Source of the DNA: an uncultured Clostridia bacterium
GTDB taxonomy: Bacteria; Bacillota; Clostridia; Christensenellales; Borkfalkiaceae
Length of the DNA: 64,000 bases
Direction: 5' to 3'
Assembly: GCA_944367045.1 (NCBI GenBank)
Contig: CALVWI010000009.1
Location: 1-64,000, forward strand
Both the position numbers and the translations under genes were made by a program. This document shows, one piece after another, positions 1 through 64,000 of this stretch. The notes below the pieces were generated by a model. The model was not told where the DNA came from and ran no database searches. It saw nothing but the letters and a program-made list of their open reading frames with translations. The number at the start of each line of letters is the position of its first letter. Position 1 is the first letter of the stretch.

Positions 1-83
1 ACATCAACATGGCGAACAAGATGGGCCGCATCGTGCACATTGCCGACGGCGTCATTGAAGAGACTGCAAAGCACGTGCCGTGA
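1..83 (+). CDS. C-terminal end of a probable ABC transporter ATPase (partial)
   Basis: The window opens inside a reading frame (first full codon at 3) that ends at the TGA at 81-83. The visible tail includes MGRIVHIADGVIEE. It resembles the last strand of ABC ATPases, where a phrase of the type 'DRVIHLRDGRIV' follows the H-loop histidine. The catalytic motifs lie outside the window, so this rests on a short tail match only. A rho-independent terminator follows about 40 bases later, so it ends its transcription unit. Confidence 0.45.
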   Translation, partial: INMANKMGRIVHIADGVIEETAKHVP

Positions 84-123
84 GTTTATACAGGAAACGA
101 ACGGGAAGAGAAGCCGTAAAAAC

Positions 124-153
124 AAGAAGGGGCCGGGGAGCCTCTTCTTTTTT
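124..153 (+). terminator. Rho-independent terminator
   Basis: AAGAAGGGGC pairs with GCCTCTTCTT across a short GGGG-rich loop, and the 3' arm runs into a T tract. It closes the transcription unit of the partial gene at the window start. Confidence 0.75.
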
Positions 154-193
154 GCCTCCGAAAAAAAGTTTTTGGATTAAATTCCAAAAAGTA

Positions 194-222
194 TTGATTT
201 TCCGCGAGTTTTTGGATATAAT
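194..222 (+). promoter_or_regulatory. Sigma-A-type promoter for the DUF4143 ATPase
   Basis: TTGATT at 194-199 and TATAAT at 217-222 are separated by 17 bases. The -10 box is 27 bases before the ATG at 250, whose ribosome site is GGAGG. Confidence 0.7.
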
Positions 223-249
223 ATAAACAGAACAACAGCGGAGGAGGCT

Positions 250-1449
250 ATGCGCATCGAACGGAAGGAATATTTGGACAAATTGCTTGCGTGGAAAGAC
301 AAGCAGATCATCAAAGTCATTACGGGCGTGCGCCGCTGCGGCAAGTCGACGCTCATGGAGATATTTCAGGAGCAGCTGGAAGCGGATGGAGTGGAGCGTT
401 CGCGGATCGTCTCGGTCAATTTTGAGGACTATGATTTTTATGAGCTGCGAGATCCCCAAAAACTGTATGCCTATCTCAAAGAGCGGCTCCATGCGCACGC
501 CATGACCTACATCTTCTTGGACGAAGTGCAGCACGTTGCCGATTTTCAGCGCGTCGTCGACAGTCTGTATCTCAAAAGCAACGTCGACTTGTACCTGACA
601 GGCTCCAACGCCCATATGCTTTCCGGGGAACTTGCGACGCTCCTTTCGGGAAGGTATGTGGAGATCGCGATGCTTCCGCTCTCCTTCCGCGAATATGTGG
701 AAAGTACGGGAAGCGTCTCAGACCTCGGCAGAAAGTATGCCGACTATCTTGAGAACAGCTCCTTCCCCTATACGCTGCAGCTTCGCGACAATGCAAGGGA
801 GATCAGGACCTATCTCGATGCGATCTATAATACGATCGTCGTCAAGGACATTGCCGCGCGAAAGAAACTGTCCGACACAACGGTGCTTGAAAGCGTCACC
901 CGCTTTGCCCTCGACAATATCGGCAATCTTCTTTCGAGCAAAAAGATCGCGGATACATTGACTTCCGGCGGCAGGAAGATGGATGTCAGGACGGTGGAAA
1001 AGATGCTCGACGGTCTGACGGAGAGCTTTATTCTGTACCGCGCAAGCCGTTACAATGTGAAGGGAAAGCAGTACTTAAAGACGCTCGAGAAATACTATGT
1101 GGTGGATATCGGGCTTCGCTATGCGCTGCTCGGCTCGCGCAATGCCGACGTGGGACACATCCTGGAAAATGTCATATACCTTGAACTGCTGCGCCGCGGG
1201 TATCGGGTGTATGTCGGCAAGGTGGACGAACAGGAAGTGGATTTCGTTGCGATGGACGAAAGGGGGAATACCTACTTTCAGGTGGCAGCGACTGTGCGTG
1301 ACGAAAGTACGTTGACGCGGGAACTCTTGCCGCTGCGCAAGATCGGTGACAACTATCCGAAATATTTATTGACGCTGGATGAGGACCCGCCTGCCGATTA
1401 CGACGGCATCCGCCGCATCAATGCGCTCGATTGGCTTTTGGGGAGGTGA
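250..1449 (+). CDS. AAA-type ATPase with C-terminal DUF4143 domain
   Basis: This 399-residue protein has the layout of the widespread AAA_14/DUF4143 family. A Walker A motif GVRRCGKST is at residues 26-34, a Walker B IFLDE at about 88-92 and a sensor-like LTGSN at about 116-120. The C-terminal half contains the nuclease-like DUF4143 region with the phrase QEVDFVAMD. A GGAGG site precedes the ATG. The family is usually found as single accessory genes of unknown cellular role. It has its own promoter and a hairpin after the stop, so it is monocistronic. It lies just outside the left tRNA-fragment repeat of the integrated element and may belong to an older neighbouring insertion. The family call is firm, but the function is not known. 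Confidence 0.85.
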   Translation: MRIERKEYLDKLLAWKDKQIIKVITGVRRCGKSTLMEIFQEQLEADGVERSRIVSVNFEDYDFYELRDPQKLYAYLKERLHAHAMTYIFLDEVQHVADFQRVVDSLYLKSNVDLYLTGSNAHMLSGELATLLSGRYVEIAMLPLSFREYVESTGSVSDLGRKYADYLENSSFPYTLQLRDNAREIRTYLDAIYNTIVVKDIAARKKLSDTTVLESVTRFALDNIGNLLSSKKIADTLTSGGRKMDVRTVEKMLDGLTESFILYRASRYNVKGKQYLKTLEKYYVVDIGLRYALLGSRNADVGHILENVIYLELLRRGYRVYVGKVDEQEVDFVAMDERGNTYFQVAATVRDESTLTRELLPLRKIGDNYPKYLLTLDEDPPADYDGIRRINALDWLLGR

Positions 1450-1637
1450 GCTCACCGGGGCTGCTTTTCAGGTCTTGGTTTATAAAATTAACGCCGCGTC
1501 GCCCCGATGTGGGGCGGCGCGGAAGTCTTTACAGAGATTGGGGAAAATTGGGGAAACGATTTTTGAAAAGGGGCTTTAAGCGGCGGTTTTGGGGCAAAAA
1601 TTTGGCATTCGAGGCTGTTTTTCAAAATTTCGATTTG
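1450..1637. other. Intergenic spacer with hairpins and a short direct repeat
   Basis: A perfect 12-base palindrome GGTGAGCTCACC (1445-1456) overlaps the stop codon of the ATPase. A stable hairpin with CCGCGTCGCCCC paired to GGGGCGGCGCGG lies at 1494-1522 without a T tract. ATTGGGGAAA is repeated back to back at 1537-1546 and 1547-1556. No gene is seen. Confidence 0.6.
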
Positions 1638-1683
1638 CCTCTGACTCCGTCATTCGTTGGTTCGAATCCAGCTACCCCAGCCA
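1638..1683 (+). repeat. tRNA-Gln(CTG) 3'-half fragment, att-like site (left)
   Basis: Read on the plus strand this is the 3' half of a tRNA. It has the anticodon loop CTCTGAC (anticodon CTG, Gln), the 3' anticodon strand TCCGT, the T stem-loop GTTGG-TTCGAAT-CCAGC, the acceptor strand TACCCCA, discriminator G and CCA. The 5' half is absent, because the bases upstream cannot pair with TCCGT. The first 24 bases (1638-1661) recur exactly at 7307-7330. Tyrosine integrases commonly cross over in a tRNA anticodon or T arm, so this is best read as an attachment-site copy. Confidence 0.8.
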
Positions 1684-1758
1684 CAGACGCCATATATTGT
1701 GTGTTTTTAATGGTTAAACCACAAAATATGGTGTCTCTTTTTTGCTTTATACATTTTT

Positions 1759-1802
1759 ACCCCACAAATTGTGGGGTAATTTGTGGGATAATTTGTGGGG
1801 TA
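1759..1802. repeat. Arm-type integrase-site-like repeats, left end
   Basis: ACCCCACAA and TTGTGGGGT face each other at 1759-1777, and two further direct copies of TTTGTGGG(G/A)TA follow to 1802. The same TTGTGGGG word occurs three times at 7183-7216 inside the other end of the element. Short repeats close to both att copies fit arm-type binding sites of a tyrosine integrase. The role is inferred from position only. Confidence 0.6.
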
Positions 1803-1832
1803 AAAATATTGAGTGACGGGTCTGGCAAGCCC

Positions 1833-2884
1833 TTACAACGGGTAGTCCACTTTCTGTGCTTCGCTCAGCAGGTACTCATCTGAATAGTCCGTGTAACCTC
1901 TGTCTACGGCTGAGGTTTTTACGTCCTTGTCAAAGGAGTGTCCTGCCCATAGCATTACGGCTTCCAAGTTGCAGCCAGCCTCTTTGCACCGAGTAATGAA
2001 GGTGTAGCGCAGCTCATGAGGATGGTGTTCCGGCAACAGCCGTTTGAAGGTAGACTGTATCGTATTGAGTTTGACTTCCTTTGCTTTCTGAAAGTCAACA
2101 TACGGCAGCACTCTTCGGAAAACGGGCGTGAACGGAATCTTTCGATCGACTTCTACACGTCCTTGCCGTTGCTTGCTCGTGGTACAAATCAGGAAGTTAT
2201 CTTCCACGCGGATGGTTGCAAGTTCGCTTCTCCTTAATCCAAAGTACAGCATGACCAGCAGGGCATCAGAAGCCGCGTTTTCTTTGTGAGAGATGCAGTA
2301 ATCGACAAGCTGCTTTTCTTCTGCCTTTGTGAGCGCCGAGCCCTTCTTGCTTTCATGATACGGCAGTTCGATCTTTTTCATGGGCGATACAAAGCCCAGA
2401 TAGGCATTGGCTGTGGATAGTAAAAAATTTGCTGCACAACAGGCGTATTGTGTTTTGTTGGCAAGTTGGGATTATGCGCAAAGAGTAGTTCCATTCGCTC
2501 CACAAAGCGCGCTTTCAGGGTTGCAAGGTCTGTAGCGGCAACGTATAGTTTGATACCGTCACGGCGGTAATTGACCTCGTAGACGCCCTTGTGGAAGCGA
2601 TAGGTCACGATCTTGTTTTTGCAAATGAAGTAGTTTTTGAGTTTTACGGACATAGCGTCAAGCTCCTTATTGGTGAATTTGAGTTTGCCGCTCGTCTTTT
2701 TCCGTTCTTGGGGCTGTTTCTGTTCTTGATAAAGCGCCCCATTGTTATCAGAGAAAATGGATTGGACGGCGGCGACGGCAGCACTTGCAGCCGCTTCAGC
2801 AATCGTTGCCGAAAGCAGCGTTTGAGCGTCTCCTTGTTTCTCGGGAGAGCCTGCCATGAAGTTTAATTTCTTTGTCTGTGCCAT
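1833..2884 (-). pseudogene. int: Broken tyrosine recombinase (site-specific integrase)
   Basis: The gene is in two overlapping pieces. The upstream piece (2884 down to 2378, ATG after AGGAAAAGG) encodes an arm-binding-type region ending near YVAATDLATLKARFVERM. The downstream piece (2381 down to 1833) is a complete catalytic domain with GLRRSEL (first Arg about 50), HELR at 122-125, WAGH ending at 148 and a terminal Tyr near 163-166. The catalytic frame can be joined to the upstream frame by a one-base change in the six-base A/T homopolymer at 2422-2427. Even after repair, only about 40 residues separate the arm and catalytic parts, so the core-binding domain of about 90 residues appears deleted. 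It sits about 150 bases from the left att copy, as integrases usually do. The enzyme is probably inactive and the element fixed. Confidence 0.8.
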
Positions 2885-3081
2885 CCTTTTCCTTATTCCT
2901 AAAAGAGTTATCTGAAGTGAAGCCTGTCTTTGCCTCACTGCAATACCATGATAACCTTTTATCTCGGAAAAAGATAGCGCATTTCTTTACCCAAAACCGC
3001 AACTCGTGTTGAAGAAATAGCAAATCCTTTTACCTAAACAGGACAAAAACTTACCCTTCATGCTTATACCTCCGTATCGGA

Positions 3082-3314
3082 TTTTGCCTTTCGGCACCCT
3101 CAAAACAGCGGATTTGCTCGCGTCCGTCAAGGATAAGACAGGTCGGTTTGATTGAAGTCTCATTTCTTACGCGCGGAAAATATTGCATCAAAAAAGAGCC
3201 ATCTTTTCGATTTCCTATTACGGAACCGATAAGATGGCTTTTGTTCTCGGCAATATTTTCCAGTCCTTGACGGCGCAGGCAAAAATCCGCCACACCTTTA
3301 GCCGAAAGGCAGAA
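3082..3314. repeat. Long imperfect palindrome (233 bp hairpin-forming)
   Basis: Successive blocks pair in order around a centre near 3218. TTTTGCCTTTCGGC (3082-3095) pairs with GCCGAAAGGCAGAA (3301-3314). CCGTCAAGGA (3124-3133) pairs with TCCTTGACGG (3264-3273). GGAAAATATTGC (3175-3186) pairs with GCAATATTTTCC (3250-3261). GAGCCATCTT (3195-3204) pairs with AAGATGGCTT (3231-3240). A stretch of about 40 bases (3134-3174) on the left side has no partner. The order and nesting make a single extended stem. It could be a decayed MITE, a replication or transfer structure, or a structured RNA. No coding function is seen. Confidence 0.75.
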
Positions 3315-3359
3315 TATAAATTTTAGCACAAGAAGTCGTATGGTTTGCGCTTTTAAGTA

Positions 3360-3387
3360 TTTACAAAGGGTCGTGATGTGCTATAAT
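3360..3387 (+). promoter_or_regulatory. Probable promoter for the 305-residue protein
   Basis: TATAAT at 3382-3387 is preceded by TTTACA (3360-3365) at 16 bases. The gene's AAAGGAG site and ATG follow about 100 bases downstream, so a leader of roughly that length is implied. Confidence 0.5.
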
Positions 3388-3490
3388 ATATCTGTATAAC
3401 TATAGGTCTGGACAGGAGTTTATAAAAAGGTGCATTCATTTTATGATCCCGTTCGCTGTATAAAATTAACTTAAATAAAGGAGCAAAACT

Positions 3491-4408
3491 ATGTTTAGAA
3501 CAAACTTTCGTTACGAAAATGGCAAAGAGGATACGTTTTATATGTCTACTACTGCCGATGCATTGTTGGGAGAATATGCAAAAGAATACTATGAAATTCT
3601 TCTGAAAGAAGCAAAGACGTTTTATTTCCGTTTGTGTTATCCGAATGATTCGCTCCCTTCCTGTATCATGAATGCGCCTCGTGCGCCACTAAAGGCGTTT
3701 TATGATACGATTGGGCTTTTGATGTCCGGGGACGTTGAAAAGCCGAAAGACTGGGATGGGGACTATGAAAAACTGCCGGGAGATTGGAAAGAGCTGTATC
3801 GGATGCTTCCCGTCGACGAGGATGTCAAAAAATATTTGTTGAACCGCGGATTTACAATCAGTACGGGAGCAATGCATACGATTACCATTCAAGCGGAAAA
3901 TGGGGCCATGATCAACACAGAGATCGATTTTGACGGTGTGGATGACTATCTTTTGACGGATCAGGACGGAAGATATCTGGTATATGCCTGTCAACATGAA
4001 GGTGAATTATCGATCCGCCGGGATATCCATGAGAAGCTGATTCCGGTGATCGTGAGGTATCTCAAAAATGATCCGAAATACGGGGAGATGGGTCCGCGTT
4101 TGGAAAAGATGACAGCGGAAGAACGCAGAAAACTGTATTTAGAATTCCGTAAATTCAGCGGCGGAGTTGATCATGAAGTGAGCGGACAAGGTGAGATAGG
4201 ATCGCCGCGGTTTTACTATCGTTTTGTTTATGAAGAAGATTTCGACGAGTATAAGGATTCTGAACTTACGCAGTATTTGACAAAGGAGTTTCGCGAGAGC
4301 ACGTCCCTTGAATATTATAAGCGGCTTAACTTATTTGAGCATGATGTCTATTTTCTTCTTGATATTTTTGAGAGCTTGTATTATGACGAGATCTGCGATC
4401 TGATCTGA
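3491..4408 (+). CDS. Unknown acidic 305-residue protein
   Basis: A good AAAGGAGC site precedes the ATG. The protein is soluble in appearance and acidic, with no signal peptide, membrane segment or recognisable catalytic motif. It is rich in Tyr, Asp and Glu, with aromatic-acidic clusters such as DYEKLPGDWKELYRML near residue 100 and FYYRFVYEEDFDEY near 240. I do not recognise the family. It is the first gene of the cargo between the integrase remnant and the toxin-antitoxin-like pair, has its own promoter, and uses the AT-rich codons of the island. An accessory or defence role is possible from context only. Confidence 0.7.
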   Translation: MFRTNFRYENGKEDTFYMSTTADALLGEYAKEYYEILLKEAKTFYFRLCYPNDSLPSCIMNAPRAPLKAFYDTIGLLMSGDVEKPKDWDGDYEKLPGDWKELYRMLPVDEDVKKYLLNRGFTISTGAMHTITIQAENGAMINTEIDFDGVDDYLLTDQDGRYLVYACQHEGELSIRRDIHEKLIPVIVRYLKNDPKYGEMGPRLEKMTAEERRKLYLEFRKFSGGVDHEVSGQGEIGSPRFYYRFVYEEDFDEYKDSELTQYLTKEFRESTSLEYYKRLNLFEHDVYFLLDIFESLYYDEICDLI

Positions 4409-4442
4409 AAATTATAAAATTTGGGAAAAGTGGAGGATTATT

Positions 4443-4628
4443 ATGTTATCTAAATTCAAAAAATCGATTGTACCTTTATTCATGTTGTTTGCAATAGTAA
4501 TGATTAGTGCATGTGTCATGATCTTTGCGCCTAAAAAGGTCAATGCCGGCGCGGCAGAAATAGTTCCTTATACAATTGAACGCGGTGTTCAAACATACAA
4601 TTATGTTTGTAATGACAATTGCAGGTGA
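4443..4628 (+). CDS. Small exported peptide, possibly truncated
   Basis: A 61-residue peptide follows a GGAGG site 35 bases after the preceding gene. It begins with MLSKFKKS and a hydrophobic stretch to about residue 29 containing ISAC, a weak lipobox-like sequence. An AKKVNA-like region follows that could be a signal-peptidase site (VNA at about 33-35). The mature part of about 26 residues ends in VCNDNCR, with two cysteines. The stop coincides with the point where the opposite-strand gene loses family similarity, so this may be the 5' remainder of a longer exported protein. I cannot assign a function. Confidence 0.45.
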   Translation: MLSKFKKSIVPLFMLFAIVMISACVMIFAPKKVNAGAAEIVPYTIERGVQTYNYVCNDNCR

Positions 4629-5030
4629 GAGCGGCTGAAATTCCGAAAAGCCGTCATGATCGATTTCGCCATAATACCATGTGCCGTTGTCGAATACATA
4701 GATGAAATTGATCCAGCTGTGCGGGTCGGTCAACTGTTCTTTCGTGCAGATAAAGGCTTCTTGTCCTTTCTCGCCGCGGTCTCTGCCGTAGAATACGGTC
4801 ACGTCCCTGTCTGGCGTATCAAAGCAGTGATGGCTGCCTGCATCCGGCTCCAGCTTTTCATGCAGAGAGGAAATGCAACCGAGGTCTAACAGCTTCTTTA
4901 CGCGCTCCGCTGTGTTGTAGTGGTCGAGCAGCATCCTGCCGTTGTATTCGAGGTATCCGTCATAATGGCAGTACACGCCCCGATAGGTGTTCTCATCGAT
5001 CTTTTCTGCAATGTAGCTTCTTGTTGACAT
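4476..5030 (-). CDS. Conserved accessory protein (MSTRSYIA family) with altered C-terminus
   Basis: An AAGGAGA site precedes the ATG. Residues 1-135 begin MSTRSYIAEK and contain YRGVYCHYDGYLEYNG. They match a small family I recognise from accessory regions of Bacillota mobile elements, whose function is unknown. After FSEFQPLSPA the reading frame runs for about 45 more residues antisense to the small exported peptide gene. That tail is unlike the rest and looks like read-through into foreign sequence after a recombination near 4625-4635. It is followed on the same strand upstream by another small element-type gene. I would treat it as a probably 3'-truncated gene. Confidence 0.65.
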   Translation of the reverse strand: MSTRSYIAEKIDENTYRGVYCHYDGYLEYNGRMLLDHYNTAERVKKLLDLGCISSLHEKLEPDAGSHHCFDTPDRDVTVFYGRDRGEKGQEAFICTKEQLTDPHSWINFIYVFDNGTWYYGEIDHDGFSEFQPLSPAIVITNIIVCLNTAFNCIRNYFCRAGIDLFRRKDHDTCTNHYYCKQHE

Positions 5031-5042
5031 CGTTATTTCTCC

Positions 5043-5456
5043 TTAAATATAATTTTCTAATGATTCAAAGTTGGTGGCGATATTGCGAAGGGTCTCTTCA
5101 AATCCAAACCATGCAAGTAAATTTTGATTGAAGTCATCCTGCGCAAGGGGATCTTCCTTGTCCCATTTCTCGCCAAATAAGGCAGACGGAGCGTAGAGCC
5201 CCGTCCCGTTCATCGTGTCATACAGCAGCGCGTTGATCTCATCGCGATATTTCTTGAAGAAGCGCACCGTGTCCGAATAGTAGATGAGTTCGCTGACAAT
5301 TCCCGATTGGCAGCCGTGGTACAGGACGTCAGTAAAGATGTCCTTTTTATTGCTGTAATCGCTCCAGCAGGAGATGACGTAATTGCACACACGCTTTGTA
5401 AGCGGGCTATTGCTGTTTCTTTTTATTGCTTTGACATTGGATAAAGTCAATTTCAT
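5043..5456 (-). CDS. Small accessory protein of mobile elements, unknown function
   Basis: I place the start at 5456 because GGAGGT lies 7 bases before that ATG; an in-frame ATG at 5477 has no good site. The 137-residue product is soluble in appearance. It has the phrases YHGCQSGIVSELIYY and NQNLLAWFGFEET, which resemble small uncharacterised proteins of conjugative or integrative elements in Clostridia. The upstream reading frame stops at 5458, overlapping this start in a TGATATG arrangement, so the two were translationally linked. The family resemblance is from memory. Confidence 0.6.
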   Translation of the reverse strand: MKLTLSNVKAIKRNSNSPLTKRVCNYVISCWSDYSNKKDIFTDVLYHGCQSGIVSELIYYSDTVRFFKKYRDEINALLYDTMNGTGLYAPSALFGEKWDKEDPLAQDDFNQNLLAWFGFEETLRNIATNFESLENYI

Positions 5457-5457
5457 A

Positions 5458-5613
5458 TCAGACCTCCACAAAGTCATCGATATGGATATGCTCGCGTCCG
5501 GCTACGCCATACTCGAAATACAGCCCGTTGTTATCTTCGTGCAGGGCATAGTCCGTCACGACGATTTTCCCGCATTTGGTGACGGCTACGGTGATCTTGT
5601 CATACAGTTCACT
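5458..5613 (-). pseudogene. 5'-truncated remnant of a small element gene
   Basis: An open stretch of 51 codons encodes ELYDKITVAVTKCGKIVV and ends HIHIDDFVEV before the TGA at 5458-5460. It looks like real protein sequence. The frame is closed by a stop at 5614-5616 and has no ATG, GTG or TTG start. It directly abuts the next gene in the same orientation. The simplest reading is the 3' end of a gene that lost its 5' end in a rearrangement. Confidence 0.45.
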
Positions 5614-5731
5614 TTACTGTCTACTTTAGTAGCAACTTACCCTCAACTTACCCGCAACTTGATTAGACGCAATAAAAAGTCTTCGGAATTACCGATATTG
5701 AATGTTACGCAAATTATTTTCCTCCAAAGGC

Positions 5732-5760
5732 TTGACATTATATCGCTCTGACGATATAAT
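5732..5760 (+). promoter_or_regulatory. Strong promoter with palindromic operator, toxin-antitoxin-like operon
   Basis: A consensus TTGACA (5732-5737) and TATAAT (5755-5760) are 17 bases apart. ATTATATCG (5737-5745) and CGATATAAT (5752-5760) form a perfect 9-base inverted repeat spanning the whole spacer and the -10 box. A repressor on this palindrome would block RNA polymerase, as in autoregulated toxin-antitoxin operons. The second gene of the operon encodes an XRE-type DNA-binding domain, the obvious candidate. Confidence 0.8.
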
Positions 5761-5795
5761 GTAGATGTATCGTTGCAATGACACAGGAGGGAAAT

Positions 5796-6488
5796 ATGAT
5801 TACGTTATATCACGGAACAGATCATATTCTGAAAGAGCCGAGCATAGAGCTCGGGAAAGAGACCAATGATTATGGCAGGGGATTTTATTGTACGCGCCTT
5901 CCTGAAATGGCGAAGGAATGGGCGTGCAAAGAAAACACTGACGGTTTTTCGAACGCCTATATGTTGGACGAAGAGGGCTTAAAGACGTTGAACCTTTTGG
6001 ACGGGAAGCATACCGTCTTGAATTGGATCGCGCTCTTATTGCAGCATCGTATTTTTACGATACAGGATGAGATCGCCAGAGACGCCAGAGATTATCTTAT
6101 CGAGCATTTTGCAGTCGATACAAGGCCCTATGATGTCATTGTGGGCTATCGCGCAGATGACTCGTATTTTTCTTATGCGCAGTCCTTTGTGTCAAATGCG
6201 CTTCCTCTTCGCAGCTTGAACAAAGCTTTACAGCTCGGCAAACTCGGAGAACAGACTGTACTAAAGTCTCAAAGGGCGTTTGAGTGCATTACTTTTACGG
6301 GGGCGGAACCCGTGAGCAGGGAAATCTATTATCCCAAATTTATCGCAAGAGACAGTTCTGCACGGCAGACCTATCAAAACGAGATCAGGAAAAGCCGTAA
6401 TTATCGCGAGGATATCTTCGTTATGGATATTTTGAGAGAGGAGATCGGGAATGATGATCCACGCATACAGCGAATTGTACTTGAATGA
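5796..6488 (+). CDS. DUF3990 protein, ADP-ribosyltransferase-like putative toxin
   Basis: I start at 5796 because AGGAGGG (5785-5791) is placed correctly for it; the ATG at 5778 lies upstream of that site. The 230-residue product opens with ITLYHGTD and has DYGRGFYCT near residue 30 and LGEQTVLKS near 155. This is the pattern of DUF3990, which is placed with the ADP-ribosyltransferase-like fold (His of YHGT, Tyr of GRGFY). The next gene overlaps it by 38 bases and has an XRE domain. The operon order, overlap and palindromic promoter suggest a toxin with its antitoxin or regulator. The biochemical activity and target are not shown by the sequence. Confidence 0.75.
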   Translation: MITLYHGTDHILKEPSIELGKETNDYGRGFYCTRLPEMAKEWACKENTDGFSNAYMLDEEGLKTLNLLDGKHTVLNWIALLLQHRIFTIQDEIARDARDYLIEHFAVDTRPYDVIVGYRADDSYFSYAQSFVSNALPLRSLNKALQLGKLGEQTVLKSQRAFECITFTGAEPVSREIYYPKFIARDSSARQTYQNEIRKSRNYREDIFVMDILREEIGNDDPRIQRIVLE

Positions 6489-7113
6489 CGCGCAAAATCA
6501 TTTAGCGAATGCGATCGATTACGCGGTCAACGATTGCGGGATAGACGCAGATCGCTTTGCAAGATTATTTGTGCAATCAAGGGTTGCCAGACAGTTTGAA
6601 ACGGGCAATCCTGCGACCGTATCGGGGAAGTCCGGAGAAGAGCTGGTAACGCAGATCGTGGCTCGGTTAATGCCGGGAGAACAACTTCCGAAGCCACGTT
6701 TTTCTGAGGAGAGAACGCCCGAATATTGGGCAGGATGGGCGCTTGCATATTATCAGTGGTACACCGCAAAGCGATTCAAAGATATCTTTACGCGGATCCC
6801 GCTTTCGGAAATCATAGGGATGTATCCTGTCTTCCATGAAATGGATTTGACCAATTTTGTGGAATCGATGGAGAGGCGTTATCATTCTGTTGTATTGGAA
6901 ACAAAACTGAAATCCATCCGCGAAGCAAGAGGTCTGTCGCAAGCGGAACTTGCCGAACAATCCGGCGTGAAAAAGCGTATGATCCAGCTCTATGAACAGA
7001 AGGTCAACGACATTGACAAAGCGCAGGCGCAGACATTGTATAAGTTATCGCGGACATTGGGGTGCGGCATTGAGGACTTGCTGGAGCATCCCGAGGAGAG
7101 CAAGGATGACTGA
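6451..7113 (+). CDS. XRE-family regulator, probable antitoxin of the DUF3990 protein
   Basis: The start overlaps the preceding gene by 38 bases and has an AGGAGA site. The 220-residue protein has two parts. Residues 1-150 are an unrecognised domain with PEYWAGWALAYYQWY at about 90, a phrase seen in DUF3990-linked regulators. Residues 150-220 are a helix-turn-helix of the XRE/Cro type with LKSIREARGLSQAELAEQSG. The order toxin-then-antitoxin and the N-terminal partner domain suggest that residues 1-150 bind the DUF3990 protein while the helix-turn-helix binds the palindrome at 5737-5760. It ends the cargo before the right arm-type repeats. Confidence 0.75.
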   Translation: MMIHAYSELYLNDAQNHLANAIDYAVNDCGIDADRFARLFVQSRVARQFETGNPATVSGKSGEELVTQIVARLMPGEQLPKPRFSEERTPEYWAGWALAYYQWYTAKRFKDIFTRIPLSEIIGMYPVFHEMDLTNFVESMERRYHSVVLETKLKSIREARGLSQAELAEQSGVKKRMIQLYEQKVNDIDKAQAQTLYKLSRTLGCGIEDLLEHPEESKDD

Positions 7114-7182
7114 AAACGAGGGCGCCTTTCCCGCATAAAGGGAGTCATGGAATCTTTGATTTGCAGCGGAAAGCGGGAGCAA

Positions 7183-7216
7183 ATTGTGGGGTGGATTGTG
7201 GGGAAATTGTGGGGTA
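7183..7216. repeat. Arm-type integrase-site-like repeats, right end
   Basis: Three direct copies of ATTGTGGGG start at 7183, 7195 and 7206. They match the TTGTGGGG words at 1759-1802 and sit about 90 bases inside the right 24-bp repeat. Paired sets at both ends are expected for arm-type sites of a tyrosine integrase. Confidence 0.6.
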
Positions 7217-7306
7217 AATATGCATAGAAAATGAATAATCGTTAAAAATATGCATAAAAACCACATATTTCTCTGTATTTATACATTAGTTGCATAATGC
7301 GAACTT

Positions 7307-7330
7307 CCTCTGACTCCGTCATTCGTTGGT
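7307..7330 (+). repeat. att-like direct repeat (right), tRNA-Gln anticodon-loop to T-stem segment
   Basis: These 24 bases are identical to 1638-1661, starting CCTCTGACTCCGTC. Identity stops inside the T stem, and the following sequence is unrelated to tRNA. It marks the right boundary of the AT-rich island. The rest of the spacer to the ABC exporter promoter (7331-7446) shows nothing I can assign. Confidence 0.75.
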
Positions 7331-7446
7331 GATGCGATCGCGCCTGCGGCGAACGATCGCTGTCCCGTCGGACTGCAGGCTTTTGTATTCCTTTTCGCTG
7401 TGGTTGTCCGGAAAACAAAGCGTCAATTTTGAAAAAGGAGGGGGGA

Positions 7447-7475
7447 TTGACTTTTGGCGCTAAATATGGTATAAT
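7447..7475 (+). promoter_or_regulatory. Promoter of the ABC exporter operon
   Basis: TTGACT at 7447-7452 and TATAAT at 7470-7475 are 17 bases apart. The ATG at 7503 follows a GAGGGGGA site. Confidence 0.75.
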
Positions 7476-7502
7476 GCAATACCATCTTTTCCGAGGGGGA
7501 AT

Positions 7503-9236
7503 ATGACGTTCAAGCGCTATTTTCGGGCATTTTATCTGCATGGGGCGGAGGCGGGGTATCTTCTCTCGGCGTTCGTCTGCGGGGCCATCCCTGCGGCGGC
7601 GATCTTTCTCAGGGCAGAGCTCATCGACCTCGCCGTCGCGCGTTCGGGCGGGGCTTTTTTTGCGGTCCTTGCCGTTTTTTGCGGCATCTATCTTGCAAAT
7701 ATCCTCTTGGAGGCGCTCTCCAAGCGGCTCTTCGATGCCCACCGTGTGCGTCAGACGCGCAAACTCGACGAACTTCGCGTGGAAAAGGCGTCGCGCACGG
7801 CCTTCTCCGTCACGGATAGCGAGCGCTTTCACGTCCTTCTAGGCAGGGCGCAGAAGGCACCCGAGGCGGATGAAAAACTCTTTCGCGCCCTCGGCGACAC
7901 CGTCCGTGCGGGAACGCGGGTAGTGCTCTCCCTCGCCGTCATCCTCTTTGCGGATGTCTTTACGGCGCTCGGCATGGCAGTTCTCATGTGCGTCGGCGTC
8001 TTTCTCAACGCAAGGCTTGCAAGGACGACACAGGGCTTTTGGGCAAATTATATCGAAAAGATGCGCCGCGCCAACTACTTTTCCTCCCTGCTCATGCAGA
8101 AGGAATATGCGGCCGAGCGCAAACTCTTCTCCTACGACAAGGAGATCGGCCGCCGCTACGATGGGGCGTTCGAGACCGCCAAGCGCGAGAATGCCAAGTC
8201 GGGCAAAAAGCGCTTTTGGGCGGAATCGCTCTTAGAGATCGCCTCCGCCGTCTATACCGTCGCCGTCGTGCTGCTCCTGCTGCGGCCCTTGCTTTCGAAT
8301 GAGATCACCATCGGTACCTTCACGTCCGTCTCCTATGCGGCGGTCGGGCTGCTCCCCGTCACGCGGCAGCTGTATGCGGGCGTGTTCACCGCGTCCGAGA
8401 GCGCAAGACAGCTTGAAGGGCTTGCCGCCTTCTTCGAACTTCCCGAAGAGCAGGCGAAGGGAGATTATGAGGGCGGTGCGCCCGACATCGTCTTTGATAA
8501 CGTCACGTTCTCCTATCCGGGTGCCGGGATGCCCGTTCTCGAAGGGCTCAGCCTCACCATCAAAGCGGGCAGACACTATGCGCTCGTCGGTGAGAACGGC
8601 TGCGGCAAGACGACGCTCGTCAAACTCCTCCTCGGCCTCTACACGCCCGACGAGGGGCACATCACCGTGGGCGGGCAGGAGGTGAGCACGCTCTCCCTCG
8701 AAGCGCGGAGAAAGCTCTTTGCGGCGGTGTTTCAAGATTTCTATGAGTACCCGCTCACCATCCGCGAGAACGTCTCCCTCTCGGCGGGCACACCCGTCTC
8801 CGATGAGCGCATTGGCATGCTCTTTGAGAGCATCGGCCTTCACCCCGCGGCGGCGGAGAGGGAAGGGGGATACGATACCGACCTCAAATATCTCAAACAG
8901 GGCGGCGGGGAGCTCTCGGGCGGCGAGTGGCAGAAACTTGCCGTCGGACGCTGTATCCTGTCTTCCGCGCCCGTCGTCGTGCTCGATGAGCCCAACTCCG
9001 CGCTCGACCCCGTCTCCGAGGCAGCAGTCTACCGCGCCTACCGGAAGGAGCTCATGGACCGCACGACGCTGTTCATCTCGCACAGATTAGGTTCCGTGCG
9101 CATGGCCGATGAGATCGTCGTCCTCAAGGACGGCAAGGTGCTTTGCAGCGCTCCGCACGAGCAGCTCATGGCGGCGTGTCCCTACTATGCCGCGCTCTAT
9201 AACACGCAGAAGGAGATGTACGATGAACGGGCATAG
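7503..9236 (+). CDS. ABC exporter half-transporter, subunit 1
   Basis: The 577-residue protein has an N-terminal six-helix membrane domain (to about residue 310) and a C-terminal ATPase. Walker A is GENGCGKTT near 362-370, the signature LSGGEWQK near 470, Walker B VVVLDEPNSALD near 492-502, and the H-loop ISHR follows. A second half-transporter overlaps it by 14 bases, so the pair is a heterodimeric type-IV (B-family) exporter. Such pairs export lipids, peptides or drugs; nothing here identifies the substrate. Both nucleotide sites keep the glutamate after Walker B. Confidence 0.9.
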   Translation: MTFKRYFRAFYLHGAEAGYLLSAFVCGAIPAAAIFLRAELIDLAVARSGGAFFAVLAVFCGIYLANILLEALSKRLFDAHRVRQTRKLDELRVEKASRTAFSVTDSERFHVLLGRAQKAPEADEKLFRALGDTVRAGTRVVLSLAVILFADVFTALGMAVLMCVGVFLNARLARTTQGFWANYIEKMRRANYFSSLLMQKEYAAERKLFSYDKEIGRRYDGAFETAKRENAKSGKKRFWAESLLEIASAVYTVAVVLLLLRPLLSNEITIGTFTSVSYAAVGLLPVTRQLYAGVFTASESARQLEGLAAFFELPEEQAKGDYEGGAPDIVFDNVTFSYPGAGMPVLEGLSLTIKAGRHYALVGENGCGKTTLVKLLLGLYTPDEGHITVGGQEVSTLSLEARRKLFAAVFQDFYEYPLTIRENVSLSAGTPVSDERIGMLFESIGLHPAAAEREGGYDTDLKYLKQGGGELSGGEWQKLAVGRCILSSAPVVVLDEPNSALDPVSEAAVYRAYRKELMDRTTLFISHRLGSVRMADEIVVLKDGKVLCSAPHEQLMAACPYYAALYNTQKEMYDERA

Positions 9237-10950
9237 AGTGAGCACGGGAAGGGCGCTCTCCTACATCTTCAAAGCGGCGCCATGGAGTTATCTTGTGATG
9301 GCGCTCATGGGGCTTTTCAACGGCGGGGCGGCGGTGTTGAGTTCGCTGTGCGTGCAGCGCATCTTTACGCTCGTTGAAGGCGGCTATACGGCAGACCTTT
9401 TTTGGACGCTCGCGGCATACGGCGCGGTGCTGCTCTTGTCGGCCGTCTACCTCGTGTGGTATATCCGCTACCGCGTGCAGTTTGTGACCCTTCTCAACTT
9501 CGAGAGCGCCATCCGCAAGAAACTGCATTTCAAGAGCCGCCGCATCTCCAACGAGCGGCTGGAAACGCCCGATTGCTACGCCTTCATCCGTCAGGCGGAC
9601 GGCGCACGGCAAAATCTCTTCCGCTTCGGGGAGATCTATGTCGAATCGGTCATGACCGTCGTTCAGGCGGCGATGGTGACGGCATACGTCTCCTCGTTCG
9701 AGCTGTGGTTTTTGCTCTTCCTGCCGCTCGCGGTGCTGCCCGTCCTTTTGGAGATGCTCTACGAGGCGAAGCTGTGGAATGCGGCGTATGAGGGCGTCAC
9801 ACAGGCAAAGCGCGAGGAAGCGGAATACGAGCGTGCCATGACGGACGAGATCGCCTGCAAGGAGACGCGCCTGACGGGAGCGGACGGGCTGCTCATGCAA
9901 AAGTACCGCGAGAGCCACGCCGCGCGGGACAAATCGGAGCGTTCGCGTGCGCGCAAGATGTTCGCCCTCCGCCTTGAACTGAGCGTCTTCGCGTGCGCGG
10001 GCACCATCGGCGGGTTTTTGGTGTCGATCCTTCTCTTATACTTCGGGAGGATCGAACTCTCCGTCTTTACTGCGAGCATTGCGGCGTATTCCTCGCTCTC
10101 GACGATGCTGCGGGGGCTTGCAAGCACGGCGGGCAACGAGGCGCAGTACAAAAAGATGATCATGCCTTATTTTTCCTACGCCGACCTTCCCGAGCGGGCG
10201 GGAAGAGGGGAGCGCTGCACGTTTGAAGAGAGCATCACGCTCAAAGACGTCAGCTTCCGTTATCCCGAACAGAGCGAAGACGCGCTGCGGCACATCGACC
10301 TCACCATTCAAAAGGGGGAAGTGCTCGCCATCGTCGGGGAGAACGGCGCGGGCAAATCGACGCTCGCGGCCATTGCTTTGGGGCTGTATGCACCGACGGA
10401 GGGCGCTGTCCTCTACGACGGCACGGACATCGCCTCCGTCAAGGAGGAAAAAGTGCATGAGGGCCAGTCCGCCGTCCTTCAGCACTTCGTCAAGTACAAG
10501 CTCACCGCGGGCGAGAACATCCGGATCGCCGACTTTGAGAAGGGCGGCGACGTTTCGGGGGAGATCGAAAGCATCTTTGAGGGGAAACTTTCCGAAAATG
10601 CCATGCTCGGCAAGGAGTTCGGCGGCGCGGAGCTTTCGGGCGGCGAGTGGCAGAAGCTCGCCATCGCGCGCGGATTCTACAAGGACGCGCAGTTTGTCGT
10701 GCTGGATGAGCCGACGTCCGCCATCGACCCGCTCAAGGAGCGTGCGCTCTTAGAGGAATTTCGGCGCGGACTTCGCGGCAGGACGGGCCTCATCGTGACG
10801 CACCGGCTGGCAGCCGTCAACATCGCCGATAAGATCGTCGTGCTCAAAGAGGGGCGCGTCCTCGAATACGGGACCAAGCAGGAGCTGCTCGCGCGGCAGG
10901 GTGCGTTCTACACCTATTGGAACTCGCAGGCCGAGGCATTCGAGGGGTGA
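9223..10950 (+). CDS. ABC exporter half-transporter, subunit 2
   Basis: The ATG at 9223 has an AGGAGA site and overlaps the end of subunit 1. The 575-residue product repeats the same plan: membrane domain, then Walker A GENGAGKST near 371-379, signature LSGGEWQK near 472, and Walker B FVVLDEPTSAID near 489-500 followed by a THR H-loop. It is the partner of the preceding gene by overlap and co-length. No binding protein or dedicated peptide gene accompanies the pair, so the substrate is unknown. Confidence 0.9.
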   Translation: MNGHRVSTGRALSYIFKAAPWSYLVMALMGLFNGGAAVLSSLCVQRIFTLVEGGYTADLFWTLAAYGAVLLLSAVYLVWYIRYRVQFVTLLNFESAIRKKLHFKSRRISNERLETPDCYAFIRQADGARQNLFRFGEIYVESVMTVVQAAMVTAYVSSFELWFLLFLPLAVLPVLLEMLYEAKLWNAAYEGVTQAKREEAEYERAMTDEIACKETRLTGADGLLMQKYRESHAARDKSERSRARKMFALRLELSVFACAGTIGGFLVSILLLYFGRIELSVFTASIAAYSSLSTMLRGLASTAGNEAQYKKMIMPYFSYADLPERAGRGERCTFEESITLKDVSFRYPEQSEDALRHIDLTIQKGEVLAIVGENGAGKSTLAAIALGLYAPTEGAVLYDGTDIASVKEEKVHEGQSAVLQHFVKYKLTAGENIRIADFEKGGDVSGEIESIFEGKLSENAMLGKEFGGAELSGGEWQKLAIARGFYKDAQFVVLDEPTSAIDPLKERALLEEFRRGLRGRTGLIVTHRLAAVNIADKIVVLKEGRVLEYGTKQELLARQGAFYTYWNSQAEAFEG

Positions 10951-11000
10951 AGCGGCGGCAGCGTGGGAAGAATAAAACAAAAACCGTGCAAAATAAAACG

Positions 11001-11037
11001 ATTGTGCAAGACAAATGAGAGGTAAACGTGATATAAT
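11001..11037 (+). promoter_or_regulatory. Promoter region sharing a motif with the GH31 gene
   Basis: ATTGTGCAA (11001-11009), AAACGTG (11024-11030) and TATAATGTAGAAAAA (from 11032) recur in the same order at 62382-62426 before the GH31 gene. TATAAT is a good -10 box but no -35 box at 16-18 bases is evident. ATTGTGCAA may therefore be an activator or repressor site. Confidence 0.5.
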
Positions 11038-11062
11038 GTAGAAAAACGATAGGGAGAACATT

Positions 11063-11731
11063 ATGGATGAACAGGCTTTGAAGGAACTCACCGAGTACAT
11101 GGTCGCTGAGGCCAAGCGCAACAGAGAGCAGAAGTACGAGCAATACCGCCGCCTCAACCCGTATTTGAAGAAGGGGCAGATCTTGTTCACGGGCTCCTCG
11201 CTCATGGAGTACTTTCCCGTTGTGGAGCTCTCCGAGGGCGTCGCAAAGAGGAAGGTCTACAACCGCGGCGTGGGCGGCTCGACGTCCTTCGAGTTCCTCG
11301 ACCACATCGACGCCGTGCTCTTCGATCTCGCGCCGAGTGCCGTCTTCGTCAACATCGGCACCAACGACATGGGCCTTCCCGACTACACGAAGGAGGGCCT
11401 TAGCGACCGTTACCGCACCATCTTCACGAAGCTCAAAGAGCGGCTCCCCGAGGCGAAGGTGTTCTTTCTCAAGTTCTACCCCATGAACGAGAGCAAGAAG
11501 CCGCACCCGATGGCGTTCGGACAGCGCACCAACGCGCTCATCAATGAGGCGAACGAGGCCGTCTCGAAAGTTGCGGAGGAATTCGGCGTGAGCGTTCTCG
11601 ATCTGAACGCGCCCTTAAGAGACGAAGAGGGGAGGCTGAAGGCGGAGTACACCATCGACGGCGTGCACCTGTGGCCGGAGGCATATGCGCTCGTCTTTGA
11701 GGCATTGAAGCCCGTTTTGGAGGCGCTCTGA
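11063..11731 (+). CDS. SGNH/GDSL-type esterase
   Basis: The 222-residue protein carries the SGNH blocks. GSSLMEY near residue 41 holds the nucleophile Ser, RGVGGST holds the Gly of block II, NIGTNDMG near 96 holds the block III Asn, and DGVHLW near 199 holds the Asp-His pair. There is no signal peptide, so it is cytoplasmic. Such enzymes often remove acetyl groups from sugars, which would suit a plant-glycan degrader. AGGGAGA precedes the ATG, and the next gene starts on its stop codon. Confidence 0.85.
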   Translation: MDEQALKELTEYMVAEAKRNREQKYEQYRRLNPYLKKGQILFTGSSLMEYFPVVELSEGVAKRKVYNRGVGGSTSFEFLDHIDAVLFDLAPSAVFVNIGTNDMGLPDYTKEGLSDRYRTIFTKLKERLPEAKVFFLKFYPMNESKKPHPMAFGQRTNALINEANEAVSKVAEEFGVSVLDLNAPLRDEEGRLKAEYTIDGVHLWPEAYALVFEALKPVLEAL

Positions 11732-12039
11732 TGAGTGCCGTCATCTCTGCGTTCGAGGCGGTCATGCTCGTCTGTTTCGGGGTGAGCTGGCCCGTCTCCG
11801 TCGTCAAGTCCTACCGCGCCCGCACCACGAAGGGCAAGAGCATCATCTTCCTCTTTGCGATTTGGGTGGGTTACATCTTCGGCCTCGCGGGCAAGATTTT
11901 GCTCAGCGTGCAGACGGGGGAGATCCCGTACGTCCTCTATATCTATGCGTTCAATCTCATCGTCGTCTCGATGGACCTTGCGCTCTACTTCCGCAATCTG
12001 CGGCTGGATAAGAAGGCCGCGGCCGGCAAGCAGGAATAA
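11731..12039 (+). CDS. PQ-loop / SemiSWEET-like small membrane protein
   Basis: The ATG shares one base with the upstream TGA. The 102-residue protein has three predicted membrane segments (about 5-22, 38-58 and 66-88). It carries the phrases FGVSWPVSVVKSYRARTTKGKS and GYIFGLAGK, typical of PQ-loop proteins in which Pro of WPxS faces the transport path. SemiSWEETs move sugars as dimers. Coupling to an SGNH hydrolase suggests a deacetylated small product as substrate, but that is inference. Confidence 0.65.
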   Translation: MSAVISAFEAVMLVCFGVSWPVSVVKSYRARTTKGKSIIFLFAIWVGYIFGLAGKILLSVQTGEIPYVLYIYAFNLIVVSMDLALYFRNLRLDKKAAAGKQE

Positions 12040-12053
12040 TAAGGAATAAGAAT

Positions 12054-12095
12054 AAAGCGCGGCGGCGCGGCCAACAGGCCGCGCCGCCGCGCTTT
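12054..12095. terminator. GC-rich hairpin between convergent genes
   Basis: AAAGCGCGGCGGCGCGGCC pairs with GGCCGCGCCGCCGCGCTTT around AACA. It has no T tract on the plus strand but lies at the end of the SGNH/PQ-loop unit. Confidence 0.6.
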
Positions 12096-12101
12096 AAAAA
12101 C

Positions 12102-12135
12102 CCGCGGGGGCGGAGCTTGAGCTCCGCCCCCGCGG
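12102..12135 (-). terminator. Terminator of the flavoprotein gene
   Basis: CCGCGGGGGCGGAGCT and its exact complement form a 16-bp stem with a 2-base gap. On the minus strand the stem is followed by five T residues. Confidence 0.75.
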
Positions 12136-12145
12136 CACATCATAC

Positions 12146-13540
12146 TTACTTATCGGGCGTTAAGACGCGCGCCATGTGGATGCCCATGACGGACGCCATC
12201 ATGAGGCCTCTCGTCCAGCCGCTCGAATCGCCCAAACAGTACAAATTCTGCACCGAGGTCGTGAGGTCGGTGTCCATCTTGACCTTGTTGCTGTAGAACT
12301 TGAGTTCGGGGGAATAGAGCAGCGTCTCCTTGGAGGCGAAGCCGGGGACGACCTCATCGAGCGACTTGATGAAGTTGATGATGCCCGTCATCGCGCGGTA
12401 GGGCATGGCCGCCGTGATGTCGCCCGCGACCGCATCGGGAAGCGAGGGGCGCACGTTGGAGCGGGAGAGCTCCTTCTGCCAGGTGCGCTTGCCGTCGAGG
12501 ATATCGCCGAAGCGCTGCACGAGGATGGAGCCCGCGCCCAGCATGTTGGTGAGCTCGCCCACCTTCTTTGCATAGGTGATGGGCTGATGGAAGGGCTCGG
12601 TGAAGTTCTGCGAGACGAGGATGGCGAGGTTGGTGTTGTCCGACTTCTTCTCCTTATAGCTGTGCCCGTTGACGAGGGCGAGATCGTTCTCGTAGTTCTC
12701 CTGCGCGACGAAGCCGCCGGGGTTCTGGCAGAAGGTGCGCACCTTGTCCTTGAAGGGGTTGGGATAGCCGATGAGCTTGGACTCATAGAGGACGTCGTTG
12801 ATGGTCTCCATGATCTCGTTGCGCACCTCGACGCGCACGCCGATGTCGACGGTGCCCGCCGTATGGGCGATGCCGTGGACGATGCACACGCGCGCCAGCC
12901 AGTCCGCGCCGCGGCGGCCGACGCCCACGATGACGCGCCCGCCCTCGATGATCTCCTCGCCGTCCTTGCTCTCGACGCGCACGCCCGTGCACACGCCGTT
13001 CTTGATGAGAAGGTCGCGGCATTCGGTGCGGAAGCGCATCTCGACGCCGCTCCGAAGGAGCTCCTGCTCGATGCCGTAGTAGAGTTCCTGTGCCTTCTCG
13101 GTGCCGAGGTGGCGGATGGGGCAGTCCACGAGCTTGAGGCCCGCCATGATGGCGCGCTTTCTGATCTCCTTGATCTCCTCGGGCTGAGAGACGCCCTCCA
13201 CCTTGTGGTCCGCGCCGAAGGAGAGGTAGATCTCATCGGCATAGTCGATGAGGCTCTGCACATATTCCGCGCCGAGAAGGTCGGGAAGGTCGCCGCCCAC
13301 CTCGTAGTTGAGGGAGAGCTTGCCGTCCGAGAACGCGCCCGCGCCCGAGAAGCCCGTCGTGATATGGCAGGGCTTGCAGGAGACGCACTGGCCCGTCTTT
13401 GCCTTGGGGCACTTGCGGTTTTCGATGGCCGCGCCCTCCTCGATGATGAGGATGGAGCCCGAGTATCCGCGCTTTCTGAGCTCGAGCGCCGTAAAGATGC
13501 CCGCGGGGCCTGCGCCCACGATGATGGTATCGTATTTCAT
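12146..13540 (-). CDS. FAD-dependent dehydrogenase of the COG2509 type
   Basis: I place the start at 13540, where the ATG follows GGAGGAAAT; frames further upstream have no ribosome site. The 464-residue protein begins MKYDTIIVGAGPAGIF, a GxGxxG FAD-binding site at residues 8-13. It has a cysteine cluster CPKAKTGQCVSCKPC near 47-61, then GFSGAGAFSDGKLSL. The C-terminal part has a second flavin-contact segment (NLYCLGDSSGWTRGL). This family of uncharacterised flavoproteins is common in Clostridia and Bacteroidetes, and the substrate is unknown. It is monocistronic with its own terminator. Confidence 0.85.
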   Translation of the reverse strand: MKYDTIIVGAGPAGIFTALELRKRGYSGSILIIEEGAAIENRKCPKAKTGQCVSCKPCHITTGFSGAGAFSDGKLSLNYEVGGDLPDLLGAEYVQSLIDYADEIYLSFGADHKVEGVSQPEEIKEIRKRAIMAGLKLVDCPIRHLGTEKAQELYYGIEQELLRSGVEMRFRTECRDLLIKNGVCTGVRVESKDGEEIIEGGRVIVGVGRRGADWLARVCIVHGIAHTAGTVDIGVRVEVRNEIMETINDVLYESKLIGYPNPFKDKVRTFCQNPGGFVAQENYENDLALVNGHSYKEKKSDNTNLAILVSQNFTEPFHQPITYAKKVGELTNMLGAGSILVQRFGDILDGKRTWQKELSRSNVRPSLPDAVAGDITAAMPYRAMTGIINFIKSLDEVVPGFASKETLLYSPELKFYSNKVKMDTDLTTSVQNLYCLGDSSGWTRGLMMASVMGIHMARVLTPDK

Positions 13541-13558
13541 AGTATTTCCTCCACGATA

Positions 13559-14189
13559 GTTCACGAATTTCTTTTGCTTCGCAAAACAAATTCCGTGAGG
13601 GGTGAAATCACAGCATCTCCCTTTTGTTTCGCCCGCGCACGAAAATGTTCTCAAAGACAGTAAGTGCGAAGTATCGCACAAATTGGGGCGCGCAGCGCAG
13701 GGAAACCCTGCTCGCGCCTCGAGATTATAGTTCACAAAGTAAGTTCACGCAAATCTTTTTGCAAAGGCAAAAATCTTTGCCGTGAGTTTGAGAGAAAACA
13801 CCGCCGCTCGCCGCTTCGCGTCTTGACGGCTCGTTTTCTCTCTGCGGGCGCATTTTCAGGGCTTTCAAATTTACTGCGCCCGCATTCACTCTTTCCCCAT
13901 AAGCGTAAGTATCCGCAAATTGGGGTGCGCAGCGAAAGGTAACCTTCCTCGCGCAATTAAATTAAAAACGTCTGTCCGTTTGACTTTTTTCCAGATATTC
14001 CTTAGATTTGGGCCGCAAGCAGGGTTGCCCTGCGGCGCGGCACTCAATTTGCACCCCAAGGGCATCCCACCTTATGCTTAAGGCTTACTGTCTTTGAGAA
14101 CGGACGAGTGCGTGGCCGATATAGTGGGGAGATGAACTCACTCCATCCCTCACGGAACTTATTTTGCGCAGCAAAAGAAGTTCGTGAAC
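13559..14189. repeat. Inverted-repeat element built of nested hairpin repeats
   Basis: The outer arms (13559-13600 and 14150-14189) are complementary and each also folds on itself, with GTTCACGAA facing TTCGTGAAC. Inner arms of 17 identical bases, TTCTCAAAGACAGTAAG and its complement, lie at 13648-13664 and 14084-14100. A third hairpin of the same type is at about 13750-13783. AATTGGGG(C/T)GCGCAGCG occurs at 13681 and 13917, and a related inverted copy is near 14025-14065. No gene is supported in these 630 bases. The layout is that of a MITE-like or REP-like repeat insertion next to tRNA-Leu. Confidence 0.7.
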
Positions 14190-14197
14190 AAAGTTGG

Positions 14198-14282
14198 TGG
14201 TGCCGCCGATCGGGGTCGAACCGATATGCCCTGCGGCACAGGATCCTAAGTCCTGCGCGTCTGCCAATTTCGCCACGGCGGC
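14198..14282 (-). tRNA. tRNA-Leu(TAG)
   Basis: On the minus strand GCCGCCG pairs with CGGCGGC, followed by A and an encoded CCA. The anticodon arm is CAGGA-CTTAGGA-TCCTG, giving anticodon TAG (Leu). A long variable arm and the T loop TTCGACC are present. The inverted-repeat element ends 9 bases from its CCA end. Confidence 0.95.
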
Positions 14283-14374
14283 ATATGCGCCGCCCCTTGC
14301 GGGACGGCGCTCTTTCGTCTGAGTTTATCTGCTTTTATCCGAGGGGCGCATCGCCGTCCGCGGATGCGCGCTCG

Positions 14375-15850
14375 TTATTCCTCGTCGTCGTGACCGTCGT
14401 TTTTGCGGTCGCTTTCAAAGAGCTCTTCGTCGAGGTAGGGTTCGCCGCTCACGGTGTGCTCCTTGACGACGGGGCTCTGCGGCACGAGCGAGGGATTCTG
14501 AGAGATGTACGCCGCCTCTTCCTGCGGGGTGAGCCGGGGGGCAAGATCGAGCGCGAGCGTCTTTTTGACGATGTTGTAGGGGATAAAGATGATGACGAGG
14601 GCGACTGCCGCAATGAAGGCGATGAGGCCGGACGTCATGAAGGACAGGCTCGAGACCATCGAAAGGTCGCTCACGAGGGCGCCGATGCCGCCGAGCATGT
14701 TGACCGCCGCCATCCCGATGGTGGGGATGAGGAAGAACACGAGGAAGGGCAGCCAGCCCAAGAAGAGGATGGGCACCTTGAGCTTGACGGCGGGGTTCTT
14801 CGAGAAGCCCTTGACGAAGATCTTGATGAGCAGGTACAGCCATGCGAGCATGGAGATGCCCGTGAGGGCGAGCGCTCCGATGGTGATATAGAAGAAGATG
14901 CGCACGTTGCTTGAGGTGACGATCTCGTCGCGGATGTAATTGGCGACGGCCGCAGAGATCTGCTCCTCGGCTTCCGTTGCGGAAGAGCTCTCCTCCGCAC
15001 GGGGAGCCGCCGCCTCGAGAGAGGTGATGCGGGAGGAGGGGGCGGAGGCGGAGCGGCCGCCCATGGAACCGCCGATCTCGCTCATGATGCGGTCGATGAG
15101 TTCGTCCATCGTGATGTTGCCGTCCGCGTCGGCGAGATCGCTGATGTTCTCCTCGACGGCGTCGTTCACTTCCTGTCTCATTTCCTCGTCGAGGGTGAGG
15201 TCGGAAAGTTCCTCGCGTCCCGTCGACTGGAGCTTGCCGAAGACTTCCGAGACGGTATCATTGGCAAAGTCCTGCACCGTTCCGATGTCGGCGGTGCCGC
15301 TGTTGAGAAGGTCAAGCGCCACCTGGCTCTTTTCGGCAAAGTATTCGTCGTTGATCTGTGCCTCTTCGAGGATGGCCTGGGACTCCTCGTCGCTGATGCC
15401 GGGGATGGCGTCTGCAATGACTTTTTTCGCCTTCTCATTCGCGATGTCGGCGACTTCCTTCTTCAGTACGTTCGTGACGGTCTCCTCCGCGACCTGCTGC
15501 ACGGTGGAGCGCAGGACGGGGATGATGGCATCGCCGATGCTGTCCGCCTTCTCGGAGATGAGGTCCTCGGTGTCGCCCATGGGGTCTCCGCCGACGAGGG
15601 GCAGGACGAATTCAAGCGTCGTGACGGAGAGCTTGACTTCCTCGGGTTTGGGGTCGGGGTAGACGACATCATAGTCTCCGACCTTGATATCGCCCGCGAT
15701 CTCTTGCAGGTCCTGCGCCGAAAGGTCGAGCTTGACGCTGACGGTGAGAAGCGGGGAAAAGAAATATCCCACGATCGCCGCGATGCACAGGAGCGCGATG
15801 ATAACGTTCATGACCATGATCGCAGCACGGTGCTGTTGTACGCTCTTCAT
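14375..15850 (-). CDS. Unknown multi-pass membrane protein with long extracytoplasmic domain
   Basis: The start is set at 15850 because GAGGAG lies 8 bases before that ATG; an ATG two codons earlier is too close. The 491-residue protein has one membrane segment near residues 12-33, then an acidic domain of about 280 residues rich in Glu, Asp and Ala. Four further membrane segments lie between about 318 and 430, and the tail is acidic (ending NDGHDDEE). DADGNITMDEL near 260 resembles an EF-hand calcium loop lacking its first acidic ligand. I do not recognise the family. It stands alone, so context gives no role. Confidence 0.7.
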   Translation of the reverse strand: MKSVQQHRAAIMVMNVIIALLCIAAIVGYFFSPLLTVSVKLDLSAQDLQEIAGDIKVGDYDVVYPDPKPEEVKLSVTTLEFVLPLVGGDPMGDTEDLISEKADSIGDAIIPVLRSTVQQVAEETVTNVLKKEVADIANEKAKKVIADAIPGISDEESQAILEEAQINDEYFAEKSQVALDLLNSGTADIGTVQDFANDTVSEVFGKLQSTGREELSDLTLDEEMRQEVNDAVEENISDLADADGNITMDELIDRIMSEIGGSMGGRSASAPSSRITSLEAAAPRAEESSSATEAEEQISAAVANYIRDEIVTSSNVRIFFYITIGALALTGISMLAWLYLLIKIFVKGFSKNPAVKLKVPILFLGWLPFLVFFLIPTIGMAAVNMLGGIGALVSDLSMVSSLSFMTSGLIAFIAAVALVIIFIPYNIVKKTLALDLAPRLTPQEEAAYISQNPSLVPQSPVVKEHTVSGEPYLDEELFESDRKNDGHDDEE

Positions 15851-16055
15851 ATTCATTCTCCTCAAATTCTTCCGATGACCGTATGAAGTCAAAGGACATA
15901 TCTATTTTACCAAAGCCTGAAAAAAATGTCAACGAAATGAGAGGGCAAGTGAGGCAAGTGCGAGCGCAGTCGGAGAAAAAGCCTTCTCTTTGAGCGAAAT
16001 GGCGGGGAAGGGGCGATTTTCGGAAAAATTTCTGTGACTTTTTTTCGTCAGCCTA

Positions 16056-16084
16056 TTGAAATTTCACGGAGTTTGGGCTATAAT
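16056..16084 (+). promoter_or_regulatory. Promoter of the arabinose operon
   Basis: TTGAAA (16056-16061) and TATAAT (16079-16084) are 17 bases apart, upstream of araB. No clear AraR-type operator was recognised nearby. Confidence 0.7.
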
Positions 16085-16135
16085 GTGATAGGTGCATAAG
16101 GCACATACATTACTAATTTTTCAGGGGGGTCTACT

Positions 16136-17731
16136 GTGGAAGACATCAGAAACGCCATCGAGTGCGGAAAGACAGCGCTCGGCATCGAGTTTGGTTCCAC
16201 GAGGATCAAGGCCGTTCTCGTCAACGAGAAGAACGAGCCCATCGCCTCGGGCAGCCACACGTGGGAGAACCGTTTTGAAAACGGCATTTGGACTTATACG
16301 CTTGAGGACATCTGGACGGGCCTGCAGGACTGCTATTCCAACATGGCCTTTGCCGTCGAGCATCAGTACGGCATCAAACTCAAGAAGATCGGCGCCATCG
16401 GCTTCTCGGCCATGATGCACGGCTACATGGTGTTCGATAAGGACGACAACCTGCTCGTTCCCTTCCGCACCTGGCGCAACAACAACGCCGAGTACGCGGG
16501 GGACAAGCTCACCGAACTCTTCAACTATCACATTCCCGCGCGCTGGTCTATCGCTCACCTCTATCAGGCGATCCTGAACGGCGAGGAGCACGTCAAGGAC
16601 ATCGTGTTCCAGACGACGCTCGAGGGCTACATCCATTGGATGCTGACGGGCAAGAAGGTCATCGGCATCGGCGAGGCGTCGGGCATGTTCCCCGTCGACC
16701 CCGCGACCAAGCAGTACGACAAGGGCATGCTCGAGAAGTTCAATAACCTCGTCAAGGGCAAAGTTCCCTTCAAGGTGGAGGACATCCTGCCGAAGATTTT
16801 GCTTGCAGGCGAGGACGCGGGCACGCTCACTGCGGAGGGCGCGAAGCTCCTCGATCCTTCGGGCACGCTGGAGCCCGGCATCCCGCTCTGCCCGCCCGAG
16901 GGCGACGCAGGCACGGGCATGGTCGCTACCAACTCCGTCAAGAAGCGCACGGGCAACGTCTCCGCGGGCACGAGCGTGTTCGCGATGATCGTGCTCGAAA
17001 AGCCGCTCTCGAAGCCCCACCCCGAGATCGATCTCGTCACGACGCCCGTCGGCGACCTCGTCGGCATGGTCCACTGCAACAACTGCACGTCGGACATCAA
17101 CGGCTGGGTGGATATGTTCGGCGAATTCGCGCACATCATCGGCGTGGATATCCCCAAGTGGAGGCTGTATGACGAGCTCTACTTCGAGTCCGAGAAGGGC
17201 GACAAGGACTGCGGCGGCCTCCTTGCATACAACTACGTCTCGGGCGAGCACGTCACGCGCGTCGACGCGGGCAGGCCGCTCTTCGTTCGCACGAGCGAGA
17301 GCAAGTTCAACCTTGCCAACTTCATGCGCGCACATCTCTATACCGCGTTCGGCGCCCTCAAGGTGGGGTGCGACATCATGCTGCGCGAGGAGGGCGTCAA
17401 GCTCGACCGCATCACGGGCCACGGCGGCTTATTTAAGACCGAGCGCGTCGGCCAGAGCTATCTCGCCGCTGCCATCAACGCACCCGTCACCGTCATGAAG
17501 ACGGCGGGCGAGGGCGGCGCATGGGGCATCGCCATCCTTGCAAACTACATGATCAGGAAGGAAGAGGGCGAGAGCCTCGAAGATTACCTCGAGAACAAGG
17601 TGTTCGCAGGGCAGGAGGGCGTCACGCTCGCTCCCGATCCCGAGAACGTCGCAGGGTTCGAGAAGTTCGCGGAGCGCTATGTCGCGGGCCTTCCCATCGT
17701 GCGCGAGGCAGTCGTTTCATTGAAAGATTGA
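16136..17731 (+). CDS. araB: L-ribulokinase, FGGY family (Bacteroides-type AraB)
   Basis: The start is a GTG at 16136 with AGGGGGGT in front. The 531-residue kinase has the FGGY N-terminal phosphate site [13 protein letters not shown] near residues 15-27, the phrase [13 protein letters not shown] near 95-107, and a C-terminal ATP site [13 protein letters not shown] near 430. It resembles the ribulokinase variant that clusters with araA and araD in gut bacteria rather than E. coli AraB. It would phosphorylate L-ribulose to L-ribulose 5-phosphate. AraD follows after 18 bases and araA is last, which supports the substrate. Confidence 0.85.
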
Positions 17732-17749
17732 CATTTCGGGAGGAATGAT

Positions 17750-18451
17750 ATGTTAGAAGCATTGAAAGAAAAGGTATTGAAGGCTAATCTCGACCTCGTG
17801 AAGCACAAGCTCGTGCTGTTCACGTGGGGCAACGTCTCCGAGATCGACCGCGAGAGCGGGCTCATCGTCATCAAGCCCTCGGGTGTCGAGTACGATGAGA
17901 TGAAGGCGAGCGACATGGTCGTGGTCGACCTCAACGGCAAGGTGGTGGAGGGGGATCTCCGTCCCTCGTCGGATACGCCCACCCACCTCGAACTCTACAA
18001 GGCGTTCCCCGACATCGGCGGCGTCACGCACACCCACTCGACGTTTGCGACCTCTTGGGCGCAGGCGGGCAGGAACATTCCCTTCTACGGCACCACGCAC
18101 GCCGACTACTTCTACGGCGACATTCCCTGCGCACGCTCCCTGACGCGTGAGGAGATCGAGGGCGAGTACGAGAAGAACACCGGCCTCGTCATCATCGAGA
18201 AGTTCCGCATGGAAGGGCTCAAGCCCCTCGAAGTGCCCGGCGTGCTCGTCAAGAGCCACGGCGTCTTTGCGTTCGGCAAGGACGGCGACAACTCCGTCTA
18301 CAACGCGACGGTCATCGAGGAAGTCGCGAAGATGGCGACCATCACCGAGATCGTCAACCCCAACGTGGAGCGCGCAGACCAGTTCATGATGGACAAGCAC
18401 TATTTGAGAAAGCACGGCAAGAACGCCTACTACGGACAGATCAAGCGGTGA
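17750..18451 (+). CDS. araD: L-ribulose-5-phosphate 4-epimerase
   Basis: GGGAGGAATG provides the ribosome site. The 233-residue class II aldolase-fold protein has the zinc-ligand motif [13 protein letters not shown] near residue 94 and a second histidine cluster, KSHGVFAFG, near 168. [13 protein letters not shown] near 24 contacts the substrate phosphate in this family. It converts L-ribulose 5-phosphate to D-xylulose 5-phosphate, feeding the pentose phosphate route. The length equals that of characterised AraD enzymes. Confidence 0.93.
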
Positions 18452-18455
18452 GAAT

Positions 18456-18644
18456 ATGATCGAGACGGAAGTGATCGCATACACTCCCGACAGCCGTAAG
18501 CGTGCGAAGCGCATCGAAGAGATCGCCAACGCCCGCGAGGCGAAGGGGGACGTCCTTGTTTCCGCCCTTGCGACTCCCAACTGCGGGGTTATCCTTGTGT
18601 TCCGCACTCCGACGGATTCGGAGAGAAAATAAGATCAAAATAGG
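18456..18644 (+). CDS. Small unknown protein between araD and araA
   Basis: This 62-residue reading frame starts 5 bases after the araD stop and ends 15 bases before araA, filling the gap almost exactly. It begins MIETEVIAYTPDSRKRAKRI and ends in FGEKIRSK. The codons have the G/C third-position bias of the neighbouring genes and the sequence is not low-complexity. The ribosome site is weak, so translation would depend on coupling to araD. I do not recognise the family. Confidence 0.5.
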
Positions 18645-18659
18645 AATGAGGTAATTTTT

Positions 18660-20138
18660 ATGAAACAGCTCAAGAACATGAAAGACTATGTCGTCTACTG
18701 GCTGACGGGCTCCCAGACGCTGTACGGCGACGATGTGCTCCAGCACGTTGCCCAGCACTCCGAGGAGATGGCGAACTACGTCAACGAGCACGTGCCCGTC
18801 ACCGTCAAGTATCTGACCACCTGCAAGAGCTCGGAAGAGATCGTCGCAGCCGTGAAAAAGGTGAATGCGGACGACAACTGCATCGGTATCATCACGTGGT
18901 GCCACACCTTCTCGCCCGCCAAGATGTGGATCAAGGGCCTCAAGCTCCTGCAGAAGCCCATGCTCCACTTCGCGACGCAGTACAACGAGAGACTCCCTTA
19001 CGACACCATCGACATGGACTTCATGAACGAGAACCAGGCTGCCCACGGCGACAGAGAGTTCGGCTACATCGTCTCCCGCCTCCGCATGGACAACAAGGTG
19101 GTCGTCGGCTACTATAAGGACCCCGAGGCGCTCAAGGAGATCGCTTCGTGGTGCAAGGTCGCAGCGGGCTACGCCTTCTCCAAGGACGTCAAGGTCTGCC
19201 GCTTCTCCGACAACATGCGCAACGTCGCCGTCACCGAGGGCGACAAGGTCGCGGCGCACATCGAGATGGGCTGGGAGGTCGACTACTATCCCATCGGCGA
19301 TCTCGTGGACGTCATCGACACCATCACGGACGAGGAAGTGGACGCGCTCATGGCCGAGTACGCGAAGAAGTACACGATGGGCACCGACCGCATCGACGTC
19401 GTGCGCGAGCAGGCCAAGTATGAGATCGCCATCGACCGTTTCTGCACCGAGAACGGCGGCTACATCGGCATCGTCGACCACTTCGGCGCGCTTCACGGCC
19501 TCAACCAGCTGCCCGGTCTCGCCATTCAGGACCTGCAGGGCAAGGGCTACGGCTTCGGCGCAGAGGGCGACTGGAAGATCGCAGCGCTCGGCGCGGTCAT
19601 GCAGTACATGGCAGGGCAGAAGGGCACTGGCCTCATGGAGGACTACACCTATGACCTCGTCGACGGCCTCTGCCTCGGCGCGCACATGCTCGAAGTTTCC
19701 CCTCAGTTCGCCTCCACCAAGCCCGAGATCCAGGTGCATCCTCTCGGCATCGGCGGCAAGTCCGATCCCGCCCGCCTCGTCTTCGAGGGCATCGAGTCTC
19801 CCGAAGCCATCGCGGTCTCCATGGTCGACATGGGCGACAGGATCCGCCTCATCGTGCAGAAGATCGAGCTCGTGAAGTATCCCCACAAGATGCCCAAACT
19901 TCCCGTTGCGGGCTGCATGTGGAAGTATAAGCCCAACTTCAAGGAGGGCGTCGCGGCATGGATCTATGCGGGCGGCGCGCACCACACCGTCGTCTCCTCC
20001 GTCGTCACCGCTCAGGAGATGGTGGACCTCGGCAATATGTGGGGCATGGAAGTCGTCCTCATCGACGAGAACACCAAGATCGAGGACTTCAAGAAGCAGC
20101 TCATGTGGTCGGATCAGATCTGGAAGACCAAGCTTTGA
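18660..20138 (+). CDS. araA: L-arabinose isomerase
   Basis: The 492-residue protein has the full length of AraA. It contains YVVYWLTGSQTLYG near the N-terminus, the conserved CHTFSPAKMWI at about 80-90, GTDRIDVVREQ, and the metal-site region GLCLGAHMLEVSPQFA followed by HPLGIGGKSDP. It interconverts L-arabinose and L-ribulose with a divalent metal, the first step of the pathway completed by AraB and AraD upstream. GAGGT precedes the ATG. A terminator follows, so it is the last gene of the araBDA unit. Confidence 0.95.
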   Translation: MKQLKNMKDYVVYWLTGSQTLYGDDVLQHVAQHSEEMANYVNEHVPVTVKYLTTCKSSEEIVAAVKKVNADDNCIGIITWCHTFSPAKMWIKGLKLLQKPMLHFATQYNERLPYDTIDMDFMNENQAAHGDREFGYIVSRLRMDNKVVVGYYKDPEALKEIASWCKVAAGYAFSKDVKVCRFSDNMRNVAVTEGDKVAAHIEMGWEVDYYPIGDLVDVIDTITDEEVDALMAEYAKKYTMGTDRIDVVREQAKYEIAIDRFCTENGGYIGIVDHFGALHGLNQLPGLAIQDLQGKGYGFGAEGDWKIAALGAVMQYMAGQKGTGLMEDYTYDLVDGLCLGAHMLEVSPQFASTKPEIQVHPLGIGGKSDPARLVFEGIESPEAIAVSMVDMGDRIRLIVQKIELVKYPHKMPKLPVAGCMWKYKPNFKEGVAAWIYAGGAHHTVVSSVVTAQEMVDLGNMWGMEVVLIDENTKIEDFKKQLMWSDQIWKTKL

Positions 20139-20156
20139 GTTTGAACCGAAAGAGCG

Positions 20157-20187
20157 CGGGGCGGTACGGCGTACTGCCCCGTCTTTT
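20157..20187 (+). terminator. Terminator after araA
   Basis: CGGGGCGGTAC pairs with GTACTGCCCCG around GGC, and TCTTTT follows. Confidence 0.8.
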
Positions 20188-20240
20188 ATGTCTTGCCGCG
20201 TTAGGTGCGGCGGCGCGCGGAGCTTCGCGCGGGAGGAATC

Positions 20241-22298
20241 ATGTTTGAAAAACGCTATGTCTTCGGCGATACCGCGGCCGTTTACCGCGAGGTGCCCGTC
20301 GAAGGCCATGAAAATAAGACGACCATCGGTCTCGGCCTCTATCCTGCGGGCGAGGAACCCGCGAACGTTCCCATGGACGCGCTCATTCAGGCGGCGTTCA
20401 CGGGCGACGAGACGCTCATCGACTACACCCTCGGCGTCACCATGCGAAACCGCGAGGGAACGCTTTTGCATGTCGAGGAGCAGGCGGCGGACGAGAGGGG
20501 CGTTGTGACCCGCCTCCATGACGGCAGGGGAAACGTCTACACCCATCACCTCGAATTCAGCCCCGAGACGGGCGTGTTCACAATTTGGGTCGAGTACGCC
20601 AACCTGACGGGGAAGGCACAGACGCTCGAGAGTCTGCAGAGCTTCTCCATAAGCGGCATTTCGGCCGTGAAGGGGGAGAGGGCGACGCTTGCGGGATTGA
20701 AACTGCACCGCATGACGAGCGCGTGGTCGCGCGAGTGCCGCCTTCAGGAGGACACCTTCGCGAATTTGGGCCTCGACACGAGCTGGGCGCGCTACGGCGT
20801 GAAGTGCGAACGCTTCGGCGAAGTGGGTACGATGGCAAACCGCGGTCACTTCCCGTTTGCCGCCATCGAGGACGAAGCGCGGCACATCGTGTGGGCGGCG
20901 GAGATGGAGGCCCCCGGCGCATGGCAGATGGAGGTCTACGCCGAGAAGGAGACGTGCGCGCTCTCGGGCGGGCAGGCGGACTATGAGTTCGGCCATTGGC
21001 GCAAGACCGTCGCCCCCGGGGAGAACTTCACGACGCACAGGGCGTTCGTGACGGTGAAGAAATCCCTTCTCGACTGCTGCAACGCCTTTGTCTCGGAGCA
21101 GGAGCGCAAGCTCGTCGTGCCCGCAAGCGAGGAGCAGATGCCCGTGCTCTTCAATGAGTACTGCACGACGTGGGGGTGCCCCTCGGCGGAGAATATCCGC
21201 GCTATCTTAAAGGCCATCGAGCCCTTTCCCATCGATACCTTCGTCATCGACTGCGGGTGGTACAAGCCGGACGACAAGGGCTGGTGCAACGCCATCGGCG
21301 ACTGGCGGCAGAGCCGTGCGCTCTTCCCCGACGGTATCAAGGCGGTCGCGGAGGACATCCGTGCGGCGGGTAAGATCCCCGGCATCTGGTTCGAGTTCGA
21401 AGTCGCGGGCAGAGACAGCGACTGCTTTTGGGACGAAGGCAAGCTCTTAAAGCGCGACGGGCGCGTCATCACGGGCAAGAACCGCCGCTTCCTCGACCTG
21501 CGCCTTCCCAAAGTCCAAGAGTATCTGAAGGAAAAGATGCTCGACTTCCTCAAGGACAACGGCTTTGAGTATATCAAGATCGACTACAACGACAGTCTCG
21601 GCATCGGGTGCGACAGCGCGGACGGCGCGGCTCCGGGCGAGGGCGGACGTCAAATCGCCGAGGAGAGCCTTGTATGGCTCGACTGCCTCAAGGAGACCGT
21701 GCCCGACATCGTCATCGAGAACTGCTCCTCGGGCGGCAGCCGCATCGAGCCTCTACGCATGAGCAAGGTCTCCATGTGCTCCTTCTCGGACGCGCACGAG
21801 TGCAACGAGATCCCGCTCGTCGCCGCCAACGTCTCCCGCGTCATTCCCGCGCGTCAGATGCAGATTTGGGCGGTGCTCCGCGAGGGGGAGAGCGTCTCCC
21901 GCACGGTGTATTCGCTCTGCGCCGCCATGATGGGCCGCATCTGCCTCTCGGGCGACGTGCTGCACCTCACAGAGGAGCGCATTGCCCTCATCAAGGACGG
22001 CCTCGACTTCTACCGCGAGGTCAAGGACATCGTGCGCTTCGGCAAGATCACCTGCATCGACAACACGGTGGAGTACTACCGCGACCCTCAGGGCAGGCAG
22101 GTGTATGAGAAGGAATACGAGGGCAAAAAGCTCGTCATCGTGCATTTCCTCGAAAGCGAGGAGCGGCTCACGCTTCCCATGGGCGGCTATACCGTGAAGC
22201 GGGCGTTCACCGACCTTCCCTATACGGCGGCGGAGGAACTCAGGATCGAGGGCAGGCCCTTCACCGCGGCGGCCTTCCTTCTGGAGAAGGGCGTTTGA
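20241..22298 (+). CDS. GH36-like alpha-galactosidase family enzyme
   Basis: The ATG at 20241 follows GGGAGG. The 685-residue protein has an N-terminal beta-sandwich and a (beta/alpha)8 core. The core starts near residue 310 with EYCTTWG, then VIDCGWYKPD, and IKIDYND with the predicted nucleophile Asp448. NCSSGGSR follows near 495 and SFSDAHECNE with predicted acid/base Asp517. These are the clan GH-D arrangement. There is no signal peptide, so it acts on imported oligosaccharides. Its place between araA and a GH51 enzyme suggests a galactoside or the structurally similar beta-L-arabinopyranoside; the sequence does not decide which. Confidence 0.8.
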   Translation: MFEKRYVFGDTAAVYREVPVEGHENKTTIGLGLYPAGEEPANVPMDALIQAAFTGDETLIDYTLGVTMRNREGTLLHVEEQAADERGVVTRLHDGRGNVYTHHLEFSPETGVFTIWVEYANLTGKAQTLESLQSFSISGISAVKGERATLAGLKLHRMTSAWSRECRLQEDTFANLGLDTSWARYGVKCERFGEVGTMANRGHFPFAAIEDEARHIVWAAEMEAPGAWQMEVYAEKETCALSGGQADYEFGHWRKTVAPGENFTTHRAFVTVKKSLLDCCNAFVSEQERKLVVPASEEQMPVLFNEYCTTWGCPSAENIRAILKAIEPFPIDTFVIDCGWYKPDDKGWCNAIGDWRQSRALFPDGIKAVAEDIRAAGKIPGIWFEFEVAGRDSDCFWDEGKLLKRDGRVITGKNRRFLDLRLPKVQEYLKEKMLDFLKDNGFEYIKIDYNDSLGIGCDSADGAAPGEGGRQIAEESLVWLDCLKETVPDIVIENCSSGGSRIEPLRMSKVSMCSFSDAHECNEIPLVAANVSRVIPARQMQIWAVLREGESVSRTVYSLCAAMMGRICLSGDVLHLTEERIALIKDGLDFYREVKDIVRFGKITCIDNTVEYYRDPQGRQVYEKEYEGKKLVIVHFLESEERLTLPMGGYTVKRAFTDLPYTAAEELRIEGRPFTAAAFLLEKGV

Positions 22299-22360
22299 GC
22301 GGTTCCCGCACTGCGGCGGCGTTCCTCTTGGAGCGCAACTGAAAATTTTGTGAATATGAG

Positions 22361-22397
22361 CTCGGGCATTGACTTTTGGTGCCCGAGCCATTATAAT
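22361..22397 (+). promoter_or_regulatory. Promoter with inverted repeat around the -35 box
   Basis: TTGACT (22369-22374) and TATAAT (22392-22397) are 17 bases apart. CTCGGGCA (22361-22368) and TGCCCGAG (22380-22387) form a perfect 8-base inverted repeat enclosing the -35 box. It could be an operator, or the weak terminator hairpin of the GH36-like gene. Confidence 0.7.
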
Positions 22398-22429
22398 AGA
22401 GAGGAAGTTTTTAGTCTCGGGAGGACAAA

Positions 22430-23653
22430 ATGGACCGCTTGGAACGCGTCAGGGCGCTTCTCAAAAATCACGGTCAGGAACATCTCCTTGCCTTTTGGGG
22501 GGAGCTCGACGCGGCGGCGCGCGAGGAACTGCTCAACGAGATCGAACACATCGATTGGAACATGCTCTCCCCCGGGGCGCACATTCAGCCCGTGAAGGGG
22601 GAGATATCGCCCATCGAGGGGCTGCTCGTGCCCGAGATCGAAGCGCGGCGCGAAGAGTTCGCTGCGGCGGGCAAGAAGGCCATTCAAGAGGGCAAAGTCG
22701 CCGCCCTGCTGCTTGCGGGCGGGCAGGGGACGCGCCTCGGCTACGCGGGGGCAAAGGGCACGGTGGACATCGGCATCACCCGCCCCCTCTACATCTACGA
22801 GTGCCTCATCGAGAATCTCTTGAAGGTCACAAACGAGTGCGGCGCGTATGTGCCCCTCTACATCATGACGAGCGACAAGACGGACGCGGAGACGCGTGCG
22901 TTTTTGAAGGAGCACGCCTATTTCGGCTATCCCGAGGGAGAGGTGCGCTTTTTTTTGCAGGATATGGCCCCCGCGACCGACTTTTCAGGCAACATTTTGC
23001 TCGAAGGGAAGGGGCGGCTCGCGCTCTCGCCCAACGGAAACGGCGGGTGTTTCTCCTCGCTCCGCCGTGCGGGGCTGTGGGAGGAGGCGAAAAACCGCGG
23101 CGTGGAGTGGTTCAACGTCTTTGCCGTGGATAACGTCCTGCAGCGCATCGCCGACCCCGTCTTTGTGGGCGCGACGCTGCTTTCGGGCAAGAACTGCGGC
23201 GCAAAGTTTGTGAAAAAGTGCGCGCCGCACGAACGGGTGGGCGTCCTCTGCAAACGGGGCGGCTTGCCCGATGTGGTGGAGTACTATGAACTCCCCGAAG
23301 AGATGGCGAATTTGCGCGATGAAAGGGGGGAGCTCGTCTACTCCTTCGGCGTCATTTTAAACTATCTCTTCAGGCGCGAGACGCTCGAGCGCATCGAACA
23401 AAGCGCTATTCCAGTGCATCACGCGAAGAAGAAGGTGCCGTACCTCAACGAGGCGGGCGAGCTCGTTCACCCCGAGACGGAGAACGCCGTCAAGTACGAG
23501 ACGCTCGTCGTCGACGTTGTGAGGCTCATGGGCTCTTGCCTTCCCTTCGAGGCGGTACGGGAGAGAGAATTTGCCCCCATCAAGAACGCGTCGGGCGCGG
23601 ACAGCATTGCCTCCGCCCGTGAACTTTTACAAAAAAACGGAGTGAAACTATAA
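22430..23653 (+). CDS. UTP-dependent UDP-sugar / UDP-GlcNAc pyrophosphorylase
   Basis: GGGAGGA precedes the ATG. The 407-residue protein is of the UDPGP family, with the nucleotide-binding loop LLLAGGQGTRLGYAGAKGT near residues 92-110, the sugar-site segment FSSLRRAG, and VFAVDNVLQRIADPVF near 230. It would make a UDP-sugar and pyrophosphate from UTP and a sugar 1-phosphate. Short members of this family include eukaryote-like UDP-GlcNAc pyrophosphorylases and UDP-glucose or UDP-galactose enzymes of gut bacteria. The next gene starts on its stop codon. Confidence 0.85.
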   Translation: MDRLERVRALLKNHGQEHLLAFWGELDAAAREELLNEIEHIDWNMLSPGAHIQPVKGEISPIEGLLVPEIEARREEFAAAGKKAIQEGKVAALLLAGGQGTRLGYAGAKGTVDIGITRPLYIYECLIENLLKVTNECGAYVPLYIMTSDKTDAETRAFLKEHAYFGYPEGEVRFFLQDMAPATDFSGNILLEGKGRLALSPNGNGGCFSSLRRAGLWEEAKNRGVEWFNVFAVDNVLQRIADPVFVGATLLSGKNCGAKFVKKCAPHERVGVLCKRGGLPDVVEYYELPEEMANLRDERGELVYSFGVILNYLFRRETLERIEQSAIPVHHAKKKVPYLNEAGELVHPETENAVKYETLVVDVVRLMGSCLPFEAVREREFAPIKNASGADSIASARELLQKNGVKL

Positions 23654-24000
23654 TGGAAGAACAGGCCTCTCAGGTGACCATGGACTTTGCGCAGCAGCTC
23701 ATCGATTTGAGCCGCGTCATCGTCGACATCTTCAAGTCGAACGATCTCGACAAACTCCCCGAGATGAACCGCATCATCAAGGAGATGTACCGCCTTCAGC
23801 ATGGCAGCGAGGATCCCGCCATGCAGACCATCGACGTGGAGGCGAACGTCATCTACACCAATTTCGATATGCTCGTCAAGGTCTTAAAGACGGCGGAGAA
23901 GGAGAGCGACCTTGAAAGCCTTCAGAACGCCGTCAACAAATTTTTGCACAACATCAACGAGGCCACGGTGAATATCGCCGCGATGTTCGGCCTCGTTTAA
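23653..24000 (+). CDS. Unknown small helical protein
   Basis: The ATG shares a base with the upstream TAA, so translation is coupled to the pyrophosphorylase. The 115-residue protein is predicted to be almost entirely helical and acidic, with no cysteines, signal or membrane segment. It contains FAQQLIDLSRVIVDIF and NKFLHNINEATVNIAAMFGL. I do not recognise the family. It lies 13 bases before the GH51 gene, so the three genes form one operon behind the promoter at 22369. Confidence 0.65.
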   Translation: MEEQASQVTMDFAQQLIDLSRVIVDIFKSNDLDKLPEMNRIIKEMYRLQHGSEDPAMQTIDVEANVIYTNFDMLVKVLKTAEKESDLESLQNAVNKFLHNINEATVNIAAMFGLV

Positions 24001-24013
24001 TAGGGAGGAAACC

Positions 24014-25537
24014 ATGAAGACGAAAATTTTTGCCGATGCCAACCTGCGGGTGGGCGAGATCGACCGAAACCTGTTCGGCTCGTTCATCGAGCACCTCGGA
24101 AGAGCGGTCTACGAGGGCATCTATGAGCCCGGCCACCCCACGGCCGACGAGAACGGCTTCCGAGGCGACGTGTTGGAGCTCATCAAGGAGCTCAACGTGC
24201 CCATCGTGCGCTACCCCGGAGGGAACTTCCTCTCGGGCTACGACTGGCGCGACGGCATCGGCCCGCGAGACAAGCGCCCGACCCGCCTCGATCTCGCGTG
24301 GTTCTCGACGGAGACCAACGAGTTTGGCACGGACGAGTTCATGAAGTGGTGCAAGAAGGCGGGCATCACGCCCATGATGGCCGTCAATATGGGCACGGGG
24401 ACCATCTTAGACGCCGCGCACCTCGTCGAATACTGCAACCATGCGGGCGGCACGACCATCTCCGATCTGCGCCGCGCAAACGGGGCGGAGGAGCCATACA
24501 ACGTCAAGTACTGGTGCATCGGCAACGAGATGGACGGCCCTTGGCAGACGGGGCACCTTTCGGCCGACGAGTACGGCAAGAAGGCGCTCGAGGCCGCGAA
24601 GGTCATGCGCTGGACGAACGGCGAGTACGAAAAGAACGCGCCGCACGACTTGAAGCTCATCGTCTCGGGCTCTTCCAACCACGAGATGAAGTCCTTCCCC
24701 GAGTGGGACAGGGTCGTCCTCGAGCACACCTACGAGGCCGTCGACTACCTCTCCATGCACCGGTACTATCAGTACGACGAGGACAGGAAGCGCCCCTTGG
24801 AGGACTTCCTCGGCTCCGCGGACGACATGAACGAGTACATCGGCACCTTGAAGGCGACCATCGAGTACGTCCGCGCGAAGGTTCGTTCGACGCGGCACCT
24901 CAAGATCAGCTTCGACGAGTGGAACATCTGGACGGTGGACGCGCCGAGAAACGAGCCGCTCTGGAAGAAGGCGCCGCACCTTTTGGAGGACGTCTACACC
25001 TTCCGCGACGCGCTCGTCTTTGCGGGCCTCATGAATACGCTCCTCAACAACTGCGACGTCGTCAAGATCGCCTGCCTCGCACAGCTCGTCAACGTCATCG
25101 CGCCCATCATGACCAAGAAGGGCGGCGGCACCTTCAAGCAGGCGTCCTTCTATCCCTTCCGCTACCTTGCGGGCAACGCCTCGGGCGAGGCGGTCCGCAC
25201 CTTTTCGGATACCGACACCTTCGAGAATATGTACGGCACGGCGCGGTACATCAACGAGGCCGTCACGCACGACAGGGCAAAGCGCGAGGTGTGCGTCTCT
25301 CTCTGCAATTACAGCCAGGAGGCGCGCGACGTGGAGCTCGAGCTGCGCTCCTTCGGCACGCTCAAGGCCAAGGAGTACGTTCGTATGACGAACAATGATT
25401 TGGACGCCGTCAACGGCTTCGACCACCCCGACACCGTCAAGCCCGAAATTTTGGACGTGCCTGCGGTGAAGGACGGCTCGCTCGTCTCGCTCACTCTCGC
25501 GCCCATGAGCTGGAGCTTCGTCCGCTTCACCTATTGA
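24014..25537 (+). CDS. abfA: Alpha-L-arabinofuranosidase, GH51
   Basis: The 507-residue enzyme has the usual GH51 length and the clan GH-A active site. The acid/base Glu is in WCIGNEMDGPW near residue 172 and the nucleophile Glu in ISFDEWNIW near 302. The C-terminal beta domain ends in PMSWSFVRF. There is no signal peptide, so it cleaves arabinofuranosyl groups from imported arabino-oligosaccharides and supplies L-arabinose to AraA, AraB and AraD. AGGGAGG precedes the ATG. Confidence 0.93.
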   Translation: MKTKIFADANLRVGEIDRNLFGSFIEHLGRAVYEGIYEPGHPTADENGFRGDVLELIKELNVPIVRYPGGNFLSGYDWRDGIGPRDKRPTRLDLAWFSTETNEFGTDEFMKWCKKAGITPMMAVNMGTGTILDAAHLVEYCNHAGGTTISDLRRANGAEEPYNVKYWCIGNEMDGPWQTGHLSADEYGKKALEAAKVMRWTNGEYEKNAPHDLKLIVSGSSNHEMKSFPEWDRVVLEHTYEAVDYLSMHRYYQYDEDRKRPLEDFLGSADDMNEYIGTLKATIEYVRAKVRSTRHLKISFDEWNIWTVDAPRNEPLWKKAPHLLEDVYTFRDALVFAGLMNTLLNNCDVVKIACLAQLVNVIAPIMTKKGGGTFKQASFYPFRYLAGNASGEAVRTFSDTDTFENMYGTARYINEAVTHDRAKREVCVSLCNYSQEARDVELELRSFGTLKAKEYVRMTNNDLDAVNGFDHPDTVKPEILDVPAVKDGSLVSLTLAPMSWSFVRFTY

Positions 25538-25562
25538 CGGGCAAGCGCACATAGGATAAATT

Positions 25563-26726
25563 ATGGCAAGAAGATCAAAGGCTTCAAAAAAGCGGTTCCT
25601 GCGCTTTATCGCCGTCGTCCTCGTCATCGTGCTCATCGCGGCGGCGGTATTCGGCGTGTATTTCTTCGTCATCAAGGGCAAGAGCTGGGACGACTTCAAG
25701 GCGCTCTTCCAAAAGCCCACAAAGGAGCCTCAAACCCCTCCCGCGACGGGCACCATCGAGACGGGGGAGCTTTCCATCAACTTCCTCGAGCTCGGCAACA
25801 AGTACACGGGCGACAGTACACTCATCAAGATCGGAGATACCGAGGTGCTCATCGACGCGGGCTCCAGAAAGGGCTCGGCGGAGACGCTCATTCCCGCCAT
25901 CTCCGAGTACTGCACGGACGGCGTCCTCGAGTACGTCATCGCGACGCACGCCGACCAGGACCACATCGCCGCCTTCGTGGGCACGAGCGAGTTCCCGGGC
26001 GTGTTTGAAAGTTTCGAGTGCGAGGTCATCATCGACTTCCCCAAGACCAACAAGGACACCGCCATCTACAACGAGTATCTCGAGGAGCGAGACAAGGAGG
26101 TGGAGGCGGGCGCCGTCTACTATACCGCCCTTGAGTGCTGGAACGAGACGGACGGGGCATCCCGCAGCTACACCCTCGCGGAGGGCGTGACGATGAACTT
26201 CCTCTATCAGAAGTTCTACGAGGAACATGCCTCGGACGAGAACAACTATTCCGTCTGTATGCTGCTTCAACAGGGCGACTACAACTACCTCTTCACGGGA
26301 GACCTCGAGGAGGAAGGGGAGGCGTCGCTCGTGGAGAGCAATCAATTGCCGCAGTGCAAGCTCTTCAAGGGCGGCCACCACGGCAGCAAGACGTCCTCGA
26401 CGGAGGCGCTTCTCTCCGTCATCCGCCCCGAGATCGTGTGCGTGTGCTGCTGCGCGGGTTCGCCCGAGTACACCACCAACAACGACAACACCTTCCCCAC
26501 GCAGGCCATGATCGACCGCGTCTCCAAGTACACCGACCAAATCTATGTGACGACGCTTGCGACGAACGTCGACTGGGAGGAGGAGAGCTGGGACTATACC
26601 TCCATGAATGGCACCATTACATACGTTTCGGACGGCAAGGAGTGGTCGATCTCGGGCAGCAACAATTCGACCATTTTAAAGGACACCGAGTGGTTCAAGG
26701 AGAACAGGGTCTGGAACGGCGAATGA
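25563..26726 (+). CDS. Membrane-anchored metallo-beta-lactamase-fold hydrolase (ComEC-like domain)
   Basis: The 387-residue protein has a basic N-terminus (ARRSKASKKRF), one membrane segment near residues 13-35, and an extracellular MBL domain. The metal motif is THADQDH (His129, Asp131, Asp133, His134), the HxDxDH form of ComEC-type hydrolases. LFTGDLEEEGEA supplies a later metal ligand and KGGHHGSKTSS closes the site. Free-standing ComEC-like MBL proteins are common in Clostridia and may act on extracellular nucleic acid or phosphodiesters. It is followed by a terminator. Confidence 0.8.
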   Translation: MARRSKASKKRFLRFIAVVLVIVLIAAAVFGVYFFVIKGKSWDDFKALFQKPTKEPQTPPATGTIETGELSINFLELGNKYTGDSTLIKIGDTEVLIDAGSRKGSAETLIPAISEYCTDGVLEYVIATHADQDHIAAFVGTSEFPGVFESFECEVIIDFPKTNKDTAIYNEYLEERDKEVEAGAVYYTALECWNETDGASRSYTLAEGVTMNFLYQKFYEEHASDENNYSVCMLLQQGDYNYLFTGDLEEEGEASLVESNQLPQCKLFKGGHHGSKTSSTEALLSVIRPEIVCVCCCAGSPEYTTNNDNTFPTQAMIDRVSKYTDQIYVTTLATNVDWEEESWDYTSMNGTITYVSDGKEWSISGSNNSTILKDTEWFKENRVWNGE

Positions 26727-26760
26727 GCCGCCGATAACTGCATCGAGGCGCATTTGAGAG

Positions 26761-26790
26761 GGCTCCCCGCGAAAAGGGGAGCTCCTTTTC
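26761..26790 (+). terminator. Terminator after the MBL-fold gene
   Basis: GCTCCCC pairs with GGGGAGC, and TCCTTTTCTC follows. Confidence 0.7.
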
Positions 26791-26871
26791 TCTATTTCGA
26801 CAAAACACCCCGAAATATGTTCTCTCATTTTTAGTATGCTTGGAGAAAAGGTGCGCGCGAGGTAGTTATCA

Positions 26872-27633
26872 ATGGCAAGAAAGATCGTGGTCACATCGGG
26901 GAAGGGGGGAGTCGGCAAGACGACCGTCACCGCCAACCTCGGGGTACAGCTCGCAAAGAACGGATGCCGCGTCGTCGTCTGCGACCTCGACTTCGGCCTC
27001 AACAACGTGGACGTCGTCTTGGGCGTGGAGAACCTCTCGAGTTTCGACGTCATCGACGCCATCGAGGGCCGCTGCCGCCCCAAACAGGCGCTCGTCCGCC
27101 ATCCGCACTATCCCACCCTCTACTCCCTGGCGAGCAACCGCATCTCCGACCGCTATGTCTCCCCGCAGGCCGTCAGGCTCATCCTGGACACCCTCGCGCC
27201 ACAGTTCGACTATATCCTCATCGACTCGCCCGCGGGCATCGACGAGGGCTTTCACCGCGCCGTGGCGTGTGCGGAAGAGGCGCTGCTCGTCACCACGCCG
27301 CACATCTCCGCGCTCCGCGACGCCGACCGCGTGGGCAATATGCTCAAAGGATATCGTCTCTCGCGCATCGGGCTCGTCGTCAACATGGTGCGCAGCGACC
27401 TCGTACGTCGCGGGGAGATCCTGACGCCCGAGGAGATCGCGAAGGCACTCCGCATCCCGCTCACGGCCATCGTGCCCGAGGAGGACAAGATCTTTTTGGA
27501 GAACGTTGCCGACCGCGTCAAGGCGTTCAAACAGCTTGCGAATTTCTACATGGGCGCAGCGCCCGAGGAAGAGACGGAGAAGAAGTACACGGGACTTTTA
27601 GGCGCGTTTTTGCGCGGACTCAAAAAGAGCTGA
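26872..27633 (+). CDS. minD: Septum site-determining ATPase MinD
   Basis: The 253-residue ParA/MinD ATPase has the deviant Walker A GKGGVGKTT near residues 10-18, the switch I region VCDLDFGLNNVDVVLG near 38-53, and ILIDSPAGI (Walker B) near 115. The C-terminus is a short basic-hydrophobic helix, LLGAFLRGLKKS, that would bind the membrane. MinD positions the division site together with MinC and MinE. A MinE-like gene follows after 9 bases, but no minC is present in the window. Confidence 0.92.
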   Translation: MARKIVVTSGKGGVGKTTVTANLGVQLAKNGCRVVVCDLDFGLNNVDVVLGVENLSSFDVIDAIEGRCRPKQALVRHPHYPTLYSLASNRISDRYVSPQAVRLILDTLAPQFDYILIDSPAGIDEGFHRAVACAEEALLVTTPHISALRDADRVGNMLKGYRLSRIGLVVNMVRSDLVRRGEILTPEEIAKALRIPLTAIVPEEDKIFLENVADRVKAFKQLANFYMGAAPEEETEKKYTGLLGAFLRGLKKS

Positions 27634-27642
27634 GGTGAGCAT

Positions 27643-27873
27643 ATGCGAAGTGAAGTGACCAAGGAGAGGCTGAAGAACATTCTACACGCCGATAAAGAGG
27701 AGATGAACGAGGTGACGCGCGAGGCGTGCGTTGCGGACTTTTCGCGCGTTGCGGGGGAGTACTTCGAACCCGAGGGGGAGGTCACGATGAGCATGCACCG
27801 CGGCCGCAGTTCCTACGAAGTGACCGTCACCTTTCGTGCAAATCGTGTGAAAAATTTCTCGCTTGTCAAGTGA
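27643..27873 (+). CDS. minE: MinE-like cell division topological specificity factor
   Basis: The 76-residue product is the size of MinE and is cotranscribed with minD. Residues 1-35 form a predicted helix (KERLKNILHADKEEM), where MinE stimulates the MinD ATPase. Residues 40-75 read as beta strands (GEVTMSMHRGRSSYEVTVTF), as in the MinE dimer domain. Sequence similarity is modest, so the call leans on size, layout and position. Confidence 0.72.
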   Translation: MRSEVTKERLKNILHADKEEMNEVTREACVADFSRVAGEYFEPEGEVTMSMHRGRSSYEVTVTFRANRVKNFSLVK

Positions 27874-27888
27874 AAAGCATGAACTTTG

Positions 27889-27917
27889 TTGACAAAGGCA
27901 ACGGTTTTTGGTAAAAT
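27889..27917 (+). promoter_or_regulatory. Promoter of the DegV gene
   Basis: TTGACA (27889-27894) and TAAAAT (27912-27917) are 17 bases apart, with the start codon 66 bases after the -10 box. Confidence 0.7.
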
Positions 27918-27982
27918 ATGGAGTACGTTTGAGCGAACAGCATTCTCAAACGCCCAAATCTAAACTAAGGACGGAGAGCAAG

Positions 27983-28852
27983 ATGAGAAACTTTGCGATC
28001 GTGACCGATTCCGCCTCCGATCTTCCCGCGGAATATTTCAAAGAACATGACATTGCCTGCGTCGACCTCGGCTTCATGCTCGACGGCGTCACCTACGGCG
28101 GCACGAGCGGCAACCAGATGGACGTCAAGGTGTTTTACGACAAGCTGCGCTCTGGCGCCATGCCAACGACCTTCCAGGTGACGCCCGACCAGGCGCGCCA
28201 GACCATCGAACCGCTCGTAAAAGCGGGGCAGGATGTGCTCGTCCTCGCCTTCTCCTCGGGCCTTTCGGGGACGGCGAACAGTTTTGCGATCGCCGTGCGA
28301 GACCTCATGGAGGACTACAAGGGCCGCCACATCGAAGTCGTCGACTCGCTGTGCGCCTCCCTCGGCGAGGGCCTGTTCGTCGACTATGTCGTGAAAAAAG
28401 CCGACGAGGGCGTCAGCCTCAAGGAGGCCCGCGACTATGCCGAGGGCTTAAAGCAGCACATCTGCCACTTCTTCACGGTGGATAATCTCTTCCACTTGAA
28501 GCGCGGCGGGAGAGTTTCCGCAGCGACGGCCGTCGTGGGGACGATGCTCAACATCAAGCCCGTGCTGCACGTCGACCACGAGGGGCACCTCATCGCCATC
28601 GGCAAGGCGATGGGCAGAAAGAAGTCCATCTCGGCGCTCGTCGACCACATGAAGGAGCTGCAGACGATGGGGGAGAACGATCCCATCTTCATCAGCCACG
28701 GCGATTGCATGGACGACGTGAATTACCTGATCTCCCTGTTGAAGGCGAACTTCCCGGGGCATGAGATCAAGGTGAACTACGTCGGGAATGTCATCGGCAC
28801 GCACTCGGGAGCGGGCACGCTGGCGCTGTTCTTCCTTGGCTCGCACCGTTGA
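27983..28852 (+). CDS. DegV family fatty-acid-binding protein
   Basis: I start at 27983, an ATG with GGAGA in front; the open frame extends 75 bases further upstream without a ribosome site. The 289-residue protein has the DegV pattern: FAIVTDSASDLPAEYF at the N-terminus, GAMPTTFQVTPDQ near 60, LAFSSGLSGTANS near 90 and NPDSLxxLKRGGR-like LFHLKRGGRVS near 170. The C-terminus holds VGNVIGTHSGAGTLALFF. DegV proteins bind fatty acids and act as FakB subunits that present them to the kinase FakA. No fakA gene is visible here. Confidence 0.92.
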   Translation: MRNFAIVTDSASDLPAEYFKEHDIACVDLGFMLDGVTYGGTSGNQMDVKVFYDKLRSGAMPTTFQVTPDQARQTIEPLVKAGQDVLVLAFSSGLSGTANSFAIAVRDLMEDYKGRHIEVVDSLCASLGEGLFVDYVVKKADEGVSLKEARDYAEGLKQHICHFFTVDNLFHLKRGGRVSAATAVVGTMLNIKPVLHVDHEGHLIAIGKAMGRKKSISALVDHMKELQTMGENDPIFISHGDCMDDVNYLISLLKANFPGHEIKVNYVGNVIGTHSGAGTLALFFLGSHR

Positions 28853-28902
28853 GAGGGGACGGAAATTGAAGAAAACGGCTCCCTGCGTGGGGGAGCCGAC
28901 AC

Positions 28903-28990
28903 GGAAGGATGGCGGAGCGGTCGAACGCGGCGGTCTTGAAAACCGTTGAGGGTCACACCTCCGGGGGTTCGAATCCCTCTCCTTCCGCCA
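28903..28990 (+). tRNA. tRNA-Ser(TGA)
   Basis: GGAAGGA pairs with TCCTTCC, followed by G and CCA. The anticodon loop CTTGAAA gives TGA (Ser). A long variable arm (GAGGGTCACACCTCC) and the T arm GGGTTCGAATCCC are present. A hairpin CGGCTCC/GGAGCCG lies just upstream. Confidence 0.96.
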
Positions 28991-28991
28991 C

Positions 28992-29027
28992 AAAAATAAG
29001 GGTTGGCTTTTGCCAACCCTTATTTTT
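28992..29027 (+). terminator. Terminator after tRNA-Ser
   Basis: AAAAATAAGGGTTGGC pairs exactly with GCCAACCCTTATTTTT around TTTT. It would work on both strands. Confidence 0.85.
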
Positions 29028-29040
29028 GTCTGACCGAATA

Positions 29041-29299
29041 CGGAGAGGGATTTGAGGGTGGAGGCGGTTGCGGTGAGCAACCGGTTTGCGGCAGAAGGGT
29101 ACGTTGCCGAAAAGGATAATACGCAAACTAAACAGCCCGGTGGGCTGTTTACCGGGGCGCGCCTCGTCGCTGCAACTCTCGCCTTTAAGGCAGTTTGCTG
29201 ACGCAAACTGCCCGGTTAGCGCGGGTGCAGCTCCTCTTCCCACAAAATCTTGCTGCGCAATCTTTTGTGGGAGCCCTTATAATCGCAAATCCCTCTCCG
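29041..29299. repeat. Repeat-dense spacer bounded by a 14-bp inverted repeat
   Basis: CGGAGAGGGATTTG (29041-29054) is exactly complementary to CAAATCCCTCTCCG (29286-29299). Between them are four perfect hairpins: GGTTGC/GCAACC (29066-29082), AAACAGCCC/GGGCTGTTT (29130-29150), GGCAGTTTGC/GCAAACTGCC (29189-29212) and CCCACAAAA/TTTTGTGGG (29239-29271). The 389-base gap to the next gene has no supported coding sequence. The layout is MITE-like and resembles the repeat region next to tRNA-Leu. Confidence 0.65.
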
Positions 29300-29370
29300 C
29301 GTCGGTGCAATTCTCGCATATAAGGCGCAAATAAACTTTGCGGCGGGAGGGGGATCAAGGTAATGAAAGA

Positions 29371-29404
29371 GCGGCGGGCGGGCCCATTCGGGCCCGCCCG
29401 CCGC
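29371..29404 (-). terminator. Terminator of the feo operon
   Basis: GCGGCGGGCGGGCCC is exactly complementary to GGGCCCGCCCGCCGC around ATTC. On the minus strand the T-rich TCTTTCATT follows. Confidence 0.7.
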
Positions 29405-29417
29405 ATAAAAACAAAGC

Positions 29418-29618
29418 TTACTTCTTATCGCACCGCTCGTCCTTCTTGTAAGGGCAGGACGTGCAGCCTCCGCAGCAGCTTTTGCCCTTCTTCTTTCTCT
29501 TGATCAGGGTGACGACGGCAATTACGGCGGCCGCCGCGATGAGGACGCAGAGGACGATGGTCACGATGAGTCCGCCGCCCGCCGCCGCGAGCAGGGCGTC
29601 TTTCAGGAACACTTGCAT
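29418..29618 (-). CDS. FeoB-associated Cys-rich membrane protein
   Basis: The 66-residue product has one membrane segment (about residues 17-40), a basic stretch KRKKKGKS, and a cysteine cluster CCGGCTSCPYKKDERC at the C-terminus. This is the known pattern of FeoB-associated Cys-rich proteins. It lies 9 bases after feoB in the same orientation. It probably supports ferrous iron import, with the cysteines binding iron. Confidence 0.85.
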   Translation of the reverse strand: MQVFLKDALLAAAGGGLIVTIVLCVLIAAAAVIAVVTLIKRKKKGKSCCGGCTSCPYKKDERCDKK

Positions 29619-29627
29619 TTTTTCTCC

Positions 29628-31673
29628 TTAAATGATGAGAGAACCCACCTGGTAGACGACGAAGGTCACCACCCACGCGACGATGAGCTGGAAGAACACC
29701 GTGAACGCTGTCCAGCCCCAACTCTTGGACTCCTTATGAATGGTCGCGATGGTCGCGGCGCAGGGGATATACAGCACGCAGAACACCATCAGGCAGAATG
29801 CGTTGAGGGAGCCGAAATCGAGGCCCAAGAGCGCCGTCTTGAAGGCCTCCATGCCCTCGGGCGAGCTCGCATTGACGATGCCGAACAGGATGGCGCACGA
29901 GGAGACGACGAGCTCCTTCGCCGAGATGCCCGCAATGAGCGCGACGACGATCTGCCATGCCCCGAGGCCGATGGGAATAAAGATGGGTACGAGGAACTTG
30001 CCGACATACGCCGCAAAGCTCGTTCCCATGTCCTCGACAAATCCCGTCGGGCCGAAGTTGAGAAGCGCCCAGATGAGGATGGTCGCGATGAAGATGGTCG
30101 TGCCCGCCTTGACGAGGTAGTCCTTGACCTTCTCCCACACGTAGATGGCGACGGTGCGCGCGTCGGGCATCTTGTATTCGGGCAGCTCGATGATGAGGTA
30201 GTTGACCGTCTTCTTCTTGTCGATGACGTGAATGACGGCACACACGGCGATGGCGACGACGATGCCGATGAGGTACATCGAGAAGGCGACGAGCATCGCA
30301 TACGCGCCGAAGAACATCTCCGAGAAGAGAATGTAGATGGTCAGCCGCGCGTTGCAGCTCATGAAGGGCGTGACGAGCATGACCTTGAAGCGGTCGCGCT
30401 TGCTCTCGAGCGCCCGCGACGCCATGATGGCGGGCACCGTGCAGCCGAAGCCGAGGAGCATGGGGATGAACGCCTTGCCCGAGAGCCCGAGCTTGCTCAT
30501 GATGCCCTCCATGACGTACGCGACGCGCGCCATGTAGCCGCTGTCCTCGAGGAAGGCGAGCGCAAGGAACAAGATGAAGATGTTGGGCAGGAAGGTAAGG
30601 ATGGTCCCCACGCCGCCGATGATGCCGTCCACGATGAGCGAGACGACGATCTCGTGCGCGCCGATGGAGATAAGGCCGCTCTCCGCCGTATCCGAGAGCC
30701 AGCCGAGGCCGAGCTCGAAGAGTGACTTGATGAGGTCGCCCACATAGAAAGTGAGGAAGAAGACGAGCGCCATGATGCCGAGGAAGATGGGGATGCCCCA
30801 GATCCTGTGCGTGAAGGCCTTGTCCAGCTTGTCCGTAAAGATGTCCTGGCGCTGCTTGTGGATCATGACTTCATGGATGATCTCGTCGATGAAGTCGTAC
30901 TTTTCGTTGATGATCTCCGACTCGTAGCTCTTGTCGAGCACCTCGGGAAGGTCGACGGGGTACTTCTCCGTGATCTCCTTGTCGCTCTCGAGAAGCTTGA
31001 TGGCGTACCACCGCTTGTTGGTGAGGTCGGGGTACTTCTCGTTGAGGGCGGCGATGATCTGATCGATCTTGTCCTCGATCGCGTCCGAATAGACCATCGC
31101 ATACTCCTTGTGATGGTCGTGGATGTGGTGGGACTGCGTCTTATGCTCGTGCACGAGATTGACGGGCGCGGCGCTGTCCTTGTGGTGGATGGCAGCGTGC
31201 AGGAGGGAGTCGAGCCCCTGCCGCTTCCTCGCCGTCACGGGAATGACGGGGATGCCCAGCATCTCGGGCAGGCGGTGCAGGTCGATCTCCATGCCGCGCT
31301 TCTGCACGATGTCCATCATGTTGAGGGCCATCACGACGGGCTTCCTGAGCTCGAGGAGCTGGAGCGTCAAATAGAGGCTGCGCTCGAGCGCGGAGGCGTC
31401 GACGACGTTGATGATGACGTCCACTTCATCGCTCAAGATGAAGTTTCTCGAGACGGTCTCTTCCATCGTGTAGGAGGTGAGGCTGTAGGTGCCGGGGAGG
31501 TCGACGAGGTGGATGGTCTCGTTGTGGTCCTTGATGGCGCCCTCGACCTTCTCCACCGTGACGCCCGGCCAGTTGGCGACCTTGAGGTTGGCGCCCGTGT
31601 AGGCGTTGAAGAGCGTCGTCTTGCCGCAGTTGGGGTTGCCGATGAACCCGATGGTCATTTCATTCGCGCTCAT
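29628..31673 (-). CDS. feoB: Ferrous iron transporter FeoB
   Basis: The start at 31673 has GAGGTGGAAG and overlaps feoA by 14 bases. The 681-residue protein has an N-terminal G domain with G1 GNPNCGKTT near residues 11-19, G3 DLPGTYS near 55 and G4 NMMD near 120. A helical GDI-like spacer follows, and then a membrane domain from about 280 to the end. The gates ALLGFGCTVPAIM and SCNARL-containing segments are present. A histidine-rich stretch (HEHKTQSHHIHDHH) near 190 is notable and may bind metal. It imports Fe(II) under anaerobic conditions. Confidence 0.95.
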   Translation of the reverse strand: MSANEMTIGFIGNPNCGKTTLFNAYTGANLKVANWPGVTVEKVEGAIKDHNETIHLVDLPGTYSLTSYTMEETVSRNFILSDEVDVIINVVDASALERSLYLTLQLLELRKPVVMALNMMDIVQKRGMEIDLHRLPEMLGIPVIPVTARKRQGLDSLLHAAIHHKDSAAPVNLVHEHKTQSHHIHDHHKEYAMVYSDAIEDKIDQIIAALNEKYPDLTNKRWYAIKLLESDKEITEKYPVDLPEVLDKSYESEIINEKYDFIDEIIHEVMIHKQRQDIFTDKLDKAFTHRIWGIPIFLGIMALVFFLTFYVGDLIKSLFELGLGWLSDTAESGLISIGAHEIVVSLIVDGIIGGVGTILTFLPNIFILFLALAFLEDSGYMARVAYVMEGIMSKLGLSGKAFIPMLLGFGCTVPAIMASRALESKRDRFKVMLVTPFMSCNARLTIYILFSEMFFGAYAMLVAFSMYLIGIVVAIAVCAVIHVIDKKKTVNYLIIELPEYKMPDARTVAIYVWEKVKDYLVKAGTTIFIATILIWALLNFGPTGFVEDMGTSFAAYVGKFLVPIFIPIGLGAWQIVVALIAGISAKELVVSSCAILFGIVNASSPEGMEAFKTALLGLDFGSLNAFCLMVFCVLYIPCAATIATIHKESKSWGWTAFTVFFQLIVAWVVTFVVYQVGSLII

Positions 31674-31890
31674 CTTCTTCCACCTCAATGTTCTTGGTAA
31701 TGTTCGAGCCGAACGCAAACCGCGTGCCTCTGAGGCTCACGATGAGGATGCCCTTTCCCTTGCGGTTGAGGACGTGCAGAGGCGTGCCCCCGGTCATGCC
31801 GAGAGCTTCCAGGCGGCGTTCGGTCTCAAAGGGCAGGTCGATGTGCTTGACCACATAGTCCTGCCCCTTCAGAGCTTCGCTTAAGTACAT
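31660..31890 (-). CDS. feoA: Ferrous iron transport protein FeoA
   Basis: The 76-residue SH3-like protein has LEALGMTGGTPLHVLNRKGKG in its middle, the FeoA core phrase. It is preceded by AAGGAAG. Its last codons overlap the feoB start, so it is the first gene of feoA-feoB-FeoB-associated protein. It interacts with FeoB at the membrane. No Fur-type operator was identified in the upstream 70 bases. Confidence 0.9.
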   Translation of the reverse strand: MYLSEALKGQDYVVKHIDLPFETERRLEALGMTGGTPLHVLNRKGKGILIVSLRGTRFAFGSNITKNIEVEEDERE

Positions 31891-32049
31891 TGTTGTTATC
31901 TTCCTTCGATCTTGACTGTTATCTTCCCTCCATTGTATAGCACTTTGCCCGCCGATGTCAAGAATTCGAGGGCAATGTGATCCCCTCGTGAAAAATATTT
32001 TTTCGTCGCGCGAGGCAGAGGAGGGGGAGAGGGCGCGACAAAAAGAAAA

Positions 32050-32069
32050 TCACCCGCCTTGGCGGGTGA
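32050..32069 (-). terminator. Terminator of the lacI-type gene
   Basis: TCACCCGCC pairs with GGCGGGTGA, and on the minus strand TTTTCTTTTTG follows. Confidence 0.8.
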
Positions 32070-32081
32070 AGAGGGAAAGTT

Positions 32082-33050
32082 TCAGTCGAGGAGCGCATCC
32101 CTCCGAAGGACGAGATCCTGCGGGATGAGCACCTTGCGGGGGGCCTCGCTTTGGGTGCAGACAGCCTCGCGGATGCTGTCCGTGAGGATGGCGGTGTTCT
32201 GCCGGATGGCGGAGAGGGTGCAGAACTGCAGCCAGCGGTTGTCGTCGAAGGTGATGAAGCGGATGCCCGCATGCTCGCGGTCCTTGAGGTGGGTGAGTAC
32301 TTCGAGGCCCGCGATGTTGGTCGCCGTGATGATGCCGTCGGGGCGGAAGGCGTCGATGCGCTGCGTGAGGACACCGACGTCATAATCGACGAGGGGGAAG
32401 CGGAGGATGTCGTATTCGGCGCCGCTCCCTTTAAGCGCTTGCAGAAAGCCCGTGCTGCGGTCGGGGCGGACGCGCTCGGATTCGAGATAGAGGTACTCGA
32501 CGTCGATGAGCAGCAGCCTCTTACACCCGAGCGAGAGGAGCGTCTCGGCGGCCTGACGGCAGCCCGATTCGTCGTCGTTGATGATGGTGTCGAGGTCGGA
32601 GTAGATGTCGCGGAAGAGCTGCACGACTTTGATGCCGTTCTTCTTGGCGACGGAGATGATCTCGCCGTTTTGGTCGTTGGTGGGGGTGAAGAAGATGGTG
32701 GAGACGCGGCTCGCGATGAGGGAACGGAAGCAGGTCTCCTCGTCGACGGGGTTCTCCGAGCTGAACGCGATGATGAGGTTCATGCCGTTTTCGGTGAGCA
32801 TCTTCTGGATGTCCGAGAGGATGCTGAAGTAGTACTCGTTGTTGCTGTCCGAAATGATGAAGCCGACCGTGCGGAAGTTGCGCGTCTTTAATTGCTGCGC
32901 CGTGGAGTTGGCGATGTACCCAAGCTCCGAAGCCGCCTTAAAGACGCTGTCGTGTGTCTCCTTGCTGATGTAACCGATCTGCCGCAGGGCACGCGAGGCC
33001 GTCGAGGGGGACACGTTTGCCCGCTCCGCTACATCCTTGATCGTGATCAT
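32082..33050 (-). CDS. LacI-family transcriptional regulator
   Basis: I start at the ATG at 33050, which has GGGAG at 8 bases; a TTG two codons earlier is less likely. The 322-residue protein begins MITIKDVAERANVSPSTASRAL, the LacI helix-turn-helix, with a hinge helix near 45-58 (NSTAQQLKTR). A periplasmic-binding-protein-like sensor domain follows. It is divergent from the GH32-like and importer locus, and two LacI-type CG-centred palindromes lie in that locus's leader. It is therefore the likely local repressor, sensing a sugar released or imported by the system. Confidence 0.9.
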   Translation of the reverse strand: MITIKDVAERANVSPSTASRALRQIGYISKETHDSVFKAASELGYIANSTAQQLKTRNFRTVGFIISDSNNEYYFSILSDIQKMLTENGMNLIIAFSSENPVDEETCFRSLIASRVSTIFFTPTNDQNGEIISVAKKNGIKVVQLFRDIYSDLDTIINDDESGCRQAAETLLSLGCKRLLLIDVEYLYLESERVRPDRSTGFLQALKGSGAEYDILRFPLVDYDVGVLTQRIDAFRPDGIITATNIAGLEVLTHLKDREHAGIRFITFDDNRWLQFCTLSAIRQNTAILTDSIREAVCTQSEAPRKVLIPQDLVLRRDALLD

Positions 33051-33175
33051 ATTCAAACTCCCATACTTTCGATTAAAAATTCGTATATTCAGATTATAAC
33101 AAAGAATGAAAGATTTGTACAGAAAAAACGCGGCGAAACCGCAAAAAAATCTCAGAAAAATTTTTCGGATTTCTA

Positions 33176-33204
33176 TTGACAGAATGCGGCTTTCATGTTA
33201 TACT
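33176..33204 (+). promoter_or_regulatory. Promoter of the GH32-like/importer locus
   Basis: TTGACA (33176-33181) and TATACT (33199-33204) are 17 bases apart. The leader to the first start codon is about 100 bases and holds two operator-like palindromes. Confidence 0.8.
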
Positions 33205-33214
33205 CATGGCAGAT

Positions 33215-33279
33215 ACAATCGTTTGCATATCGGGGACTTTCCCCTTGATAATTTTTTTGCCCGATGTGCAAACGTTTGT
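33215..33279. promoter_or_regulatory. Two LacI-type operators, 53 bp apart
   Basis: CAAACGTTTG (33269-33278) is a perfect CG-centred palindrome, and CAATCGTTTG (33216-33225) differs from it by one base. Their centres are 53 bp apart, close to five helical turns, which suits DNA looping by a tetramer. The surroundings are also symmetric: CGTTTGCATATCGGG (33220-33234) is nearly complementary to CCCGATGTGCAAACG (33260-33274). Both lie just downstream of the promoter, a repressing position. Confidence 0.75.
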
Positions 33280-33312
33280 ATATCCAAAAATAACCTGTTT
33301 TCGGAGGTAAAA

Positions 33313-34737
33313 ATGTACTATAGGGCACCCGGGAAAGCGGTCTGTGCAGACGTCATCCCGTTCTATGAGGGCGGGGAATTCAAGCTTTTTTATTTGAGAG
33401 ATTACCGTGATATTTCCGTTCACGGGGAAGGCTGCCCGTGGTGCCTTCTCACATCGAAGGATCTTGTCACTTATCATGACTGCGGCCCCGTGCTGCTCCG
33501 CGGCGGCGAGGACGAGCAGGACCTCTATGTGTTCACGGGCTGCTGCATCAAGGCGGGGGAGGAGTATATCATCTTCTATACGGGCCACAATCCGCATCTC
33601 CGCGCGAAGGGCCTGCCCGAGCAGAAGATCCTCCGCGCCGTGAGCCGCGACCTCGTGCATTGGGAGAAGGACAGGGACTTCGTCTTTGCCGCGCCTGATT
33701 GGCTGGAGATGCACGACTTCCGCGATCCCTTCGTATTCTTTGACGAGGGGCGGCAGGAGTACTGCATGTTGCTTGCGGGGAGGCTCAAGAACGGAGACCC
33801 CGCATGGGCGCGGGGCGCGACGCTTTTGGCGACTTCTTCCGACCTCACGCACTGGGAGGTGGAGCGCGAGCCCTTCTATGCCCCGCACGCTTACTTTACG
33901 CACGAATGTCCCGATCTCTTCCGCATGGGCGACTGGTGGTACCTCGTGTTCAGCGAGTTCACCGACCGCATCGCGACGACCTACCGCATGAGCCGTTCCC
34001 CCTTCGGCCCGTGGGAGGCCCCCAAGGTCAACACCTTCGACGGTCACGCCTTTTATGCGGCAAAGAGCGTCTTTGACGGCAAGCGGCGCATTCTGTTCGG
34101 CTGGAACTGCATCAAGCAGGACGAGCGCGACGACGCTCCCTGGCAGTGGGGCGGGACCATCATCCCGCACGAGATCGTGCAGCAGCCGGACGGAACGCTT
34201 GCCGTCAGATGCCCAGACGAGATCGCGGCGCAGTACCCTTCGCCCGTGCCCTTTGAAGAGGGCAGGACGATGGGCGGCGTAAAAAGGAGCGGAAGGGGAT
34301 ACCTTCTCGGACGGGAGGGCGTCAGCCTGCAGATGTTGGGGCGCATGCCTGAGAACGGCAAGATCGCGCTCACCTTCACCGCTTCGGACGACTGCGGCGA
34401 GTTCGGCGTCCTGCTGCGGGCGAACGAGGGCACCGACGCCTACTACGCGGTGCGTTTCGAGCCCCGCTTCAACCGCCTTGCGATGGACATCCAGCCGCGT
34501 GCTGACAACACCCGCCATACGCAGGTGGACGTGGAGCGCTTCTGTCCCATTCTCACCGGGGAGAAAAATTGCCTCCTCATCATTTTCGAAGGGAGCGTGC
34601 TCGAGGTGTACGTCAACGACAAGGTGGCGATGAGCGCGCGGATGTTCGACCATAAGGAGGGAGATTTCGGCATTTTTACACACAATACGAGCGTGTGTTT
34701 TGAAGATATCGGACTTTATCGGGAGGTGAAGACATGA
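33313..34737 (+). CDS. Cytoplasmic GH32-like glycoside hydrolase (clan GH-J fold)
   Basis: The ATG at 33313 follows GGAGG. The 474-residue protein has the five-bladed propeller signals of GH32-type enzymes. The predicted nucleophile is Asp13 in CADVIPFY (in place of NDPNG), followed by FRDP with the transition-state Asp at 138 and HEC with the acid/base Glu at 198. A C-terminal beta-sandwich starts near 330. With no signal peptide it acts in the cytoplasm on an imported oligosaccharide. Beta-fructosides are the usual GH32 substrate, but the N-terminal motif departs from the classic form, so the specificity is open. It is the first gene of the LacI-controlled operon. Confidence 0.75.
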   Translation: MYYRAPGKAVCADVIPFYEGGEFKLFYLRDYRDISVHGEGCPWCLLTSKDLVTYHDCGPVLLRGGEDEQDLYVFTGCCIKAGEEYIIFYTGHNPHLRAKGLPEQKILRAVSRDLVHWEKDRDFVFAAPDWLEMHDFRDPFVFFDEGRQEYCMLLAGRLKNGDPAWARGATLLATSSDLTHWEVEREPFYAPHAYFTHECPDLFRMGDWWYLVFSEFTDRIATTYRMSRSPFGPWEAPKVNTFDGHAFYAAKSVFDGKRRILFGWNCIKQDERDDAPWQWGGTIIPHEIVQQPDGTLAVRCPDEIAAQYPSPVPFEEGRTMGGVKRSGRGYLLGREGVSLQMLGRMPENGKIALTFTASDDCGEFGVLLRANEGTDAYYAVRFEPRFNRLAMDIQPRADNTRHTQVDVERFCPILTGEKNCLLIIFEGSVLEVYVNDKVAMSARMFDHKEGDFGIFTHNTSVCFEDIGLYREVKT

Positions 34738-34928
34738 AAGGACAGCTCATCTCATTCACGGTCAAAGCGGCGCTCTTTCTGCTGCTTGCCAACCTCGTGA
34801 TGCTGTTCATCGTGCCCTTCGGAACGGCCGAGTGGTATATCACGGTCATCTCCGCGGGCCTGATGGCAGTGCTCCTGGCGGCGATCCGCATCATCTATGC
34901 CGTGCGGGAGCGAAGGAAGAAGAAATGA
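34734..34928 (+). CDS. Small two-helix membrane protein
   Basis: The start overlaps the upstream stop in ATGA and GGGAGG precedes it. The 64-residue protein has two hydrophobic segments (about 7-29 and 33-55) and a basic tail RERRKKK. I do not recognise a family. Its position between the GH32-like enzyme and the first lipoprotein, with overlaps on both sides, makes it a true operon member. A membrane accessory of the importer is possible. Confidence 0.65.
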   Translation: MKGQLISFTVKAALFLLLANLVMLFIVPFGTAEWYITVISAGLMAVLLAAIRIIYAVRERRKKK

Positions 34929-36946
34929 AGGGGCGCGGCGTTTGGGCCGTCCTCATGGCGGCCTGCCTTGCAGGATGCTGCGTATTCCCCGCGTGTAGGC
35001 AGAAGGAGGATCCCGTGAGCGAAAAATTGACCTATGCCGACCTCTACAGGACACAGCCCGAGCGCACCGGGCCCATTCAGGGCAAGGCGCTCTACAGGGC
35101 GTCCTACGGCTATACCCTCATGCAGGAGCAGGGCTACAACGGCTTCCGCTACCAATACCGCAGCGGAGGGAGCTTCCTCGACATGCAGAAGGAGGGCGAA
35201 GGCTGGCAGGGCGGCGGGGCCTCCATGCAGGGCGCCTCGATGAAGGCGGCGGCGGACGCGGATGCGGTGCGGACCTTCGTCGCCCCCGAATCGGGCCTTG
35301 CGCGCATCACGGGCAATCCGCGCCTTGTCTCGGGCGAGAGCGCGCACGTCAGCATTCTTTTGGGCGGGGAAGTCCTCGCGGAGTACGACGTTTCGGACGG
35401 CGAGGGCATCTGGCACGAAGGGGAAGTCACCCTGCAAGCGGGCGATGAAGTGCGGTTCGTCCTCTCGGGCGAGGCGGAGATCGAATGGAACCCCGCCGTC
35501 GACTATACGCTTGCCGAGGAGACGCTCCTCCATCACACCGTGGACGGCTACTACGGCGACGTGCATCCCTTCTACGACGAAGCGTCGGGAAAGCTGTATA
35601 TGTACTACCTTTCGACGGGGATGCAGGAGGGGGCAAAGAAGGAACAGTTCTCCTCCCTCCTCACCGTGAGCAGCAACTTCGTGCAGTACGAAGATACGGA
35701 GCTCAAAATGGACGAGAATGACCCGCCCGAACAGGAGCTCTACTATGCGCTCGGCGTGTATGTGGACGCGGAGGGCAACTACCGCAGCAGCTACGGCAAG
35801 GGAAACTATGCGGGCGGCTCGGTGAGCGACGACCTCATCGTCTGGCGCAACGCCGCCGAGCCCTATATCGACGAGAGCGACGGCCTCCTCAAATACACCT
35901 GGCGGGCGTACTTCGACGAGGGCGTCTGGTCGGGACGCGATCCCGACATCACCTACGACGCGGAGAGCGGACGATACTACTGCGTCGTCATGAACTACTA
36001 CTCCTCCGCCGAGGCAAACGGCGAAAAGGGCCTCGCGCTCTACACGGCGGGCGAGGACGGAAGGTTTTCGACCAAGGCGGTGCGGCTCGTCGATCTGACG
36101 GGCAGGGGTGACCCCGAGTGTCCGCAGCTCAAGCGCATCGGCAACCGCTGGTATCTCTTCTACTCGGTGTACGGGACGGGCACGGCGGGCAACGTCGGGT
36201 ACCTCACCTACCGCGTGGGGGACGAGAACGTTCCGCCCGAGGAGGTGGACTGGAACAGCAAGGAGGAACACGCGCTCGAGGGCGGCGACCTCCATGCGGC
36301 GCAGGTGTGCAAAGTAGGGGACTTCTGGTATCTGTTCGGCTGGATCAACTACCGTCCGCACGCCAACGTCTGGGGCGGGTATCTCAACCTCGCCCGCGAG
36401 GTATATCAGCGCGAGGACGGGCTGCTCGCGACCCGCTGCGATGAATACCTTCTCTCCCTCCTCAACAAGGGGCATATCGCCTCCTTTGCGGGGAACGCCT
36501 CTCTCGACGGCATGAAGGAGGAGGACGGAGCGTTCCTTGTCACTTCGGAGACGGGCGACGCGCGCCTTCCGGAGACGTTCGGCCGCAGCCTCATTCGGGC
36601 GGAGATCGAGCTGCCCCTCACCGCTTCCTACGCGGGCGTGACGCTCTCGGAGGGCGGAAAGACCTACCACGTCCGCCTCAAGAGGCAGAACGGGGAGCTG
36701 TACCTCTGCATTGAGAGCGGCTCGGAGGGGTGCAGCGTGAAGGTGGAGGACGCGGACGAGACGCACTTCTCTCTGACCGTCGCGGCGGACGGCCCCTTCC
36801 TCGAGACATATGTCAACGGCAGCGTTTCGCTCACCTCGCACACCGTGCTCACGGGCAGCTATACGCTCGGGCTCTCGGGCGGGAAGGGCGCTCAACTTTC
36901 GGCCGAAGTGTATAAGCTCGCCGATTACAACAACATTTTCGAATAA
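34925..36946 (+). CDS. Secreted GH32-like lipoprotein 1
   Basis: The start overlaps the previous gene by 4 bases. The 673-residue protein has a signal peptide and the lipobox LAGC near residues 15-18. An N-terminal beta domain of about 180 residues follows, then a propeller with GDVHPFYDE, SGRDPDITYD and DPECPQL, which provide the three GH-J acidic positions. A C-terminal jelly-roll-like region contains ETYVNGSVSL. It is anchored on the outer face of the membrane, next to the importer's binding protein. It is a paralogue of the lipoprotein at 45988 and likely processes the polysaccharide or oligosaccharide before uptake. Confidence 0.75.
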   Translation: MKGRGVWAVLMAACLAGCCVFPACRQKEDPVSEKLTYADLYRTQPERTGPIQGKALYRASYGYTLMQEQGYNGFRYQYRSGGSFLDMQKEGEGWQGGGASMQGASMKAAADADAVRTFVAPESGLARITGNPRLVSGESAHVSILLGGEVLAEYDVSDGEGIWHEGEVTLQAGDEVRFVLSGEAEIEWNPAVDYTLAEETLLHHTVDGYYGDVHPFYDEASGKLYMYYLSTGMQEGAKKEQFSSLLTVSSNFVQYEDTELKMDENDPPEQELYYALGVYVDAEGNYRSSYGKGNYAGGSVSDDLIVWRNAAEPYIDESDGLLKYTWRAYFDEGVWSGRDPDITYDAESGRYYCVVMNYYSSAEANGEKGLALYTAGEDGRFSTKAVRLVDLTGRGDPECPQLKRIGNRWYLFYSVYGTGTAGNVGYLTYRVGDENVPPEEVDWNSKEEHALEGGDLHAAQVCKVGDFWYLFGWINYRPHANVWGGYLNLAREVYQREDGLLATRCDEYLLSLLNKGHIASFAGNASLDGMKEEDGAFLVTSETGDARLPETFGRSLIRAEIELPLTASYAGVTLSEGGKTYHVRLKRQNGELYLCIESGSEGCSVKVEDADETHFSLTVAADGPFLETYVNGSVSLTSHTVLTGSYTLGLSGGKGAQLSAEVYKLADYNNIFE

Positions 36947-36964
36947 GATCCAGGGAGGAAAATC

Positions 36965-38941
36965 ATGAGACCGATGCTCAAAAAGATAGCCTGTATCGCC
37001 GTTTCGGCGCTGCTCGGCGTGACCATGCTCGCCGGCTGCACGCAGACGGGAACGACGGGGGAAGGCAAGAATACCGATAACTCCTTCTCGATGGTCGCGA
37101 CGTGGACGTCGAGCGGGCTCGTCAACCATTACGACAGCAACACGACGTGCAACGCGTTCGACTACTTCGTGGTCGAGGGCCTGTGGCGGTACGTCCGCTC
37201 GACGGACGAGATCTTCTGCCAGCTCGCGGCGGAGCTTCCCACCCATTCGGAGGCGCCCATCGAGAACTATAGAGATGTGATGGGGGAGGACGCCTACGAG
37301 TACTACGTCGCAAACGGCGCGACGACCGTCCCCGTCACCACGGGCAGGATCCGCGAGGACGCCAAGTGGCAGAACGGTGAGGACTTCACCGCCAAGGACG
37401 TCTGGGCGTACTACTACATCATCCATCCCACGTCGAGCAACTACATGGCGGCGGTCAACGTCGTCGACGACAAGACGGTGGAATTCGTCTGGAACCCCCT
37501 GAAGGAGCCAGCCGACACCGTCAAGGAGCTGCTCCTCGCGCAGGACAAGTCGGGCACCGTCAAGTACGACGTGTTCGCGGCCTATGTCGATCCCGTCTAT
37601 GAGATCGTCATGAACAGCGGCGTCAACGAGAACCCCAACCTCTGGGGCGCCTTCAACCGCTTCACGACGGGCGACGCGCTCACCGACCTCAACGTCACGC
37701 GCAACGCCTTCTACAATTACAGTCCCAGCTGGTATGTGGCGACCGGCCCCTTCAAGCTGGATACCTTCTCGGCGACGCAGATCTTGCTCGTCAAGAACGA
37801 GTACTATTGGAATGCGGAGAACATCGGCTTTGACCAAGTCAAGCTGTATTCCTCCAACGACCTCAATCAGACCTATTCGCTCATTACGAACGGGTACGTC
37901 GACTACTACGACGGCTTCATCCAGAAGGACACGCTCGAGAGCATGCTCGCCTCCAACTCCGACCTCGTCAACCTCAAGATGTATGACCCCGGTTCCATCG
38001 GCATTACCTTCAACCTCGAGTGCGAGCTCCTGACCCCGGGCGTGAGAAGGGCGTTCCAGTACATCTTCGACCGCGAGGAGATCACCCTTGCCGCCAACCC
38101 ATATGCGACGACTTCCTATTACCCGCTGCTCGGCATGGCGGAATCGGAGGCGAGGACGTACATGAGCGAGGAGCACTTCAACGCGCTCCCCAAGTATTCC
38201 TACGACCAGGAGAAGGCGGCGGAGCTGCTCGAAGCGGAGGGGTGGAGCAAGCGCGACGGGCTGTGGTACGACGCGAACGGCGAACAGGTGCGCCTCACGC
38301 TCGGCGCTCCCAGCTCGCACGACATCTCCTCGACGGCGGCGGAGGCGGCAGCGGCGCAGCTCACTAACTTCGGCATCACCGTCGACCTCCTCAAATCGAG
38401 CAACTTCTACTCTAACGCGACGGCGGAGAACAGCCCGTACGACCTCACCCTCGAGTGGACCGACCTCAATATGTCCTTCTCCTACCCGACGGGTTCGTAC
38501 AGCCAGTTCTCGAGCGTCTATTCACAGTGGGTGCACGTCGAGCGCTATCCCGCCGACTACGAGGACCCTCAGAAGGCGGGCAACGTCAAGCTCGTGTTCA
38601 ACGGCCTCGACGGCGACACCAACACCTATGAGTTCGCCGACTACATCAATTCCTTCTACTCCGTGGACGAAGAGGAACTCACCTACCTCGTCGACGTGTT
38701 CAACACGGGGCTCGCAGAGCTCGACCTCGGCATCCAATTCTTCCAGAACGTGACGGCGTCCACCCTCAACGTGGGCAAGGTGAGCGGCGTTCCCCTCGAG
38801 GACTACTGGAAGGAGGACCGCAACGTGACCTACGTCCCCGAGGCGGGCACGGACGACTTCTTCGAAGTGGCGCGCACCAACCTCGTGTATGCGACCAACT
38901 ACATGTTCATCTACGGCGTGTATCAGCCCAACAAGACCTGA
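36965..38941 (+). CDS. Dpp/Opp-type ABC importer substrate-binding lipoprotein
   Basis: GGGAGG precedes the ATG. The 658-residue protein has a signal peptide and lipobox LAGC near 21-24. It then has the family 5 binding-protein fold with NGEDFTAKDVWAYYYI near 138 and VRRAFQYIFDREEITLA near 360. It is longer than peptide-binding DppA. Family 5 proteins bind peptides, nickel or oligosaccharides (as in Thermotoga), and the glycosidase neighbours point to an oligosaccharide here. Two permeases and two ATPases follow directly. Confidence 0.9.
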   Translation: MRPMLKKIACIAVSALLGVTMLAGCTQTGTTGEGKNTDNSFSMVATWTSSGLVNHYDSNTTCNAFDYFVVEGLWRYVRSTDEIFCQLAAELPTHSEAPIENYRDVMGEDAYEYYVANGATTVPVTTGRIREDAKWQNGEDFTAKDVWAYYYIIHPTSSNYMAAVNVVDDKTVEFVWNPLKEPADTVKELLLAQDKSGTVKYDVFAAYVDPVYEIVMNSGVNENPNLWGAFNRFTTGDALTDLNVTRNAFYNYSPSWYVATGPFKLDTFSATQILLVKNEYYWNAENIGFDQVKLYSSNDLNQTYSLITNGYVDYYDGFIQKDTLESMLASNSDLVNLKMYDPGSIGITFNLECELLTPGVRRAFQYIFDREEITLAANPYATTSYYPLLGMAESEARTYMSEEHFNALPKYSYDQEKAAELLEAEGWSKRDGLWYDANGEQVRLTLGAPSSHDISSTAAEAAAAQLTNFGITVDLLKSSNFYSNATAENSPYDLTLEWTDLNMSFSYPTGSYSQFSSVYSQWVHVERYPADYEDPQKAGNVKLVFNGLDGDTNTYEFADYINSFYSVDEEELTYLVDVFNTGLAELDLGIQFFQNVTASTLNVGKVSGVPLEDYWKEDRNVTYVPEAGTDDFFEVARTNLVYATNYMFIYGVYQPNKT

Positions 38942-38953
38942 CGGGAGGTGAAA

Positions 38954-40018
38954 ATGCAAGCAACGACGGCCGCCCGTCCGAGAGGCAAGCGCTTTCTCGC
39001 GGCGCTCGGCGCATTCTTTCAGAAATACAGCTACTTCTTCGCGAAGATCGGCATCTCCGTCCTGACGCTCGCGCTCTCCGTCATCGCACTCTTCTTCCTC
39101 CTGCGCATGATCCCGGGGGACATCGTCGAGCTGTATGCCCTCAAGCTGCAGAATCAGCAGGGCATCACCTTCGACCGTGCGTACGAGCTCGCGGCGCAGC
39201 TGCTCAACTATGACCCCAATGAGAACGTCTTTCAGGCCTTCGTGCGCTACATCGGCGGCCTCTTCCGCGGGGAGCTGGGGACTTCCTACCTCGAGACGGG
39301 CGTCTCGGCCAACAGCCTCATCGCGACCCGCCTCCCGTGGACGCTCTTCATCTCGTCGGTGTCGCTCTTTCTGAGCTTCTTCATCGGTATCGCGGTGGGC
39401 GGCTATGTGGCACAGAAGCGCAACGGCGTTGCCAACAAGGTCGCCTCGGGCTTCATCGCGGTCTCGGGCTCCGTTCCCGATTACCTCGTCGCACTGCTGC
39501 TCGTCATCGTCTTTGCCTATCAGCTCAAGTGGTTTCCCGCGCAGAACAACTACGACGCCTTCTCGGTGACCCCGGGGTTCAACCTCCCGTTCATCGGCAG
39601 CGTGCTCTACTATGCCTTCCTGCCCATCCTCTCGTACACCATCGTGCAGACGGGCAACTGGATATTGCACATGCGGGGCAGCTGCATCGGCGTTCTGGGT
39701 GAGGACTACATCCTCGCTGCGCGCGCAAGGGGGCTCTCCGAGCGCACCATCCGCACCAAGTACATGAAAAAGAACGCGCTCCTGCCGCTCATCACGCAGT
39801 TCGGCGTCTCCTTCGGGGCGCTGTTCGGCGGGGCGACGCTCATGGAGAGCATCTTCAACTACCCCGGCATCGGGCTTGAGATCTCCAACCGCATCATCAG
39901 CAAGGACTACATGGTCGTGCAGGGGCTCATCTTTTTCTCCGCGGCGATGGTCATCCTCGTCAACCTTGTGGTCGATCTCATCTATCCGCTCGTCGACCCG
40001 AGGGTGAGAAAGGGGTGA
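38954..40018 (+). CDS. Dpp/Opp-type ABC importer permease 1
   Basis: I use the ATG at 38954, with GGGAGG in front; a GTG two codons earlier overlaps that site. The 354-residue protein has one membrane segment near 25-50 and a large external loop. Five more segments carry the permease motif ARARGLSERTIRTKYMKKNALLP near 260-280 that contacts the ATPase. The layout is that of DppB/OppB. It pairs with the next gene. Confidence 0.92.
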   Translation: MQATTAARPRGKRFLAALGAFFQKYSYFFAKIGISVLTLALSVIALFFLLRMIPGDIVELYALKLQNQQGITFDRAYELAAQLLNYDPNENVFQAFVRYIGGLFRGELGTSYLETGVSANSLIATRLPWTLFISSVSLFLSFFIGIAVGGYVAQKRNGVANKVASGFIAVSGSVPDYLVALLLVIVFAYQLKWFPAQNNYDAFSVTPGFNLPFIGSVLYYAFLPILSYTIVQTGNWILHMRGSCIGVLGEDYILAARARGLSERTIRTKYMKKNALLPLITQFGVSFGALFGGATLMESIFNYPGIGLEISNRIISKDYMVVQGLIFFSAAMVILVNLVVDLIYPLVDPRVRKG

Positions 40019-40022
40019 GCAT

Positions 40023-40934
40023 ATGAACAGGACAACGACCATCAGGAGCGGGGCCGCGGCCGCGGGACGCTTCTTCCGGGAACTCGGCTGTTCCCTCGCA
40101 AGGGGATGCAGGAAGTTCTTCTCCAACACCAAGACGATCGTCGGCTTCTCCATCATCGTCTTCTTTATCCTCGTCGCCGTCTTCGGGCCGCTCATCTTTC
40201 CCTATGACCCTTCGACCGACATGGCGAACGCCTACCTGATGCCCTCGTGGGAGCACCCCTTCGGCACCGACTGGCTGGGAAGGGACGTGTTCCGTCAGGT
40301 CATCGCGGGCACGGGCTCCGTGCTCGAAGTCGCCTTCTACTCCGCCGTCTTTACCGTCGTCATCGGCACGGTGCTCGGCATCGTCAGCGGGTATCTCGGC
40401 GGATGGGTGGACAAGGTCATCATGGCGGTCACCAACATCTTTCTCTCCATTCCCTCCTTCCCGATCTACCTCCTGCTCGCTGCCATCGTCACCATCAATA
40501 CGCCGGTGTCGCTCGCGGTCATCATCTCCATCTGGAGCTGGGCGGGCCTGTGCCGCGCCGTGCGTGTGCAGATCATGAGCCTCAAGGAGCGCGACTTCAT
40601 CCAGATCTGCACCGTCATGCACATGAGCAAGGCGCACATCATCTTCAAGGAGCTGCTCCCCAACGTGTTCTCCTACGTCGCCATCAACTTTGTCATGGCG
40701 ATGCGCAACGCCATCATGGCGAGCGTGGGCATCATGCTCGTGGGGCTCGCGGCATACGATCCAACCAACTGGGGCGCGATCATCAACGCGGCGCGCACGA
40801 AGGGGCTCATGAACGTCAAGAACATCTATATCCTGCTCTATCCGCTCGTCTGCATCATCATCTTCCAGATCTCGACGCTGCTGCTTGCGAACGGGCTGGA
40901 TGAGACGCTCAATCCCAGACTCAAGGTCATGTGA
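40023..40934 (+). CDS. Dpp/Opp-type ABC importer permease 2
   Basis: The 303-residue protein is of the DppC/OppC type. It has an N-terminal membrane segment (about 36-58), then HPFGTDWLGRDVFRQVI near 78, a conserved DppC phrase, and the coupling motif near 195-215. Five membrane segments follow the first. It starts 4 bases after the first permease, and its partner ATPase gene overlaps its end. Confidence 0.93.
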   Translation: MNRTTTIRSGAAAAGRFFRELGCSLARGCRKFFSNTKTIVGFSIIVFFILVAVFGPLIFPYDPSTDMANAYLMPSWEHPFGTDWLGRDVFRQVIAGTGSVLEVAFYSAVFTVVIGTVLGIVSGYLGGWVDKVIMAVTNIFLSIPSFPIYLLLAAIVTINTPVSLAVIISIWSWAGLCRAVRVQIMSLKERDFIQICTVMHMSKAHIIFKELLPNVFSYVAINFVMAMRNAIMASVGIMLVGLAAYDPTNWGAIINAARTKGLMNVKNIYILLYPLVCIIIFQISTLLLANGLDETLNPRLKVM

Positions 40935-40942
40935 GGCGCCCT

Positions 40943-41953
40943 ATGCAGACAAACAGAGACAACATTGCCGTGTTTTCCCACGTCTCCATCGACTACCCCC
41001 TCAAAAAGTACACTCTCCGCGCCGTGACGGACATCACCTTCGAGCTCAAGCGGGGCGCGATCACGGCGCTCGTGGGGGAGAGCGGTTCGGGCAAGACGAC
41101 GCTTGCGTCCTCGCTCATCCGCTGTATCTCCGAGCCGGGGCGCGTCGCGGAAGGGGAGATCACCTTCTACGGAAAGGACGGGGAGGAGCGGCTCGACCTC
41201 CTTCCCGACCCCAAGATGCGCGCCTTCCGCTGGAGCAAGGTCTCGATGGTCTTTCAGGCGGCGCAGAGCGCGCTCAACCCCGTGCTCACCGTGCGGGAGC
41301 AGTTCACCGAGACGCTCGAGGCGCACGGGGAGAAGCTCTCCAAAGAGGAGCGGGAGGCGAAGTTTTCAGACCTTCTCGGGTACGTCAAACTGGATGCGGA
41401 GCGCGTGCTCGCCTCCTATCCGCACGAGCTCTCGGGCGGCATGAAACAGCGCGTCATGATCGCCTTTGCGCTGCTGCTCGACCCCGAGCTCATCATCCTC
41501 GATGAGCCGACGACGGCGCTCGACGTCATCACGCAGAACTATATCTTTACGCTTTTGAAGCAGATCAACCGCGAAAAGGGCATCTCCATGCTCCTCATGA
41601 CGCACGACATCAGCGTCGTCGCCAAGTTCGCGGACTATGTGGGCGTTATGTACGGCGGGCGGCTCATGGAGTACGGGGACGTGCGCACCGTCTTTCACCG
41701 TCGCAGGCACCCCTACACGGCGGGGCTCATCGGCGCGACGCCCTCCATCATCGGCGACATCTCCGAGATGAAGCCCATCGAGGGCAGCCCGCCCGACCTT
41801 CTGCATCTTCCCAAGGGCTGCATCTTTGCGCCGCGGTGCCCGAGGTGCTCGGACGTCTGCCTGACGGAGGAGCCGCCCATGCGGGAATATGGAGACGGCA
41901 GCAAGGGGAAATGTTACTTCTTCGGGGAGGCAGACGATGGAAAAGGCAACTGA
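40943..41953 (+). CDS. Dpp/Opp-type ABC importer ATPase 1
   Basis: The ATG at 40943 has GAGG in front; a GTG at 40931 overlapping the previous stop is an alternative. The 336-residue protein has Walker A GESGSGKTT near 42-50, signature LSGGMKQR near 160, Walker B LIILDEPTTALD near 180, and the C-terminal oligopeptide-transporter extension with a cysteine cluster (CIFAPRCPRCSDVC). That cluster matches the iron-sulfur site of DppD-type ATPases. It pairs with the next ATPase. Confidence 0.92.
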   Translation: MQTNRDNIAVFSHVSIDYPLKKYTLRAVTDITFELKRGAITALVGESGSGKTTLASSLIRCISEPGRVAEGEITFYGKDGEERLDLLPDPKMRAFRWSKVSMVFQAAQSALNPVLTVREQFTETLEAHGEKLSKEEREAKFSDLLGYVKLDAERVLASYPHELSGGMKQRVMIAFALLLDPELIILDEPTTALDVITQNYIFTLLKQINREKGISMLLMTHDISVVAKFADYVGVMYGGRLMEYGDVRTVFHRRRHPYTAGLIGATPSIIGDISEMKPIEGSPPDLLHLPKGCIFAPRCPRCSDVCLTEEPPMREYGDGSKGKCYFFGEADDGKGN

Positions 41954-42986
41954 ACAGGCAAAGACGCCGCTCATGCGCCTCAAGGGCATCAACATGGTGT
42001 TCAAGAAGCCGGGTGCACTGTTTGCGGACAAAAATATCCACGTCCTGAAGGACATCGACCTCGAGATCGGCGAGAAGGAGATCGTGGCGCTCGTGGGCGA
42101 GTCGGGCTGCGGCAAGACGACGCTCGGCAAGATCATCACGGGGCTGTACCGCCCGACGTCGGGCGAGGTGTACTTCGAGGGCGAGCGCGTCTCGGGCACG
42201 TTCGACAAGAAGATCTCCTCCTACAATCAGGTGCAGTTCATCCAACAGGACTCCTACGCCGCGCTCAATCCCGTGCGCACCATCTATCAGAGCCTGTACG
42301 CGCCCATCAAGACGCACAACCGCAAGTGGAGCCGCGCCCGCATCGACGAGCGCATCGAGGAGCTCATGGGGCTCATCGGGCTGCTCCCTTCGGCGCAGTT
42401 CCTTTCGAAGTACCCGCACCAGCTCTCGGGCGGGCAGAGACAGCGCATCTTGATGGCGCGCGCCATCTCGCTCGAACCCAAACTCATCGTGGCCGACGAG
42501 CCCGTCAGCATGATCGACGTCTCCCTCCGCCTCTCCCTCCTCAACCTCATGAAGGAGCTCAACGAGAAGCTGGATATGTCCTTCGTGTACATCTCGCACG
42601 ACCTCTCGACGACGCGCTATATCGCCCACAGCGGGCGGGTGGCGGTCATGTATCTCGGGGAGATCGTCGAGGTGGGGAAGATCGGCGACGTCATCGCCTC
42701 TCCCCGCCATCCCTATACGCGCGCCCTCCTGCAGGCCGTTCCCATTCCCGACCCCGACTTCAAGGGGAATGACGAGCTGCCGCTCAAGTCCATGCAGCTG
42801 GGCTCCCTCGAGAACAGAGGGGAGGGCTGTTCCTTTTTCGACCGCTGCCTGTACGCCGACGATGCGTGCAGGAAGAAGTTCGGTCCCGTAAAGACAGAGA
42901 CGGCCGAGGTGCTCTGCTGTGGCCTTGACAGGGTCCCCACGGCTCCCGTCTTTGAAAAAATCATTCAAACGGAGGAAAATTCATGA
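41937..42986 (+). CDS. Dpp/Opp-type ABC importer ATPase 2
   Basis: The start at 41937 overlaps the previous gene by 17 bases and has GGGGAGG. The 349-residue protein has Walker A GESGCGKTT near 56, signature LSGGQRQR near 164, Walker B LIVADEPVSMID near 184 and a C-terminal CSFFDRCLYADDAC cluster. It is DppF/OppF-like and completes the five-part importer. The next gene overlaps its stop. Confidence 0.92.
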   Translation: MEKATEQAKTPLMRLKGINMVFKKPGALFADKNIHVLKDIDLEIGEKEIVALVGESGCGKTTLGKIITGLYRPTSGEVYFEGERVSGTFDKKISSYNQVQFIQQDSYAALNPVRTIYQSLYAPIKTHNRKWSRARIDERIEELMGLIGLLPSAQFLSKYPHQLSGGQRQRILMARAISLEPKLIVADEPVSMIDVSLRLSLLNLMKELNEKLDMSFVYISHDLSTTRYIAHSGRVAVMYLGEIVEVGKIGDVIASPRHPYTRALLQAVPIPDPDFKGNDELPLKSMQLGSLENRGEGCSFFDRCLYADDACRKKFGPVKTETAEVLCCGLDRVPTAPVFEKIIQTEENS

Positions 42987-45931
42987 GCAAAACATTCGCC
43001 AATGTCTTGAAAGGGCTCACGGCGGCGCTCGCCGCGGTCTGCCTCGCCCTCGGCATCGTCCTTGCCGCGGGCAGCGTTCCGCAGAGGGCATTCGCCGAGG
43101 AGACGGAGGGCAAGGTCCTCTATGAAGAGGACTTCTCGGAGGGCGCGGGCGCGCTCTCGGACTACGTCTCTGCATCGGGCGGAGAGGGGACGGTGACGAG
43201 CAATACCATGTTCGACCTGCCCCTTTCGGAGCCTTCGGCATCCAACAACTACTCGGTGGAGTTTGACCTCAAACTCACGGGCACGACGGAGTTCTACGTC
43301 CACTTCGTCGGCCTGGACGGCACCAATCACGACAACATCTATCTGTGCGTCATCGCGCAGGGCACCTACCTCCGCGTGACGGACAACTACGGCCACGACA
43401 TCTACAACAACACGGGCGACCTGCACGGCGGGCTCGACGCGACGCCCGTCGACCTTTCGGACTTCGCGCACTTCAAGCTCGTGTTCTTCGAGGGGTACGT
43501 CGAACTGTGGGTGAACGGCACCCGCCGCTGTGTGAGCCACCTTGTCGACTTCGGCAACAACAACTACATGTCCCGCTCGCCCATCGAGGAGGGGACGATC
43601 TCTTCGATCGCCTTCCATGCGCAGAATGCGGGGGCGGCCGTGCTCGACAACATCCGCGTGACCGAGCCCGTCGGCGGGGCAACGCAATATGAGGCGACGA
43701 ACGCGGAGGAGAGCACGTCCTCCTCCATGACCTTCCCGCTCTCGGCAGTCAACCTCTACCGCGAGAACTTCTCGGCAGAGGCGACCTTCCGCATCACGAG
43801 CACGGAGGCGGCGGGGTATTATCCCACCCTCAAGCTGTACGGGCTCAACGCCTCCCTCCGTGGGAACAATCAGAAGGAGTACGCCGTCAACGTGCAGGCG
43901 TATGTGGAGGGAAGCTCCTTCCTGCCGCAGATCATGTGGCAGCCCGAGGAGGCCGACACGGCATGGCGGGACGTGACGGGAACGGCCGTCACCGTCAGCG
44001 AGGGCGACCTCGTCACCATGCGCGTCGAAGTGTACGGCGATCATTTCGACCTCTACGTCAACGGCGAGCTCAACGCCTCCTCGACCTTCTCCGAGATGGG
44101 CCTTGAGGAGGGCCGCGTGCAGTACATCCGCGTGCAGAGCGGGGGCGGCGGCGCCGTCTGGACGCGCTTTGCCTATTGCGGGTTCGAAGGGGAGAACGGG
44201 ATGTCCGTCACGGCGGACGAGACCCTCGTCATGGAGGGAACGCCCGTCACCTTCACGGCACAGCCCTTCGGCGAGCGCGTATCGGATTGCGCATGGTATG
44301 TGAACGGCGAACGGCAGGCGGAGACGGGGCTCACCTTCGTCCTTGAGGGCGAGGCGGGCGAGTACTCCGTGCAGTACGGCAGCGGCACGCTCATGAGCGA
44401 GCCCGTCACGGTCACCGTCGTCGACCGCATGATCACGCTGTCCGCGGACAGGACGGAGATGTATCCCACCGAGTCGCTCACCGTCACGGCGGAGCTCATG
44501 GGCGACTTTACGGGCGAGAATTTTGCGTGGTACTTAAACGGCGAGAAGCTCGAGGAAACTTCGGCGTCCGTCACGCTCTCCTCGCTTGCGGCGGGCAGCT
44601 ACACGCTGCAGTATAAGAGCGAGAACTGCGAGAGCACCATTACTTTCACCGTGCTCGAAGCGGAAGTCACCGTGACGACGGAGAAGAACAGCTACTTTAC
44701 CGATGAGACCGCGACGTTCACGGCAGAGCTTTCGGGCATCCGTGAGGGCGAGAGCATCTCGTGGTATGTGGACGGCACGCTGCAGGAGGGCGCAGAGGGC
44801 GAGACCTTCTCCCTTCCCATGAGCGCCTATGAGGCGGGCAGCAAGGTGAGGGTGTCTGCCGAGGCCGCGGGCATCCGCAGCGAGGAAGTGACGGTGAGCG
44901 TCGCCTTCGACGTCATGCAGTCCATCAAGGACAACGAGTACTACAAGATCGTCTATGAGGACGTTCTCGAGGAGGGCGGCACCTACGGCAACTTCTCCGT
45001 CGGCAAGGACGAGGACGGCTCGCTCTACCTCTTCAGCGAAGTCGCGAACAACAGTACCTACTACACGCTGAACGCGCCGTCGCTCTCGGGCACCGAGTAT
45101 CTCTTCTCTTATGAGCTGTATATCCCCGCCGACGTCTCCATCAAGAGCTATATCTATCCCTGCCTTGCGGGCCTCAATTCCAACTATCCCGCGGGCATGG
45201 TGGAAGTCGCGTGGGAGGTCAATCCCGAGGGCGTGCGTCCATATATCAAGGACCAGAGCACGGGCAAAGAGTACCTCCACACCGAGTACGGCTTCGGGCT
45301 CGATCTGAGCTACGAGGGCGGCATCGCCAAAAAGGGAGACTGGAACGAGATCGCGGTCGCCGTCTCGGGCAACTATGTCTCCATGTATATCAACGGGCAG
45401 ATCGCGCTCTTCTTTGAGATGACGGGTGCAACGGTGCCCTCGGGCATCAGCTTCAACCTCTTCCCCGACGGCGGGACGGGCGTCGTGCCCCTGCGCATCC
45501 GCAACATCCTCATCGCGGGCGTCGTGGAGCCTGCCCCCGACCTTCAGAGCGTCACCGTCTCCCTCTCCTCCGTCAATGTGGAGAAGGGCGGCACCCTGAC
45601 TGCCTCCGCAACACTCAACCCCTTCAACGCCGAGGCGAATGAGATCGTCTGGTACGTCAACGGCGAGAAGGCGGGCGAGGGCTCCCTCAGCTTCACCTTC
45701 ACGGCAGAGGAGGAGGGCGAATACACCGTCGTGTGCGAAGTGGACGGCATCCGCAGCGCGGAAAAGACGTTCACCGTCACGGCTCCCTCGGGCGGTGACA
45801 GCGGGAGCGAACCATCGGACAACACCGGGCTTTGGATCGGCATCGGCGTTGCGGCCGGCGTCGTCGTCATTGCGGGCATCGTCATCGCAGTCGTCGTCGT
45901 GAAAAAGAAGAAGTCCGAGAAGGACGAGTGA
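42983..45931 (+). CDS. Large membrane-anchored surface protein with lectin-like and Ig-like domains
   Basis: The ATG overlaps the importer stop and GGAGG precedes it. The 982-residue protein has a signal peptide (residues 1-38, ending AFA). Two concanavalin-like domains (about 45-230 and 240-400) share the phrase DLYVNGE or ELWVNGT. Ig-like repeats (about 405-650) have WYVNGE or WYLNGE cores. A third concanavalin-like domain (about 655-855) and one more Ig-like domain (about 860-935) follow. The end is a membrane helix (LWIGIGVAAGVVVIAG) with KKKKSEKDE; there is no LPxTG sortase signal. Glycan capture at the cell surface is the likely job. Confidence 0.75.
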   Translation: MSKTFANVLKGLTAALAAVCLALGIVLAAGSVPQRAFAEETEGKVLYEEDFSEGAGALSDYVSASGGEGTVTSNTMFDLPLSEPSASNNYSVEFDLKLTGTTEFYVHFVGLDGTNHDNIYLCVIAQGTYLRVTDNYGHDIYNNTGDLHGGLDATPVDLSDFAHFKLVFFEGYVELWVNGTRRCVSHLVDFGNNNYMSRSPIEEGTISSIAFHAQNAGAAVLDNIRVTEPVGGATQYEATNAEESTSSSMTFPLSAVNLYRENFSAEATFRITSTEAAGYYPTLKLYGLNASLRGNNQKEYAVNVQAYVEGSSFLPQIMWQPEEADTAWRDVTGTAVTVSEGDLVTMRVEVYGDHFDLYVNGELNASSTFSEMGLEEGRVQYIRVQSGGGGAVWTRFAYCGFEGENGMSVTADETLVMEGTPVTFTAQPFGERVSDCAWYVNGERQAETGLTFVLEGEAGEYSVQYGSGTLMSEPVTVTVVDRMITLSADRTEMYPTESLTVTAELMGDFTGENFAWYLNGEKLEETSASVTLSSLAAGSYTLQYKSENCESTITFTVLEAEVTVTTEKNSYFTDETATFTAELSGIREGESISWYVDGTLQEGAEGETFSLPMSAYEAGSKVRVSAEAAGIRSEEVTVSVAFDVMQSIKDNEYYKIVYEDVLEEGGTYGNFSVGKDEDGSLYLFSEVANNSTYYTLNAPSLSGTEYLFSYELYIPADVSIKSYIYPCLAGLNSNYPAGMVEVAWEVNPEGVRPYIKDQSTGKEYLHTEYGFGLDLSYEGGIAKKGDWNEIAVAVSGNYVSMYINGQIALFFEMTGATVPSGISFNLFPDGGTGVVPLRIRNILIAGVVEPAPDLQSVTVSLSSVNVEKGGTLTASATLNPFNAEANEIVWYVNGEKAGEGSLSFTFTAEEEGEYTVVCEVDGIRSAEKTFTVTAPSGGDSGSEPSDNTGLWIGIGVAAGVVVIAGIVIAVVVVKKKKSEKDE

Positions 45932-45987
45932 TATCGTGCGGGACGGCCGCGCGCGGGAGCGCGCGGCCCTTTCCCCTGAGGAGGAAC

Positions 45988-47895
45988 ATGAAGAGAATAC
46001 TCGCGGCGGCAGCCGCAGGATGTTTGATGATCTGGGGGTTATTGCCGATGTGTGCCTGTAAGGAAGAGGAGGCGCCGTTCGACTATGCGGCGCTCTACAA
46101 GACGGAACGGACGCAGCCGTACGAGGGCGAGGCGCTCACCTCGCGCTCCCGCTACGGCTACACCTGTGCGAACGCGCAGGGCTTTCACAACTGGTACTAT
46201 CTCTACGGAAGGGCGGGCGCGCTTTCCGAGATGACGTGGGATGCGTCCAAGAGCCGCTGGACGGGCGGCGGGGCCTCCATGGACGGCGAACTGCTCTCCC
46301 CGTCGGGCGAAAATATGGCGGTCAGGATGTACCGCTCTCCCTCGGGCGGAGAGGCCGTCCTCTACGGCAACTACCGCGCCGCAGGGGAGGAGGGCGCCTC
46401 GGTGCTCGTCTTTGTCGACGGCGAGAAAGTCTATGAGGGCACCCTGCAGGGCGGCGACACGGTGGGGTACTACATGGAAGTTCCCGTCACCCTCCGCGAG
46501 GGCAGCGAGGTGTGCTTTGCGGCCTCGGGCGGGGATGTATTGTTCGATCCCGCCGTGACCTTCGAGAACGCGCAGAACGAGTCGCTCTATCACCTGACCG
46601 CCGCGGGCAAGCAGTACGGCGACGTCTTTCCCTACTACGACGAGGAGCAGCACCGCCTCTACATGGGCTTTCTGTGGTCGGACAATGCGGCGCTCCCCGA
46701 CAACTACCACGACGCCCTCGAAGTTTCCGACAACATGCTCACCTATACCGATGTTCCCGAGGCGAACAACTACGACGTGTGGCAGTACTACCGCGAGCAC
46801 TACCGCCTCCATCAGCTCTTTGACGTGAGCCGCTTCTGCGACAGGAGCATCTATCCCTATGGCGTGCGCGACAATATGCTGTACTTCGACGAGGAGAACG
46901 GGCGCTATCTCATGGTCGCGGGCTGTTACTATGCGTTCGACGCCGCGGCGCAGACCTCCGACCTCGTCATCTACGCATCTGACGACGAGATGGGCCTGAG
47001 CTGGACGCAGCCCGCAAACGTCGTCGAGGCAGGCTATTCGCGCAACCTGCCCGAGTGCCCCTCCCTCATGAAGATCGGGAACAGGTGGTACGTCTTTGTC
47101 TCGGTCGCCTACAACACGGCGCATCAGGTGGGGCTGCTCCAATACTGGACGGGCGACGAGGGCGTCGACTGCATGGACGTCGACTGGTCGCAAAAGGAGT
47201 TCGCTTTCCTCGACGGCGAGGACCTCTGTGCGGCGCGTCCCACGCAGGTGGGGGAGAAGGTGTACCTCTGGGGCTGGATCCCCTCCACCTACGACAGTAT
47301 GCCCTGGGCGCCCTGGGCGGGCTATCTCAATCTTCCGCGTGAAGTCGTCGTGCGCGAGGACGGCTCCCTCGGCGGTCGGCTGGATCCGGGGCTCTCCGCG
47401 CTCCTCAACTACGGCAAGGTGTACGCGGTGGGGGAGGGGAACTTTACGGCGGAGAACGCCTCCTATGCGGACGGAACGCTCATCTCGGGCGGCGGGCTCG
47501 TGCGCCTCGGCGACTTCCACCGCACCTATACGACCTTCCGTATGGATATGAATGAGAGTCAAAGAGCGGGCATTCAGATGGAACAGGACGGAAAGCGGTA
47601 CCAGGTCGTCATCGAGCGGGAGGGCGGAAAAGCCTTCATGAAGGTACTCTCTCCCGATGATCCGTCGCACAAGGTGAACAGCACGATCTGCCTTCCCTCC
47701 GATACGGGCGTGTTTGACGTCAAGATCGTCTCCGACGGAGAATTTATCGAGTTCTTTGTCAACGATACCTGCGCCCTGACTGCTCACACCGCAATGACGG
47801 GAATGTCGCATACGCTCTCGCTTTTTTGCGACAAGGAAGCGGAATTTTCCAATGTCAGCGTCTCCAAACTCCGTCCCTACGGAGAGATCGACTGA
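45988..47895 (+). CDS. Secreted GH32-like lipoprotein 2 with altered RDP motif
   Basis: GAGGAGGAAC precedes the ATG. The 635-residue protein has a signal peptide and a cysteine at residue 24 (LPMCAC) that may be the lipidation site. The layout repeats that of the lipoprotein at 34925: a beta domain, then GDVFPYYDE, a propeller and LPECPSL, and a C-terminal jelly roll. Where the paralogue has RDP, this protein has GVRDNMLYFDEENGRYLM, an RDN. The loss of the Pro may change activity or specificity, or make it a binding protein. It is the last gene of the locus and is followed by a terminator. Confidence 0.72.
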   Translation: MKRILAAAAAGCLMIWGLLPMCACKEEEAPFDYAALYKTERTQPYEGEALTSRSRYGYTCANAQGFHNWYYLYGRAGALSEMTWDASKSRWTGGGASMDGELLSPSGENMAVRMYRSPSGGEAVLYGNYRAAGEEGASVLVFVDGEKVYEGTLQGGDTVGYYMEVPVTLREGSEVCFAASGGDVLFDPAVTFENAQNESLYHLTAAGKQYGDVFPYYDEEQHRLYMGFLWSDNAALPDNYHDALEVSDNMLTYTDVPEANNYDVWQYYREHYRLHQLFDVSRFCDRSIYPYGVRDNMLYFDEENGRYLMVAGCYYAFDAAAQTSDLVIYASDDEMGLSWTQPANVVEAGYSRNLPECPSLMKIGNRWYVFVSVAYNTAHQVGLLQYWTGDEGVDCMDVDWSQKEFAFLDGEDLCAARPTQVGEKVYLWGWIPSTYDSMPWAPWAGYLNLPREVVVREDGSLGGRLDPGLSALLNYGKVYAVGEGNFTAENASYADGTLISGGGLVRLGDFHRTYTTFRMDMNESQRAGIQMEQDGKRYQVVIEREGGKAFMKVLSPDDPSHKVNSTICLPSDTGVFDVKIVSDGEFIEFFVNDTCALTAHTAMTGMSHTLSLFCDKEAEFSNVSVSKLRPYGEID

Positions 47896-47924
47896 CGTAT
47901 CACACCGATAAAACCGAGAGAGGA

Positions 47925-47952
47925 CCGGGCGGGATGCCCGGCCTTCTTTTGT
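47925..47952 (+). terminator. Terminator of the glycan locus
   Basis: CCGGGC pairs with GCCCGG around GGGAT, and CCTTCTTTTG follows. Confidence 0.7.
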
Positions 47953-48083
47953 GTGTTTTCCGCAAACCAATGAGCAGAATTTTCACAAAAGATAAAATTC
48001 TGACATAAAGGGAAATATTCCGCAAAACAAGCGGGGAGGGAGATGCTATACTATAGAGGAAAATGTAGTAAGGGAGGGTCGGT

Positions 48084-48515
48084 ATGAACGAAAACCGAGA
48101 GCTTGACGGCATTCATTTTTTGTTTCCCGTGGGGGAGAAGACGCCTGCTAAATCGCAGAAGTCCTTTACGGGCGGGGACGTGTATCATTTCATGTTCATT
48201 CCGCACGAGAGCAAACTCAACTGTCCCTTGGGGAACGTGACTTACACGCCCGGTTCGCGCAATAGTTGGCACGCGCACCCCGGGCTGCAGGTGCTTCTTG
48301 TCACCTACGGAAGGGGCTGGTATCAGGAGGAGGGAAAAGAGCCGCGCGAATTGCACGCGGGCGATTACGTCGTCGTGGAGCCCGGCGTCAAGCATTGGCA
48401 CGGCGCCGCGAAAGACAGCTATATGGCGCAGCTGGGGTTTGTCGCCAACTGCCCCGAAAACTCTACGCTGACCTTTGAGCACGTTTCGGACGAAGAATAC
48501 AGTAAATTACCATAA
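48084..48515 (+). CDS. Cupin-domain protein
   Basis: GGAGGGT precedes the ATG. The 143-residue protein has a single cupin. Motif 1 is WHAHPGLQVLLVTYGRG near residues 56-72 and motif 2 is GDYVVVEPGVKHWHG near 93-107. Together these give metal-binding histidines His57, His59, His104 and His106. Such small cupins accompany carboxymuconolactone decarboxylase-like or short-chain dehydrogenase genes. Here an SDR follows after 14 bases, so the two probably act on the same small molecule. Confidence 0.8.
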   Translation: MNENRELDGIHFLFPVGEKTPAKSQKSFTGGDVYHFMFIPHESKLNCPLGNVTYTPGSRNSWHAHPGLQVLLVTYGRGWYQEEGKEPRELHAGDYVVVEPGVKHWHGAAKDSYMAQLGFVANCPENSTLTFEHVSDEEYSKLP

Positions 48516-48529
48516 AAGAGGAGAAAAGC

Positions 48530-49501
48530 ATGAACAGTTTACAGGGAAAAGTGGCGCTCGTCACGGGTTCGGGGCAGGGCGTCGGCCGCGGCATTGCCGA
48601 GTTCTTTGCCCAGGAGGGCGCCGTCGTCATCACCAACAACCGCAAGAGGAAGCAGAATGCCGCGGTGCCCGATTATCTCACGGGCGAGGCGCGGGAGCAG
48701 TTCCTCGCATTGAGCGGTGACGCCGAGACTGCGGCGGAGGCGATCCGAAAAAAGGGCGGGAAAGCCGAGGCGTATTTTTGCGACGTCTCCGACTACGCCG
48801 CCGTGAAAGAGATGATCGACGCCGTCGTTCAAAAGTACGGGCATATCGATATCGTCGTCAATAACGCCGCTGTCACGCAGGCGGGCGGGCTCATGCTGCT
48901 TTCCGAGAGCGATTGGGACCGGCAGACCGTTGTCAAGCTCAAGGGCGCCTTCAACACGATGCGCCTTGCCGCGCCCTACATGATCGAGCAGGGCGGCGGG
49001 AGCTTCATCAACGTCGCTTCCGATGCGTGGGTGGGCATGGCGAATGCCGCCGCTTACAGCGCGGCCAACGCAGGGCTCGTGGGGCTGACCCGCTCCTGTG
49101 CCATGGAGCTTCTCCACTATAACATCAACGTCAACGCCATCTGCCCGCAGGCGGCGTCTCCGGGACACGTCTCGGGCTTCACGAAGACGCTCCTCACCCT
49201 CGAGAAGGCGATGGGTGAGGGGTTCCACATGCCCGATGAAAAGCGCAAAGAGGTGGAGGCCGACCACGGCGACGCCAAAAACCTTGCTCCCTTTCTTGCC
49301 TTTCTCGCAAGCGACGCGGGAAGGAATAAGACGGGCGGCGTATTCTCCCTAACGGCTTCGGGCCGAATCTCGTGGTACGCGCCCGAGAAGGAGCTCGACG
49401 GGCTGCCGCGCTCTTCCCCTCGCACGGTGGAGGAGATCGCAGAGCTCATCCCGAAGTCGCCTCTGAAGGATGCTTTCATGTACGTCGGGGATATATTTTA
49501 G
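48530..49501 (+). CDS. SDR-family protein lacking the catalytic lysine
   Basis: GAGGAG precedes the ATG. The 323-residue protein has the Rossmann dinucleotide site TGSGQGVGRG near residues 12-21 and NNAAVTQAG near 115, both typical of short-chain dehydrogenases. The active-site motif reads YSAANAG: Tyr176 is present, but the Lys expected four residues later is Asn180. A C-terminal extension of about 50 residues and an insertion after the first beta strand make it longer than the usual 250. It pairs with the upstream cupin. It may be a divergent reductase or a non-redox member. Confidence 0.85.
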   Translation: MNSLQGKVALVTGSGQGVGRGIAEFFAQEGAVVITNNRKRKQNAAVPDYLTGEAREQFLALSGDAETAAEAIRKKGGKAEAYFCDVSDYAAVKEMIDAVVQKYGHIDIVVNNAAVTQAGGLMLLSESDWDRQTVVKLKGAFNTMRLAAPYMIEQGGGSFINVASDAWVGMANAAAYSAANAGLVGLTRSCAMELLHYNINVNAICPQAASPGHVSGFTKTLLTLEKAMGEGFHMPDEKRKEVEADHGDAKNLAPFLAFLASDAGRNKTGGVFSLTASGRISWYAPEKELDGLPRSSPRTVEEIAELIPKSPLKDAFMYVGDIF

Positions 49502-49560
49502 AAATTTGTCGAAATAAGCCGTTCGGATTCCGGGCGCCCATTTCGAATTTCATCAAAATA

Positions 49561-49593
49561 AAAAGAGGACTTCCAGGCGGAAGTCCTCTTTTT
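49561..49593. terminator. Bidirectional terminator
   Basis: AAAAGAGGACTTCC is exactly complementary to GGAAGTCCTCTTTT around AGGC, with A and T tracts on both sides. It serves the SDR gene and the convergent membrane protein gene. Confidence 0.85.
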
Positions 49594-49594
49594 G

Positions 49595-50596
49595 TCAGTC
49601 TTTCAGGTCAGGTGCTGCGGGGGGATCGGCCGCGGCGGGGAGCGGCTTGTTCAGCTTTTTCTTTCGGCGGATGCCGTCGAAGATCATATAGATGCCGAGG
49701 CAGGCTGTGAAGATGCAGACCGCAAATCCCACGAGGGCGTTCAACTGGGGCGGGAGATCGCCGCCGGCTGCCGTAGAGAGCGTGATCCCCAGCGAGAACA
49801 GTGAGACGAGTGCATCTGTTAAATTGATGTTTCTCAGCGACTGCGCGATCGGTTCGTGAGCCCGGCCGGATTTTATTTTGTTGATAACGGCGAGGATGAC
49901 TTTATAGAAGGTGTATGTGGCATTGGCAATGGCGAGGATCAGGCCTGTCTCGCTCTTTTGCGGAAGGATGATCATCAGTGTGATGACGGCAGAGAGCGAG
50001 CCTTCCAGCACGAGCAGCGCCGCTCCGCACCAGAGGTAGACGGTAAGCCTTGCCCTTAAGAACTCGCTCGATCCCTTGCCGTACTTCTTGAGGGCGCGGC
50101 CCGAGAAGAGGATGACAATGAGCCGTATCAGCATGAGCGCGAAGTAGTACGAGGTGAGGGCGTAGTACCACGGTGAGCTGTAGTTGATGGCCGTCACGCC
50201 GTTTACGATGACGTAGGCGAAATTGATGAGCGTCGTGATGCCGGAAAAGACGATGGTGCGCACCGAATAGCTCGAGAGGAAGGTGTCCGCAAACTTAATC
50301 TTGCGGAGTTTCTGTTCGGCGGTGTGCTTTGCGTTGGGCCCCCAGCGCACGACGGTGTAGATGGAGTAAGCAAGGAAGAGTGCCGCAAAGCCGTAGACGA
50401 CGGCGGCGACGCTGTTCTCCCCGGAAGAGGAGGCGAGATAGGCAGAGGCTATGATGAGTCCGATCGTTGCGAGATACAGAAGGATAAGGAACCATACGGG
50501 CGGCTCCTTTAAAAAGCCGAGGATCTGCCTGAAGGATTCCTTCCCGCTTGTGCCCGCTGCGGAGGGCTTGCTGTTGGGTTTTTGTTCTTTTGCCAT
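49595..50596 (-). CDS. Unknown polytopic membrane protein
   Basis: The 333-residue protein has about eight predicted membrane segments in two similar halves. Each half is preceded by a basic linker (HTAEQKLRKIKFADTF near 92 and REHEP-like RAHEPIAQSLRNINLTDAL near 243), so an internal duplication is likely. The N-terminal 25 residues are polar and low-complexity (KPNSKPSAAGTSGK) and the tail is rich in Pro and Ala. No known transporter or enzyme motif is seen. It is monocistronic. Confidence 0.7.
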   Translation of the reverse strand: MAKEQKPNSKPSAAGTSGKESFRQILGFLKEPPVWFLILLYLATIGLIIASAYLASSSGENSVAAVVYGFAALFLAYSIYTVVRWGPNAKHTAEQKLRKIKFADTFLSSYSVRTIVFSGITTLINFAYVIVNGVTAINYSSPWYYALTSYYFALMLIRLIVILFSGRALKKYGKGSSEFLRARLTVYLWCGAALLVLEGSLSAVITLMIILPQKSETGLILAIANATYTFYKVILAVINKIKSGRAHEPIAQSLRNINLTDALVSLFSLGITLSTAAGGDLPPQLNALVGFAVCIFTACLGIYMIFDGIRRKKKLNKPLPAAADPPAAPDLKD

Positions 50597-50748
50597 TGCT
50601 CGTTCCTCTTAAGTACTATGATATCATATCTGAACATTTTTATCAAGAGGAAATCCCGTTTTTTTGGCAGGTGAGCGCCAAATTGCGCCTCACTATGCTA
50701 TAATGGAGGAAAAGCGGGAGGCGGGAACCCTCCCGAGGGGGAGGAAGT

Positions 50749-51066
50749 ATGTGGGAATTGCTGTTGGCGGCGGGCATTCCGTCCGTCATCGTCTCATGTG
50801 TCGTGTCGGCGCTCATAAGGCGGCTGGAGCGGCGGGAGAGGCAGCGCGGCGAGGAACAAAAGCGGCGCGAGGAGGACAGGCATAAACTAGAACTCTTGCA
50901 GATCCGCGGGACGCTCGCGGCGATGAGTCTGGGCGAGGCGACGGCGACCGCGCTCAAGCGCGGCCACACGAACGGGGAGACCGATCAGGCGCTCGAGTAC
51001 GAGCAGAGGGTCAAGCACGAGATGCGTGCGTTTTTGGAAAAGAGCGGCGTCGACCACGTCGCATGA
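50749..51066 (+). CDS. Phage-module-type membrane protein with coiled coil
   Basis: GAGGGGGAGG precedes the ATG. The 105-residue protein has one N-terminal membrane segment (about 3-22) and a strongly charged coiled coil from about 23 to 50 (RRLERRERQRGEEQKRREED). The C-terminal half contains LGEATATALKRGHTNGETDQAL and EYEQRVKHE. This layout matches small proteins encoded just before holins in Clostridia phages. No other phage genes are near, so it is a domesticated or remnant piece. The holin-like gene follows after 30 bases. Confidence 0.65.
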   Translation: MWELLLAAGIPSVIVSCVVSALIRRLERRERQRGEEQKRREEDRHKLELLQIRGTLAAMSLGEATATALKRGHTNGETDQALEYEQRVKHEMRAFLEKSGVDHVA

Positions 51067-51096
51067 AGGCCGCGAAAGGCGGCAAAGGGGGAGAAT

Positions 51097-51390
51097 ATGG
51101 AAAGTGCAGCGGAGATGGTTTCGATCCCGGTGATCGTTGCCATCGTGTATGGCGTGATGGCGGTGTACCGTCAGTTGGTGGCGGGGAAGGCCGCCGTGTG
51201 GACGAGCCTCATTCCCGTCTGGGCGGGGCTCTTGGGGACGGTGCTGGGCGTCGTCGCCTACTACCTCGTGCCCGAGGCGATGCCCGCGGACAATGTGCTC
51301 ATGGCGGTTTTATTGGGCCTTTCGTCGGGACTTGCCGCGACGGGCGCCGACCAGGTGTATAAGCAGATCAAAAAGTCGGGGGACGCATGA
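51097..51390 (+). CDS. Holin-like membrane protein
   Basis: The 97-residue protein has three membrane segments (about 8-24, 36-58 and 68-85) with short loops and ends in a polar helix DQVYKQIKKSGDA. It has the size and layout of phage holins of Clostridia, which usually sit between the small coiled-coil protein and an endolysin. No endolysin follows; instead the next gene, overlapping in ATGA, encodes an HEAGH membrane protein. A controlled-permeability or export role is possible. Confidence 0.65.
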   Translation: MESAAEMVSIPVIVAIVYGVMAVYRQLVAGKAAVWTSLIPVWAGLLGTVLGVVAYYLVPEAMPADNVLMAVLLGLSSGLAATGADQVYKQIKKSGDA

Positions 51391-52022
51391 ACGAGTTGAA
51401 GGCAGAGAGAACAAAGCGCGCCGTGAAGACGGCCGCCTATTGGGTGTGGTCGCTCACGTGGGGCGGGGTGATGACGTGGCTCGGCACCCTCATCGCCCTT
51501 GCGCTGCTTGTGACGGGGCACAGACCCAAGCGCCTCGGGCCGAATGTCTACTTTGAGACGGGCACGGGCTGGGGCGGCATGGAGTACGGCGCATTCTTCT
51601 TCGTCGCGAAGGACGACTCACCGTCGACGCGCCTGCACGAGGCGGGGCACGGCATTCAGAATTTGATCTTGGGGCCGTTCATGCCCTTCGTCGTGTGCAT
51701 CCCGTCCGCCGTGCGCTATTGGATGCGGCGCTCTTCGTCGAATGGCGGAAAGAAGGCGTTCTCGGGCATTCTGACGGGCCTTATGGCGCTGCTTGGAGCT
51801 GCCTTTATCGTCCTCTCTGCCTTGGGCGGCGCGACGGGCGGGTATATCGCGTCGCTCGCCGTCGGAATTATTCTCATCGTCTATGCGGGGGCGCTTGCCC
51901 TGTGGCTGTTTGCCTTTGAAATTCCAAAATACGCGGGCGGTACGTATGTGCTGTACGACAGCATCTGGTTCGAGGGTTCGGCGACCCGCCTCGGCGAAAA
52001 GTATTACAGCGCTCATACTTAA
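51387..52022 (+). CDS. Membrane protein with HEAGH zinc-site motif
   Basis: The start overlaps the holin-like gene. The 211-residue protein has a membrane segment near residues 20-43 and two or three more near 125-175. HEAGHGIQN at 84-92 is an HExxH motif (His84, Glu85, His88), followed by LGPFMPFVVCIPSAVRYW. DSIWFEGSATRLG near 192 may give a later ligand. It resembles an uncharacterised Bacillota family with HEYGHGIQ-type motifs. A membrane metallopeptidase is plausible but not proven. A strong terminator follows. Confidence 0.65.
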   Translation: MNELKAERTKRAVKTAAYWVWSLTWGGVMTWLGTLIALALLVTGHRPKRLGPNVYFETGTGWGGMEYGAFFFVAKDDSPSTRLHEAGHGIQNLILGPFMPFVVCIPSAVRYWMRRSSSNGGKKAFSGILTGLMALLGAAFIVLSALGGATGGYIASLAVGIILIVYAGALALWLFAFEIPKYAGGTYVLYDSIWFEGSATRLGEKYYSAHT

Positions 52023-52048
52023 CGAATTTTGTGCTTTCATAGAGTGGA

Positions 52049-52080
52049 GGGCCGCGCGCGAAAACTTTCGCGCGCGGCCC
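52049..52080. repeat. Perfect GC-rich hairpin
   Basis: GGGCCGCGCGCGAAA is exactly complementary to TTTCGCGCGCGGCCC with a 2-base loop. It stands between the HEAGH gene and the terminator at 52090 and may be part of a double terminator. Confidence 0.7.
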
Positions 52081-52089
52081 TTCGCATAT

Positions 52090-52140
52090 AGCGCAGCGGC
52101 GCACCCCGTTCGGGGTGCGCCGCTGCGCTCTTTAATTTTT
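52090..52140 (+). terminator. Strong terminator between convergent genes
   Basis: AGCGCAGCGGCGCACCCC pairs exactly with GGGGTGCGCCGCTGCGCT around GTTC, and CTTTAATTTTT follows. Confidence 0.9.
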
Positions 52141-52158
52141 AAATATCCGAAATTGGGA

Positions 52159-53799
52159 TCAGGAACGGTTCTGTTCGTCGACGATGTTGTCGGCGTGGTA
52201 CATCTTGCGAAGGAGCGGCTTTTCGATCTTGCCCGTGGCGTTTCTAGGTACCTTCGCGAAGATGATGCGGCGGGGACGCTTGTAGCGGGGGAGCTCCTTG
52301 CAGAACTCGTTGATCTCCTCCTCGGTGCAGTCGACGCCCTGCGGGGTCTCCACGATGGCGCACGCGATCTCGCCGAGGCGCGGGTCGGGAAGGCCGATGA
52401 CGGCGACGTCCTTGATCTTCGGGCACTTACTCATGAAGTTCTCGATCTCGACGGGATACAAATTCTCGCCGCCCGAGACGATGACGTCCTTCTTCCGGTC
52501 GACGAGGTAGTAAAAGCCGTCCTCGTCCTGCCGCGCCATGTCGCCCGTCAACAGCCATTCGCCGCGCATGACCTCTTTGGTCGCTTCGGGGTTTCGGTAG
52601 TAGCACTTCATGATGCCGGGGCCCTTGAGGGAGAGTTCGCCCACTTCGCCCGGCTCCACTTCGGTGACGCCGTCCTCCTTGACGATGCGCGCCTGCCAGC
52701 CGTAACCGGGGATGCCGATGGCACCGACCTTATGCAGATTCCCGATGCCGAGGTGCACCGCGCCGGGGCCGATGGATTCCGAGAGGCCGTAGTTGGTGTC
52801 GTACGCCTGCCCGGGGAAGTAGGTCTGCCAGCGCTTGATGAGGCTCTGCGGCACGGGTTGTGCGCCGATGTGCATGAGGCGGAACTGGCGGATGTTGTAG
52901 TTGTTGAGCTTTAGTTCGCCGCTGTCCAGCTTCTCGAGGATGTCCTGCGCCCACGGCACGAGCAGCCACACGATGGTGCAGCGCTCGTTGGAGATGGCCT
53001 CCATGATGGTGAGGGGGGACGTCCCGCGAAGGAGGACCGCCTTGCTTGCGGACATCAGGCTTCCCATCCAGTGCATCTTGGCGCCCGTGTGGTAGAGGGG
53101 CGGGATGAGGAGGAAGACGTCGTCGCGCGTCTGGCGGTGGTGGATGTACTCGACCTGCGCCGCGTGCATGAGCGAGCGGTGCGCGTGCAGAATGGCCTTG
53201 GGGAAGCCCGTCGTGCCGCTCGAGAAGTAGATGGCGGCGTCGTCCTCGTCGGAAAGCTCGATGTCGGGCTTCACGGAGGAATAGTTGTTGACCTGCTGGT
53301 CGTAGCTCTCCGCAAAGGTGGGCACCATCTGCCCGCCCACGAAGAGGAGGATGCGGCACTTTCCGATCTCGTCGGCGATCTCCTCGACACGGCCGATGAA
53401 CTCGGGCCCGAAGAGGAGGATGTTGACCTCGGCCAAATCGACGCAGTAGCGGATCTCCTCCGCCGTATAGCGGTAGTTGAGGGGCACGGCGAGCGCGCCC
53501 GTCTTTAAGATGCCGAAGTAGATGGGCAGCCATTCAAGGCAGTTCATGAGGAGGATACCCACCTTGTCGCCCTTCTTGATGCCGCGCGCAAGCAGCATGT
53601 TGGCGACGCGGTTGGCCTTCTCGTCAAAGACGCGCCAGGTGATCTCGCGGCGGTAGTGGCAGAGGGGGTTTCCCTCGACGAGGGCATACTCTCTCCACGT
53701 CCTTCTGCTCTTTTCCTGGATCTCGGGGTTGAGTTCGACGAGCGCGACGTCGTTGGGGTAGACCTGGGCGTTTCTCTCTAACAGTTGGGTGATTGGCAT
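52159..53799 (-). CDS. AMP-forming acyl-CoA synthetase
   Basis: The 546-residue ANL-superfamily enzyme has the P-loop YFSSGTTGFPKA near residues 191-202, the A5 motif YGLSES near 330, and LLTGDMARQDEDGFYYLVDRKKD near 410-435. GGENLYP and the C-terminal catalytic lysine region ATGKIEKPLLR lie near 525. It activates a carboxylic acid to its CoA thioester via an adenylate. The gene lies downstream of paaK, iorB and iorA in the same direction, so aryl or branched-chain acids from amino-acid fermentation are the likely substrates. Confidence 0.9.
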   Translation of the reverse strand: MPITQLLERNAQVYPNDVALVELNPEIQEKSRRTWREYALVEGNPLCHYRREITWRVFDEKANRVANMLLARGIKKGDKVGILLMNCLEWLPIYFGILKTGALAVPLNYRYTAEEIRYCVDLAEVNILLFGPEFIGRVEEIADEIGKCRILLFVGGQMVPTFAESYDQQVNNYSSVKPDIELSDEDDAAIYFSSGTTGFPKAILHAHRSLMHAAQVEYIHHRQTRDDVFLLIPPLYHTGAKMHWMGSLMSASKAVLLRGTSPLTIMEAISNERCTIVWLLVPWAQDILEKLDSGELKLNNYNIRQFRLMHIGAQPVPQSLIKRWQTYFPGQAYDTNYGLSESIGPGAVHLGIGNLHKVGAIGIPGYGWQARIVKEDGVTEVEPGEVGELSLKGPGIMKCYYRNPEATKEVMRGEWLLTGDMARQDEDGFYYLVDRKKDVIVSGGENLYPVEIENFMSKCPKIKDVAVIGLPDPRLGEIACAIVETPQGVDCTEEEINEFCKELPRYKRPRRIIFAKVPRNATGKIEKPLLRKMYHADNIVDEQNRS

Positions 53800-53825
53800 G
53801 GAACTTCTTTTACCTCAAAAACCCT

Positions 53826-55124
53826 TTAGTAGAGTTTTCTCTTATCGATGACGCGCACTGCCTTGCCCTCGCTCCGGGTGATGGACTTGGGTTCGACGAG
53901 GTGCACGTTCGCGGTGATGCCGAGCATGGAACGAAGCGCCGAGACGAGCTTTCTCTCCGCCGACTTGACGGTGTCGAGGTCGCTTGCCATATCCGCCTTG
54001 CGCTCCACGTTGACGTCCAGCGTGTCGGTGTTGTTGACTCTGTCGACGAGGATCTGATAGTTGGGCTCATACCCGTGGTTCAAGAGCACGGTCTCGATCT
54101 GCGAGGGGAACACGTTGACGCCGCGGATGATGAGCATATCGTCGCTGCGGCCGAGAGGCTTGCTCATCTTGACGAGCGTTCTGCCGCACGAGCAGGGCTT
54201 TCTCGAGAGCACGCAGATGTCCTTGGTGCGGTAGCGGAGAAGGGGGAAGGCCTCCTTGTCGAGCGAGGTAAACACGAGCTCGCCCTTGCTTCCTTCGGGC
54301 AGCACTTCGCCCGTCTCGGGGTCGATGATCTCGGGGTAGAAGTGGTCCTCGCAGATGTGCATGCCCGTCTGCTCCTCGCATTCGAACGAGACGCCGGGGC
54401 CGGAAATTTCCGTGAGGCCGTAGATGTCGTACGCCTTGATGCCGAGCTTCTTTTCAAGCTCCCGTCTCATCTCTTGCGTCCACGCCTCCGCCCCGAAGAT
54501 GCCAGCGCGCAGTTTGATCTGATCGCGAAGGCCTTTCTCTTCGATGGCCTCTGCAAGGTACATCGCATACGAGGGGGTGCAGCAGAGGAAGGTCGCCTGC
54601 AAATCGACCATGAACTGAATTTGCCTGTCGGTATTGCCCGAGGACGTGGGAATGGTGAGGCAGCCCACCTTGTGCGAGCCGCCGTCAAGGCCCGGGCCGC
54701 CCGTGAAGAGGCCGTAGCCGTAGCTTACCTGCACGACGTCGGAGTTGTCGCCGCCCGCCGCAACGATGGCGCGCGCGCAGCACTCCTCCCAGATGTCCAA
54801 ATCTTCCTGCGTATAGAAGGCGACGACGCGCTTGCCCGTTGTGCCCGAGGTGGACTGGATGCGCACGCAGCGTTCGAGGGGCGTCGCGAGCAGGCCGTAG
54901 GGGTAGGCGATGCGAAGGTCCTCTTTGGTGAGGAAGGGGAGAAGATGAATGTCGTCGAGGCTCTTGATGTCCTCGGGCTTCACGCCCTTCTCCTCCATCT
55001 TCTTGCGGTAGTAGGGGACGTTGTCGTAGACGTGCTTCACTTGCTTCAAGAACTTCTCGTTCTGGAGCGCGCGCATTTCGTCGCGCGACATGGTCTCTTC
55101 ATGCGGCTGATAGTACTTGTGCAT
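53826..55124 (-). CDS. paaK: Phenylacetate-CoA ligase
   Basis: The 432-residue protein has the usual PaaK length. It contains the P-loop STSGTTGKRV at residues 91-100, IYGLTEISGPGVSFEC near 235, the hinge IIRGVNVFPSQIE near 330 and a C-terminal domain ending DKRKLY. PaaK-type ligases next to indolepyruvate oxidoreductase genes are common in fermenting anaerobes and archaea. There the aryl-CoA made by the oxidoreductase could be converted to the acid with energy gain, or the acid reactivated. Confidence 0.92.
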   Translation of the reverse strand: MHKYYQPHEETMSRDEMRALQNEKFLKQVKHVYDNVPYYRKKMEEKGVKPEDIKSLDDIHLLPFLTKEDLRIAYPYGLLATPLERCVRIQSTSGTTGKRVVAFYTQEDLDIWEECCARAIVAAGGDNSDVVQVSYGYGLFTGGPGLDGGSHKVGCLTIPTSSGNTDRQIQFMVDLQATFLCCTPSYAMYLAEAIEEKGLRDQIKLRAGIFGAEAWTQEMRRELEKKLGIKAYDIYGLTEISGPGVSFECEEQTGMHICEDHFYPEIIDPETGEVLPEGSKGELVFTSLDKEAFPLLRYRTKDICVLSRKPCSCGRTLVKMSKPLGRSDDMLIIRGVNVFPSQIETVLLNHGYEPNYQILVDRVNNTDTLDVNVERKADMASDLDTVKSAERKLVSALRSMLGITANVHLVEPKSITRSEGKAVRVIDKRKLY

Positions 55125-55165
55125 GGGAACGTATTCTCTCCTTTTCTTGCCCTTATCGTTGTTGT

Positions 55166-55747
55166 TTATTTTTGCTCGGAAGCTCTTCCGAGTTCAAATG
55201 CCTTCAAGTTGAGATCGATGAACTTCTTGGGCACGCACTCGCGCACGGCCTCACGCCAGTCCTCGACGTCGTAGTCGAAGTAGGAGGAAAGGCGGCCTAA
55301 AAGCACGATGTTGACGGCCTTCTCGCTGCCCGCCTCGCGCGCGAGGGAGAGGCAGTCAAAAGCGTCGATCTTGACGCCGAGGGAGGAAATTTTCTCCACG
55401 AGCCCCTCGGGGTACTGCGCAGCGCCCGTGATGACGGGCATGGGGTCGATGCGCTGCGTGTTGGTGACGATGACGCCGCCCTCTTTCAGATATTCCGTCC
55501 AGCGGGCAGCTTCCAAGAGCTCGAAGGAGACGATGAAGTCCGCCTCGCCCTTGTCGATGACGGGGGAGTACACTTTGTCGCCGTAGCGGACGTAAGTGAC
55601 GACGCTGCCGCCGCGCTGGCTCATGCCGTGCACTTCGGAGACCTTCACGTCGTACCCGTATTTGAGGAGCAGATGCCCCAACAGTTTGCTGGCGAGAAGG
55701 GAACCCTGTCCGCCCACGCCCACGATCATGATATTTTTCGTCTGCAT
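55166..55747 (-). CDS. iorB: Indolepyruvate:ferredoxin oxidoreductase, beta subunit
   Basis: The 193-residue protein begins KNIMIVGVGGQGSLLASKLLG, the POR gamma-domain signature. It contains EVHGMSQRGGSVVTYVRYG near 40-58, which contacts the cofactors in 2-ketoacid:ferredoxin oxidoreductases. It lies 10 bases downstream of iorA in the same operon. With IorA it oxidatively decarboxylates arylpyruvates to aryl-acetyl-CoA while reducing ferredoxin. Confidence 0.93.
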   Translation of the reverse strand: MQTKNIMIVGVGGQGSLLASKLLGHLLLKYGYDVKVSEVHGMSQRGGSVVTYVRYGDKVYSPVIDKGEADFIVSFELLEAARWTEYLKEGGVIVTNTQRIDPMPVITGAAQYPEGLVEKISSLGVKIDAFDCLSLAREAGSEKAVNIVLLGRLSSYFDYDVEDWREAVRECVPKKFIDLNLKAFELGRASEQK

Positions 55748-55757
55748 GATGACCTCC

Positions 55758-57488
55758 TTAAGCCTGAATGGCGCCGAACTTGCACAGTTCTTCGCACACG
55801 CCGCAGCCGACGCACTGGGTGCTGTCGATGACGGCTTTTCCGTCCCGCATGCTGATGGCGGGGCAGCCCAGCTTCATGCACGCCTTGCAGCTTTTGCACT
55901 TGTCCGTCTCCACATGGAGCGGGGGCGCGTGCTTGACGTACTTCAAAAGGGCGCAGGGGCGGCGGCTGATGATGACGGACGCCTCGTCCGCTGCAAGCTC
56001 TTCCATGAGCACCTTCTCGGTGGAGGCCAAATCATACGGGTCGACGACGCGCACGCGGTTGAAGCCCATGGCGCGGCAGAGGGCCTCGAGGTCGATCTTG
56101 CCCGCGGGGTCTCCCTTGATGTTGTAGCCCGTCGTGGGGTTCTGCTGATGGCCCGTCATGCCGGTGATCGAGTTGTCGAGAATGATGCAGGTGGAGACGC
56201 TCTGATTGTAGGCGATGTTGGCAAGGCCGGTCATGCCCGAGTGCATGAAGGTACTGTCTCCGATGACGGCGACCGTCTTGTGTTCGCTCTCCTTGCCGAG
56301 GGCCTTGTTGAAGCCGTGGATGCCCGAGAGCGACGCGCCCATGCAGGTGGAGATGTCGAGGGCGTTGAGGGGAGCCGTCGCGCCAAGCGTGTAGCAGCCG
56401 ATGTCGCCGAACACGGTGAGCTTGTGCTTTGCAAGGAGATAGAACATCCCCCTGTGCGGGCAGCCCGCGCACATGACGGGCGGGCGGGGCGGCACGGCGT
56501 CCTCGAGCTTCTTGCCCTGCGGAACGGGACGGCCGAAGGCGGCGGCGATGAGGTTCTGCGAGTACTCGTCCTCGAGGGGCAAAATGTCCTTGCCGATGAC
56601 GCGAAGGCCGAGCTGCTTGCAGTAATTTTCGATGACGGGGTCGAGCTCCTCGACGACGGCGAGCGCCTTCACCTTGGAGGCGAACTCCTTGATGAGCTTT
56701 TCGGGCAGGGGATGCACCATGCCGAGCTTTAAGACGCTTGTCGTCTCCCCGAACACTTCCTTGACATACTGATAGGAGGTCGAAGAGGTGATGATGCCGA
56801 GCTCCGTCCCGCCCCATTCGATGCGGTTGAGAGGGGAGGTCTCCGCATATTCCTCGAGCGCTCTCATGCGCTTTTCGACGTCGTAGTGCCGCTTCTTGGC
56901 GTTGGCGGGCATCATGACGTTCTTCTGAATGTTCTTGACGTAGGGCTTGACGGCGGGAACGACGCGTTCGCCCGTCTCGACGACGCTCTGCGAGTGTGCG
57001 ACGCGCGTGCACATCTTGATGATGACGGGCGTGTCGAACTGCTCGGAAATTTCATAGGCGATCTTGGCGAAGGCGAGGGCCTCCGCGCTGTCCGAGGGCT
57101 CCAGCATGGGGAGCTTGGCGGCCTCCGCATAGTGGCGGGAGTCCTGCTCGTTCTGCGAGGAATGCATGCCCGCATCGTCCGCAACGCAGATGACCATGCC
57201 CGCATTGACGCCCGTATAGGCGATGGTGAAGAGGGGGTCCGCTGCGACGTTGAGGCCGACGTGCTTCATGCCGCAGAAACTGCGTTTGCCCGCCATGCAC
57301 GCGCCGAACGCCGTCTCCATGGCGACTTTCTCGTTGGGCGCCCACTCCGAATACACCTCGTCGAATTTCGCGAGCTCCTCCGTCACTTCCGTACTCGGCG
57401 TGCCGGGATAGGAGGAGGAGACGCAGCAACCCGCTTCGTAGAGGCCGCGCGCGAGCGCCGCATTGCCCAGCATCAGTTGTTTGCTCAT
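55758..57488 (-). CDS. iorA: Indolepyruvate:ferredoxin oxidoreductase, alpha subunit
   Basis: The 576-residue protein starts with the pyrimidine-binding half (GNAALARGLYEAGCCVSSSYPG) and has the TPP-binding half near 345-440 (CAGCPHRGMFY, GDIGCYTLG, GDSTFMHSGMTG). It ends with two cysteine clusters, CKSCKACMKLGC and CVGCGVCEELC, that bind 4Fe-4S clusters. Length and domains match IorA. It precedes iorB and paaK, giving a complete route for fermentation of Trp, Phe and Tyr. Confidence 0.95.
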   Translation of the reverse strand: MSKQLMLGNAALARGLYEAGCCVSSSYPGTPSTEVTEELAKFDEVYSEWAPNEKVAMETAFGACMAGKRSFCGMKHVGLNVAADPLFTIAYTGVNAGMVICVADDAGMHSSQNEQDSRHYAEAAKLPMLEPSDSAEALAFAKIAYEISEQFDTPVIIKMCTRVAHSQSVVETGERVVPAVKPYVKNIQKNVMMPANAKKRHYDVEKRMRALEEYAETSPLNRIEWGGTELGIITSSTSYQYVKEVFGETTSVLKLGMVHPLPEKLIKEFASKVKALAVVEELDPVIENYCKQLGLRVIGKDILPLEDEYSQNLIAAAFGRPVPQGKKLEDAVPPRPPVMCAGCPHRGMFYLLAKHKLTVFGDIGCYTLGATAPLNALDISTCMGASLSGIHGFNKALGKESEHKTVAVIGDSTFMHSGMTGLANIAYNQSVSTCIILDNSITGMTGHQQNPTTGYNIKGDPAGKIDLEALCRAMGFNRVRVVDPYDLASTEKVLMEELAADEASVIISRRPCALLKYVKHAPPLHVETDKCKSCKACMKLGCPAISMRDGKAVIDSTQCVGCGVCEELCKFGAIQA

Positions 57489-57549
57489 AATGTTACTCCT
57501 TCATATATCTTGCCTTGCGCCCTCGGGCATGAGCCGTATAAGGGGCGGA

Positions 57550-58410
57550 TCAAAGTTCCAAAAGTTTTTTCGCGTTCCCGCCTAAGATGAGCGCCTTCTC
57601 CTCGTCCGTGAGGGGGCAGCTTTGAATGAGTTCGATCTGCTCCTTGTGCCCCGTCCACGGGCTGTCCGTGCCGAAGAGGACGCGCTCTGCGCCCATCTTT
57701 TTGACAAGGGCGGCAAACTTCTCCTTCGTGAGCTGTTTGACGCGGCTCTCCTTGGGGAAATCGTCCTGATAGGCGATGTCGCCGAGGGAGAAGGCGGTGT
57801 CGAAGAGAAGGTCGGTCTCCAGAAGGTAGTCCTCGACCTCCGACCAAAGCTGCCAGCCGCCCATGTGCGCGACGACGAGCTTTTGGGGCTTGACGGCCTC
57901 GTATAAAAGCCGCGTCTGACGGGGGGAGGCCCACTCGCCCGCGATGCCGATGTCGATGCCTCCGTGAACGACGGTGATGAGCCCGAGCGATTCCGCCTCG
58001 CCCACGATGCGCTGATAGCGGATGTCGTTGAAGGCGACCTGCTGGTAGGCAGGGTGCAGCTTGACGCCCTTGAGGCCCAGCTCCTTGATGAGCTTAAGCT
58101 CTTCCTTATAGTTGGGGGTATCGGGGTGGATGCCGCCGAAAGAAAAGACGTGCGTTTTTTCCGTCTCCTCGTTGACGAGGGCGGCGGCACGGTTGATCTT
58201 CTCCGCCTTCAAGGGGTTGGTGACGACGGGCAGCACGACGGCGAGAGATATGCCCGCCTCTTTGATCCTTTGGGAGAGCCCCGAAACGGTGCCGTCCGAA
58301 AAGGCGCGGGTGTGGCTGCGGCCCTCGAGGGAGAGGATGGTCTTCTCCGCGATGGCGTCGGGGAAGGTGTGGGTGTGGAAGTCGATGATCTCGTAATTTT
58401 GCATAGTCAT
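57550..58410 (-). CDS. Amidohydrolase-family protein (COG2159-like)
   Basis: The 286-residue TIM-barrel protein starts YEIIDFHTHTFPD, the HxH metal site. KGVKLHPAYQ near 135, VHGGIDIG near 160 and a late GTDSPW motif near 250 complete the amidohydrolase pattern. An ATG at 58404 is an alternative start, and neither has a clear ribosome site. COG2159 members are metal-dependent decarboxylases or hydrolases. It is upstream of iorA by about 60 bases, so it may share the aryl-acid operon. Confidence 0.82.
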   Translation of the reverse strand: MTMQNYEIIDFHTHTFPDAIAEKTILSLEGRSHTRAFSDGTVSGLSQRIKEAGISLAVVLPVVTNPLKAEKINRAAALVNEETEKTHVFSFGGIHPDTPNYKEELKLIKELGLKGVKLHPAYQQVAFNDIRYQRIVGEAESLGLITVVHGGIDIGIAGEWASPRQTRLLYEAVKPQKLVVAHMGGWQLWSEVEDYLLETDLLFDTAFSLGDIAYQDDFPKESRVKQLTKEKFAALVKKMGAERVLFGTDSPWTGHKEQIELIQSCPLTDEEKALILGGNAKKLLEL

Positions 58411-58521
58411 TTTTTACGCGCTTTTCCGTAAATTATATCACATTTTTTCACAAAGGGGAAATGTTTGCACGGCAAATATGCAAATTCGGACAAAAATTTT
58501 GCAAAGATTGCGTCATTTCGT

Positions 58522-58550
58522 TTGTAATTTTATGCGGTTTATGGTAATAT
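58522..58550 (+). promoter_or_regulatory. Promoter of the symporter gene
   Basis: TTGTAA (58522-58527) and TAATAT (58545-58550) are 17 bases apart. The start codon is 32 bases further on. Confidence 0.5.
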
Positions 58551-58582
58551 CAATGGGAAAATTTGCAAGATAAGGTGAGAAT

Positions 58583-60163
58583 ATGCAAATCGCTCTCTAC
58601 ATTGTCATGCTCGTCATCTTCTTCGGCATCATGATCGCCGTGGGCTTCATCTGCAGAAGAAAAGCGCGCTCCTCGGAGGGCTTCGTCCTCGGCGGCAGGA
58701 GCGTCGGGCCCTGGCTCACGGCCTTTGCATATGGCACGAGCTACTTCTCCGCCGTCGTGTTCGTAGGATACGCCGGGCAGTTCGGTTGGCGGTTCGGCCT
58801 CTCCTCGACATGGATCGGCCTCGGCAACGCCGCGCTCGGCTCTCTGCTTGCGTGGGTCGTCCTGGGGAGAAGGACGCGCGTCATGTCGCAGCATCTTTCG
58901 AGCTCGACGATGAGCGATTTCTTCGGCAAGCGGTATTTGAGCCCTGCCCTCAAGATCGCCTCCGCCGTCATCATCTTCATCTTTTTGATCCCTTACACGG
59001 CGTCGCTCTACAACGGCCTCTCGCGCCTGTTTGCGATGGCGTTCCACATCGACTTCTGGATCTGCATCGTCATCATGGCGGTGCTGACGGCGGTGTACGT
59101 CGTCGCGGGCGGCTATACGGCGACGGCGGTCAACGACTTCATTCAGGGCATCATCATGCTCGTGGGCATCGTCGCGGTCGTTGCGGCGGTCATCGTGAAC
59201 GGCGGCGGCTGGGAGCAGATCATGACCGACCTCTCCCTCGTCTCCGATCCCACGGTCTCCGACCAGGCGGGCGTCTTCACCTCCTTCTTCGGACCTGACG
59301 TGCTCTCGCTCCTGTTTGTCGTCGTCCTGACGTCGCTCGGCACTTGGGGCCTCCCGCAGATGGTGCAGAAGTTCTACGCCATCAAGGACGAGAGCGCCAT
59401 CAAGAAGGGGACGCTCATCTCGACGCTCTTCGCGGTCGTCGTCTCGGGCGGTTGCTATTTCTTGGGCGGCTTTTCGCGCCTCTATCCCGAGGCCTTCGCT
59501 TCGGGCGGGTACGACGCCATCATCCCCGCCATGATCGAACAGCTCTCGCCCTTCCTCATCGGGCTCGTCATCATCCTGGTGCTGTCCGCGTCCATGTCGA
59601 CGCTCTCCTCGCTTGCGATGGCGTCCTCTGCGAGCCTCACCATCGATCTCATCTCGCCCATTGCGAGAAAGCGTCAAAAGCCGCTGACCGAGAAGAAGGA
59701 GGTGCTCATCATGCGCATCCTCATCGTGGTGTTCGTCGCCATCTCCGCGGTCATCGCCATCGTGCAGTACTATGACGGCATCAGCTTCATCGCGCAGATG
59801 ATGGGCGTGTCGTGGGGCGCGCTCGCGGGTGCCTTCCTCGCGCCCTTCCTCTACGGTCTGTACTGGAAAAAGACGACGAAGGCCGCCTGCTGGTTCAGCT
59901 TCATCTTCGGCGTGGGGGTGATGGTCCTGTACCTCATCTACGATTTGGCCCTCCGCCCGTACTTCGCGCTGCCCGCCTTCCTCGATTCCTCGCTCAACTT
60001 GGGCTCGCTCGTCATGCTCCTGAATTTGGCGCTCGTGCCGCTCGTGAGCCTCATCACCAAGAAGCCAGACATGGCCGAAGTGGACAAGATCTTCTCCTGT
60101 TACGACCGCACCATCACCGTGCATATGACGACCGCTCTCAACGAGGCCAACAAGAATAAGTAA
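58583..60163 (+). CDS. Sodium:solute symporter (SSS family)
   Basis: The 526-residue protein has about 13 membrane segments and SSS-family marks: GFVLGGRSVGPWLTAFAYG near 32-50, VYVVAGGYTATAVNDFIQG near 172-190, and LVLSASMSTLSSLAMASSAS near 330-350, which forms part of the sodium site. The substrate cannot be read from the sequence. SSS proteins carry proline, pantothenate, sugars or carboxylates. Its divergence from the aryl-acid genes could hint at a carboxylate. A terminator follows. Confidence 0.9.
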   Translation: MQIALYIVMLVIFFGIMIAVGFICRRKARSSEGFVLGGRSVGPWLTAFAYGTSYFSAVVFVGYAGQFGWRFGLSSTWIGLGNAALGSLLAWVVLGRRTRVMSQHLSSSTMSDFFGKRYLSPALKIASAVIIFIFLIPYTASLYNGLSRLFAMAFHIDFWICIVIMAVLTAVYVVAGGYTATAVNDFIQGIIMLVGIVAVVAAVIVNGGGWEQIMTDLSLVSDPTVSDQAGVFTSFFGPDVLSLLFVVVLTSLGTWGLPQMVQKFYAIKDESAIKKGTLISTLFAVVVSGGCYFLGGFSRLYPEAFASGGYDAIIPAMIEQLSPFLIGLVIILVLSASMSTLSSLAMASSASLTIDLISPIARKRQKPLTEKKEVLIMRILIVVFVAISAVIAIVQYYDGISFIAQMMGVSWGALAGAFLAPFLYGLYWKKTTKAACWFSFIFGVGVMVLYLIYDLALRPYFALPAFLDSSLNLGSLVMLLNLALVPLVSLITKKPDMAEVDKIFSCYDRTITVHMTTALNEANKNK

Positions 60164-60174
60164 CTTCCGAAAAC

Positions 60175-60207
60175 AAAAAGGACCTGCCGAATTGCAGGTC
60201 CTTTTTT
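60175..60207. terminator. Bidirectional terminator
   Basis: AAAAAGGACCTGC pairs exactly with GCAGGTCCTTTTT around CGAATT. It serves the symporter gene and the convergent chromate-transporter pair. Confidence 0.9.
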
Positions 60208-60778
60208 ATATCACATTGACGACGATGCCCAGCCCGCCCGAGATCAAGATCAAAAGGATGGGGGAGAACTGTTTCTTTTTGAACACCTGCCATAGGACGG
60301 AGATGGCGGCGATGACGAGGAAGATGAGGAGCGACTTCCAGTCGAAGGAAAGCTCGTCTCCCACCGAGGTGAAGCCGAAAATTTGCGTCACAAACATCGT
60401 GAGCGCCGTTGCGAGAATGAGCCCGACGATGGTGGGGCGGATGCCCGAAAGCACGCTCTTCACGCCCGCGTATTTCAACAAATTCGTGATGAGCGCGGCG
60501 ATGATGAGGATGATGATAAAGGAGGGGAGGACGACGCCGACCGTCGCGATGAGCGCCCCCAAGAAGCCCGCCTGTGAGGAGCCGATGAACGTCGCCATAT
60601 TGACGGCGAGCGGCCCCGGCGTGGACTCGGCAACGGCGATGAAGTTGAGAAAGTCCTCCTCGGAGAGCCACGCGTTTTCAAGCACCGTTTCGCGAATGAG
60701 CGAGATCATGCCGTATCCGCCCCCGAAGGACACCGCGCCGATCTTCAGAAAGGTCAAAAAGAGGGTCAGATAGATCAT
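60206..60778 (-). CDS. chrA: Chromate transporter half, second subunit
   Basis: The start at 60778 has GGAGGTG and overlaps the upstream half-gene by 4 bases. The 190-residue protein has the CHR domain: FGGGYGMISLI near residues 18-28, and AVAESTPGPLAVNMATFIG near 46-64. Short one-domain CHR proteins occur in pairs and together equal a full ChrA. They export chromate or related anions; in gut Clostridia the natural substrate is unknown. Confidence 0.88.
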   Translation of the reverse strand: MIYLTLFLTFLKIGAVSFGGGYGMISLIRETVLENAWLSEEDFLNFIAVAESTPGPLAVNMATFIGSSQAGFLGALIATVGVVLPSFIIILIIAALITNLLKYAGVKSVLSGIRPTIVGLILATALTMFVTQIFGFTSVGDELSFDWKSLLIFLVIAAISVLWQVFKKKQFSPILLILISGGLGIVVNVI

Positions 60779-61368
60779 TTCTTCACCTCCTTGCCCTTGC
60801 CTTTCGCGCGGAAGTAGGTAAAGAGGTATAAAACGAGCGCGAGCCCCGCCGTGATGAGGATGTACCACACCGACGAGAAGGTGATGGAGAGCACGCTCAG
60901 CGTCACCATGCAGGCGATGACCGCGACGAGTACGAGAACGTTCCACACCGTCCTCTCAAGCTTGAAAAGCATCTTCACGCCCGCATTTAAGATGAGGAAG
61001 ATGACGCACACCTGAATGCCGTCGAAGGCATAGGCGACGTACTTTAAGGAGAGGAAGGCGTCGAAGAAGAGGGAAATTAAAAAGATGATGACGAAGGAGG
61101 GGATACACACGGCGACCGTCGCCGCAAGCGCCCCCCAAAAGCCGGCGAGCTTGTAGCCGACGTACGTCGCCGCGTTGATGGCGACGGGCCCGGGCGTCGA
61201 CTCCGCAATGGCGACCATATTCAGAAATTCGTCGTTCTCCACCCACCCCCGCTTGGTGATGAGCTCGTTTTCAAGGAGAGAGATCATCGCATATCCCCCG
61301 CCGAAGGTGAAGAGCCCGATCTTGAGCATCACCAAAAAGAGTTTGAGGCACGTCTTTGCTCTCTGCAT
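60775..61368 (-). CDS. chrA: Chromate transporter half, first subunit
   Basis: I start at 61368 because GGGAG is 9 bases upstream; a GTG at 61383 is an alternative. The 197-residue protein has LFTFGGGYAMISLLENE near residues 17-33 and AIAESTPGPVAINAATYVG near 48-66. These are the same CHR marks as the partner, so the two arose by duplication. It is divergent from a LysR gene with a LysR-box palindrome between them. Confidence 0.88.
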   Translation of the reverse strand: MQRAKTCLKLFLVMLKIGLFTFGGGYAMISLLENELITKRGWVENDEFLNMVAIAESTPGPVAINAATYVGYKLAGFWGALAATVAVCIPSFVIIFLISLFFDAFLSLKYVAYAFDGIQVCVIFLILNAGVKMLFKLERTVWNVLVLVAVIACMVTLSVLSITFSSVWYILITAGLALVLYLFTYFRAKGKGKEVKK

Positions 61369-61397
61369 TTTTTGTTCTCCCACGGTTTTCCGAGGCC

Positions 61398-61442
61398 ATT
61401 ATATCATTTGACTTTTGATATGTAAAATACTATAATCATATC
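61398..61442. promoter_or_regulatory. Divergent overlapping promoters with a LysR box
   Basis: Plus strand: TTGACT (61408-61413) and TATAAT (61431-61436), 17-base spacer. Minus strand: TTTACA (61421-61426) and TATAAT (61398-61403), 17-base spacer. ATATCA (61401-61406) and TGATAT (61416-61421) form a T-N11-A LysR box overlapping both promoters. This allows one LysR protein to control itself and the chromate-transporter genes. Confidence 0.8.
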
Positions 61443-61462
61443 AAAAACATAGGCGGTACACT

Positions 61463-62362
61463 ATGACGATCCGGCATTTGAGAACATTCTGCGCAGTCTG
61501 CGAGGAGGGCGGCATCACGCGGGCGGCGGAAAAATTGTGCGTCGCACAGCCCTCCGTGAGTCAGACCATCGCCGAGCTCGAGCGCTACTACGGGGTAAAA
61601 CTGTTTGAGCGGGTGGGGCGGCGGCTCGTGTTGACGCCCGAGGGCGAGCGGCTGCGCGTGCGGGCACAGGAGGCGGTCGCCTCCTTTTCGGAGTTCGAGG
61701 AAGCGGCGGCGGATACCCGTGCGCGTCACTTCGTGCGCATGGGCGCGTCCGTGACCATCGGCCAAATGGTGCTGCCCCGCCTCGTCAGGGAGCTTGAGCG
61801 GCGCGTCGAGAACGTCGAATTCAGCGGCTTTGTCGACAGCGCGGCCTCCGTCGAAAAGCTCGTCGAGGACGGTTCTTTGGACTTCGCCGCCGTCGAGGGG
61901 AACGTCTCCCGCGTGCTGCACGCCGAGGAATTCGCCCGCGACCGCCTCGCCGCCGTGTATGCGCCCGCGCAAAGTTACGGCCCGCTCACGCCAAAGGAGC
62001 TGAGCCGCCTCCCGCTCCTGCTCCGCCTCAAGGGGAGCGCCTCCCGCGACCTTTTGGACGGCCGCCTCTCGGATATGGGCCTCGCCGTGCAGCCGTGGCT
62101 GCAGTCCTCGAGCAATTCCGCGCTGCTTTCCGCCGCGCGCGCGGGGCTGGGCATCGCCGTCCTTCCCGAGGCGCTCACGCATGCCGACCTCGAACGGGGC
62201 ACGCTCAGGGAGGCGGAGATCGTCGGCCTCGACCTTTCCCGCCGCTGGTTCCTCGTCCGCCGCTCGGATAAAAAGCTCTCCTTTGCGCAGGAGACGGCCT
62301 GCTCGCTCTTGAAGGAATTCTTCGCACCCGTGGCCACGTCCGAGGCGGAAAAAACAGAATAA
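61463..62362 (+). CDS. LysR-family transcriptional regulator
   Basis: The 299-residue protein starts with the LysR helix-turn-helix (RHLRTFCAVCEEGGITRAAEKL, then AQPSVSQTI near residues 30-40 and FERVGRRLVLTPEG). It has a C-terminal effector domain from about 90. AGGCGG precedes the ATG. Its divergence from the chromate-transporter pair suggests it regulates them in response to an anionic ligand. Confidence 0.92.
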   Translation: MTIRHLRTFCAVCEEGGITRAAEKLCVAQPSVSQTIAELERYYGVKLFERVGRRLVLTPEGERLRVRAQEAVASFSEFEEAAADTRARHFVRMGASVTIGQMVLPRLVRELERRVENVEFSGFVDSAASVEKLVEDGSLDFAAVEGNVSRVLHAEEFARDRLAAVYAPAQSYGPLTPKELSRLPLLLRLKGSASRDLLDGRLSDMGLAVQPWLQSSSNSALLSAARAGLGIAVLPEALTHADLERGTLREAEIVGLDLSRRWFLVRRSDKKLSFAQETACSLLKEFFAPVATSEAEKTE

Positions 62363-62381
62363 TTTTGCAACAAATCACACA

Positions 62382-62426
62382 ATTGTGCAATACGCACCGC
62401 GAAACGTGTGATATAATGTAGAAAAA
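62382..62426 (+). promoter_or_regulatory. GH31 promoter region sharing a motif with the SGNH gene
   Basis: ATTGTGCAA (62382-62390), AAACGTG (62402-62408) and TATAATGTAGAAAAA (62412-62426) match the arrangement at 11001-11046. CACAATTGTG, a palindrome, overlaps the first motif. TATAAT is a good -10 box, and no standard -35 is present. Confidence 0.5.
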
Positions 62427-62443
62427 GCTAAGGAGAAAGCACC

Positions 62444-64000
62444 ATGATTGAAAAGTACAGCTTCGGAACGCATCCCGAAACGGGCGCCGTCGTCGCCGCG
62501 GTACGGGAGGGGGAGCGCCTTCCCTATTTCACGGCAAAGGGGGAGGGCGAAGGCACGCGCTTTGCCTGCCCGCTTGAAAAGGGAGACATCGTCTACGGCC
62601 TCGGGGAGACCATGCGCGGCATCAACAAGCGGGGCGGGCGGTACGTCTCCTTCAATTCGGACAACCCGCACCACAACGACAGTATGCCCTCGCTCTACGG
62701 CTCGCACAACTTCCTGTTGGTCTCGGGCGAGCGCACCTTTGGCGCCTTCTTCGATACCCCCGCGCGCGCCGTCTTTGACATCGATTTGAGTGGCAGCGGC
62801 AGGATAGACGTTCTCTGCGAGCGCGGCGTCACCGTCTACATCGTGGAGGGGGAGAGCTGCAACGACATCGCGCGGCAGTTCCTCGCCGCCATCGGCAAAA
62901 GCTATCTTCCGCCTTTATGGGCGTTCGGCTTCGGGCAGAGCCGCTGGGGCTACAAGTGCGAGAAGGACATCCGCTCCGTTGCAAACGGCTATGAAAGGGC
63001 GGGGCTTCCCCTCGACTACATCTGCCTCGACATCGACTACATGGACCGCTACATCGACTTCACGGTGAACAAAAAGCGCTTCCCCGACATGAAGAGCTTT
63101 GTCTCCGAGATGAAGGCGCGGGGCGTGCGCCTCGTGCCCATAGTCGACGCGGGCATCAAGATAGAGCCGGGCAACCCCGTCTTTGACGAGGGCGTCGAGA
63201 AGGGGTATTTCTGCAAGAATTTGGAGGGAAAGGACTTTTCGGCAGCAGTATGGCCCGGGCTCACCCACTTCCCCGACTTCATGAAGAAGGAGGCGCGCGA
63301 TTGGTTCGGGCGGCAGTATAAGTTCTATACCGACCTCGGCTTCGAGGGCTTCTGGAACGACATGAACGAGCCCGCCATCTTCTACAGCGAGTATAGTAAG
63401 GGCAAGGCGGGTGACAGGGCCTGCGGTGATCCGCTCTACAAGGGCGGCGCGTACCTCAACGACTACAAGAGCTTCACGCACGACATGGACGGCGAGACCG
63501 TTCCCCATTGGGAGGTACACAACCTCTTCGGCGCGAAGATGACTCAGGCCTCCTCGGAGGGGCTTCAAAAGCTGCTCAAAACGCGCTTTCTGCTCTTCTC
63601 GCGCTCGTCGTACATCGGCGCGCACCGCTACGGAGGCATCTGGACGGGCGACAACAATTCCTCCTGGCTCATGCTCCGCCGCAATTTCACGATGATGCCG
63701 GGACTGAATATGTGCGGGTTCCTCTTCAGCGGCGCGGATACGGGCGGCTTCGGCGGCAACTGCTCGCGCGAGCTGCTTCTCCGCTGGCTCGCCCTCTCGT
63801 GCTTCACGCCCCTCATGCGCGACCACACGACCATCTTCACCCGCCGTCAGGAGTGCTACCGCTACCGCGGCAAGAATGATTTCAAGAGCATCCTCTCCTT
63901 CCGCTACCGCATTTTGCCGTACCTCTATTCGGAGTTCATGAAGGCGGCGCTCTCGAGTGACCTTCTCTTCCGTCCGCTCGCGTTTTCTTATCCGAAGGAC
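62444..64000 (+). CDS. GH31 family alpha-glycosidase (partial, cut by the window end)
   Basis: AAGGAGA precedes the ATG. The 519 visible residues have a beta-sandwich N-terminal domain and the GH31 barrel. The nucleophile Asp306 is in WNDMNEP and the predicted acid/base Asp403 in WTGDNNSSW. RWGYKCEKDI near 167 and SRSSYIGAHRYGG near 388 are further GH31 marks. Members act on alpha-glucosides or alpha-xylosides. There is no signal peptide, so the enzyme is cytoplasmic. The C-terminal part lies beyond 64000. Confidence 0.92.
   Translation, partial: MIEKYSFGTHPETGAVVAAVREGERLPYFTAKGEGEGTRFACPLEKGDIVYGLGETMRGINKRGGRYVSFNSDNPHHNDSMPSLYGSHNFLLVSGERTFGAFFDTPARAVFDIDLSGSGRIDVLCERGVTVYIVEGESCNDIARQFLAAIGKSYLPPLWAFGFGQSRWGYKCEKDIRSVANGYERAGLPLDYICLDIDYMDRYIDFTVNKKRFPDMKSFVSEMKARGVRLVPIVDAGIKIEPGNPVFDEGVEKGYFCKNLEGKDFSAAVWPGLTHFPDFMKKEARDWFGRQYKFYTDLGFEGFWNDMNEPAIFYSEYSKGKAGDRACGDPLYKGGAYLNDYKSFTHDMDGETVPHWEVHNLFGAKMTQASSEGLQKLLKTRFLLFSRSSYIGAHRYGGIWTGDNNSSWLMLRRNFTMMPGLNMCGFLFSGADTGGFGGNCSRELLLRWLALSCFTPLMRDHTTIFTRRQECYRYRGKNDFKSILSFRYRILPYLYSEFMKAALSSDLLFRPLAFSYPKD

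Follow-up and report, generated by a model that had tools for sequence, protein, structure and literature searches.

The window (the whole stretch of 64,000 nucleotides analysed here) contains an operon-like locus of ten co-directional genes (33313-47895) with a divergent LacI-family gene, as defined from its open reading frames and their Pfam matches (Table 1). An earlier note, made from the sequence, had described a co-directional run; every gene that it named was found, in the same direction, after correction of several starts (those of the cytoplasmic enzyme, the small membrane protein and lipoproteins 1 and 2; corrected positions in Table 1). Pfam agreed with the protein classes named there, except for lipoprotein 1, which fell below the cut-off, and the 982-residue protein, for which the repeated matches (Laminin_G_3, Ig_3, PKD_3 and others) are weak. 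As judged by eye, the latter protein has an N-terminal signal and a C-terminal membrane anchor. The 64-residue membrane protein has relatives between the equivalent two genes in G060, G196, G046, L048, L050 and G1124. The hairpin that follows the last gene is weak evidence alone, since the scan returned 17 terminator-like hairpins against 11.7 expected in shuffles.

Table 1. Features of the GH32/Opp locus in the window
Feature	Position	Strand	Basis
LacI-family regulator, divergent	32082..33056	-	PF00356 and PF00532 above cut-off
Predicted sigma-70-type promoter, TTGACA-17-TATACT	33176..33204	+	11/12 matches; relatives have a similar promoter
Predicted LacI-type operator 1 (ATACAATCGTTTGCATA region)	33212..33229	.	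CG-centred palindrome, 6/8 pairs
Predicted LacI-type operator 2 (TGTGCAAACGTTTGTATA)	33265..33282	.	CG-centred palindrome, 6/8 pairs
Cytoplasmic BT1760-type GH32 enzyme, 474 aa	33313..34737	+	PF00251, 106.7 bits; BT1760 match
64-residue membrane protein	34734..34928	+	Translation; relatives between the same two genes elsewhere
Lipoprotein 1, 673 aa: N-terminal beta-sandwich, GH32-type propeller, C-terminal sandwich	34925..36946	+	Aligned catalytic residues; model
Family 5 binding lipoprotein (SBP_bac_5), 658 aa	36965..38941	+	PF00496, 132 bits
OppB-type permease	38948..40018	+	PF00528
OppC-type permease	40023..40934	+	PF00528 and PF12911
OppD-type ATPase	40931..41953	+	PF00005 and PF08352
OppF-type ATPase (real start may be a few codons downstream)	41889..42986	+	PF00005 and PF08352
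982-residue surface protein, lectin/Ig-like repeats	42983..45931	+	Weak repeated Pfam matches
Lipoprotein 2, BT1760-type GH32, 635 aa	45988..47895	+	PF00251; aligned catalytic residues
Terminator-like hairpin	47925..47941	+	Hairpin scan

Control by LacI, proposed in the earlier note, is consistent with the layout of the promoter region, where a strong predicted promoter (one of 7 promoter-like sites in a scan with 3.8 expected) is followed by two CG-centred palindromes 53 bp apart, which would be the operators of the LacI protein. Operator 2 is identical or near-identical in five near-relative promoters (L038, L040, L048, L050 and the window itself). The top NCBIfam match of the LacI protein was to a fructose-responsive regulator subfamily, with a score far under the cut-off. 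When the genome of origin was searched for the operators with at most three mismatches, 14 places were found against 9 in the control, and 4 of the 14 belong to the window promoter. Three of the others were inspected: one is intergenic (C2), one lies within an ABC ATPase gene (C5:98411) and one (C4) is in the promoter, with an SOS-like box, of a gene that we take by eye to be dinB. The regulon may be wider than the window promoter.

The cytoplasmic enzyme belongs to GH32: it matches PF00251 (GH32N) with 106.7 bits (cut-off 22.1) and the chains of the GH32 endo-levanase BT1760 at 6.3e-49 across residues 1-466, i.e. end to end. No signal peptide was seen at its N-terminus, which was judged by eye. 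Lipoprotein 2 also exceeds the GH32N cut-off (36.6 against 22.1 bits) and carries RDN instead of RDP. The profile comparison suggested in the earlier note therefore placed these two proteins in GH32; lipoprotein 1 has no Pfam match above cut-off, GH32N included. Its orthologue in G1124 does score above the cut-off for GH32 (39 bits). A structure predicted for lipoprotein 1 (pLDDT 65, of medium confidence, with the propeller poorly modelled) retrieved BT1760 as the first five PDB chains, and its superposition on BT1760 is loose (rmsd about 10, TM 0.38/0.48). The cassette is rare, with full-length lipoprotein 1 present in 4 of 251 genomes of the family and 3 of 297 of the order, the genome of origin counted.

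The motif (A/G)DVxP(F/Y)Y shared by the hydrolases had been read as the mark of a possibly new family; alignment shows that GH32 enzymes of the BT1760 type have this form of the motif. Its Asp aligns with Asp41, the established nucleophile of BT1760. Equivalents of Asp169 and Glu221 are present in all 41 BT1760-type ORFs and the nucleophile in 36 (the other 5 have a gap), and the D, RD and E residues are invariant in all ten aligned rows, both lipoproteins included. The GH32 triad (nucleophile Asp, RD stabiliser, Glu acid/base) is present in all three hydrolases, which agrees with the earlier proposal of one fold, predicted here to be a GH32-type propeller, on both sides of the membrane. That they constitute an undescribed glycoside hydrolase family is hardly tenable: in its favour, lipoprotein 1 reaches no Pfam or NCBIfam cut-off, but the end-to-end BT1760 match, the position of the nucleophile, the kept triad, the model match of lipoprotein 1 and the score of its G1124 orthologue all place them in a group whose reference enzyme has a known substrate, levan. 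A subfamily of new specificity within GH32 is possible.

The importer was assigned by Pfam to the Opp/Dpp type, as the earlier note had it, on the basis of a family 5 binding protein, two permeases and two ATPases with the oligo_HPY tail. A family 1 binding protein with a CUT1 permease pair was not found in it, the matches being to PF00496 and OppC_N, and it differs from the CUT1-like importer that accompanies the other GH32 locus of this genome, on contig 5.

The order of the window genes recurs in G060, G196, G046 and G1124, and in L048 as far as the contig end, so that the run is beyond chance; the check for conserved gene order that had been proposed was thus positive. All 11 members of the enzyme clade (support 1.0) adjoin a gene for the family 5 binding protein; the tree left out L113_18264, a fragment of a gene that is complete in L131, and L073_9943, at a contig end. 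Identity matrices of enzyme and importer, computed with G1164 and L050 left out, correlate with r of 0.84 and 0.87 (5 and 1 of 10000 permutations gave values as high), a correlation that may partly reflect shared species descent. On these sequence comparisons, enzyme and importer are tightly associated and diverge in parallel. For the neighbourhood tables, ORFs were called with an in-house script and compared by blastp with the genes of the window and of its genome; absences from these tables are therefore weak, and genes related to neither reference are unnamed in them.

The importer belongs to the families of oligopeptide and nickel systems, and its nearest named sequence relatives in the PDB include peptide-binding proteins. 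Nevertheless, we regard an importer for peptides or nickel that merely shares the operon with GH32 genes as improbable. The binding protein scores below the cut-off of every NCBIfam peptide or nickel model, and the importer lies mid-operon in every full cassette seen. Close relatives of the binding protein (1e-40) were found in 8 of the 251 family genomes, adjoining the BT1760-type enzyme in 7 and lying at a contig end in the eighth. Moreover, family 5 proteins that bind oligosaccharides exist: 1zty, a Vibrio protein, and its kin share the family, and on our reading the type of ligand, with the window protein, but the sugar differs (chitin-oligosaccharide) and the sequence match is remote (4.8e-6). 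The structure predicted for the window protein has a pLDDT of 38.

Other BT1760-type loci have different surroundings. The contig 5 locus, of fructan type and with relatives in the family, resembles the window operon in its BT1760-type lipoprotein, LacI gene and ABC importer, and differs in its permeases and in having a pfkB kinase gene along with GH32 genes of the NDPNG type; in loci of this type, BT1760-type genes stand alongside the kinase and canonical GH32 genes. Its CUT1 label is less sure because it rests on two permeases and a reading by eye; PF00528 alone cannot separate CUT1 from Opp, and Pfam gave no match at 1e-5 for the binding protein of this locus. In one genome elsewhere in the phylum (G700), a more distant Opp set adjoins a gene for a related enzyme, together with a DUF2961 gene and GH32 genes of very large size. 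G849 has the related enzyme and the DUF2961 gene with neither the Opp set nor any clear importer. An importer swap between these two, with CUT1 replacing Opp, was considered and rejected: the CUT1 set of G849 is probably that of another system, since it lies past an opposite-strand gene and adjoins a GH120 gene. In L076, CUT1-like permeases are about 8 kb from the enzyme.

Our preferred reading, to which we give a probability of about 0.6, is an inducible operon for fructan use with an importer of the Opp/Dpp type (family 5). The two lipoproteins with BT1760-type GH32 propellers would cut the polymer at the cell surface, where the 982-residue Ig/lectin-like protein would hold it; the family 5 lipoprotein would bind the released oligosaccharides, OppBCDF would import them intact and the signal-less cytoplasmic enzyme would complete their hydrolysis to monosaccharide. 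Bound to the two operators just 3' of the promoter, the divergent LacI protein would be released by a sugar. A beta-2,6 linkage of the levan type is suggested only by the kinship with BT1760. The earlier view that the substrate may be undescribed does not hold for BT1760, which is known to act on levan; for the window operon, fructan is the probable substrate.

The presence of XylB-like kinases in some cassettes leaves room for another ketose, as such kinases are no textbook feature of fructose use. They occur in or adjoining the cassette in G046 (directly 3' of lipoprotein 2), in G1124 (after the LacI gene) and in G1164 (after a sulfatase gene), and in G322 two BT1760-type genes have a XylB gene and a PF02653-type permease gene as neighbours; no match to a FruK-like (fructokinase-like) protein at 1e-20 was found in three of the nine cassette genomes (G046, G1124 and G230). 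The same machinery could thus serve another ketofuranoside or a D-arabino-configured furanoside, the free sugar being phosphorylated by a XylB/FGGY-type kinase and not by a fructokinase. We consider this rather unlikely: G060, with the full cassette, has no XylB-like gene above the cut-off and does carry a FruK-like gene, the window cassette has no kinase, its genome carries two FruK-like genes elsewhere and a XylB gene on contig 30 that follows a fucose-isomerase-domain gene, and BT1760 itself is a levanase. Quite doubtful too is a shift of the Opp-linked BT1760-type lineage from fructans to a different ketofuranoside glycan, which may carry sulfate in some niches; the XylB-like kinase would then feed the released ketose into metabolism, and the family 5 importer would have been recruited for the oligosaccharide concerned.

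The enzymes of this probable fructan-use operon belong to a known levanase type; what is unusual is the Opp/Dpp-type importer. A literature search, largely of papers open without subscription, yielded no account of a BT1760-type GH32 locus that includes an importer of the Opp type. The recurring pairing in uncultured gut Clostridia joins levanase-type enzymes to a transporter class usually annotated as 'peptide', so many genomes may hold a carbohydrate route that is misannotated. With its binding protein, a cytoplasmic and two surface enzymes, and two operators, the operon forms a compact set for testing oligosaccharide uptake by family 5 binding proteins.

In Bacteroides thetaiotaomicron, levan is used by a utilisome (PMC6560043; PMC7618045) that matches the window in the GH32 fold and triad of BT1760 and in the position of the motif, and our reading of the window in its surface enzyme, its Ig-like surface binding protein, the cutting of polymer outside the cell and the import of oligosaccharides. 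It differs in having SusC/SusD and an outer membrane (no SusC/SusD pair is present among the ten genes of the operon), as against an Opp/Dpp ABC importer, a LacI regulator and two surface enzymes with an additional N-terminal domain in the window. In Caldicellulosiruptor, a Dpp/Opp transporter (Csac_0261-0265) is listed for fructose and sucrose in a paper that took the entry from an earlier study (PMC8034154); as in the window, an Opp-type importer is there assigned to fructose-containing sugar. DUF2961, according to a further paper (PMC8605356), takes in the GH172 alpha-fructofuranosidase, and the B. dentium GH172 operon outlined there shares with the window a LacI regulator, GH32 and an ABC importer. 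The window operon, unlike that one, has no DUF2961 gene; in G700 and G849 a DUF2961 gene adjoins the related enzyme.

The gene run claimed by the earlier note is present in the window: ten co-directional genes are accompanied by a divergent LacI gene, several starts having been corrected (see the table below). Its Dpp/Opp-type importer does lie inside the operon, since the interval between the two putative surface proteins, lipoprotein 1 and lipoprotein 2, holds a family 5 binding protein (SBP5), OppB, OppC, OppD, OppF and the 982-residue surface protein. Hairpins of terminator type are found 3' of the operon and 3' of the LacI gene. A cupin gene and a short-chain dehydrogenase gene (48084-49501) come after the operon terminator; nothing was found that connects them with the operon. 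Upstream, an FGGY-kinase-like gene (16178-17683; 115 bits to XylB) and another gene (24014-25534), encoding an alpha-L-arabinofuranosidase C-terminal domain, perhaps form an arabinose cluster.

Features of the operon region in the window
Feature	Position	Strand	Remark
LacI gene, divergent	32082-33056	-	
Promoter TTGACA-17-TATACT	33176-33204		
Cytoplasmic GH32-like enzyme	33313-34737	+	start corrected
64-residue membrane protein	34734-34928	+	start corrected
Lipoprotein 1	34925-36946	+	start corrected
SBP5	36965-38941	+	
Lipoprotein 2	45988-47895	+	start corrected

The cytoplasmic enzyme scores 106.7 bits against PF00251, and its five best solved relatives are all chains of BT1760, the GH32 endo-levanase of Bacteroides thetaiotaomicron (residues 1-466 covered; best 6.3e-49), whose catalytic triad is given as Asp41, Asp169 and Glu221 (PMC6560043). 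The GDPMPFY segment of BT1760, which holds Asp41, is aligned with ADVIPFY of the window enzyme. Among 41 BT1760-type ORFs, equivalents of Asp169 and Glu221 are found in all (41/41) and that of the nucleophile in 36; the remaining 5 have a gap there, in at least some cases because start trimming removed the N-terminus. All three catalytic residues can also be aligned in lipoprotein 1 and in lipoprotein 2. The motif had been taken as a sign of an undescribed hydrolase family; this is contradicted by the equivalence of its Asp to Asp41 and by retention of the triad in all three proteins, and the motif is instead a mark of BT1760-type GH32. At the level of the GH32 profile, the assignment held for the cytoplasmic enzyme and lipoprotein 2, both above the cut-off, but not for lipoprotein 1, which is below it (its orthologue in genome G1124 is above, with 39 bits). 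The AlphaFold2 model of lipoprotein 1 has a pLDDT of 65 and a poor propeller; the first five PDB chains retrieved with it are BT1760, with loose superposition.

In the enzyme tree, one clade of 11 members (support 1.0) is adjoined by SBP5 in every case, and Opp permease genes accompany 10 of them in the stretch seen. Outside this clade, Opp genes are near three BT1760-type genes (the second G230 gene, a G1164 gene and that of G700). At 1e-40, eight of the 251 family genomes have an SBP5 relative; in seven it adjoins the counterpart of the window's cytoplasmic enzyme, and in the eighth (G033) it is on a short contig with CUT1-like genes adjoining. Across nine genomes, the enzyme identity matrix correlates with that of SBP5 (r = 0.84; 5/10000 permutations) and that of OppB (r = 0.87; 1/10000 permutations), common species descent contributing part of this correlation.

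Among 251 family genomes, four carry lipoprotein 1 at full length, the own genome included (G000, G060, G196 and G046); a profile search of 297 order genomes gave three, again with the own genome among them (G000, G1124 and G1164). The named-genome scan gave four loci, on three uncultured Clostridia MAG contigs and in Candidatus Gallimonas faecavium. The window order (GH32, small membrane protein, lipoprotein 1, SBP5, OppBCDF, surface protein, lipoprotein 2) recurs in G060, G196, G046 and G1124, and in MAG contig L048 until the contig ends within lipoprotein 2. The lipoprotein 1 start of L048 (7560-9586) is out of frame, either an assembly error or a broken gene. Locus L050 shows the first cassette genes, as far as the SBP5 start. 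G1164 has the lipoproteins and surface protein 3' of the transporter genes, and our home-made ORF caller listed no small membrane protein there. A reduced cassette in G230, G195 and G129 consists of LacI, GH32, SBP5, Opp genes and a GH32 protein of 770-788 residues.

Two CG-centred palindromes, GATACAATCGTTTGCATA and TGTGCAAACGTTTGTATA, are located 3' of the window promoter with a spacing of 53 bp and are candidate LacI operators. Such a pair is also present in G060 and G196 (spacing 55 bp). L048 and L050 keep the second palindrome, the first being a near-copy by eye, unscored in the scan; G046, G1124 and G1164 each have two sites of related but altered sequence and wider spacing. Elsewhere in the own genome, three weak-match places were inspected for operator copies and none was convincing.

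Other BT1760-type loci have varied importers. G700, a genome from another part of the phylum, carries an Opp set that includes a family 5 protein (206.6 bits) and adjoins, on the same strand, a related enzyme, a DUF2961 (GH172) gene and GH32 genes of very large size. Its sister G849 shares all of these genes except the Opp set; the closest importer there, a CUT1 set adjoining a GH120 gene, lies past an opposite-strand gene, and a clean importer exchange between the two was therefore rejected. The very large GH32 genes in these loci (L096 of G700 and L094 of G849) encode proteins of 1493 and 2089 residues. CUT1-like permeases are beside BT1760-type genes in, for example, G593, G996, one G595 locus and loci of the contig-5 type. 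The contig-5 locus itself (L045), the second GH32 locus of the own genome, combines a BT1760-type lipoprotein with two FruK-like genes, two GH32 genes of NDPNG type and two permeases read as CUT1; similar loci occur in G009, G042, G047 and partly G205. A LacY-type MFS permease is the neighbour in G853 (Pfam), G899 and G663 (both by sequence likeness). No recognised importer was found near the BT1760-type gene in G471, the other G595 locus, G674, G018 or G069. G322 combines two BT1760-type genes (L075, L133) with a CUT2-like, PF02653-type importer and a XylB-like kinase; upstream are genes resembling dihydroxyacetone kinase and, by eye, a glycyl-radical enzyme, and these loci possibly serve a non-fructose ketose or polyol route.

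The kinases fit less well. In G046 a XylB-like kinase, itself followed by another GH32 gene, is found directly 3' of lipoprotein 2; in G1124 such a kinase is 3' of the LacI gene, and in G1164 it is 3' of a sulfatase gene. The operon continuation in G1164 (L113, 959-5379) encodes the sulfatase (CSPSR motif), the kinase, above cut-off, and a further BT1760-type lipoprotein. Among nine cassette genomes searched, no FruK-like match at 1e-20 was found in G046, G1124 or G230; G060 has FruK and no XylB above cut-off. The own-genome XylB gene is on contig 30, 3' of a gene with a fucose-isomerase domain. Either fructose is still the ketose and a different kinase handles it, or the ketose itself is another one; the pattern is compatible with both.

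Fructan is most likely the substrate, judging from enzyme kinship and from the genes that accompany related enzymes; a levan linkage would be a guess drawn from BT1760. The window lipoproteins, with lipoprotein-type N-termini by eye, are most likely at the cell surface, where they would cleave fructan held by the Ig/lectin-like 982-residue protein. The oligosaccharides would be taken up by SBP5 and OppBCDF and the cytoplasmic GH32 enzyme would release monosaccharides, LacI presumably acting as the operon switch.

The Ig/lectin-like protein can be likened to a levan-binding protein of the Bacteroides levan utilisome, for which Ig-like domains are predicted (PMC7618045). A Dpp/Opp transporter is already listed for fructose and sucrose in Caldicellulosiruptor (PMC8034154), and PDB entry 1zty is a family 5 protein for chitin oligosaccharide. 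No report of an Opp importer within a BT1760-type locus was found in the literature searched.
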